From: an uncultured Pseudoflavonifractor sp.
GTDB taxonomy: Bacteria; Bacillota; Clostridia; Oscillospirales; Oscillospiraceae
Assembly: GCA_947644625.1 (NCBI GenBank)
Contig: CANRZY010000012.1
Span: 1-34,925 of the forward strand
Direction of reading: 5' to 3'
DNA length: 34,925 bases
Below, in pieces: positions 1 through 34,925 of the stretch (within the stretch, counting starts at the first letter, position 1; every line of letters begins with the position of its first letter). Both the position numbers and the translations under genes were made by a program. A model generated the notes under the pieces. It saw only the letters and a program-made list of their open reading frames with translations, ran no database searches and was not told where the DNA came from.

Positions 1-1369
1 GGGCCAGGGTGGAGCCGCAGATGGAGCCCTGGGAGGTGGAGCCGTTGGAGGAGAGAACCTCAGAAACCACCCGGATAGCGTAGGGGAACTCCTCCTCCGA
101 GGGGATCACGGGCTCCAGAGCCCGCTGAGCCAGGGCGCCATGGCCCTTCTCCCGGCGGTTGGTGGACCGGGAGGCACGGGCCTCGCCGGTAGAGTAGGCG
201 GGGAAGTTGTAGTGGTGCATGTACCGAACCTCTTCCTCCTCCCAGATGGTGTCCATCTTCTGAGAGGCGGCCAGGGTATTCAGGGTGCAGATGGACAGTA
301 CCTGGGTCTGCCCGCGGGTAAAGAGGCCGGAGCCGTGGACCCGGGGCAGAATGCCTACCTCGGCGCCCAGGGGCCGGATCTCGTTCTTCTGCCGGCCGTC
401 TACCCGGTGGCCCTCCAGGAGCCACTGCTTGACGATCTTCTTCTGGAACTTGTAGGTGATCTCCTCCAGGAACTGGTCCATGTCGGGGTGAGCCTCCAGA
501 TACTTCTCGTGCCACTTCTCGATCATGGCGTTCCAGCGGTCCTCCCGGACATTCTTGTCGTCGGTGTCCATGGCGGCCTTGGCCTCGTCCATGAAATCCG
601 CCACGATCTTGTCAAAGAGCTCCTGGTCAAAGGCGGCGTGGTCGTAGGCCATCTTCTCCTTGCCGATCTCGGCCACCATCCGGTTGATAAGCTCGATCTG
701 CTTCTGGATCTCCTCGTGGGCCTTCACGATAGCGTCGTACATGATGTCGTCGGGCAGCTCCTTGGCTCCCGCCTCGATCATAATGACCTTCTGGGCGGTG
801 GCGGCCACGGTCAGGTCCAGCATGGAGTTATGCTTTTCCTCCTGGGTGGGATTATAGACGATCTTTCCGTCCACATAGCCCATTTCCAGACAGCCGATGG
901 GGCCTGCCCAGGGGATGCAGGATACCGCCAGGCAGGCGCTGACGCCGATCATGGCGGCCACCTCGGGAGAGCAGTCCCGGTCCACGCTCATAACGGTGCA
1001 GGTGCATACCACGTCGTTGCGGAAATCGTAGGGGAAGAGGGGCCGGATGGACCGGTCAATGACACGGCTTGCCAGTACGGCGGGCAGAGAGGGCTGCCCC
1101 TCCCGGCGCATGAAGGAGCCGGGGATCCGGCCCACGGCGTAGAGCTTTTCCTCAAAGTCCACGCTCAGGGGGAAGAAGTCCACCCCGTCCCGGGGGCGGG
1201 GGGAGACGGTGACGGCCACCATCACGGTGGTCTCGCCATAGCTCACCATGGCGGAGGCGGTGGCCAGCTCGGCCACCTTGCCCACGTTGATCTTCAGGGG
1301 GCGTCCGCACAGGTCCATCTCATAGGTCTTCTCGTTGGGAAACTGCTTATGGGTGATAACGGTTGACAT
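1..1369 (-). CDS. pnp: Polyribonucleotide nucleotidyltransferase (PNPase), 3' end beyond window
   Basis: Reading leftwards from ATG at 1369, an uninterrupted frame runs off the window edge, giving the first 456 residues of a protein whose family is usually about 700 aa. PNPase is the cytoplasmic phosphate-dependent 3'-to-5' exoribonuclease of mRNA decay. The visible part contains the first RNase PH domain (roughly residues 10-140, with the hallmark segment FFPLSVDFEEKLYAVGRIPG and then SLPAVLASRVIDRSIRPLFP), the helical linker domain, and the start of the second RNase PH domain (GILPRVHGSGLFTRGQTQVL, AYSTGEARASRSTNRREKGH). The catalytic aspartates of domain 2 and the KH and S1 RNA-binding domains lie outside the window. 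A good AAGGAGG site precedes the start by 7 bases. rpsO lies upstream, the usual bacterial order. A long inverted repeat in the leader may regulate it. Identity is very secure. Confidence 0.97.
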   Translation of the reverse strand, partial: MSTVITHKQFPNEKTYEMDLCGRPLKINVGKVAELATASAMVSYGETTVMVAVTVSPRPRDGVDFFPLSVDFEEKLYAVGRIPGSFMRREGQPSLPAVLASRVIDRSIRPLFPYDFRNDVVCTCTVMSVDRDCSPEVAAMIGVSACLAVSCIPWAGPIGCLEMGYVDGKIVYNPTQEEKHNSMLDLTVAATAQKVIMIEAGAKELPDDIMYDAIVKAHEEIQKQIELINRMVAEIGKEKMAYDHAAFDQELFDKIVADFMDEAKAAMDTDDKNVREDRWNAMIEKWHEKYLEAHPDMDQFLEEITYKFQKKIVKQWLLEGHRVDGRQKNEIRPLGAEVGILPRVHGSGLFTRGQTQVLSICTLNTLAASQKMDTIWEEEEVRYMHHYNFPAYSTGEARASRSTNRREKGHGALAQRALEPVIPSEEEFPYAIRVVSEVLSSNGSTSQGSICGSTLA

Positions 1370-1396
1370 GGTTTGTCCTCCTTTTTCTCCCCGCAG

Positions 1397-1588
1397 CCTG
1401 GGTTTAGCACTTGGATTTGGACCCGAATAGGGGATGGGACCGCGCGGACAGAAAGCCAAGGGGGGTTGGCCGGCAGGCATAAACAGGGGGGTCCAGCTCG
1501 CCATTCCGCACGGGTTGAGGACAACCTCCGGGGGAGGAGGCCGTATATAGGGGGGTTATTCGGGCCCAAATCCAACTGCTAAATCAGG
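1397..1588 (-). promoter_or_regulatory. pnp leader: long-range 29-bp inverted repeat (candidate RNase III-type autoregulatory stem)
   Basis: Positions 1401-1429 and 1557-1585 are near-perfect reverse complements. In the minus-strand transcript 26 Watson-Crick pairs and one G-U pair form with two mismatches, and CCTG/CAGG (1397-1400 with 1585-1588) can extend the base. The enclosed stretch of about 127 nt has its own small hairpin (CCTCC/GGAGG). The structure ends 28 nt before the pnp start codon. In E. coli, pnp is autoregulated through RNase III cutting of a leader stem; whether this stem does the same is inference. A small MITE with terminal inverted repeats is the alternative reading. Confidence 0.6.
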
Positions 1589-1610
1589 GTACGCGGGGGC
1601 ATTTTCTACG

Positions 1611-1644
1611 AAAAAAGGGGCGGTACGGTTTCCCGCACCACCCC
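1611..1644 (-). terminator. Rho-independent terminator downstream of rpsO
   Basis: On the minus strand a 12-bp stem (arms at 1644-1633 and 1628-1617, two G-U pairs) closes a GAAA tetraloop and is followed directly by six T residues (1616-1611). This is a textbook intrinsic terminator between rpsO and pnp. It may be partial, letting some transcription continue into pnp. Confidence 0.85.
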
Positions 1645-1682
1645 TGTCACGTACGGGCTGTCACGTTGCAAACCGGACTGGA

Positions 1683-1778
1683 TGCAAAAGCTCTAAGCCG
1701 TCCGACTGCGCAAAACGTCCGCCGGGGACGTTGTCCCCTCTGGCCGTTTCGCTCCGCTCCCGTCTTAGCTCTTTTGCA
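1683..1778. repeat. Imperfect inverted-repeat element in the rpsO-pnp spacer
   Basis: TGCAAAAGCTCTAAG (1683-1697) is mirrored by CTTAGCTCTTTTGCA (1764-1778), 13 of 15 bases complementary. Inside lie two mutually exclusive hairpins around GGGGAC/GTCCCC and AACGTCC/GGACGTT. It sits just after the rpsO stop codon and before the terminator. No coding potential is seen. It could be an mRNA 3'-end protection structure or a copy of a dispersed palindromic repeat. Confidence 0.45.
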
Positions 1779-1801
1779 GCCCGCTTCTCCGCGCTTCTTT
1801 C

Positions 1802-2068
1802 TTACTTACGAATGCCCAGCTTAGCAATGATGGCGCGGTAGCGCTCGATGTCCTTCTTCATCAGATAGTCCAGCAGCTTCCGGCGCTGGCCGATCATCTT
1901 GTAAAGGCCACGGCGGCTGTGGTTGTCGTGGATGTGTACCCGCAGATGCTCGGTGAGCTCGTTGATGCGGGCGGTGAGAATGGCGATCTGCACCTCGGGG
2001 GAGCCGGTGTCGGTCTCGTGGGTGCGGTTGGCCTCAATAACGGCCGTCTTTTCGTCCTTACGGATCAT
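1802..2068 (-). CDS. rpsO: 30S ribosomal protein S15
   Basis: This encodes an 88-aa protein with the complete S15 sequence signature: [20 protein letters not shown], then [20 protein letters not shown], ending with KLGIRK. S15 binds 16S rRNA at the central-domain three-way junction early in 30S assembly. The start at 2068 (MIRKDEK) is chosen because it matches the family's N-terminus and is preceded by AAAGGTGG. A longer in-frame reading to 2137 adds 23 residues foreign to the family. A strong promoter lies about 120 bp upstream. The leader between holds a small hairpin (CCTCT/AGAGG), a place where S15 autoregulation is often found, but no known S15-binding structure could be assigned. A terminator follows, then pnp. 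Confidence 0.98.
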
Positions 2069-2184
2069 GTGTGTTTCCACCTTTCTGATTTTTCTGTCCA
2101 ACTGGCCGGGGGGCGGGCTGATGGACCCCTCTGACACAGAGGTGTGTCCCGTCTCTAAGCCGGCGGACGGTCGCGTGCCAAAGT

Positions 2185-2213
2185 ACTATATCATAAATCT
2201 TACCCGTTGTAAA
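2185..2213 (-). promoter_or_regulatory. Sigma-A type promoter for rpsO
   Basis: On the minus strand, TTTACA (2213-2208) is separated by exactly 17 bp from TATAGT (2190-2185). The -35 box starts only 5 bp after the stop codon of the upstream lipoprotein gene. No terminator is visible between that gene and this promoter, so read-through from the long upstream operon is possible. Confidence 0.8.
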
Positions 2214-2218
2214 GAAAA

Positions 2219-3349
2219 TTATTGGATATCCTCTTGGAATTGTCCCATATTTTGTCTCTCCATTTCATTTTCTTCCTTCTCCGGGGTTTCCTGCGGTCCA
2301 TCCGGCCAGCGGTATCCCACCGCAAAAAGTTCCTGGGCGGTGTAAAGGATCCCTGTCCCTTCCGAGGGATCCAGGTACATTCTTTCTCCCTCTTCCAGGC
2401 TCAGTTCGTTCCAGAAACAGGGCTTTCCTGCCCGTTCTCCCTCTATGACCCAGCATTCCAGTCCCATCCTGCGGGCCAAAAGGGCATAGGACAGAGCCAT
2501 TCCCTCATCGTCCGCCACCCCGCTTACCAGGGTGTCATAGGCGGTGCTTCCTCCGTCCGGGGCATAGACGGCGCAGCTCCAAAGCTGGGAAAGAGCTTGC
2601 CGGGCCGCTCTTTCCGTCTTTTCTTCCCGGCTGGGAAGGGGGAGCGCTTTTACCTGCGCGTCCAGAAGCTCACTCTCCCGGCGAAGCTCCTCCACGCTTT
2701 CCGGGTAGGTCAGGAGGATCTCAACGACCCGCTCCCGGCCGCTTTCCGGGTAAAGGGAGATCTCCGCCTGGGGAAGGCCCAGGGCGGCAGCGGGCGTATC
2801 GTAGTATGCCTGCCGGATGAGTTCATCAATGGAGGCCTCAGCTTCGGAAAAATAGGCCACCCGAAGGACCACCTCCGTGGCGAACCGGCTCAACGACTCC
2901 TGGAGTTCGGTGCGGATGGCTCCGGTTCCCGTTACCCGGACCATGGAGCGGACCTGCTCCTGGCTCCGGCGGTAATGGATATCCAAATTGGCCTGGTAGT
3001 AGGATACCACACGGGTATACTCATGCTTGATATAGTCCACGCAGTAAGCCCCCAGAGGGTCCTGGGTAGCCACCTCCACGCAGGCCGCTGGCAGGTCGGT
3101 CTCCACCGCCCCGGCATAGTCGTGGAGCTGAATGGTTCCCTCCTCCGCTCCCTGGCTTACCAGGTACAAAACGGCGGAGACCAGTTCCCGGTAGTTTTCC
3201 ACCCGTAGGACGGAGGGATCCTCCGCTGTGGTGGGACGGTCCACATGGACCGCAGAGGAGATATAGGAGCGCTCCAGCAGATTGGCGCAGCCGGACAGGG
3301 AAAAAAGGAGGGCCAGCGTCAGGACCCCCGGTAGGATCTGCTTTTTCAT
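2219..3349 (-). CDS. Lipoprotein with a transglutaminase-like domain lacking catalytic residues
   Basis: The 376-aa product starts MKKQILPGVLTLALLFSLSGC, a lipoprotein signal peptide with lipobox LSGC, so it should be lipid-anchored outside the membrane. The start at 3349 has an AAAGGAGA site; a longer reading to 3427 would bury the signal peptide. The middle is mostly helical. The C-terminal third (about residues 240-355) reads like the transglutaminase-like/papain-like fold: DEGMALSYALLARRMGLECW aligns with the usual C-E-G-Y-A helix, FWNEL with HAWNEV, and MYLDPSE with the Asp motif. The nucleophilic Cys position is Asp and the His position is Cys, so peptidase or transferase activity is unlikely. 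It is the last gene of the long topoisomerase/DUF1266 run, 74 bp after the yitT-like gene. Domain assignment is by eye. Confidence 0.75.
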   Translation of the reverse strand: MKKQILPGVLTLALLFSLSGCANLLERSYISSAVHVDRPTTAEDPSVLRVENYRELVSAVLYLVSQGAEEGTIQLHDYAGAVETDLPAACVEVATQDPLGAYCVDYIKHEYTRVVSYYQANLDIHYRRSQEQVRSMVRVTGTGAIRTELQESLSRFATEVVLRVAYFSEAEASIDELIRQAYYDTPAAALGLPQAEISLYPESGRERVVEILLTYPESVEELRRESELLDAQVKALPLPSREEKTERAARQALSQLWSCAVYAPDGGSTAYDTLVSGVADDEGMALSYALLARRMGLECWVIEGERAGKPCFWNELSLEEGERMYLDPSEGTGILYTAQELFAVGYRWPDGPQETPEKEENEMERQNMGQFQEDIQ

Positions 3350-3423
3350 CACGGCGTCTCCTTTCTTGTTTGCCCTGTCCCATCTGGTTTCTCTTGATGG
3401 GTAAGGCCCTATTTTCCCTTGGG

Positions 3424-4293
3424 TCAAAATTCCCCGTGGTAGCTTCCAAATCCCTCCCCCAACACCTCATGGGAGGAAGTCACGATCATAAAGGCATTGG
3501 GATCCACCTGGCGGACCGTTTCCTTGATGGCGACGATCTGCCGCTGTTTAAAGGCGCACAGGATCACCTTTTTGGGCTGCCTGGAATATCCGCCCTCCCC
3601 CTGAAGATAGGTAACGCTCCGGTCCAGTTCCTCCAGAATGACCCGGGAGATCTCCTCCGGCTTATCGGAAATGATATAGGCCACCTTGGCATTATCCATG
3701 CCGTAAAGCACCCAGTCCATCACCACGGTGGAAATGTAAAGGGCCACAATGCCATAGAGGGCGGCTCCCATATTGCGGAACACCAACGCCACCAACGCCA
3801 CCACCGTAAGATCGGCCAGCAGGAGCAGCTTTCCCATGGGAAGCCAGCTCAGCTTCAATTTCAGCAGCCGGGCCACGATCTCGGTCCCTCCGGTGGTGGC
3901 GCCCTGAAGAAAGGTGATCCCCAGTCCGACGCCCAGCACCACCCCGCCGAAGATACAGGCCAAAAGCGTATCCTCCATGGGGGAAAATTCATGCACCAGG
4001 GGAAAAAGATCGATAAACAGAGAGGAGGCCGTCATGGCAAACAGGGAACTCACCAGCATATGTCCACCCAGCAGCCTCCAGCCCAGCAGAAACAGCGGGA
4101 TATTAAACAGGATCACCACCGTTCCCACAGGAATCTTGGGAACAAAGAAATTGAGGATCTGGGCAAGGCCGGTGACCCCGCCAAAGGCGATGCCGTTGGG
4201 GACAAAAAAGGCGTCAAAGGCCAGGGCGTAAACCGCCGCGCCCACCAGGAGCATCCCGTAATTTTTCGCTAATTGGACGCCGGTACGCTTCAT
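3424..4293 (-). CDS. YitT-family membrane protein (DUF161 + DUF2179)
   Basis: This 289-aa integral membrane protein has about six hydrophobic segments in residues 1-195 and a soluble C-terminal domain (about 205-289, beginning AYIISDKPEEISRVILEEL and containing ILCAFKQRQIVAIKETVRQV). That arrangement is typical of the YitT/YpjC family. The glycine-rich signatures FVPNGIAFGGVTGLAQIL and LQGATTGGTEIVARLLKLKL match the DUF161 repeat. The function of the family is not firmly known; a transport role is assumed. The start is supported by AAAGGAGT 8 bases upstream. The gene follows the parC-like gene by only 12 bp, so the two are almost certainly co-transcribed. Confidence 0.9.
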   Translation of the reverse strand: MKRTGVQLAKNYGMLLVGAAVYALAFDAFFVPNGIAFGGVTGLAQILNFFVPKIPVGTVVILFNIPLFLLGWRLLGGHMLVSSLFAMTASSLFIDLFPLVHEFSPMEDTLLACIFGGVVLGVGLGITFLQGATTGGTEIVARLLKLKLSWLPMGKLLLLADLTVVALVALVFRNMGAALYGIVALYISTVVMDWVLYGMDNAKVAYIISDKPEEISRVILEELDRSVTYLQGEGGYSRQPKKVILCAFKQRQIVAIKETVRQVDPNAFMIVTSSHEVLGEGFGSYHGEF

Positions 4294-4305
4294 AGGCCCA
4301 CTCCT

Positions 4306-6549
4306 TTAAAAAAGGGATATTTGTTCCTCTCCCAGGTCCTCGTCCTTCAAAACGGCGCCCATAATGGGAAGGGATTTTGCCCGGTACCGGGCCAGGTTGC
4401 CAAGGGACAGTTCCTCCAAAGGACAGACCCGCTCCACCTGGCGTTTGGGCTTCAGGGTTATGACCGCCACCCCCTGGGTATTCCGGGTAGTCTTGGGGGC
4501 CAGGACGGCGGTATGAAAGACAAGGCAGCGGTTTTCCGAGGAAATGACCGCCAGCTCCCGGTCCTCCCGAAGGAGGAAGGCGGCGGCCAGGGGAGATTTG
4601 TCGGAATAGGCTCCGGTAAGCTTTTTCCTCCGAGTCTGTGTCTGGTAGGCAGACAACTCTACACGGGCCGCCTTTCCGTTTTGGAAGAAAAAGAGGAGAT
4701 TTCCGGTGTAGTCGCTGGTAATACAGGCCCAGACTACGCTTTCCCCGGCGTCCATGCCCAGCTTGGTGGGCAGATAGTCGCCCAGGACGCTGGCTTTGGC
4801 GTCGTCAAAGTCGGAAAGCCGGGTCTTGTAGCATTGCTGGCGGTCGGTAAATACCAGCAGATGATCCCGGTTATTGGCCTCCCACCGCTGGGAGGGGCCG
4901 TCCCCCTCCTTGTATTTCTGCTCGCTAGCCATCCGGAGGGACTGGGGGGTGATCTTTTTTAAGTATCCCTCTTTGGAAAGGAATACATTCACCGGGTAAT
5001 CGGGAACGGACTCCTCCGTTTCCTCCTCGGCGGCGGCCTGGTATTCGTAGACGATCTCGGTGCGGCGGGGGGAGGGATATTTTTTCATCACGTCCTGAAG
5101 CTCCCCGGCGATGATCCCCTTGACCCGCTGGGGGTGGTCCAGGATATCCTGAAGATCTTCGATCTCCTTCTCCAGCTCGGCGGTCTCAGCCACCCGCTTG
5201 AGGATATACTCCTTGTTGATGTTGCGCAGGCGGATATCCGCCACATACTCCGCCTGGACCTGATCGATGCCAAAGCCAATCATCAGGTTGGGAATGACCT
5301 CCGCGTCCAATTCCGTGTCCCGGATGATCTTGATAGCCTTGTCAATGTCCAGCAGGATCTTTTTCAGACCCTTCAACAGGTGCAGTTTATCCTTTTTCTT
5401 TTTCTGGATGAACCAGGTCCTCCGGCGGACTCCCTCGCTCCGCCAGGCTACCCATTCCTCCAATATTTCCCGCACGCCCAGTACCTTGGGCATACCGGCA
5501 ATAAGGATATTGAAATTGCAGGAAAAGGAATCCTGAAGGGGAGTGGACTTAAAGAGTCTTGCCATCAGCTTTTCCGGGTCGGTCCCCCGCTTCAGGTCGA
5601 TGGTGAGCTTCAATCCCGAAAGGTCGGTTTCGTCCCGCATGTCGGAGATCTCCTTGAGCTTCCCTGCCTTCACAAGCTCGGTGACCTTGTCCATAATGGC
5701 CTCGGCGGTGGCGGTATAGGGGATCTCATAGATCTCAATGACTCCCTCCTCCTTTACGTGCCGCCACTTGGCCCGGACCTGGAAGGAGCCCCGGCCGGTG
5801 GCGTAGATGTCCGCCATCTGCGCCCCGTCGTAAAGAAGCTGCCCTCCCGTGGGGAAGTCGGGGGCCTTCAGAATGGAGAGAAGGTCGCACTGGGGATCCT
5901 TCATGTAGGCGATGGTAGCCTCGCATACCTCCTGAAGGTTAAAGCCGCACAGGTTGGAGGCCATGCCTACGGCAATGCCCTGATTGGCGGACACCAACAC
6001 ATTGGGGAAGGTGGTGGGCAAAAGGGAGGGTTCCTGCATACTCCCATCATAATTGTCCACAAAGTCCACCGTGTCCTGGTCGATATCCCGGAAAAATTCC
6101 GTACAGATGGGGTCCAGCTTGGCCTCGGTATACCGGCTGGCCGCCCAGGCCATATCCCGGGAGTAAACCTTGCCGAAGTTACCCTTGGAGTCCACAAAGG
6201 GGTGGAGAAGAGCCCCGTAGCCACGGCTCAGCCGCACCATGGTATCATAGATGGCGGCGTCGCCGTGGGGGTTGAGACGCATGGTCTGGCCCACGATGTT
6301 GGCCGATTTGGTCCGGGCCTTGGTAAGAAGGCCCATATCGTACATGGTGTAGAGAAGCTTCCGGTGGGAGGGCTTAAAGCCGTCGATCTCCGGGATGGCC
6401 CGGGACAGGATCACGCTCATGGCGTAGGGCATGAAGTTGATCTCCAGGGTCTCGGTGATGGGCTGCTCCACCACCTCCGCCCGAAGTCCCATCACATTGG
6501 GATCGGCGGGGCGGTGCTTCTGCTCGTCAGGATTTTTCTTTTTCGCCAT
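4306..6549 (-). CDS. parC: Topoisomerase IV-like (GyrA/ParC family) subunit A
   Basis: This is the A subunit of a type IIA topoisomerase, which cuts and rejoins DNA with the B subunit encoded by the parE-like gene of the same run. The catalytic tyrosine is seen in AASRYTEAKL (Tyr140 counted from MAKKK). The winged-helix region has LNPHGDAAIYDTMVRL; the residue matching the quinolone-contact Ser83 of GyrA is Ala. A coiled-coil tower and a short C-terminal beta-pinwheel follow (EGYLKKIT, GKAARVEL). No GyrA box of the QRRGGKG type is present, favouring a decatenase-like rather than supercoiling enzyme. ATG at 6561 is in frame, but the AAAGGATGG site lies on it; ATG at 6549 (MAKKKNPDEQ) has proper spacing and is preferred. 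The product is 747 aa. Many Clostridia carry such a divergent second pair besides GyrAB. Confidence 0.9.
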   Translation of the reverse strand: MAKKKNPDEQKHRPADPNVMGLRAEVVEQPITETLEINFMPYAMSVILSRAIPEIDGFKPSHRKLLYTMYDMGLLTKARTKSANIVGQTMRLNPHGDAAIYDTMVRLSRGYGALLHPFVDSKGNFGKVYSRDMAWAASRYTEAKLDPICTEFFRDIDQDTVDFVDNYDGSMQEPSLLPTTFPNVLVSANQGIAVGMASNLCGFNLQEVCEATIAYMKDPQCDLLSILKAPDFPTGGQLLYDGAQMADIYATGRGSFQVRAKWRHVKEEGVIEIYEIPYTATAEAIMDKVTELVKAGKLKEISDMRDETDLSGLKLTIDLKRGTDPEKLMARLFKSTPLQDSFSCNFNILIAGMPKVLGVREILEEWVAWRSEGVRRRTWFIQKKKKDKLHLLKGLKKILLDIDKAIKIIRDTELDAEVIPNLMIGFGIDQVQAEYVADIRLRNINKEYILKRVAETAELEKEIEDLQDILDHPQRVKGIIAGELQDVMKKYPSPRRTEIVYEYQAAAEEETEESVPDYPVNVFLSKEGYLKKITPQSLRMASEQKYKEGDGPSQRWEANNRDHLLVFTDRQQCYKTRLSDFDDAKASVLGDYLPTKLGMDAGESVVWACITSDYTGNLLFFFQNGKAARVELSAYQTQTRRKKLTGAYSDKSPLAAAFLLREDRELAVISSENRCLVFHTAVLAPKTTRNTQGVAVITLKPKRQVERVCPLEELSLGNLARYRAKSLPIMGAVLKDEDLGEEQISLF

Positions 6550-6618
6550 CTTGGCATCCATCCTTTATCCGTTGGGTTTTATGGGGGACGGGTGGGTTCC
6601 GTCCTTACTGTAATTTTA

Positions 6619-8322
6619 TTAAGGCTTCTCCGGCAGACTGATGACGCCGATTTCAAAAAGGGAGTCGTCAAAGAGGCCACCCAGCTTTGGGTCTGCTTTC
6701 ATTTCCTGGTAAAGCTTTCCCCGTTCAGTCTGCCATATATTCTGACCTCGCACGTCGTTTCGTTCCCACCAGTTATAGTCGTCCAGATAATTTTCATAGG
6801 CCTCGTCCCAGGAGGAAAAGCTTTCGCAAAGCTTGGCGGCGGCGGGCTCCAACAGGGTCAGAGCTTCCTCGTAGCTTATGTAGCCTGCGGTATATCCCCA
6901 CTGGACCAGATTCGATATCCGAAACAGGTCCCAAGCCAAAAGTCCCCGCGCTCCCCACTTTTCATCCAAATACGCTGTGTACTCCCACATATAGGAAGGC
7001 CAGGAGTTGGACGCTTCAGAGACAGCCGTACGCTCCTCTGCTTGGAGCTTAGCGTCCTCCGCCATCTTCCGAAAGGCGGAGCCATGGTCTTCTGTAGTCA
7101 TAGACAGAAGGGTATAGATCAACGTGTCCCTGTTCGAAATATTCCAGGCGTTGCTGCCCAAGACTCTCCGGCAGGTCTCAGCCCGGCCGGCGGAGCGCTG
7201 ATAGAGCCCGAACCGGGCGGGATCTCCCCCGTTTACTTTGGTCAGCATGGCTCCCATGGAAAGGGCCCAGGCCTCCAGATTCGAGTCCTCCGCCACCGAC
7301 TTTTCTTCCTCTATGATGACCAGCTGCTTTCTTCCGTTCCATTCCACCCGCTGGCCCAAAAACTCAGCCACATACCGGGCCGGGAGCATGGTCCTGCCCT
7401 CGGTAGCATAGGGCGCCACATCCATTTCGACCTTTTCTTCATTTACGAGAGCGTCGGTAGAGTTTAAGGTCATTACCACCCTTGTACCCGCTCTTTTCAG
7501 CAGGATCTGTTGGCTCTCCGGGATCCATTCCACGTCGGCGCCCAGAGCCTCGGCCACCGCCCGTAGGGGCACCATGGTCCGCTGGTTTCTGACCTCAGGC
7601 GCCACATCCATCCGCAGTGCCTCGCCGTCCACCTCTATGGCAATGTGCCCGTCCGCCCGGCCCGCCGCGGCCATCCACTGGTACGTCCGAAGGCCCCGTT
7701 TTGCCTCCATGGTCCCGCAGTCCAGAAACTCCTCAAAAGAGGTCATATTGCAGTGCCCCATGACCGTCTCTAGCTGCTCCACAAAGTTGGGGACCCGGTC
7801 GGGAAAGCCCTGCTTGGTCCCCTGCTTTTCCGTCCTGCCGTAATACTCCATCTGGAAGGTCCACCTGGCGCTCCACAGCTCCAGCCTAGCCTTTGCCTCC
7901 TCATCCAGGGAAGCTCCCAGCTCCCGCAGGATGGAGGGGATGGCGTTTTCCACCCTCCAGAAATATTCGCCCCAGCCCTTGTTCTTGTGGTACATCAGCT
8001 CAATGAGATTCATCTCGTACGCCGCGCCGGGGTCCATGGGGGACTGATCGGCCAGGGAGTTCAGCTTCTGAAAGGCTCCCCAAAGGGGATTCTTTTCTCC
8101 CGGACGGGGGTTTCCGGCCAGCGCGTCTGCCCGAAGCTGAAGGAGGCAGTCCCAATACTCCGGCTCATAGACCCTGCTTTCTTCAAATATGACATAGTCC
8201 TTGGCCTGGATCCACTCCGGCGGCGTGGGAAGCCTGCTTTCAGCCCCCAAAGCGCCTGGAAATGCCGAAAAAGCAATGACCACAGCCAGTATCAGCCAAG
8301 CCTTTCCCTGTCTCATTTCCAT
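6619..8322 (-). CDS. Secreted stalk-domain + DUF1266 protein (paralog D)
   Basis: This is a 567-aa exported protein. A signal peptide (residues 1-27, cleavage near GALGA-ES) is followed by the motif PTPPEWIQAKDYVIF...VYEPEYW shared by its siblings, then a helical region. A 'copper amine oxidase N-terminal' stalk domain covers about 226-342 (RTMVPLRAVAEALGADVEW, then RTMLPARYVAEFLGQRVEW). A DUF1266 domain covers about 347-540 (LEAWALSMGAML; AWDLFRISNLVQWGYTAGY; SYEEAL; FSSWDEAYENYL). The stalk domain is a structural module and does not bind copper by itself. DUF1266 has no known activity. The start has GGGAGG 5 bases upstream. It is the last paralog before parC, 69 bp away, with no terminator between. 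Confidence 0.9.
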   Translation of the reverse strand: MEMRQGKAWLILAVVIAFSAFPGALGAESRLPTPPEWIQAKDYVIFEESRVYEPEYWDCLLQLRADALAGNPRPGEKNPLWGAFQKLNSLADQSPMDPGAAYEMNLIELMYHKNKGWGEYFWRVENAIPSILRELGASLDEEAKARLELWSARWTFQMEYYGRTEKQGTKQGFPDRVPNFVEQLETVMGHCNMTSFEEFLDCGTMEAKRGLRTYQWMAAAGRADGHIAIEVDGEALRMDVAPEVRNQRTMVPLRAVAEALGADVEWIPESQQILLKRAGTRVVMTLNSTDALVNEEKVEMDVAPYATEGRTMLPARYVAEFLGQRVEWNGRKQLVIIEEEKSVAEDSNLEAWALSMGAMLTKVNGGDPARFGLYQRSAGRAETCRRVLGSNAWNISNRDTLIYTLLSMTTEDHGSAFRKMAEDAKLQAEERTAVSEASNSWPSYMWEYTAYLDEKWGARGLLAWDLFRISNLVQWGYTAGYISYEEALTLLEPAAAKLCESFSSWDEAYENYLDDYNWWERNDVRGQNIWQTERGKLYQEMKADPKLGGLFDDSLFEIGVISLPEKP

Positions 8323-8360
8323 TTTTCCTCCCTTTTTGTTTCCCGGTACAGTTATATTTC

Positions 8361-10047
8361 TCAGACGACGGCTCCGGGGTCCGTCTGCTCCAGAATGCCG
8401 ATCACTCCCGTCTCAAAGAGGGAATCATCCAAAAGGGGGGCCACCCGGGGATCCTGCTTCATCTGCTCCTGATAAGATCTGCCCAGAGGCGTTTCCCAAA
8501 CGCCGCCCTCTCCCGGTTCCGTCCAAGTCCGCCAGTGGTAGCCGTCCAGGTAGTTTTCATAGGCTTCGTCCCAGGAGGAGAACTGGGTGCTGAGAATGGC
8601 GGCGGCGGGCTCCAGCAGGGCCAGAGATTCCCGGTAGGTAAGATAGCCCGCGGTATACCCCCATTGGACCAGGTTGGACATCCGAAACAGGTCCAGGGCC
8701 CAGATTCCCTTGTCCCCCCACTTTTGGGCCAGCTCCTTGGTATAGGCAAGACGCCAGCCCTCATCTCCCGCGGCGGTCACCGCCGCTTCAAACTCCTCCT
8801 CGCTGAGACGGAGGGCCAGCACCGCTGCCCAACGGTAGTCGCTGTCGCTACCGTCCAGGGTCAGTTCCGCCACCACCGCCATCAATTCCTCCCGGTTGGT
8901 GACTCCCCAGTACCGCTCCAGCTTCTGCCGGGTGTACTCAGCCACCGTTTGATGGATGGGATAGGGCTCCCCCAGCTCCTTCAGCTCACTGAGGCTCGCC
9001 ACCGTAAGACCGGTCCTGCTGTAGCCGCCGTAAAGGGAGGCGTCCCCATGGTAGGCCAGCACCATCATGGCGCCCATGGGAAGGGCCCAGGCCTCCAGAT
9101 TGGACCGGCCCATCACCGATTTGTCCTCCGTGATCTCCACCCGCCGTTCCTCCCCGTTCCAGGCCACCTTCTGTCCAAAAAATTCAGCCACATAGCGGGC
9201 CGGGATCAGAGTCCGGCCGTCGGAGGCATAGGGGGCCACGTCCATCTCTACGGTTTCTCCGTCCAGGGTAGCGGTGGCGCTGCCCAGCGTCATGGTCACA
9301 ATGGAGCCCGCCCGTGTCAGGGTGACCTGCCCCGCGCTTTGATCCCAGCTTACGTCAGCCCCCAGGGCCTCCGCCACCGCCCGTAGGGGTACCATGGTCC
9401 GCCCGTCCCGGACTTCGGGGGGGCACGCTCATCCCCAAAGAACTTCCGTCGATATAGACGTAGATCTTCTCCATATATGCTTTTACGTCCCGCTCCAGAT
9501 ATGTTCTTCTCCGGGGGGAGACCCGGTCCATGAAGGGTCCGCTGAAAAAGTCCTCCAGGGTTTTTCCCGTTTCCTTCAGCAGCGTTCCCAAAAGTTGGTC
9601 CATAGGCATGGAGTCGTCCTCCTCCAGCACACAGGCCTGAAGCTCCAGAAAGCGCAGGGCGTAGTAGTTTTCTCCCTTTTCCTCCTCCAGCTCCTCCCGG
9701 GCCGTCCGAAATGCCTGATAGGCGTTGCTGTAATTGGAAAGGGATGTGCTGTTGGCGGCAAATTGCAGCCGGATAAGCCCCAGCTCATAGCAGGTCCCAG
9801 CGGAGCCGATGGGGTTTCCCCGCTGCTGATAGGGATAGGGGTCCCCTGCCCGGGCGCTTTCCCGTAGGGCCAGGATCTGGGCCCAGTTTTCCGGCTCATA
9901 GACCTCATCGCCGGGAAAAATGAGATAGTCCTCCGCCCGGATCCATTCCGGGGCCACAGGCTCCATCGGTTCCTCAGCCTCCGCCGCCCCCACACAGGGC
10001 AGGGTCAGCGCCAGAGCCAAAAAAAGGGCCGTCCATCTCTTCTTCAC
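8361..10047 (-). pseudogene. Stalk-domain + DUF1266 paralog C, split by a +1 frameshift in a C7 tract
   Basis: Two overlapping frames together make one sibling of the family. The N-terminal part (GTG start at 10047, signal peptide, VAPEWIRAEDYLIF...VYEPENW motif) reads to GMSVPP and then goes out of frame. The rest (VRDGRTMVPLRAVAEALGADVSW onward, stalk repeats, then DUF1266 with WALDLFRMSNLVQWGYTAGY) continues one base on. The junction is a run of seven C on the coding strand (9417-9423); six would restore a 561-aa protein, the length of the siblings. The break may be a real mutation, reversible slippage, or a homopolymer sequencing error. The GTG start overlaps the stop of paralog B by 4 bp (GTGA), with AGGAGG inside B, so translation is coupled. 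Confidence 0.85.
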
Positions 10048-11777
10048 GCCGACTCCTCCTGTCCGTTCAGGCCGATCACTCCGGTCTCAAAAAGGGTGTT
10101 GTCCAGCACCGCCGCCCAGGCGGGGGTGCTTTTCAGCCGCAAATAATAAAAGCCCCGGGGCAGCTTGGCAAGCTGGGCGTCGGTCCCTCCCTCCCAGCCG
10201 GGAACGGTCCAGCCGCTCTGCTGCTGGAGAAGGGCCTGCCCCTGCAAATAGGAAGCCACATCGATCCTGGCCCACCAGGCATAGCCCTCCAGGTAATTTT
10301 CATAGAACTCCTCCCAGGAGGAAAAGGTGGCAAAGGCCAGCTCCGCTGCGGGACGCACCTGCTCAAGGGCCTCCTCATAGGTCAGGTAGCCCGCCATATA
10401 GCCCCACTGGACCAGATTGGACATACGGGAGAGGTCCCAGGCCAGGATCCCCTTGTCCCCCCACTTTTCCACGAGATATTTGGTGTAGGGCCACATATAC
10501 CGGTCCGTCTGGCCGGAAACGGACATCAACGCGCCCATGTCCTCCTCGCTAAGGCTTTGGGCGATGGCCGCAGCCTCCTGAAAGCTGTCGTTATGGCCGT
10601 GGTGGGTCATGCGTCCGATAAGCTCTATCAATCCCTCCCGGTCTTGGATCCCCCAGGCGGAGGATAAATTTTTCCGGAAGCTCTCTCGTGCCGCGACGGT
10701 GCGGGGCGTCTGCCCGAAGCGGGTGGGATCCTGCTCATCCAGAGAGCCTCGAATGGCTCCCATGGCAATAGCCCAGGCCTCCAAGTTGGAGCCCTCCGCC
10801 ACAGATCGGTCTTCCAGAATATCAGCCCGGTGGGTGTTTCCGTCCCAGGTCACCCTCTGTCCAAAAAACTCGGCGGCATACCGGGCGGGGATCAGAGTTC
10901 TACCCTCGGTGGCATACGGGGCTACATCCATTTCCACCGCCTGTCCATCCACCTGGGCGGCAGTGCTATCCAAAGTCATGGTCACTGTAGAGCCTGCCCT
11001 GGTCAGGGTGATCCGGCCCGTCTCCTGCTCCCAGCCTACGTCGGCCCCCAGAGCCTCCGCCACCGCCCGTATGGGTACCATGGTCCGCCCGTCCCGGACA
11101 TCAGGGGGTACGTCCATTTCCAGAGGTTGAGCGTCCAGATAAAGATCCACCCGGTTTGCCCAGCGTTCCTCCTCCTGGGCATGGGCCAGCCAAAAGGCGT
11201 CCTTTTCCTCCTGAGAAAAGACGACGCAGTCCAGCAGCTTTTCGTAGGAAAAACGGGGATCATCCAAAAGAGGGGCTACGCTTTCATAAAATTCCTCTCC
11301 CACGCCGTAATAATGAAGTATGCTCCTGGCATTCCAAAGCAAAACGGGATAGCGCTGCTCAGGGGTAAGGCTGTCCCGGATATTGTCAATATGATACATC
11401 AGGGTGGTCCAGTTGGGGGCCCTTTCCCCATCCTTCAGCCGGTAAAGCCGAAGCTCGATAAGGGCCAGCTCAAACAGGGCTCCTGCGTCCGGGTGCTTTC
11501 GGTCGGTAGCAAGCTTATAGAGCCGGTTATGTCCGGCGTCCAGCTCCTTGGGAATAGCCGCCACATGGATCTCTCCCCAACTCACCTCCCGCCGGAGGCC
11601 CTGGATGGTCTCCCAGTTATCCGGCTCATAGGCGTCTGAATCCTCAAAAACAGCATATTCTTCCGCCGGAACCCAGTCGGGAGGTGTGGGGTGGGCCCTC
11701 TCCAAGGCCAGAGTGGCGGGAAAAAGAGAAAATGCCAATGTCACAGTCAAAAGCAAGGTCACGCATTTCTTTTTCAT
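10044..11777 (-). CDS. Secreted stalk-domain + DUF1266 protein (paralog B)
   Basis: This 577-aa exported protein has the same plan as its neighbours. It has a signal peptide (about residues 1-24, LFPATLA-LE), the N-terminal motif PTPPDWVPAEEYAVF...AYEPDNW, and a helical segment. The stalk domain follows (RTMVPIRAVAEALGADVGW; EGRTLIPARYAAEFFGQRVTW), then DUF1266 (NLEAWAIAMGAIRG; LAWDLSRMSNLVQWGYMAGY; FSSWEEFYENYLEGYAWW). The C-terminal tail is longer than in the others. The GGGAAAAGGA site lies just ahead of ATG 11777. A 77-bp gap separates it from the stalk-only gene upstream. It is coupled to paralog C downstream by a 4-bp overlap. Function is unknown; extracellular or cell-wall location is inferred from the signal peptide. 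Confidence 0.9.
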   Translation of the reverse strand: MKKKCVTLLLTVTLAFSLFPATLALERAHPTPPDWVPAEEYAVFEDSDAYEPDNWETIQGLRREVSWGEIHVAAIPKELDAGHNRLYKLATDRKHPDAGALFELALIELRLYRLKDGERAPNWTTLMYHIDNIRDSLTPEQRYPVLLWNARSILHYYGVGEEFYESVAPLLDDPRFSYEKLLDCVVFSQEEKDAFWLAHAQEEERWANRVDLYLDAQPLEMDVPPDVRDGRTMVPIRAVAEALGADVGWEQETGRITLTRAGSTVTMTLDSTAAQVDGQAVEMDVAPYATEGRTLIPARYAAEFFGQRVTWDGNTHRADILEDRSVAEGSNLEAWAIAMGAIRGSLDEQDPTRFGQTPRTVAARESFRKNLSSAWGIQDREGLIELIGRMTHHGHNDSFQEAAAIAQSLSEEDMGALMSVSGQTDRYMWPYTKYLVEKWGDKGILAWDLSRMSNLVQWGYMAGYLTYEEALEQVRPAAELAFATFSSWEEFYENYLEGYAWWARIDVASYLQGQALLQQQSGWTVPGWEGGTDAQLAKLPRGFYYLRLKSTPAWAAVLDNTLFETGVIGLNGQEESA

Positions 11778-11854
11778 TCCTTTTCCCTCCTGCTCTTTTC
11801 ATTTGCTCTCCTTATTCGCCGGGTATTATCTGCCTTTTATATCACAAGTAGGAA

Positions 11855-13123
11855 TCATTTTGACTTTAGGGCGGCAGTGGAAAAGTCCGACTTCCACTCC
11901 ACCTCGCACCCAAGAGCCTCCCCCAGGGCCCGGAGGGGAAGATAGGTGATCCCATTTTCGGCAAAGGGGGCGGCGTCCAGGACCCCGCCGCTGTATTCCA
12001 GGCTTCCCAAGGTAAAGGAGACCGTCCGGTCCCCGTTGGAGCAGACCACCTGGCTTGTCTCCGGCTTCCACTCCACCGTCAGGCCCAGAGCCTCTGCCAC
12101 CGCCCGAAGGGGGACCAAAATACGGTCATTTTCCACCTTGGGGCAGGGGGTCATATTTTCCAGGTTGGGATAACGGTAAAACCGGATGGGCGACCCATCC
12201 ACCGTTACACAGTAGTCTCCGGCAAAGCCGGCGCTTTTTTCCACCCACTGGGTAAACATTTCCTTCTTGAAGGTCTCCTCATCCCAGCCCATGCTTTCCC
12301 GGTGTACCTCCGGGGGCCAGTAGTCCCCCCAGCTGCCTGTTCTATACCAGCTTTCAGCATCAAAGGCGGCGTACTCCTCGGGCCAGCGGGCAAGGTAGCT
12401 TTCCTTCCGTTGGGCCTCCTCCATAGACAGGACGGCGTAATACATATATCCGGCGTATTTTGACTCCTTCCACTCCTCCTCGTTTTGAAAGGAAAAGCGG
12501 GACATTTCATCTTCCTTTTTTGCGGGGTCCACTCCCTCGTTGGGGTCAAACTCCTCCCAACTGCCGGGATACTCCGCCCGATATTTCAGAGACGCGTCGT
12601 GATCCTGGGCCACCCGCTGCCGTTTTTCAATATAACCGGCGGCGATATCCTGCCGGACCGCCTCCACGTCTCCCTTCAGGGCTCCTCCGTACTGCTGGGC
12701 CCGCTCCTCCAGGGTGGCGCAGCCACACTCCTTCACAGTCTTCGCGATGGCCCCATCCAGCTCCCCCGGGTATTCCGCTTCATAGCACTGGGTGACATAG
12801 GCGTTATAGTTCCGCTGTGCCTTATCGTTTATGCTGTCGCACCAACAGCGGTAGCGGAATTCGGCTTCGCCAAAGCCGTTGCTGGACATAAAATCCTCTT
12901 TGTTCGTCGATCTGCCATAACGAAGGTCAAAATAGCCGTCGGCGTCAAAGGAAGCCAGCTCCTCGGGATGCTGCGCGATATACTCAGAAATGAACCGGTC
13001 CACATAGGACCCTGAATAGGTGCGCCAGCCCTGATCCTCCAAGGTGACAGTCTCTATGGCACCGGCGGGGAGGGCCGGCAGGAGGGTCAGGACGATCAGC
13101 AGGGAAAAGATCCTCTTCTTCAT
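11855..13123 (-). CDS. Secreted stalk-domain protein without DUF1266
   Basis: This 422-aa protein has a signal peptide (MKKRIFSLLIVLTLLPALPA, cleavage near AGA-IE). Its unusual N-terminal region (about 25-310) is rich in Glu, Tyr and Trp, with repeated 'YPGELDGA / YPGSWEEFDP / WPEEYAAFDAESW' phrases that suggest degenerate internal repeats. I do not recognise that region. A C-terminal stalk (Cu_amine_oxidN-type) domain covers about 315-420 (RILVPLRAVAEALGLTVEWK; ITYLPLRALGEALGCEVEWK). It lacks the DUF1266 domain and the P-x-W-x-x-A-x-x-Y-x-x-F motif of its neighbours. It starts only 6 bp after paralog A ends, so the two are co-transcribed. It may share an extracellular partner or location with the DUF1266 paralogs, but that is inference. 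Confidence 0.85.
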   Translation of the reverse strand: MKKRIFSLLIVLTLLPALPAGAIETVTLEDQGWRTYSGSYVDRFISEYIAQHPEELASFDADGYFDLRYGRSTNKEDFMSSNGFGEAEFRYRCWCDSINDKAQRNYNAYVTQCYEAEYPGELDGAIAKTVKECGCATLEERAQQYGGALKGDVEAVRQDIAAGYIEKRQRVAQDHDASLKYRAEYPGSWEEFDPNEGVDPAKKEDEMSRFSFQNEEEWKESKYAGYMYYAVLSMEEAQRKESYLARWPEEYAAFDAESWYRTGSWGDYWPPEVHRESMGWDEETFKKEMFTQWVEKSAGFAGDYCVTVDGSPIRFYRYPNLENMTPCPKVENDRILVPLRAVAEALGLTVEWKPETSQVVCSNGDRTVSFTLGSLEYSGGVLDAAPFAENGITYLPLRALGEALGCEVEWKSDFSTAALKSK

Positions 13124-13129
13124 TTCAAA

Positions 13130-14815
13130 TCAGTCCTTTTCCGCTTTTAACAGTTCATCATGGAACAACGTCCGGGTATCGGGACTGTTTTTTAGGTATT
13201 GATACGCCATACCCAGGTCGGTGTCCCACACCGTCTTGTCCCCCAGGTCCTCCCGGAGGCACCAGTAGTACCCGTCCAGGAAGTTTTCGTAGACCTCATC
13301 CCAGCTCTCAAATTTCTTTTCCAACTCCTGTACGGCGGGATCCAGAAGCTCCAAAGCCTCACCATAGGTCACATAGCCCGCGGTGTAGCCCCATTCCACA
13401 AGGGCGGCGCAGCGGCACAGGTCCCAGGCCCGGATCCCCCTGGACGTCCACTTATCCCACAGGGCCTTGGTCCGGGGCCACATATATTGGTCTACCTCGC
13501 TGAGGCTTTTGGTCCGGCGGTCGATCTCCCGGATGGAGAGATACCGGACCTCTTTGGCGGCGTCCCGAAAATCCTTGTCGTGACCCAGCTCCAAAATGCC
13601 GTTTACCGTTGCCAGCAGCGTTTCCCGGCTGTCCACGTCCCAGTTTTTCTCCAGATTCTCCCGGCAAACAGCCCAGGGGAACACCGTTTGGTTTTCAGGG
13701 ATCCCGTCCTCACCGGGAACGGTCTGTGTATAAGGGGTGCGGCTGGAAAAGCCGAACCGGGTGGGGTCCCCCTCCCGCAAGAAGCCCAGCAGAGCCCCCA
13801 TAGGAAGGATCCGCTCCTCCAATTCAGCGCTCTTCCGGTCGGTTTTATCCTCTGTGATCTCGACCCGGTTTTCTTCCCCGTTCCAGATCACCTTCTGGCC
13901 GAAAAATTCCGAAACATAGCGGACCGGCACATAGGTGCGGTTTCCGTCGGCGTAGGGAGCTGCGTCCATCTCCGTTTTCTCCCCGTTCACCATGGCGGCA
14001 GTTTTCCCAAGGGTCATGGAGACAGTGCTTCCCGCCCGGCTCAGGATAACGCGGCCGTTTTTTTCCTCCCATTCCACATGGGCCCCCAGGGCCTCGGCAA
14101 TGAAACGGATGGGGACCATCACCCGCTGCCCGACCACCTGGGGAGCGGTATCCATACGAAGATCCTCCCCGTCCAGACAGACAAAGATCCGGTTTTTCTC
14201 CCGGTCATAGCTGCCCTGATACGCTTCCACCGCCTGAGCGACGATGGCTCGGTCAGCCTGATCTACCCGGTCCATGTAGGGGGCGTCAAAAAAATCCTCC
14301 AGGGTCATATCCAGGGCGTCCAGGGCGGGGACCAGGCTGCGGCCCCAGTCCCCTACATAACCCACATGATAGATCAAAAACGCCCGGTATTTTTCCACAC
14401 TCAGCCGGTAATAGATCTCGTCCCGGCCCCGGTTTTGGTCATACCAGCCGCTTTCTGCGGCGGCAAAGGCCCTGCCCGCCGCAAGAAAGGCCCCTCCCGC
14501 CTCAAAGGCATCGTCCCCATAGTTTTCCGCGCACCGCAGGCGGATGAGGGCGGTCTCATAGCATTCTCCCACCGAACCCTGGGCCCAGTCCCGGCCCTCG
14601 TAGGGGAGAAGAGCCCCCTGCTCCGCCGCCTGCCGCTCCTCCAGCACCTGCGCCCAGCGCTCCTCTTTATATACGGGATCGTTGGGGAAGGTAAGGTAGC
14701 GTTCCGACGCCACCCACGCCGGAGCCGTTCCCTCCGCCGCCCTGGCCCCCGGGGCAAGGGGAAGAAGCAGGGTCAGGGCCAAAGTAAAAGCCAGAAGCCG
14801 TTTGATCCGGTTCAT
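13130..14815 (-). CDS. Secreted stalk-domain + DUF1266 protein (paralog A)
   Basis: This 561-aa exported protein has a signal peptide (residues 1-27, ending PGARA-AE), then TAPAWVASERYLTFPNDPVYKEERW, the family's N-terminal motif. A helical region is followed by the stalk domain (QRVMVPIRFIAEALGAHVEW; NRTYVPVRYVSEFFGQKVIW) and DUF1266 (ELEERILPMGALLGF; RAWDLCRCAALVEWGYTAGY; FESWDEVYENFLDGYYW). ATG 14815 (MNRIKRLLAF) is chosen because GGGAGG lies 9 bases upstream; a longer frame to 14875 would put 20 polar residues before the signal peptide and run into parE. It is the first paralog after the parE-like gene (56 bp gap). It is the most divergent of the four, with changed residues in the R-x-x-N-L-V-Q-W core. 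Confidence 0.9.
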   Translation of the reverse strand: MNRIKRLLAFTLALTLLLPLAPGARAAEGTAPAWVASERYLTFPNDPVYKEERWAQVLEERQAAEQGALLPYEGRDWAQGSVGECYETALIRLRCAENYGDDAFEAGGAFLAAGRAFAAAESGWYDQNRGRDEIYYRLSVEKYRAFLIYHVGYVGDWGRSLVPALDALDMTLEDFFDAPYMDRVDQADRAIVAQAVEAYQGSYDREKNRIFVCLDGEDLRMDTAPQVVGQRVMVPIRFIAEALGAHVEWEEKNGRVILSRAGSTVSMTLGKTAAMVNGEKTEMDAAPYADGNRTYVPVRYVSEFFGQKVIWNGEENRVEITEDKTDRKSAELEERILPMGALLGFLREGDPTRFGFSSRTPYTQTVPGEDGIPENQTVFPWAVCRENLEKNWDVDSRETLLATVNGILELGHDKDFRDAAKEVRYLSIREIDRRTKSLSEVDQYMWPRTKALWDKWTSRGIRAWDLCRCAALVEWGYTAGYVTYGEALELLDPAVQELEKKFESWDEVYENFLDGYYWCLREDLGDKTVWDTDLGMAYQYLKNSPDTRTLFHDELLKAEKD

Positions 14816-14871
14816 ATAACAATACCTCCCTTGCAGCGGCGGTTTGAATGGGCATATAAAGCGCAGCCGGG

Positions 14872-16860
14872 TCACGAAATATCCGCCAGCTCCAAAAATT
14901 CGTGGCCGTGCTCGGCGATGTGGTCCTTCCGGCCCTGAAGGTTGTCCCCCAGCAGCAGGTCAAACATCCGGGAGGTTTCCTCGGCGTCCTGGGGCATGAC
15001 CTTGATAAGCCGCCTGGTCTCCGGGTTCATGGTGGTGAGCCACATCATCTCCGGCTCGTTTTCGCCCAGACCCTTGGAGCGCTGAATGGTGATCTTTTTC
15101 CCCTCGCCGATCTCCTTGACGATGTCGTCCTTTTCCTTGTTGGAGTATGCGAACCAGGTTTTTTCTTTGTAGTTGATCTCATAGAGGGGAGATTCCGCAA
15201 TATACACATACCCCCGCTTGATAAGGGTGGGGGTAAGCCGCCAGAGCATGGTCAGGATCAGGGTGCGGATCTGGTAGCCGTCCACATCGGCGTCGGTGCA
15301 AATGACGATCTTGTTCCAGCGAAGGTTCATCAGATCAAAGGCCGCCAGATCCTTGGCCTTCTTGTCGTTTACCTCCACCCCGCAGCCCAGCACCTTCATC
15401 AGGTCCGTGATGATCTCGCTTTTAAAGATCCGGGCGTAGTCTGCCTTCAGACAGTTCAGGATCTTGCCCCGGACGGGCATGATCCCCTGGAACTCCGCGT
15501 CCCGGCTCAGCTTCACGCTTCCCAGAGCGGAATCGCCCTCCACGATATAAAGCTCCCGCCGCTCCGGGTCCCGTGTCCGGCAGTCCACAAACTTCTGGAC
15601 CCGGTTGGCAAGGTCCATGGTGCCGGTAAGCTTTTTCTTGATGTTGAGCCGGGCCTTCTCGGCCGACTCCCGGCTTCTCTTGTTGATGAGCACCTGCTCG
15701 CCGATCTTCTGGGCGTCGAAGGGGTTCTCGATAAAGTAGACCTCCATCTGGGCCTTCAAAAACTCCGTCATGGCGTCCTGGACAAATTTGTTGCTGATGG
15801 CCTTTTTGGTCTGATTTTCGTAGGAGGTCTGGGTGGAAAAGTTGTTGGAGACCAGTACCAGGCAGTCCTCCACATCGTTCCAGGTGACCTTGCTTTCGTT
15901 CTTCTGATACTTCCCCTGCCGCTTCAGATAGCCGTCGATGGCGGACACCAGCGCTGAGCGGGTAGCCTTGTCCGGGCTTCCGCCGTGCTCCAGCCAGGAG
16001 GAATTGTGGTAGTGCTCAATGATCTGGAGCGTATTGGAAAAGCACAGGGAAACGCTGAGCTTTACCTTATATTCCGGCTTGTCCTCCCGGTCCCGGCCCT
16101 TCCGTTCGGTTTGCCAGAAAACAGGAGCGGTGAGGGACTTTTCTCCGGAAAGCTCCTTCACATAGTCCTGGATCCCGTTTTCGTACAGGAAATCGGTGGT
16201 CTCAAATCTTCCGGGGGTGGTTTCATTCTTAAAGCGGAAGGTGACTCCCGCGTTGACCACTGCCTGCCGCTTCATCACGTCGGTATAGTACTCCGCCGGG
16301 ATATGGATGTCGGTGAAAACCTCCAGGTCGGGCTTCCAGCGGATGGTGGTCCCTGTCTTCTTTCCCTGGTCGGTGTCCTCCTCGTGGAGTCCGCCAATGT
16401 TTTCCCCTTTTTCAAAGTGAAGGGTGTACTTTTTCCCGTCCCGGCGGACGGTCACATCCATATACTCGCTGGCATACTGGGTGGCGCAGGAGCCCAGGCC
16501 GTTAAGACCCAGGGAATATTCATAGTTATCGTCCCCGCCGCCGTATTTGCCTCCGGCGTAAAGTTCGCAGAACACCAGCTCCCAGTTATACTTCTCCTCC
16601 TTCTCGTTCCAGGCCACCGGGCAGCCCCGGCCCTGGTCGATGACCTCGATGGACTGGTCCAGAAACCGGGTCACGGTAATGAGGCTGCCGTGGCCCTCCT
16701 TGGCCTCGTCGATGGCGTTGGACAGGATCTCAAAGACGGCGTGCTCGCAACCGTCCAGTCCATCGGAGCCAAAAATGACTCCGGGCCGTTTCCGTACCCG
16801 GTCGGCCCCCTTCAGGGAGGAGATGGAAGAGTTGTCGTATTGCTGCTTTGTGCTTGCCAT
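14872..16860 (-). CDS. parE: Topoisomerase IV-like (GyrB/ParE family) ATPase subunit B
   Basis: This 662-aa B subunit supplies ATP hydrolysis and the TOPRIM domain to the heterotetramer formed with the parC-like product. The GHKL ATPase part has [11 protein letters not shown] (Glu44, Asn48), IEVIDQGRG (Asp75) and GLNGLGSC in place of the common GLHGVGAS. The TOPRIM part has EGDSA (441-445), MPVRGKILN (461-469) and TDADVDG (522-528), so all metal-binding acids are present. The sequence is clearly divergent from housekeeping GyrB. ATG 16860 ([10 protein letters not shown]) has GAGGGAAA upstream; a longer frame to 16911 covers the promoter and is rejected. It heads the long minus-strand run with its own promoter. 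Its usual partner gene parC lies 8.3 kb downstream rather than next to it. Confidence 0.92.
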
Positions 16861-16926
16861 TTGCTTTCCCTCACAGTACAAATCATGGTAAGCCCTTATA
16901 AAAAGGCGCATATCAAATCAATATAT

Positions 16927-16956
16927 AGTATATCACAAAGGGGCAAGTTCCCACAA
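16927..16956 (-). promoter_or_regulatory. Candidate extended -10 promoter for the parE-to-lipoprotein run
   Basis: On the minus strand TGATATACT (16935-16927) is an extended -10 box. TTGTGG (16956-16951) is a weak -35 at 18 bp. It lies about 70 bp before the parE start, in the divergent spacer shared with the S-layer gene. No other clear promoter was noticed in the gaps between the following genes. Confidence 0.55.
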
Positions 16957-17001
16957 GTGCCGATTTTTGCCATTAAAGCTACCGGAATGAGTTTTCTTCT
17001 C

Positions 17002-17030
17002 TTGCAATTTTTGGAAGGTTATACTATATT
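17002..17030 (+). promoter_or_regulatory. Promoter for the S-layer-type gene
   Basis: TTGCAA (17002-17007), a 17-bp spacer, and TATATT (17025-17030) lie 35 bp before the start codon, in an AT-rich island unlike its surroundings. Confidence 0.65.
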
Positions 17031-17064
17031 TATTTTGCAAAGCAATATGAAGGAGGACCCTGCA

Positions 17065-18984
17065 ATGAAACGAAAGCTGTCCCTTTTCCTGGCTGGGGCC
17101 ATGGCGATCTCCCTTCTGCACGGCGTCAGCCTGCCCGCGGCGGCGGAGTCACCCATTCAACTGGGCGACTATGTGACCATGGGTACATACAACGGAACCC
17201 CCATTCAGTGGCGGTGCGTCTCCTTTGAAAAAATCGTGGGGACCGATGAAAACGGGAATCCTATCATGGACTCCACCGATACCGTGACCGAACCCACCGC
17301 CGGATACCTTCCTCTCATGCTGTCCGACACCTATGTGTGTGAAAAGGAATTTGACGTTTCCGGTCAGAATACCGACCACTCCCATGGCCGGGGCTATAAC
17401 AGGACCTCACATCCCAGCGTCAACGAGGGCGGTTCCAATTACTGGGGAGACAGCACTCTGCGCTGCTGGCTCAATTCCGCGGAGGAGACGGTGACCTACA
17501 CCTGCGGGAACCCTCCCTCCTCCAGAGCCCTCTATCAATACGGCAGAGAGCCGGGGTTTTTGACCAACTTTACCGCTGACGAGCTGGCAAAGATCCGGAG
17601 CGTCACCCAAAAGACCATTTTGGCAAAGTGCGATTATGACGTTTTGAGCGCCCAAAGCGGCGTTAAAACAGGTGGTTCGGCGGCGCTGACGGTCCACGCA
17701 AGCTCAGCAGACTTGGTCTCCGGTCTGGCCGTTTCAAAAGCAGTAGAGGGCTACGCCGACGCCTACTATGAGTACGTTACCGACACCTTGTTTCTTTTGG
17801 ACATCCAGCAGATCAAAAATGTAAGCGAGAACAGCGGCGTCCTGGGAAATTACTATTATATCCCATATACCTCCTCCGATTATAAAACCGGATACCTAAA
17901 TCTGATTCGTACCGCTGCCGGTACAGAGTATTTTGCCACCGCTGTAATGTCCGTTGACCCAGGCAATGGCAAGATCTATTGTGCCCACGCTTCCTATGTA
18001 AATCGATTGGTACGCCCCGCCTTTTATCTGAACCAGATAACGGAGGCCGACCCGGAGCCGACGCCTACCCCAACGCCGACGCCTACCCCGGAGCCTACGC
18101 CCACACCGGAGCCGACGCCTACACCAACGCCGACGCCTACCCCGGAGCCGATGCCTACCCCGGAGCCGATGCCTACCCCGACGCCCACGCCCACGCCGGA
18201 GACTACGCCTACCCCGACGCCCACACCCACACCGACGCCTACGCCCACGCCGGACCGGAGCGATGATGACGATGACGACGGCGATTACTACCGTCCCCCC
18301 ATCAAAAACCCGTTTAAGCCGTCAAATACGCCCAAGCCTACAGAGACCCCCAAGCCTACAGAAACTCCGGCCCCTAAACTGGAACCGTCCCCGGAGCCGG
18401 TTCCCGCGGCCGCTCCCCCGGTAAGCGTGGAGCAGTTTTCCGACGTTTCGGAGGACGCATGGTATTATGAACCTGTGAGCTATGTGCTGGAAAACTCCCT
18501 TATGGTGGGTATGACCGACACGGAATTTGCACCTGAGGCAGATATCACACGTGCCATGTTTGTGACTGTGCTCTACCGGATGGCGGGAGAGCCCGATCTG
18601 TCTCAAGAAAATCTCGGCTACCCCTTTCAGGATGTGGAGGGGGACAGCTGGTATGCCAACGCGGTATATTGGGCTAAGCTTAACGGCATTGTGGAGGGCT
18701 ATTCCCTGGAGGAATTCGCTCCCCATGAAGGGATCACCCGGGAGCAAATGGCGGTCATGGTATACCGGTATGGGAAAATGAAACAATATGGTAGGGAAGT
18801 CGGCGCCGATCTAAGCTATACCGATGCCTCCGGCATCTCCGACTATGCCAGGGAGGCGGTGAGCTGGAACGCGGCCAACGATCTCATGCGGGGCCACGAG
18901 GACAACGCCTTTGATCCGTCGGCTAATACGACCCGGGCCCAGGCCGCCACCATCTTTGAAAAGCTCCATCAAAATTGCAAATAG
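17065..18984 (+). CDS. S-layer-type surface protein: DUF6273-like head, Pro-Thr linker, three SLH domains
   Basis: This 639-aa exported protein starts at ATG 17065, just after AAGGAGGACCCTGCA. A signal peptide (1-27, LPAAA-ES) leads into a head domain (about 30-320) with [20 protein letters not shown] and [13 protein letters not shown]. These resemble the DUF6273 module seen in many clostridial surface proteins. A low-complexity Pro-Thr/Glu linker (about 331-396) and an acidic [11 protein letters not shown] patch span the wall. Three SLH repeats (about 455-639: [60 protein letters not shown]) should bind secondary cell-wall polymer. It is transcribed away from parE. The aminopeptidase gene follows after 27 bp, possibly in the same transcript. 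The head's function is unknown. Confidence 0.88.
18055..18252 (+). repeat. Short tandem repeat coding for the Pro-Thr-Glu linker
   Basis: Reiterated 6-bp units (ACGCCT, ACCCCG, ACGCCC, GAGCCG) encode TPTP, TPEP and MPTP runs inside the S-layer-type gene. A second, smaller direct repeat follows (CCCAAGCCTACAGA, from about 18329). Such units allow length variation by slippage without breaking the frame. Confidence 0.85.
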
Positions 18985-19011
18985 TCTTACTTTGGGAAAG
19001 GACGATCTGCC

Positions 19012-20253
19012 GTGTCTTTGGAAACCAAGCTGAAACAATATGCCCGGCTCCTCATCCGTACCGGCTGCGCTTTGAAGCCGGGACAGGAGGTGCTGCTTAC
19101 CGCTCCCGTGGAGGCCGCCGGCTTTGCCCGAATGGTGGTGGAGGAAGCATGGAATGCTGGAGCGGGCGCCGTTACCGTGGAATGGGTGGATGATACGGTG
19201 ACCCGCCTGAAATATCTTCACGCCCCTCTGTCCGCCTTTGAAAAGGTCCCCGACTGGCTCGCGCTTCAACGCAATGGGACGGTGGAGCGGGGAGGGATCA
19301 TCCTTTCCCTGGAGGGAGACGATCCCGACGGCATGGCGGGGGTGGATCCCAGCCGTTTTACCGCCTGGTCCCGGGCTTCCCACCGGGACTGTAAGGCTTT
19401 TTATGATGGGATGGATCTGGGGAGGAATGTCTGGTGTATTGCCGGAGCCGCCACCCCCAGATGGGCCAAAAAGGTGTTTCCCCATCTGAGCGAAGGGGAG
19501 GCGGTGGAAAAGCTGTGGGAAGCCATTCTTTCCACAGCCAGGGCGGACGGCCCCGACCCGGACAAAGTATGGCGGGAGCACTCTGCCGCATTCCAGCGCC
19601 GTGTGGCCCTTCTCGACGCCCGGCAGTTTGATGCGCTCCGTTATACGGCCGCCAACGGAACCGACTTTACCGTGGGGCTCAATAAGGACCACATCTGGGC
19701 TGGTGGAGGCGCGCAGACGGTGGATGGCGTCTGGTTTTTCCCCAATATGCCCACAGAGGAGATTTTTACCACCCCCCACCGGGACTGGGCTGAGGGGATT
19801 GTCCATTCCACTCTGCCCCTTAACTATAACGGCGGACTGATCGAGGATTTTTGGGTAAAGTTTGAAGAGGGCAGGGCAGTTGACTGCGGTGCGGCAAAGG
19901 GCCTGGATCTTCTCAAAAGTATTTTGGCAGTAGACGAGGCAGCCGCTCATCTGGGAGAGGTCGCCCTTGTTCCCCATGCCTCCCCCATCGCCCAGTCCGG
20001 CATTCTCTTCTATTCCACCCTCTACGATGAAAACGCCGCCTGTCACCTTGCTCTGGGCAAGGGCTTCCCCGAGTGTGTAAAGGGAGGGCTGGAGATGGAC
20101 GAAGCCGCTCTCAGGGAGCACCACATCAACCTTTCCGCTACCCATGTGGACTTTATGATCGGTACGGCGGATCTGAATATTACGGGGATTCTGCCTGACG
20201 GCACGGAGACGCCCGTGTTCTGTGACGGAAATTGGACAGGAGAGTTTGAGTAA
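19012..20253 (+). CDS. M29-family aminopeptidase (AmpS/PepS type)
   Basis: This 413-aa cytoplasmic metallo-aminopeptidase releases N-terminal residues from peptides. It has the family's metal-binding positions: Glu250 in NMPTEEIFTTP, Glu316 in LGEVALVPHASPIAQSG, His345 in LYDENAACHLALGKG, and His378/Asp380 in ATHVDFMIGT. Length matches the family (about 400-415). It starts with GTG at 19012 behind AAAGGA. There is no signal peptide. It lies 27 bp after the S-layer-type gene and ends 20 bp before a strong terminator, so it may be read with that gene. No functional link between the two is evident. Confidence 0.93.
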   Translation: MSLETKLKQYARLLIRTGCALKPGQEVLLTAPVEAAGFARMVVEEAWNAGAGAVTVEWVDDTVTRLKYLHAPLSAFEKVPDWLALQRNGTVERGGIILSLEGDDPDGMAGVDPSRFTAWSRASHRDCKAFYDGMDLGRNVWCIAGAATPRWAKKVFPHLSEGEAVEKLWEAILSTARADGPDPDKVWREHSAAFQRRVALLDARQFDALRYTAANGTDFTVGLNKDHIWAGGGAQTVDGVWFFPNMPTEEIFTTPHRDWAEGIVHSTLPLNYNGGLIEDFWVKFEEGRAVDCGAAKGLDLLKSILAVDEAAAHLGEVALVPHASPIAQSGILFYSTLYDENAACHLALGKGFPECVKGGLEMDEAALREHHINLSATHVDFMIGTADLNITGILPDGTETPVFCDGNWTGEFE

Positions 20254-20272
20254 GGGTCTGCGCGATATAAAA

Positions 20273-20315
20273 ACAGGGTCCGGAAGCAGTGGCTTCCGGA
20301 CCCTGTCAGTTTTTA
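20273..20315. terminator. Bidirectional terminator between ampS-like gene and mnmA
   Basis: A perfect 15-bp stem (20273-20287 with 20292-20306, loop AGTG) is followed by CAGTTTTT on the plus strand. On the minus strand it is followed by TTTTATAT. It should end transcripts of both convergent units. Confidence 0.92.
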
Positions 20316-20401
20316 ACGGACATTGGCCCCCGCTGCGGCGGGGTTTGGAATCCGTCCCTACGTATCGTAATTCCCTTGTAGGGGCCGGTTCTACAGCGCT
20401 T

Positions 20402-21424
20402 TTATTTTTCGATCCAGCCGCTTCCAACCACCGTATCCCCATTATAAAATACCGCCAGCTGCCCCGGCGTGGGAGCCCGAACAGGGACGTGGGCCTTTAC
20501 CAGTACGCCCTCCTCCACAGGGAAAATGGTACAGGAGGTCTCTGTCTTGGCGTGGCGGAACCGGGCGGTGACCTCCATGGGGCCGTCCAGGCTGGGAATG
20601 GCGATCCAGTTGGGGGAGACACAAAAGATCTCCTCCCGAAAAAGGTCGGAGCCGTCGGAAAGAGTGACCGTATTGTTCTTCGGGTCTATGGCGGATACAT
20701 AGTACCGGTGGGGACCGGAGACCCCCAGCCCCCGGCCCTGGCCCAGGGTGTAGCGGTGGATCCCCTTGTGCCGGGCAAGCACGGCGCCGTCAGGGTTGAC
20801 AAAGTCTCCCGGAGGAGCGCAGGTCCCCCGGTCTTCCAGCCACTTGCCGTAGTCGTCGCCGGGAATAAAGCAGATCTCCATGCTGTCCGGCTTATGGGCT
20901 ATGGAAATACCGAGGGCCTCCGCTTGGGCCCGGACTGATTCCTTGTCGTAATCCCCTAAGGGAAATATTACCCGTTGCAATACCTTCTGGGGCAGCCGGG
21001 AGAGCATATAGGACTGGTCATTGGAGGGCATTCCCTTCAAAAGAAGAGCCCTTCCTTCTTCAGATCTCCCGATCCTTGCGTAGTGTCCGGTGGCGATATA
21101 TTCCGCCCCCACCCGGTCCGCCATAGTCAGCAGGGCGGGAAACTTGACCAGGGGATTACACCGGGCGCAGGGCAGGGGGGTACGGCCCGAAAGGTAGTCG
21201 GCGGCGAAGGGGGCTTTTACATGTTCTTCCAGGGTTTGGGAAATATCCATGGCGTAAAAGGGGATCCCCAGCTCCTCCGCCACGGTTCGGGCGTCCTCCT
21301 CTCCGGAAGCCTCCGGGCCAATGGAGAGATAGAGGGCAATAACGGTATATTTTTCCATCAACAGCCGCCCGGCCACGGCGGAATCCACTCCGCCGGAAAG
21401 ACCCAGGATCACTGAGGGCTTCAT
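20402..21424 (-). CDS. mnmA: tRNA-specific 2-thiouridylase MnmA
   Basis: This 340-aa enzyme adds sulfur at position 2 of the wobble uridine of tRNA-Lys, -Glu and -Gln, using ATP and a persulfide donor. The PP-loop SGGVDS is at residues 10-15. The first catalytic cysteine is in [11 protein letters not shown] (Cys89), the second in [11 protein letters not shown] (Cys185). [12 protein letters not shown] and a C-terminal beta-barrel follow as expected. The ATG overlaps the stop of mnmG by 4 bp (ATGA), so translation is coupled to the gene whose product modifies position 5 of the same base. It is slightly shorter than the usual 355-370 aa. Confidence 0.96.
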
Positions 21425-23244
21425 ACCTTGCCGCCTTTCTCCAGATAGATCATCAAAGCCGCTACGTCCGCCGGACTGACCCCTGAGACCCGGCTGGCCT
21501 GACCCAGGTTTTCCGGGCGGATCTGGTCCAGCTTCTGTCGGGCCTCCAGCCGGAGGCCCTGCATGGAAAGGTAATCCAGATCTGCCGGAAGAGGACGGCT
21601 CTCCAGCTTTCTCATCTCCTCCACCTGCTTTTCCTGGCGGCGGATGTAACCGGCGTACTTGATCTCGATCTCCACTGCCTCGGTGACGCAGGCAGGGAGC
21701 GACTGGCGGCCAGGGTCCAGTTCTCGGAGGTTTTCATAGGTGTTTTCCGGACGGCGGAGCAGGTCGGCCAGGTGGCCGCCGGGGCAGCTTGTCCGTTCCA
21801 GCCTCCGGATCTCGGCGTCCACAGAGGCGTACTTGTCCAGCACCCGCTGGTATTCTTCCCCACTGACCAGCCCCAGCGCATGGCCGATATGGCTTAAACG
21901 CCGGTCGGCGTTGTCCTGGCGCTGGAGAAGCCGATATTCCGTCCGGGAGGTCATCATCCGGTAAGGCTCGTTTGTCCCCTTGGTCACCAAATCGTCAATG
22001 AGGACGCCGATGTATCCCTGGTCCCGGCCCAGCACCACCGGGGAGAGTCCCTGAATTTTCCGGGCGGCGTTGATCCCCGCCATGAGGCCCTGGGCGGCAG
22101 CCTCCTCATAGCCGGAGGAGCCGTTGAACTGTCCCGCTCCGTAGAGTCCGGGAACCTTTTTATGCTCCAGAGTGGGTTTCAACTCGGTGGGGTCCACACA
22201 GTCATATTCAATGGCATAGGCTGCCCTTGTCATTTCCGCCTTTTCCAGCCCTGGTATGGTGTGGAGCATTTTTACCTGGACCTCCTCAGGAAGGGAGGAG
22301 GAAAAGCCCTGGATGTAAAGCTCTTCTGTATAAAGCCCCATAGGCTCAATAAAAAGCTGGTGCCGGGGCTTGTCGGCAAACCGGACCACCTTGTCCTCGA
22401 TGGAGGGACAATACCGGGGGCCCACCCCCTCGATGACGCCGGAAAAGAGGGGGGAGCGGGAAAGGTTTTCCCGAATGACCCTGTGGGTTTCCCCGGTGGT
22501 GTAGGTCAGATAGCATACCGCCTGATTTTGCAGTGCCTTCTTCGTGGAGAAGGAAAAAGGAATGGGGGCTTCGTCCCCCTCCTGGAGCTCCATTTTGGAA
22601 AAGTCCACGCTTCGGCGGTTTACTCTGGGAGGAGTGCCCGTTTTAAAGCGGCGCAGCGTAAGGCCCAGGGCCTGAAGGCTTTTGGAAAGCGCTCCCGCGG
22701 CGGCCAGGCCGTCGGGGCCGCTTTCCCTTACCGCCTCGCCCACAATGGTGCGTCCCGCCAGGTAGGTCCCCGTGCAGAGAATGGCGGCTTTCACCTCGTA
22801 TACCGCCCCGTGGTCGGTACGAACGCCACGGACTCCCCCCTCGTCATTTACCAGGATATCGGTGATCTCTCCCTGTTTTACCAACAGGTTTTCCTGCTCT
22901 TCCAGGGTATGCTTCATAATTTCCTGGTAGCCTCTCCGGTCCGCCTGGGCCCGGAGGGACCAGACGGCGGGGCCCTTGCCCTTGTTCAGTACCCGGTACT
23001 GGATGCAGGCCTTGTCGGCCGCCTTTCCCATCTCTCCGCCCAGCGCGTCGATCTCCCGGACCAGATGGCCCTTTCCAGTGCCGCCAATGGCAGGATTACA
23101 GGGCATGTTGCCCACTGCGTCCAGATTTACGGTGAAGCAGAGGGTGCGCATTCCCAGCCGTGCGGCGGCCAGGGCGGCCTCAATGCCCGCGTGGCCCGCT
23201 CCAATGACGGCAATATCAAAGCTTCCAGCGTTGTAATCTTTCAT
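21421..23244 (-). CDS. mnmG: tRNA uridine-5-carboxymethylaminomethyl modification enzyme MnmG
   Basis: This 607-aa FAD protein works with MnmE to build the carboxymethylaminomethyl group at C5 of wobble uridines. The FAD-binding motif [18 protein letters not shown] lies near the N-terminus. The family signatures [15 protein letters not shown] and [20 protein letters not shown] are intact. ATG 23244 ([17 protein letters not shown]) is chosen because it places the FAD motif at the usual distance; a longer frame to 23427 lies over the neighbouring kinase gene. The start follows the kinase stop by 7 bp with only a weak upstream ribosome site, suggesting coupling. It is co-transcribed with mnmA. 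Confidence 0.96.
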
Positions 23245-23251
23245 TCTTTTA

Positions 23252-24148
23252 TCACTTTCCGTGTACGATTCGGATGGGGGTATTGACTGCGGCGATCTCG
23301 GCCTCGGTATGCTCGCCGCCGAATTCCCCGTCCAGGGTAAAGGGGACCGGTTCTTCACAGATGATACGGTAACGGGAGGAGTGGAGCCCCACCACCCCGC
23401 TGTCTGCGTCATACTCCTGTCTGGCAAGGGCCAGAATGACGGAGTTGAGCTGGGCCACCGTTTTGGGCTTTTCTACCAGCACAAGCTCCAAAAGACCGTC
23501 GTCCAGCACGACCTCGTCGCTGGGAAGGCCCAGGACCCCGCCCACGGAGACGGTGTTGCTCACCATACCGTAGAGGTATTCTCCCTCCAAAACCCCGCCG
23601 TCGTGTTCGACACGAAGGGAGTATCCCTTCAGACTGCCCAGCTCGGAGGCTCCCTTCAGCACATAGGCCAGATGCCCAAAGGCGTTTTTAAACTGTTGAG
23701 GGGTATTATAGGCCACATCGGTAAAAAGGCCGAAGGCGGCTACATAGATAAACCAGCGTTCTCCCAGCTGTCCGATGTCCACCGGCCTGGGTTCCCTGGA
23801 GGCGGCCAGGAAGGCCATCTCCTCCATCCGCTTGGGAAGGTTCAGGTTCCGGGCGTAATCGTTGGTGGTCCCGGCAGGCAGATAGCCCACCGGGGGCCGG
23901 GAGCCTTCGGGCAGCTCCATTAGCCCCGCCACAACCTCGTGAAGGGTGCCGTCGCCCCCTGAGCAGGCCACCCGGTCAAACTGGGGGCCCAGCTCTCTGG
24001 CGGCCCTGGAGGCGTCACCGGGGCCTTGGGTGGGATAGACTGTGACAAGGCAACCGGCCTTGGTAAAGGCGTTCAGGATCCCTCCCAGCTTTCCCCGGAC
24101 CTGTCCCCGGCCGGCGTGAGGGTTATAAATGAAAAGCAACTTCTCCAT
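23252..24148 (-). CDS. Diacylglycerol/lipid kinase (DagK/YegS family)
   Basis: This 298-aa cytoplasmic kinase probably phosphorylates diacylglycerol or a related lipid. The nucleotide-binding signature [14 protein letters not shown] and the [12 protein letters not shown] motif are present near residues 68-105. The C-terminal beta-sandwich contains VSNTVSVGG and [14 protein letters not shown], as expected for the family. The start at 24148 ([15 protein letters not shown]) has GGAGGT 6 bases upstream. Length is typical (about 300). It is the first gene of the unit with mnmG and mnmA; the association looks like simple operon sharing. The exact substrate cannot be told from sequence. Confidence 0.9.
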
Positions 24149-24180
24149 GACGTGACCTCCGGGCAAATGTTCTTTGGGGT

Positions 24181-24209
24181 ATTATAACCCTTTTTTTGCG
24201 GAAAGGGAA
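24181..24209 (-). promoter_or_regulatory. Candidate promoter for lipid kinase-mnmG-mnmA
   Basis: On the minus strand TATAAT (24186-24181) has a poor -35 (TTCCCT, 24209-24204) at 17 bp. It is placed back to back with the azlCD promoter in a 124-bp divergent spacer. Confidence 0.45.
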
Positions 24210-24212
24210 GCC

Positions 24213-24241
24213 TTGCCTTTTCCAAAACCCTGTAGTATAAT
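24213..24241 (+). promoter_or_regulatory. Sigma-A type promoter for azlCD
   Basis: TTGCCT (24213-24218), a 17-bp spacer and a consensus TATAAT (24236-24241) lie 31 bp before the azlC start. No LRP-type operator could be recognised. Confidence 0.8.
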
Positions 24242-24272
24242 GGCCCAAAATTCTTCCAAAGGAGGGTCTATT

Positions 24273-24968
24273 ATGAGCCGTAAGGCCCTTTCCGCCGCTT
24301 TTCCTGTTACCCTGCCGGTGCTTTTTGGCTTTGTCCCTCTGGGGATCGCTTTCGGCCTGCTGATGAACGCCGCCGGATATCATGTCCTTTGGTCCATCCT
24401 CATGTCCTTGCTGGTCTATGCAGGCTCCGCCCAATTTATGGGGGTGGAGCTGCTCTCCGCCATAGCGCCGCTGCCTCAGGTAGCTGTTATGACCCTTATC
24501 ATCAATTTCCGCCACCTGGTCTACGGCCTGTCCATGTTGGAAAAATACCGGGACATGGGCTGGCGGAAGCCCTATCTGATTTTTGCCCTTCCGGACGAGA
24601 CCTACGCCATTCTCTCCTCCGGGCAGATCCCCCAGGGGATCGCCTCCAAAGACTACTACCTGGCCGTTTCCCTTTTGAATCAAATATATTGGGTGGCGGG
24701 CTCCGCTCTGGGAGGGCTTCTTGGGGCGGCCCTTCCCATCAACACCCATGGGGCCGACTTTGCCATGACCGCCCTTTTCCTGGTCATTGCCCTGGGCCAG
24801 TGGGAGGAGAGGAAAAACCGCCCCTCCGCCCTTTTGGGGCTGGGGGCGGCTCTCCTGTCCCTGCTGCTTTTCGGCCCGGACCGGTTTCTCATTCCCGCCC
24901 TGGCCCTGATGATCCTTGCCCTCCTGGCCTTTCGGTCCCGGCTGGAGAGAGAGGGGGCGGCAGTATGA
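24273..24968 (+). CDS. azlC: Branched-chain amino acid exporter, large subunit AzlC
   Basis: This 231-aa integral membrane protein of the AzlC family pairs with AzlD to export branched-chain amino acids. The hallmark N-terminus is present (FPVTLPVLFGFVPLGIAFGL, then YAGSAQFMGVELL and TLIINFRHLVYGLSM), with repeated hydrophobic helices through the C-terminus. ATG 24273 sits behind AAAGGAGGG and after a clear promoter. A 4-bp ATGA overlap with azlD couples translation. Length is typical. Confidence 0.95.
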   Translation: MSRKALSAAFPVTLPVLFGFVPLGIAFGLLMNAAGYHVLWSILMSLLVYAGSAQFMGVELLSAIAPLPQVAVMTLIINFRHLVYGLSMLEKYRDMGWRKPYLIFALPDETYAILSSGQIPQGIASKDYYLAVSLLNQIYWVAGSALGGLLGAALPINTHGADFAMTALFLVIALGQWEERKNRPSALLGLGAALLSLLLFGPDRFLIPALALMILALLAFRSRLEREGAAV

Positions 24969-25291
24969 ATCTCTACCCTCTGGCCTTTATCGCCGTCATG
25001 GCGGCGGTCACCATTCTGACCCGGGCCCTGCCCTTCCTCCTCTTTGACCGGGGCAAGGAGCCCCCCGAAACGGTCCTTTACCTGGGCCGGGTCCTTCCTC
25101 CGGCGGTGATGGCTATGCTGGTGGCCTATTGCCTGCGGGAATTGGAGTTCTCCGCCGTGGGGAGCTGGGCCCCCCAGGTGATCGCCGTGGGGGCGGTGGC
25201 GGCGCTCCACAAGTGGAAGCACAACACCCTCCTGTCCATCTTTGGGGGAACTCTCCTCTACATGGTCCTGGTGCAGGCAGTATTTGTATAA
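24965..25291 (+). CDS. azlD: Branched-chain amino acid exporter, small subunit AzlD
   Basis: This 108-aa protein has three to four hydrophobic helices and the AzlD motifs TILTRALPFLLFDRG, YLGRVLPPAVMAMLVAYCL and HKWKHNTLLSIFGGTLLYM. It forms the exporter with AzlC. The ATG overlaps the azlC stop by 4 bp and uses a ribosome site inside azlC (GAGAGGGGGCGGC). The stop codon abuts the terminator hairpin. Confidence 0.94.
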   Translation: MNLYPLAFIAVMAAVTILTRALPFLLFDRGKEPPETVLYLGRVLPPAVMAMLVAYCLRELEFSAVGSWAPQVIAVGAVAALHKWKHNTLLSIFGGTLLYMVLVQAVFV

Positions 25292-25333
25292 AAACGCCCC
25301 GTATTTTCCAACGTGGGAAATACGGGGTGTTTT
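25291..25333. terminator. Bidirectional terminator between azlD and the 6-phospho-beta-glucosidase gene
   Basis: Stem AAAACGCCCCGTATTT pairs with AAATACGGGGTGTTTT (one G-U pair), with T-rich tails in both directions. It serves the two convergent units. Confidence 0.9.
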
Positions 25334-25358
25334 CTTTTATTTGCCCACTAAAAAAGCC

Positions 25359-28203
<2,845 letters not shown>

Positions 28204-28275
28204 ATTGCATTTCTCCTCTCAAATGAAACTTTTTATCTCCTCCGGAGCGCGCGTTCCCCGGAAAAAATACAAACG

Positions 28276-28337
28276 AAAAACCTCCCCACAAGACAGCGTA
28301 CAGCTTTTCACTGTACGCCCGTCTTGTGTGGGAGGTT
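28276..28337 (-). terminator. Conditional terminator ahead of the PTS gene
   Basis: A very long minus-strand stem is formed (CCTCCC + CACAAGAC + GCGTACAG pairing with their complements) with a T5 tail at 28280-28276. Its 5' arm overlaps the last four bases of the second RAT sequence, so antiterminator and terminator exclude each other. Confidence 0.9.
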
Positions 28338-28365
28338 ATGCCCGCTTTAGCTGCGGTGACAGTCC
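28334..28365 (-). promoter_or_regulatory. RAT antiterminator site 2, overlapping the licT stop codon
   Basis: On the minus strand this 32-nt site starts GGACTGTCAC and ends GCGGGCATAACC, matching the ribonucleic-antiterminator consensus bound by LicT/BglG proteins (GGATTGTTACTG ... GCAGGCAAAACC). It covers the last five codons and stop of licT (codons for E-D-C-H-R-S) and runs into the terminator stem. LicT bound here should let transcription continue to EIIBC and the hydrolase. Confidence 0.85.
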
Positions 28366-29186
28366 TCTTTGGCACACAGCCGGTTGATATGGATCATCAG
28401 ATAAAGCTGCTCCTCGGTGGAGCACTGAATGGAAAGCATCTTTTCCAACCGCTTCTGGACGGCGGTCATGGTCTCGTAGATGTCCGGGTAGTCCGCCTTG
28501 ATGTGTTCGTAGAGATCGTCCTCCCCATCCCCGGTGTAGAGGGCTCCTTCTCCCGCCCGCTTGGTAAAATACCTTAGGTGCATGGAAAAGCGGTAGCAGT
28601 CGTAGGAGCTTCGGTTGATCTTCAGCCCCTGCCGCTCCTCCACGATCTGCAATACTTGCTCCAGCAGGGTCTCAAACTCAGTGGTGGCGGTCTCGGCGGT
28701 ATATTGCTGGTAGTTGTTGATGAAGTGGAGGGCGATGCCGGTGGCCTCCTCCTTGGGAAGATAGACCTTCAGCTCCTCCTTCAGCCGCCGGAGGGCGTAA
28801 GAGCCGATCTGAAACTCGGTCTCATAGAGGTTTTCGATCTCATAGGCAAAGGGCATTTTGACCTGAATATTTTCCCTCTGCCGCTCAATGGCAAACTGGA
28901 TGTGGTCGGTGAGGGAGAAGGCAAAGTTGCTGGGGATGGACTTGCCTGAGATCCGCTGGGCGTAGCGGATCACCTCTTGGGAGATCCGAAATACCCGGTC
29001 GTCCATCTCGGCGATCATGCTCACCAGCTGGGGGTCCACATGATAGTAGGTGGCGTCCAGCTTTTCCAGATCCACCTCACAGGGAAACTGACCGAAGCCA
29101 ATGCCCCGGCCATAGGCGATCATCTCCGCGCCGTTGCTGTCCAGACACAGGGCGAAATTGTTGTTGATCTTTTTGATGGCCTGCAA
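28347..29186 (-). CDS. licT: LicT/BglG-family transcriptional antiterminator
   Basis: This 279-aa RNA-binding regulator has an N-terminal co-antiterminator domain (1-57: IKKINNNFALCLD...GRGIGF) and two PRD domains. The four phosphorylatable histidines are in place: His95 (TDHIQ), His154 (ALHFIN), His203 (MHLRYF) and His266 (MIHINRL). PTS phosphorylation of these switches RAT binding on or off. No ATG exists at the proper place. The frame opens upstream with TTG codons; TTG 29186 (then QAIKKINNN) is preferred because GAGAGGGG and GTGAGGA lie just before it and it gives the family N-terminus. TTG 29210 would lie in the terminator T-tract. It heads the operon and should autoregulate through RAT site 1. 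Confidence 0.93.
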   Translation of the reverse strand: MQAIKKINNNFALCLDSNGAEMIAYGRGIGFGQFPCEVDLEKLDATYYHVDPQLVSMIAEMDDRVFRISQEVIRYAQRISGKSIPSNFAFSLTDHIQFAIERQRENIQVKMPFAYEIENLYETEFQIGSYALRRLKEELKVYLPKEEATGIALHFINNYQQYTAETATTEFETLLEQVLQIVEERQGLKINRSSYDCYRFSMHLRYFTKRAGEGALYTGDGEDDLYEHIKADYPDIYETMTAVQKRLEKMLSIQCSTEEQLYLMIHINRLCAKEDCHRS

Positions 29187-29208
29187 ATCCTCACCCCTCT
29201 CTGTGTAC

Positions 29209-29267
29209 AAAAAAACCTCAAGGGCACACCAAGCCGCAACAAAACGGTAAGGTAATGCCTCCTGAGG
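29209..29267 (-). terminator. Conditional terminator in the licT leader
   Basis: Minus-strand arms CCTCAGGAGGCA (29267-29256) and TGCCCTTGAGG (29226-29216) pair with one bulged A and one G-U, followed by seven T. The 5' arm lies inside RAT site 1, so LicT binding prevents its formation. Confidence 0.85.
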
Positions 29268-29281
29268 GGGAGTGACAGTCC
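29251..29281 (-). promoter_or_regulatory. RAT antiterminator site 1 in the licT leader
   Basis: This 31-nt minus-strand site begins GGACTGTCACTC and ends GGAGGCATTACC, a good match to the LicT/BglG RAT consensus. It shares its opening ten bases (GGACTGTCAC) with site 2. It overlaps the leader terminator. Confidence 0.85.
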
Positions 29282-29297
29282 TTATTTCTACGGTGAA

Positions 29298-29326
29298 ATT
29301 ATATCACCCGGGAAATTCCCTGTCCA
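29298..29326 (-). promoter_or_regulatory. Promoter of the licT operon
   Basis: TGGACA (29326-29321), a 17-bp spacer and TATAAT (29303-29298) on the minus strand, with a TG extension of the -10 box. Transcription should start about 10 bp before RAT site 1. No cre box was confidently found. Confidence 0.8.
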
Positions 29327-29476
29327 TTGTGATATTTTTCAATCTTTTCCCTGACTTTTTGTGCAAGTTGCCCCGAAAATGGAAAGTGGACAGGCTGTTA
29401 AGAAGAAAAAGGCGGAATCTTATTTCCTCTAAAGTACAGTAAGGTGGAGGCAGCGAGTTCTGTTGTGCCTATAAAA

Positions 29477-29507
29477 AAAGCAGTACCCTATTTCAGGTAC
29501 TGCTTTT
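29477..29507. terminator. Stand-alone bidirectional hairpin terminator
   Basis: AGCAGTACC/GGTACTGCT stem with loop CTATTTCA, flanked by A7 on the left and T4 on the right. No intact gene ends here. It may belong to a lost gene or to the broken EFR1 gene further right. Confidence 0.7.
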
Positions 29508-29761
29508 CTGGAGCGGGCAACGTCGTCGGCACAAGCTCCATATCCCTCGCTTCGGCCCCAAGGGCCAAAGCTCGCTCATTTCGCTGTGCCTCCTCTCCCC
29601 ACAAAATTTGAGGGACAATTTTGTAGGGTCCCCCCTCTCGCTCCCTCTGATTGAAAATCCTTTTTACCTTTCGTGTTGATAAACGCCTACCCGGAAAAAT
29701 TTTCGTCAGAATGCTGAAATGGGCAGTTATCTTCTATGGACAACTGCCTATAAATCAACAT
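29508..29761. other. Gene-free spacer with nested hairpins
   Basis: No coding frame is supported here. GGCACA (29528-29533) pairs with TGTGCC (29585-29590) around an inner GGCCC/GGGCC hairpin (29554-29566). ACAAAATT (29601-29608) pairs with AATTTTGT (29617-29624). The pattern resembles a dispersed intergenic palindrome or a small structured RNA; neither can be named. It lies just left of the broken ferredoxin gene, near the mobile-element boundary. The stretch 29327-29476 to its left shows nothing recognisable. Confidence 0.4.
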
Positions 29762-30127
29762 TTATAAGTATCTACTCACATCATTTTGTTCAATGACCTT
29801 TTTCCCTAGCAGTGTGATTACCTGCTCCGGACATTTGCTAATACAGCGATAACACATTGTACATTTATCACTTGAAACAGCAATTCCATTTTTCACTGTA
29901 ATGTTACCCATAGGACATAACCTTTCACACAAACCACAACCAATACATTTTGAATGATTGATTTTTAATCTATCCGTATATTTTTGAGTCTTCCCCCAAA
30001 AGTACAGTCTTTGCCCAAACAGTCCCGCCAAATGACATACGGCTCCTAATCCCTCTTGCGGTGGTTTTCCATTCTTTATATTGTCCACGCATTTACATAT
30101 TTTTTCCGTTGTTTTTACTACAATTCT
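29762..30127 (-). pseudogene. EFR1-family ferredoxin, 3' fragment (N-terminal flavodoxin part missing)
   Basis: The reading frame keeps the C-terminal half of an EFR1-type protein: EGLGAVCHLAGLFGQRLYFW, then two [4Fe-4S] motifs CIGCGLCERLCP and CTMCYRCISKCP. Full-length family members are about 260 aa and start with a flavodoxin-like domain; here only about 120 codons remain. Upstream of GTG 30088 the frame still reads plausible family sequence (VVKTTEKICKCVDNIKNG) to about 30124. It then hits TAA at 30130-30128, where the sequence changes to the hairpin-rich segment. I infer that an insertion cut the gene here and that the lost 5' part may lie beyond the right edge. GC content is lower than the genes to the left. 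A short stand-alone ferredoxin translated from GTG 30088 cannot be ruled out. Confidence 0.75.
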
Positions 30128-30870
30128 TTAGGTCAGTTTACAAGGAACTACACGCAGACCGTGAAACGGGCTGCTGACAACAAACGGCGCTATGCTCCCG
30201 GCTGGGTGCATAGCACCTGTTTGTTGCGGGGGTTTCCAAAGGGGGCAGCGCCCCATTTGGCACACGACTTTGCGGAGCAAAGTGTAGTGTGTTATACGCT
30301 CTGTCGGCGTTGCCCTGAAAATACCGTTGCCGCCGGGGAGGGCAAGGGCATTTGACGCGGCAGGAAAGCAGGGCTTTGTTTGGGGCTGGTAAGCCGGAAA
30401 CAAAGGGCTGATTTCAGCAGCAGACAGGGCGTATTATGAAAGCCCCCGTCCCTCGTCCTCCGCCCCCGGCCTATGGGACAAAAAGTCCCAAAGCTCTGGA
30501 CACCGTGACCAGATGTGTGGCCACACTCCGGGAAAAGTAGCAGGACGGCAGGAAACCGTCAAGGCTGAAATGAATGGGCTGACGCCCGGCCTTGACCGTT
30601 CCCCGCCGCCCCGCTGGATGGGTGGACAAGGTGGCCAATCCCTAAAAGTGTTTGGCCGCACTCGTTCATTTTGGGGCCTTTCTTCTCCCAAAATTGAAAT
30701 GGGCGGGAAAGCCCTAAAATGGCTTTCCCGCCTTGATTACCCATTAGCAAAGACGGGCGAGACTGTCAACGGCGGCGCTGAAAGCGCCGTTCATCTTGAC
30801 CGTTGACTGGCTCGCCTGGCTTTGCTACTGCCCGTAAGAGATGGAAAAACAAGATGGAAAACAAGGTTAA
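30128..30870. other. Hairpin-rich noncoding segment at the left end of a mobile element
   Basis: No convincing gene is seen in about 740 bp, but inverted repeats are dense. CAACAAAC/GTTTGTTG (30178-30226) encloses GCTATGC/GCATAGC. ACTTTGC-GGA-GCAAAGT (30267-30283) is extended by CACAC/GTGTG. Others are CTTTGTTT/AAACAAAG (30374-30405), TGGGAC/GTCCCA near 30475-30491, the palindrome GTGTGGCCACAC (30515-30526), and a perfect 12-bp stem at 30702-30713/30721-30732. A four-level nested structure lies at 30746-30826. Together with a replication-initiator gene to the right, this suggests an oriT, single-strand origin or element terminus. No nick site could be assigned. Confidence 0.55.
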
Positions 30871-30876
30871 AAATGG

Positions 30877-30906
30877 TTGACAAGTCTATCGGATGTGTGT
30901 TATACT
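30877..30906 (+). promoter_or_regulatory. Promoter of the Mef-like efflux unit
   Basis: Consensus TTGACA (30877-30882), 18-bp spacer, TATACT (30901-30906). It lies about 275 bp before the efflux gene, leaving a long attenuator leader. Confidence 0.85.
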
Positions 30907-30940
30907 GTGCGACAGTTTGAGATTGGAAGGAGGCTTACGT

Positions 30941-30961
30941 GTGTTAATTTGTGTACGCTAA
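30941..30961 (+). CDS. Six-codon leader peptide MLICVR
   Basis: A strong AAGGAGG site is followed after 7 bases by GTG, TTA, ATT, TGT, GTA, CGC and TAA. The position, 35 bp after the promoter and before tandem terminator hairpins, fits a regulatory leader peptide as known for macrolide and other ribosome-targeting resistance genes (for example MRLR-type leaders of msr/mef units). Drug-induced stalling on it would favour read-through; this is inference. Confidence 0.6.
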   Translation: MLICVR

Positions 30962-30988
30962 TAAGCAATAAAAAGTAGAAGTACCTTT

Positions 30989-31135
30989 CCACATGATGGT
31001 GGGCTTTTTTTGCGTGCGTATGCAAAGGAACACGTAGGTTTGACACGAGCAGTCTTTGAACTGTATCGTGGTGTTTTTTCGTGCTTTGTTGTTATGCAGG
31101 CGTCTGCCCTCTCTGTGGGACAACGCCTGCTTTTT
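30989..31135 (+). promoter_or_regulatory. Attenuator region with three terminator-like hairpins
   Basis: Three hairpins each followed by a T-tract lie in series. A weak CCAC/GTGG stem (30989-31002) is followed by T7. A CACGA-CAGT/ACTG-TCGTG stem (31044-31070) is followed by GTGTTTTTT. A GCAGGCG/CGCCTGC stem (31096-31130) is followed by T5. They separate the leader peptide from the efflux gene and should keep it off unless antitermination occurs. Confidence 0.75.
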
Positions 31136-31181
31136 ATTGCAGAAACAAAGGAACAATGCAATAAAAAAGGAGGTTCGCATT

Positions 31182-32402
31182 ATGACCCAAAACAACAATT
31201 CATGGAGAAAAACTTATTTTACACTTCTTGCCGGACAAGCAATATCCTTTATTAGCAGCGGTATTTTGCAAATGGCCATTATCTTTTATTTGGTTGCGAA
31301 AACTAATTCTGCAATCATATTGACGGCGGCAACACTGATTGGATTTTTGCCGCAAGCCTGTTTAGGCCCGTTTGCAGGTGCTTTTGTTGACCGGCACAGC
31401 CGTAAAAGCGTAATGATTGGTGCGGATTTGATAATTGCCGCCGCTGGCGGTATTCTGGCGCTGGTGGCGTTTTACATGGAATTGCCCGTATGGTCTATTA
31501 TGGTTGTCCTGTTAATCCGAAGTGCGGGAACTGCTTTTCATTCTCCAGCATTCAGCGCAGCAACACCTATGATTGTGCCAAAAGAGGAACTTACAAAATG
31601 CGCTGGTTACACGCAGACCATGCAAGCAGTAAGTGCGATTATCAGTCCAGCTGCCGCAGCGTTTTTATATGCTGTTTGGCCTCTTAATGCAATTATATTG
31701 TTAGATATTGTGGGTGCAATCCTTGCCTGTGTGACTGTTGCGATTTCGTCCATACCAACGCCTGAACTATGTCCAGAAACGAAAAGACAACAGTTTTTAC
31801 AGGATATGAAAGAGGGGTATGTGGTATTAAAGCAAAACAGGGGCCTCTTTGCTCTGCTCTGGATTGGTGTAATTTATATGTTCTTTTATATGCCAATCAG
31901 TACGCTTTTTCCTCTCATCTGTATGTCATACTTCAAAGGAACACCGGCCCATGCCTCTGCCGCTGAAATTGCTTTTGCGGTTGGTATGCTGCTTGGCGGA
32001 GTCATTCTGAGCATTTGGGGCGGTTTTAAGAAACGGCGGTACACCATCGGTCTTTCCGTTCTCCTGATGGGCGTTAGCAATATGCTCTCCGGGCTTTTGC
32101 CGCCAGACGCATTTCTTGTCTTTGTTGTGTGCTGTACTGTTATGGGAATTTCCGCTCCATTTTACGGTGTGCAAAATGCGATTTTTCAAGAAACGGTCAA
32201 ACCAGAATATCTGGGGAGAGTTTTTTCTCTACTGACAAGCGCCGCTTCCCTCGCCATGCCGTTTGGCCTTGTCATTTCCGGGCCTCTGGCGGAGCGGCTG
32301 GGAGTTGAGAAATGGTTTGTCATTTGCGGAATTGGCATTATCATCGTTGCGCTTGCCGTATTTTTACTACCCGGTTTGAGAGAGATTGACAATACGCAAT
32401 AA
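31182..32402 (+). CDS. MFS drug efflux transporter, Mef(A)-like
   Basis: This 406-aa membrane protein has about 12 hydrophobic helices. Its N-terminal half is close to macrolide exporters of the Mef family: GQAISFISSGILQMAIIFYL, the GPFAGAFVDRHSRKSVMIGA signature loop, VLLIRSAGTAFHSPAF and LTKCAGYTQTMQA. The C-terminal half has FFYMPISTLFPLICM and KPEYLGRVFSL, also as in that family. ATG 31182 follows AAAAAAGGAGG. Transcription begins about 275 bp upstream behind a leader peptide and attenuators. The long transcribed leader and the MFS type suggest inducible resistance; macrolides are the best guess but the substrate is not proven. GC is lower than in the host genes, consistent with transfer on the element. 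Confidence 0.85.
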   Translation: MTQNNNSWRKTYFTLLAGQAISFISSGILQMAIIFYLVAKTNSAIILTAATLIGFLPQACLGPFAGAFVDRHSRKSVMIGADLIIAAAGGILALVAFYMELPVWSIMVVLLIRSAGTAFHSPAFSAATPMIVPKEELTKCAGYTQTMQAVSAIISPAAAAFLYAVWPLNAIILLDIVGAILACVTVAISSIPTPELCPETKRQQFLQDMKEGYVVLKQNRGLFALLWIGVIYMFFYMPISTLFPLICMSYFKGTPAHASAAEIAFAVGMLLGGVILSIWGGFKKRRYTIGLSVLLMGVSNMLSGLLPPDAFLVFVVCCTVMGISAPFYGVQNAIFQETVKPEYLGRVFSLLTSAASLAMPFGLVISGPLAERLGVEKWFVICGIGIIIVALAVFLLPGLREIDNTQ

Positions 32403-32430
32403 TCAACTGCACCTTTTTCTATTACTAAAC

Positions 32431-32484
32431 AAAATGCCTGGATGGTGGTTCTGAAAAACCAGAACCGCCGTTCAGGCATTTTTT
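32431..32484. terminator. Bidirectional terminator between the efflux gene and the XRE regulator
   Basis: A long stem (AAAATGCCTG...GGTTCTG with CAGAACC...CAGGCATTTT) is followed by T6 on the plus strand and has a T-rich tail (TTTTGTTTAG) on the minus strand. It overlaps the regulator's stop codon. Confidence 0.88.
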
Positions 32485-33283
32485 ATCTTCGTCCTCTCTG
32501 CGGTTTTGGATTCTTCAGCAAGTCGGATTTTTCCGCAATCTTTTTCAGCCACTTCCGTTCTTCTACTGACAGCTTCCTAAAATTCAGCTTGAGCCGTTTG
32601 CAGATAAACGCCAAGTACGCTTGTTCCGTGTCGCTGTCCTGGCTGACGATTTCACCAGCAGTTTCCAGCATTTCTTTTAGCGGGTTATCCTCTGGGACGC
32701 TGAAAAAATCGTCCTTGTGTGTTTCCCGCAGAGCAAGGGCAATCCCGTTTATGTCCCGTTGTATCACATAGCGGCAAAACTCGTCCTCATCAATATGGGC
32801 GGTGATAAGCTGTCTTAACTGCGTATCACTCATGCCAGGATTATGCTTTTTTATAACAGTTGCGCTCATCGTGTCCACTATGGCGTTTGCACCCTGCGCC
32901 TGTTTCAGTGCCGTTCCGTTCACATAGATTTCAAGGTCAGCCATCAGCCGGGGGAAATCCGGGTGCGCCGCCAGCTCACACAGCAGGGTATTGTCTATCC
33001 TCCCGCTTTTCAGCAGGTCAATCATTTCATCACTCAAACGCAGGTCTGCAAGATCGGCGTTTGGGTGATTTTTCATTTCAGACAGCCCCAGCAGATAATC
33101 AGCGGTCACACCGTAAAACTTCGCCAGCCGGATAAGGGCATAGTGGCTGATGTCCTTGAAGTCTTCCGTTTCGTAACTGCCCAGCGCAGACTTGGAAAGC
33201 CCGGTCTGCTCCGCAAGCTGCCCCAGCGTCAAGCCACGCTCCACACGTAGGTCTTTTAATCGCTCTTGTATGGATAAAGACAT
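32483..33283 (-). CDS. XRE-family helix-turn-helix regulator of the mobile element
   Basis: The 266-aa protein has an N-terminal XRE/Cro HTH (about residues 6-65: IQERLKDLRVERGLTLGQLA, SKSALGSYETED, YGVTADYLLGLSE). A long, mostly helical, charged C-terminal region follows that I do not recognise. ATG 33283 is preferred: AAGGAGG lies 6-7 bases upstream, whereas the in-frame GTG at 33289 touches that site. It is convergent with the efflux gene and preceded by a large palindrome that could be its own operator. Such regulators are common in Tn916/Tn1549-type and related elements, where they control excision or transfer genes. The target is unknown. Confidence 0.85.
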   Translation of the reverse strand: MSLSIQERLKDLRVERGLTLGQLAEQTGLSKSALGSYETEDFKDISHYALIRLAKFYGVTADYLLGLSEMKNHPNADLADLRLSDEMIDLLKSGRIDNTLLCELAAHPDFPRLMADLEIYVNGTALKQAQGANAIVDTMSATVIKKHNPGMSDTQLRQLITAHIDEDEFCRYVIQRDINGIALALRETHKDDFFSVPEDNPLKEMLETAGEIVSQDSDTEQAYLAFICKRLKLNFRKLSVEERKWLKKIAEKSDLLKNPKPQRGRR

Positions 33284-33316
33284 ATTCACCCTCCTTGCTA
33301 GCTCAACGAAAGAGAA

Positions 33317-33353
33317 GCCGTTATGCTATGTACTATGCTCATAGCATAACGGC
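33317..33353. repeat. 14-bp perfect palindrome upstream of the XRE regulator
   Basis: GCCGTTATGCTATG (33317-33330) and CATAGCATAACGGC (33340-33353) are perfect reverse complements around a 9-nt spacer, with further TATGC echoes inside. It lies 34 bp before the regulator start and 8 bp after the stop of the next gene. Either an operator or a terminator without a proper T-tract; operator is favoured. Confidence 0.6.
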
Positions 33354-33361
33354 ATAGGCAT

Positions 33362-33625
33362 TTACAGTTTTATTTTACCATTTGCTACATCTTCACGAAA
33401 TTTATCAACAAGCTTCGCTGTCAGCTTGGATTTACCGTAGTGTTCAAGTACAAAAGTACGATAACTTTTTCCATCTACAAGCACATCACTTTTTCTGGTC
33501 AACAACCAATTTCCGTTACCTCCTCCCTGTTCTCTAATATTCCAGTCTTTCCCATATCTTTTATAGATTTCATCTTTTTTACCTTGAACAGACATTGATT
33601 CGCTTGGAATATAAACAATTTGCAT
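33362..33625 (-). CDS. Small protein of unknown function (87 aa)
   Basis: The 87-aa product is basic, begins MQIVYIPSESMSVQGKKDEI and contains YGKDWNIREQGGGNGNWLLT and SYRTFVLEHYGKSKLTAKLV. No family is recognised. It is AT-rich compared with its neighbours. Evidence that it is real: AAAGGAGGAGC ribosome site 7 bases before ATG, and a good -10 box (TATAAT with TG extension) about 70 bp upstream. It could be cargo or a regulator of the element; its placement next to the XRE gene and the palindrome suggests joint control, but this is speculative. Confidence 0.7.
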   Translation of the reverse strand: MQIVYIPSESMSVQGKKDEIYKRYGKDWNIREQGGGNGNWLLTRKSDVLVDGKSYRTFVLEHYGKSKLTAKLVDKFREDVANGKIKL

Positions 33626-33690
33626 AATAGCTCCTCCTTTATTTTGTGCAAGAAGACCAGAAACCTGAATTTGTCTTTTATCTTTTTTTG

Positions 33691-33719
33691 ATTATATCAC
33701 AAATCCGAGAGCGTGGAAA
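33691..33719 (-). promoter_or_regulatory. Promoter of the 87-aa gene
   Basis: On the minus strand TATAAT (33696-33691) with TGA before it (extended -10) and a modest TTTCCA -35 (33719-33714) at 17 bp. Transcription may continue through the palindrome into the XRE gene. Confidence 0.6.
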
Positions 33720-33853
33720 TAGGGAGTTTTTCAGGCTGATTTCCTACCTCTTGGATATACGGCACAGGCGGTCAAAAAGGTGTAGACTTGGGATAGTTCA
33801 TCGATGGACAAGCACCTTGGAAACAGAACACGCCAAAGAAAACGGAGGGACGC

Positions 33854-34267
33854 ATGAGCAAAAGACCCTATCAACACCTGCCGCCGCTGGAACACAGGCC
33901 GGACGGCTCCCCCTACCGCATAACCCCGCCCCAGAAGAGACGAGCCAGCGGCCTGATACGCCGGGAGTGCTGCAACTGCGAGGACGGAAACTGCCTTGCG
34001 CTGGACGATGGCGACACCTGCGCCTGTCCGCAGATGATTTCGTTCTCCGTCTGCTGCAAGTGGTTCCGCTGGGCGGTCTTGCCGCTGGACAGGACGCTGG
34101 AAGCGGAGATTTACCGGGACAGGGACTTGAAACGCTGTGCGGAGTGCGGCGGTGTGTTCGTCCCGAAGTCCAACCGGGGCAAATACTGCCCGGACTGCGC
34201 CGCCAGAGTTCACAGGCGGCAGAAAACAGAAAGTGAACGGAAAAGGAGGTCTGCTGTGGACAGTTAA
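33854..34267 (+). CDS. Cysteine-rich VLP-domain protein
   Basis: This 137-aa protein has ten or more cysteines in three clusters: RECCNCEDGNCLALDDGDTCAC, ISFSVCCKWFRWAVLPLDRTLE and KRCAECGGVFVPKSNRGKYC-x2-C. The central FRWAVLPLD and the zinc-ribbon-like C-terminal motif match the 'Cys-rich VLP' family carried by integrative conjugative elements of Firmicutes. GGAGGG lies before ATG 33854. The role is unknown; zinc binding is likely from the CxxC pairs. It lies about 110 bp before the RepA_N gene on the same strand, the order usual in such elements. Confidence 0.85.
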   Translation: MSKRPYQHLPPLEHRPDGSPYRITPPQKRRASGLIRRECCNCEDGNCLALDDGDTCACPQMISFSVCCKWFRWAVLPLDRTLEAEIYRDRDLKRCAECGGVFVPKSNRGKYCPDCAARVHRRQKTESERKRRSAVDS

Positions 34268-34378
34268 GAGCGGGAAAAGCCTTGATTTGCAAGGCTCCGC
34301 AAGCCCTCAACCGGGGCGGCTGGTATCATTTATCATTCGCCCCGGAAAACGGGCCTCTAACCGTCCACAAAACACGCT

Positions 34379-34774
34379 ATGACAAACACGATTTATATTC
34401 ACCAGCCGGAAAAGGCGTTCAGTTTCACCCGGCTCCCCAATTTCCTTTTTGAAGCACCCACATTCCAGCCCTTGAGCAACGAAGCGAAGGTGCTGTATGC
34501 CTTTGTCCTGCGCCGGGCGGAGTTGTCCCGGAAGAACGGCTGGGCGGACGAGTACGGGCGGGTCTACCTGTACTACCCCATCTGCGAGGTGGTCGCTTTG
34601 CTCCGCTGCGGGCGGCAGAAAGCGGTCAACACCCTGCGGGAGTTGCAGTATGCGGGGCTGGTGGAAATCCAGAAACAGGGCTGTGGAAAACCCAACCGCA
34701 TTTACCCGAAATCCTATGAAGCGGTTCCAAACACCGACTTCAAGAAATCCGGTTATGGTACGCCGGAGGGCTGA
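34379..34774 (+). CDS. RepA_N-type replication initiator, short or truncated
   Basis: The 131-aa product is the N-terminal domain of replication initiator protein A: FSFTRLPNFLFEAPTFQPLS, NEAKVLYAFVLRRAELSRKN, GRVYLYYPICEVVALLRCGR (winged-helix) and LVEIQKQGCGKPNRIYPKSY. Proteins with this domain start replication of RepA_N plasmids and many ICEs, and full ones are usually 250 aa or longer. Here the frame stops at TGA 34772-34774 right after the DNA-binding domain. The bases after it can be read in shifted frames without a clear continuation, so a damaged gene is possible. No good ribosome site precedes ATG 34379. The hairpin CCGGGGCG/CGCCCCGG (34311-34345) lies just upstream. Confidence 0.75.
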   Translation: MTNTIYIHQPEKAFSFTRLPNFLFEAPTFQPLSNEAKVLYAFVLRRAELSRKNGWADEYGRVYLYYPICEVVALLRCGRQKAVNTLRELQYAGLVEIQKQGCGKPNRIYPKSYEAVPNTDFKKSGYGTPEG

Positions 34775-34925
34775 AAACCGTACTTGGCGAGTACGAAAAT
34801 CAATCCTCTTGAAGTACGGAAATCTGACGGTATATAGAAATACAGAGATTAAAACCATCTATTTACATTCATTCCATTCCAATCCTATCAGAGATATTTT
34901 CGGCGGGAAAACCCGCCGGAAAGGA

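Follow-up and report, generated by a model that had tools for sequence, protein, structure and literature searches.

The window analysed here, the whole of contig C12 (34,925 nucleotides), belongs to a source genome of 1.9 Mb in 135 contigs, estimated at 89% complete. On its minus strand, open reading frames and Pfam matches give the order parE, five genes termed A to E, parC, a gene for a YitT-type membrane protein, and a gene for a transglutaminase-like protein, the transglutaminase match of the last being sub-threshold. The features of the region, in the direction of reading, are:

16927..16956, minus strand: sigma-A-like promoter before parE, TTGTGG, 18 nt, TATACT, with TG one base ahead (candidate, by eye)
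14872..16860, minus strand: parE-like type IIA topoisomerase subunit B (PF00204, PF00986, PF01751, and PF02518 over cut-off)
13130..14815, minus strand: gene A, exported helical part, stalk, and DUF1266, 561 aa (PF07833 2.5e-35, PF06889 2.6e-25)
11855..13123, minus strand: gene B, exported, X-like helical part and C-terminal stalk, 422 aa (PF07833 3.1e-23)
10044..11777, minus strand: gene C, exported stalk and DUF1266, 577 aa (PF07833 1e-33, PF06889 3.4e-28)
9355..10047, minus strand: first ORF of gene D, with the signal peptide and helical part (frame break at the C7 run 9417-9423)
8361..9395, minus strand: second ORF of gene D, with the stalk and DUF1266 (PF07833 5.4e-30, PF06889 7.3e-18)
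6619..8322, minus strand: gene E, exported stalk and DUF1266, 567 aa (PF07833 1.9e-35, PF06889 3.9e-20)
4306..6561, minus strand: parC-like type IIA topoisomerase subunit A (PF00521 8.9e-128)
3424..4293, minus strand: YitT/DUF2179 membrane protein, 12 bp after parC (PF02588, PF10035)

The stop of parE and the start of parC are separated by 8.31 kb, within which lie five co-directional genes with signal peptides, and the gaps calculated from the coordinates, from parE-A through to E-parC, are 56 (or -4 from the GTG), 6, 77, -4, 38, and 57 bp. The parE-like frame starts with the ATG at 16860, gene A with the ATG at 14815 (the GTG at 14875 being the choice of the ORF finder), and the parC-like frame with the ATG at 6561, or at 6549 as in the genus when the genus sequences are compared. 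The split and the array reported in the preliminary description of this DNA are real, and its coordinates and gap sizes are correct. As in an ordinary parE-parC operon, both subunits lie on one strand and a YitT-type gene comes next after parC, as it does in many relatives, however here 8.3 kb of exported-protein genes separates the subunits.

Type IIA subunit domains score over the Pfam cut-off in both topoisomerase proteins, with the ParE-like protein carrying gyrase B, Toprim, GyrB C-terminal, and ATPase domains and sharing 93-94% identity with its counterparts in the three closest members of the genus. Both proteins fall below the NCBIfam equivalog cut-offs, with scores of 405 of 900 (parE_Gpos) and 502 of 882 (gyrB) for the ParE-like protein, and 416 of 813 (parC_Gpos) and 530 of 877 (gyrA) for the ParC-like protein. 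The names ParE and ParC are therefore to be read as labels, by Pfam, for the genome's second type IIA pair, with a separate GyrB-like gene present on contig C25 of the source genome (G000).

Genes A, C, D, and E share a common plan of signal peptide, helical part, stalk (PF07833), and DUF1266 (PF06889). The stalk scores 121 bits in A, 82 in B, 116 in C, 104 in the second ORF of D, and 122 in E (cut-off 24.2 bits), and DUF1266 scores 90.0, 99.4, 65.8, and 73.2 bits in A, C, the second ORF of D, and E respectively (cut-off 27 bits), with no DUF1266 found in gene B by the Pfam search. Gene B ends in the stalk, and its helical part is akin to family X (hhalign probability 99.9%; X profile 3.8e-32), an exported family of about 700-800 residues that has no Pfam name; B is a short relative of this family. 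Signal-peptide-like segments, called by a custom heuristic and not by SignalP, begin A, B, C, the first ORF of D, and E. The AF2 model of gene A has a pLDDT of 88, with the predicted fold of its stalk being that of domain 1 of E. coli amine oxidase, and the Pfam search of A to E gave no domain pointing to DNA or division work. Gene D is read as two overlapping ORFs because its frame is lost in the C7 run; its ortholog in G001 is one open frame of 561 residues, which the second ORF of D matches at 71%. Since D is frame-broken in the assembly, the array consists of four intact exported genes and one broken gene. The earlier account of five exported genes, four of them paralogs, stands as regards the paralogs A, C, D, and E and the stalk-only B, and needs correction at D.

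parE and parC were searched for in 60 genomes. Within the genus, both genes lie on one contig in 11 of the 16 genomes, and in all 11 the match ends are 1,453 to 9,568 bp apart. Gene order, compared in this way, carries the split beyond the source assembly, to which the preliminary description had allowed that it might be confined: the split is genus-wide and not peculiar to that assembly. gyrB and gyrA provide a natural control pair for this spacing: their match ends lie 29-113 bp apart in 13 of the 14 genus genomes where the distance could be measured, the exception having 1,284 bp. Among 80 named loci chosen for parE similarity alone, five of which come from genus genomes that also bear G handles, both genes are present in 73, and the gap in the 69 non-genus loci with both is 60 bp or less in 24, 61-300 bp in 8, 301-1000 bp in 13, and more than 1000 bp in 24. 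From these gap counts, the interval has often been opened in the Oscillospiraceae, and always in the genus where measurable. The premise that the subunits are normally adjacent holds only loosely for this family.

Family X is present in 12 of the 16 genus genomes, as one copy each and at the parE-parC locus (all candidates scored), with gene B standing in place of X in the window genome and no X match found in G006, G009, or G013, of which G009 and G013 are incomplete at the locus. Across the family, a search made without use of DUF1266 and scoring two candidates per genome returned X at E<=1e-20 in 30 of 400 genomes, with the best match lying between parE and parC in 27 of the 30, from 11 genera, the window's B being counted and seven of the 27 being rows of the X profile. 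In G353, X lies directly before parC, without parE, and in G114 and G285, of the same genus as G353, it lies elsewhere. Because the first search scored two candidates per genome, the 21 non-genus genomes were repeated with all candidates scored, which brought one further X copy, lying roughly 109 kb from parE in G324. Distant X members match chiefly in one block, in the C-terminal half. At the level of the order, X matches occur in 9 of 394 genomes, five from the family and included above, the remaining four from a single further family, with neither parE nor parC within about 9 kb of the X relative in any of these four; the link between X and the site therefore belongs to the Oscillospiraceae, with the qualification that the rows of the X profile all come from the parE-parC interval, such that distant X elsewhere may be under-detected. 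This family-limited link fits one capture with later losses.

DUF1266 occurs in 42 of the 400 family genomes. Scored with a profile for the second family, Y (stalk and DUF1266), built from A, C, E, and the protein of L100, the DUF1266-bearing genes split into those of at least 340 bits and those of at most 187 bits. Outside the genus, high-scoring Y genes lie between parE and parC in all six genomes, from four genera, that hold them: G241, G111, and G320 (one genus), G411 (= L100), G249, and G107, with most of the N-terminal helical part absent from the Y proteins of G320 and G107. Both orders are seen, parE-X-Y-parC in G241 and parE-Y-X-parC in G111 and G320. What is new is that two exported families, X and Y, mark the parE-parC interval across genera.

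The content of the interval varies. In the genus, zero to four Y-type genes accompany X, a Gfo/Idh oxidoreductase takes the place of X in G006, and an SLH protein and an HNH protein are added in G002 and G007 respectively. Beyond the genus, a peptidase and further stalk proteins occur in the interval as well as X and Y, and inspection by eye also shows pairs of serine-dehydratase-like genes and transposase-like genes there. Of the 80 named loci, three from outside the genus could not be scanned; an X, Y, or stalk-type protein sits in the interval in the five from the genus and in 9 of the other 72. Gene content thus differs between the same conserved flanks, parE and parC, as in a hotspot. Genus intervals are enriched in exported proteins (24 of 29 ORFs, compared with 14 of 55 in the flanks), with the enrichment in unselected non-genus relatives not significant (12 of 31 compared with 143 of 604; Fisher p 0.08). 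All 60 called interval ORFs of at least 100 residues, 29 from the genus and 31 from unselected relatives, lie on the parE strand, compared with 41 of 55 and 380 of 604 flank ORFs respectively. As the loci are related and the ORF caller is strict, p values of the strand and export counts serve as a guide only.

A promoter-like stretch was seen by eye upstream of parE in 10 of the 10 genus genomes compared; that of the window, whose first hexamer is weak, is not listed by a consensus scan. In the region, the scan gives 11 promoter-like sites where 4.8 would be expected, with one inside gene C at 10171-10143, and no minus-strand terminator-like site in the window's gaps, those found lying in coding sequence. 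The common direction, tight gaps, and lack of a clear terminator described earlier are borne out, and one transcript from parE through parC is the simplest reading of the sequence. Such a transcript, already proposed in outline, is favoured by the tight gaps, the promoter-like stretch before parE, and the shared strand of the interval ORFs, with the promoter-like site inside C counting against it. By eye, a GATAAT-like AT-rich stretch also lies ahead of parC in several genus members.

The window paralogs are 36-47% identical to each other. Counterparts of A, C, and D occur in the same order in G001 at 64-82% identity (64-66% for A and 82% for C), and E is nearest to a gene of G015, at 59%. In the Y tree, A, C, and D of the window pair with the G001 genes and E with the G015 gene, and since the tree pairs them across species, the copies predate these species. 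The interval proteins stand apart from those of G112 and G261 (support 100/100); strict monophyly of interval Y does not hold firmly, as two long-branched proteins, from other places in G115 and G352, fall inside the interval group. Values of dN/dS against G001 are 0.27 for A, 0.14 for C, and about 0.25 for both parts of D, with 0.35 for A against G008, 0.46 for X between G001 and G008, 0.06 for parE, and 0.09 for parC, all of them rough because dS is 0.55-1.1. On these values the array members look like fast-changing but functional proteins, with A, C, and D under purifying selection. Close to the N-terminus of the A counterpart in G001 sits an additional X-like piece, which points to shuffling within the site. 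Within one Y subclade, G004, a member of the genus, is paired with G249, which belongs to a different genus (96/96; full tree 100/97), and the AU test, applied to a group picked after the tree was seen, rejects keeping three genus members together (p 0.003). The ParC tree joins the genus, with modest branch support (82/98). This conflict between the Y and ParC trees would reflect exchange between genera or hidden paralogy.

Taken with the gene content, order, and strand, the conservation of place, the age of the copies, purifying selection, and the predicted folds observed here, the interval is probably an old passenger site within the topoisomerase operon, filled by exported envelope proteins and read from the parE promoter. 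We infer co-transcription, secretion, a surface location, and transfer through flank recombination: one promoter before parE would read parE, the passengers, parC, and probably the YitT gene, the passengers in part of the family being putative exported envelope proteins of families X and Y. A Y protein would comprise a signal peptide, a helical domain, an amine-oxidase-type stalk, and a DUF1266 helical domain, and by analogy with other stalk-domain proteins, X and Y would be secreted and located at the cell wall, perhaps in dimeric form. The array would have grown via old duplications, its content then being altered by losses, domain shuffling, and probably inter-genus transfer by recombination in the conserved flanks. 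Placement here would give the passengers steady, operon-linked expression, with no action on DNA required. Inheritance of a single insertion, and not selection, may account for the nearly fixed location of X and Y.

A site that merely tolerates insertions, with passengers carrying their own signals and a place that reflects one inherited insertion with many losses and no operon benefit, is an unlikely explanation that nevertheless carries some weight. X-like genes occur in only 30 of 400 family genomes at E<=1e-20, unrelated genes occupy the interval too, the X relatives of another family lie elsewhere in four of four cases, and the GATAAT-like stretch before parC and the promoter-like site in C could be such signals. 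However, the co-direction of every called interval ORF, the tight gaps, the window gaps free of terminator-like sites, and the purifying selection on A, C, and D speak against passengers that gain nothing from the operon. Recent tandem duplication inside the operon of the source genome, the local event suggested in the preliminary description, would yield four side-by-side paralogs of the same domain order, but is extremely improbable: the paralogs are less alike within this genome than A, C, and D are to their G001 counterparts in the same order, and the Y tree, which puts the copies before the species, contradicts it.

It is also conceivable, and in our view improbable, that production of the exported proteins is timed to that of the topoisomerase, with envelope growth or division tracking decatenation or supercoiling. 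In Streptococcus pneumoniae, parE and parC are described as having a common promoter and as both dropping upon DNA relaxation (PMC5534458), so that passengers would inherit relaxation control, and X and Y lie at the interval in 11 genera with few copies elsewhere. This sits poorly with the 370 of 400 family genomes without an X match, most of which have the topoisomerase without X, with other passengers that lack such logic, with the neighbouring-family X relatives unlinked to parE or parC, and with domains of A to E that give no hint of a DNA or division role. The related proposal that a surface module is kept in the topoisomerase operon since its dose must follow chromosome state, coupling topology to surface display, is similarly doubtful. 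Were coupling true, operon control would tie DNA topology to the outward display of the cell.

The parE-parC gap is a single address for two unstudied exported families across gut Oscillospiraceae, in 11 or more genera. Operons that carry X, Y, both, or neither offer a natural comparison for judging if a topoisomerase operon puts up with foreign surface genes or makes use of them, and if passenger expression tracks DNA supercoiling. Core-gene hotspots without mobile elements, as outlined by Oliveira et al. 2017 (PMC5635113), likewise show variable genes with turnover between conserved ones; in contrast to the hotspots of that outline, the site here lies inside a two-subunit operon, its called insertions are co-directional, and two families recur across genera. 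Like the array, the PF07833 surface proteins of Firmicutes described in PMC4137172 and PMC10432803 are exported with a stalk, however the partner of the stalk in the array is a DUF1266 or X-type helical part and not the wall hydrolase or superoxide dismutase of those descriptions. The DUF1266 proteins of the control genomes of E. coli and C. glutamicum share the domain over cut-off with the array, whereas those of the array are exported and stalk-fused. Most other DUF1266 proteins in the family are shorter open frames with low Y-profile scores.

The arrays of exported proteins between parE and parC show signs of both breakage and domain shuffling. The frame of gene D, one of the four stalk and DUF1266 paralogs (type Y) in the window, is lost at a run of seven C residues (positions 9417-9423, minus strand); no other seven-base stretch of C or G occurs within positions 4306-16911, and the ortholog in the genus member G001 forms a single open frame. 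The frame loss may represent either a real mutation or an assembly error. A type Y gene of a second genus member, G010, likewise appears in two pieces, with ORFs of 161 and 354 aa (L041 6283-7868), and breakage of the array is therefore not confined to the window. The G001 counterpart of paralog A (L035 6667-8844) carries an additional N-terminal piece matching the profile of X, the exported family without a Pfam name that is related to the stalk-only gene B; this piece appears to be the product of domain shuffling between interval neighbours.

Stalk proteins from four further intervals (L111, L115, L120, and L133) show a weak, sub-threshold match to Pfam OAD_beta over a short stretch, lying close to the N-terminus in L111 and L120, whereas in L115 and L133 it is C-terminal. 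Visual inspection suggests an IGGADGPT-like motif, which might direct sorting or processing instead of forming part of a decarboxylase. Serine-dehydratase-like genes, identified by eye, recur in the parE-parC intervals of several relatives (L048, L062, L065, L086, L087, L096, L097, and L112).

X-like genes also occur away from these intervals. Distant relatives are found in another family of the same order (G472, G619, G644, and G709), with neither parE nor parC near them at the loci checked (L249-L252). In G324, a genome of the same family outside the genus, a second X-like gene (83 bits, G324:C1:365670-366587) lies ~109 kb from the parE locus, and is the only additional copy found among 21 non-genus genomes.

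Two further features of the window lie outside the interval:

about 17066-18984, plus strand: S-layer-homology protein (SLH, DUF6273), divergent from parE
within 29001-34000: MFS transporter and HTH protein

The SLH/DUF6273 protein, in which a Thr-Pro-rich stretch is visible by eye, is encoded divergently from parE and shares its upstream region, such that surface-protein genes flank the parE promoter region on both sides. The GC content of positions 29001-34000 is 44-52%, compared with 53-62% over the remaining contig, and this stretch is perhaps acquired DNA.
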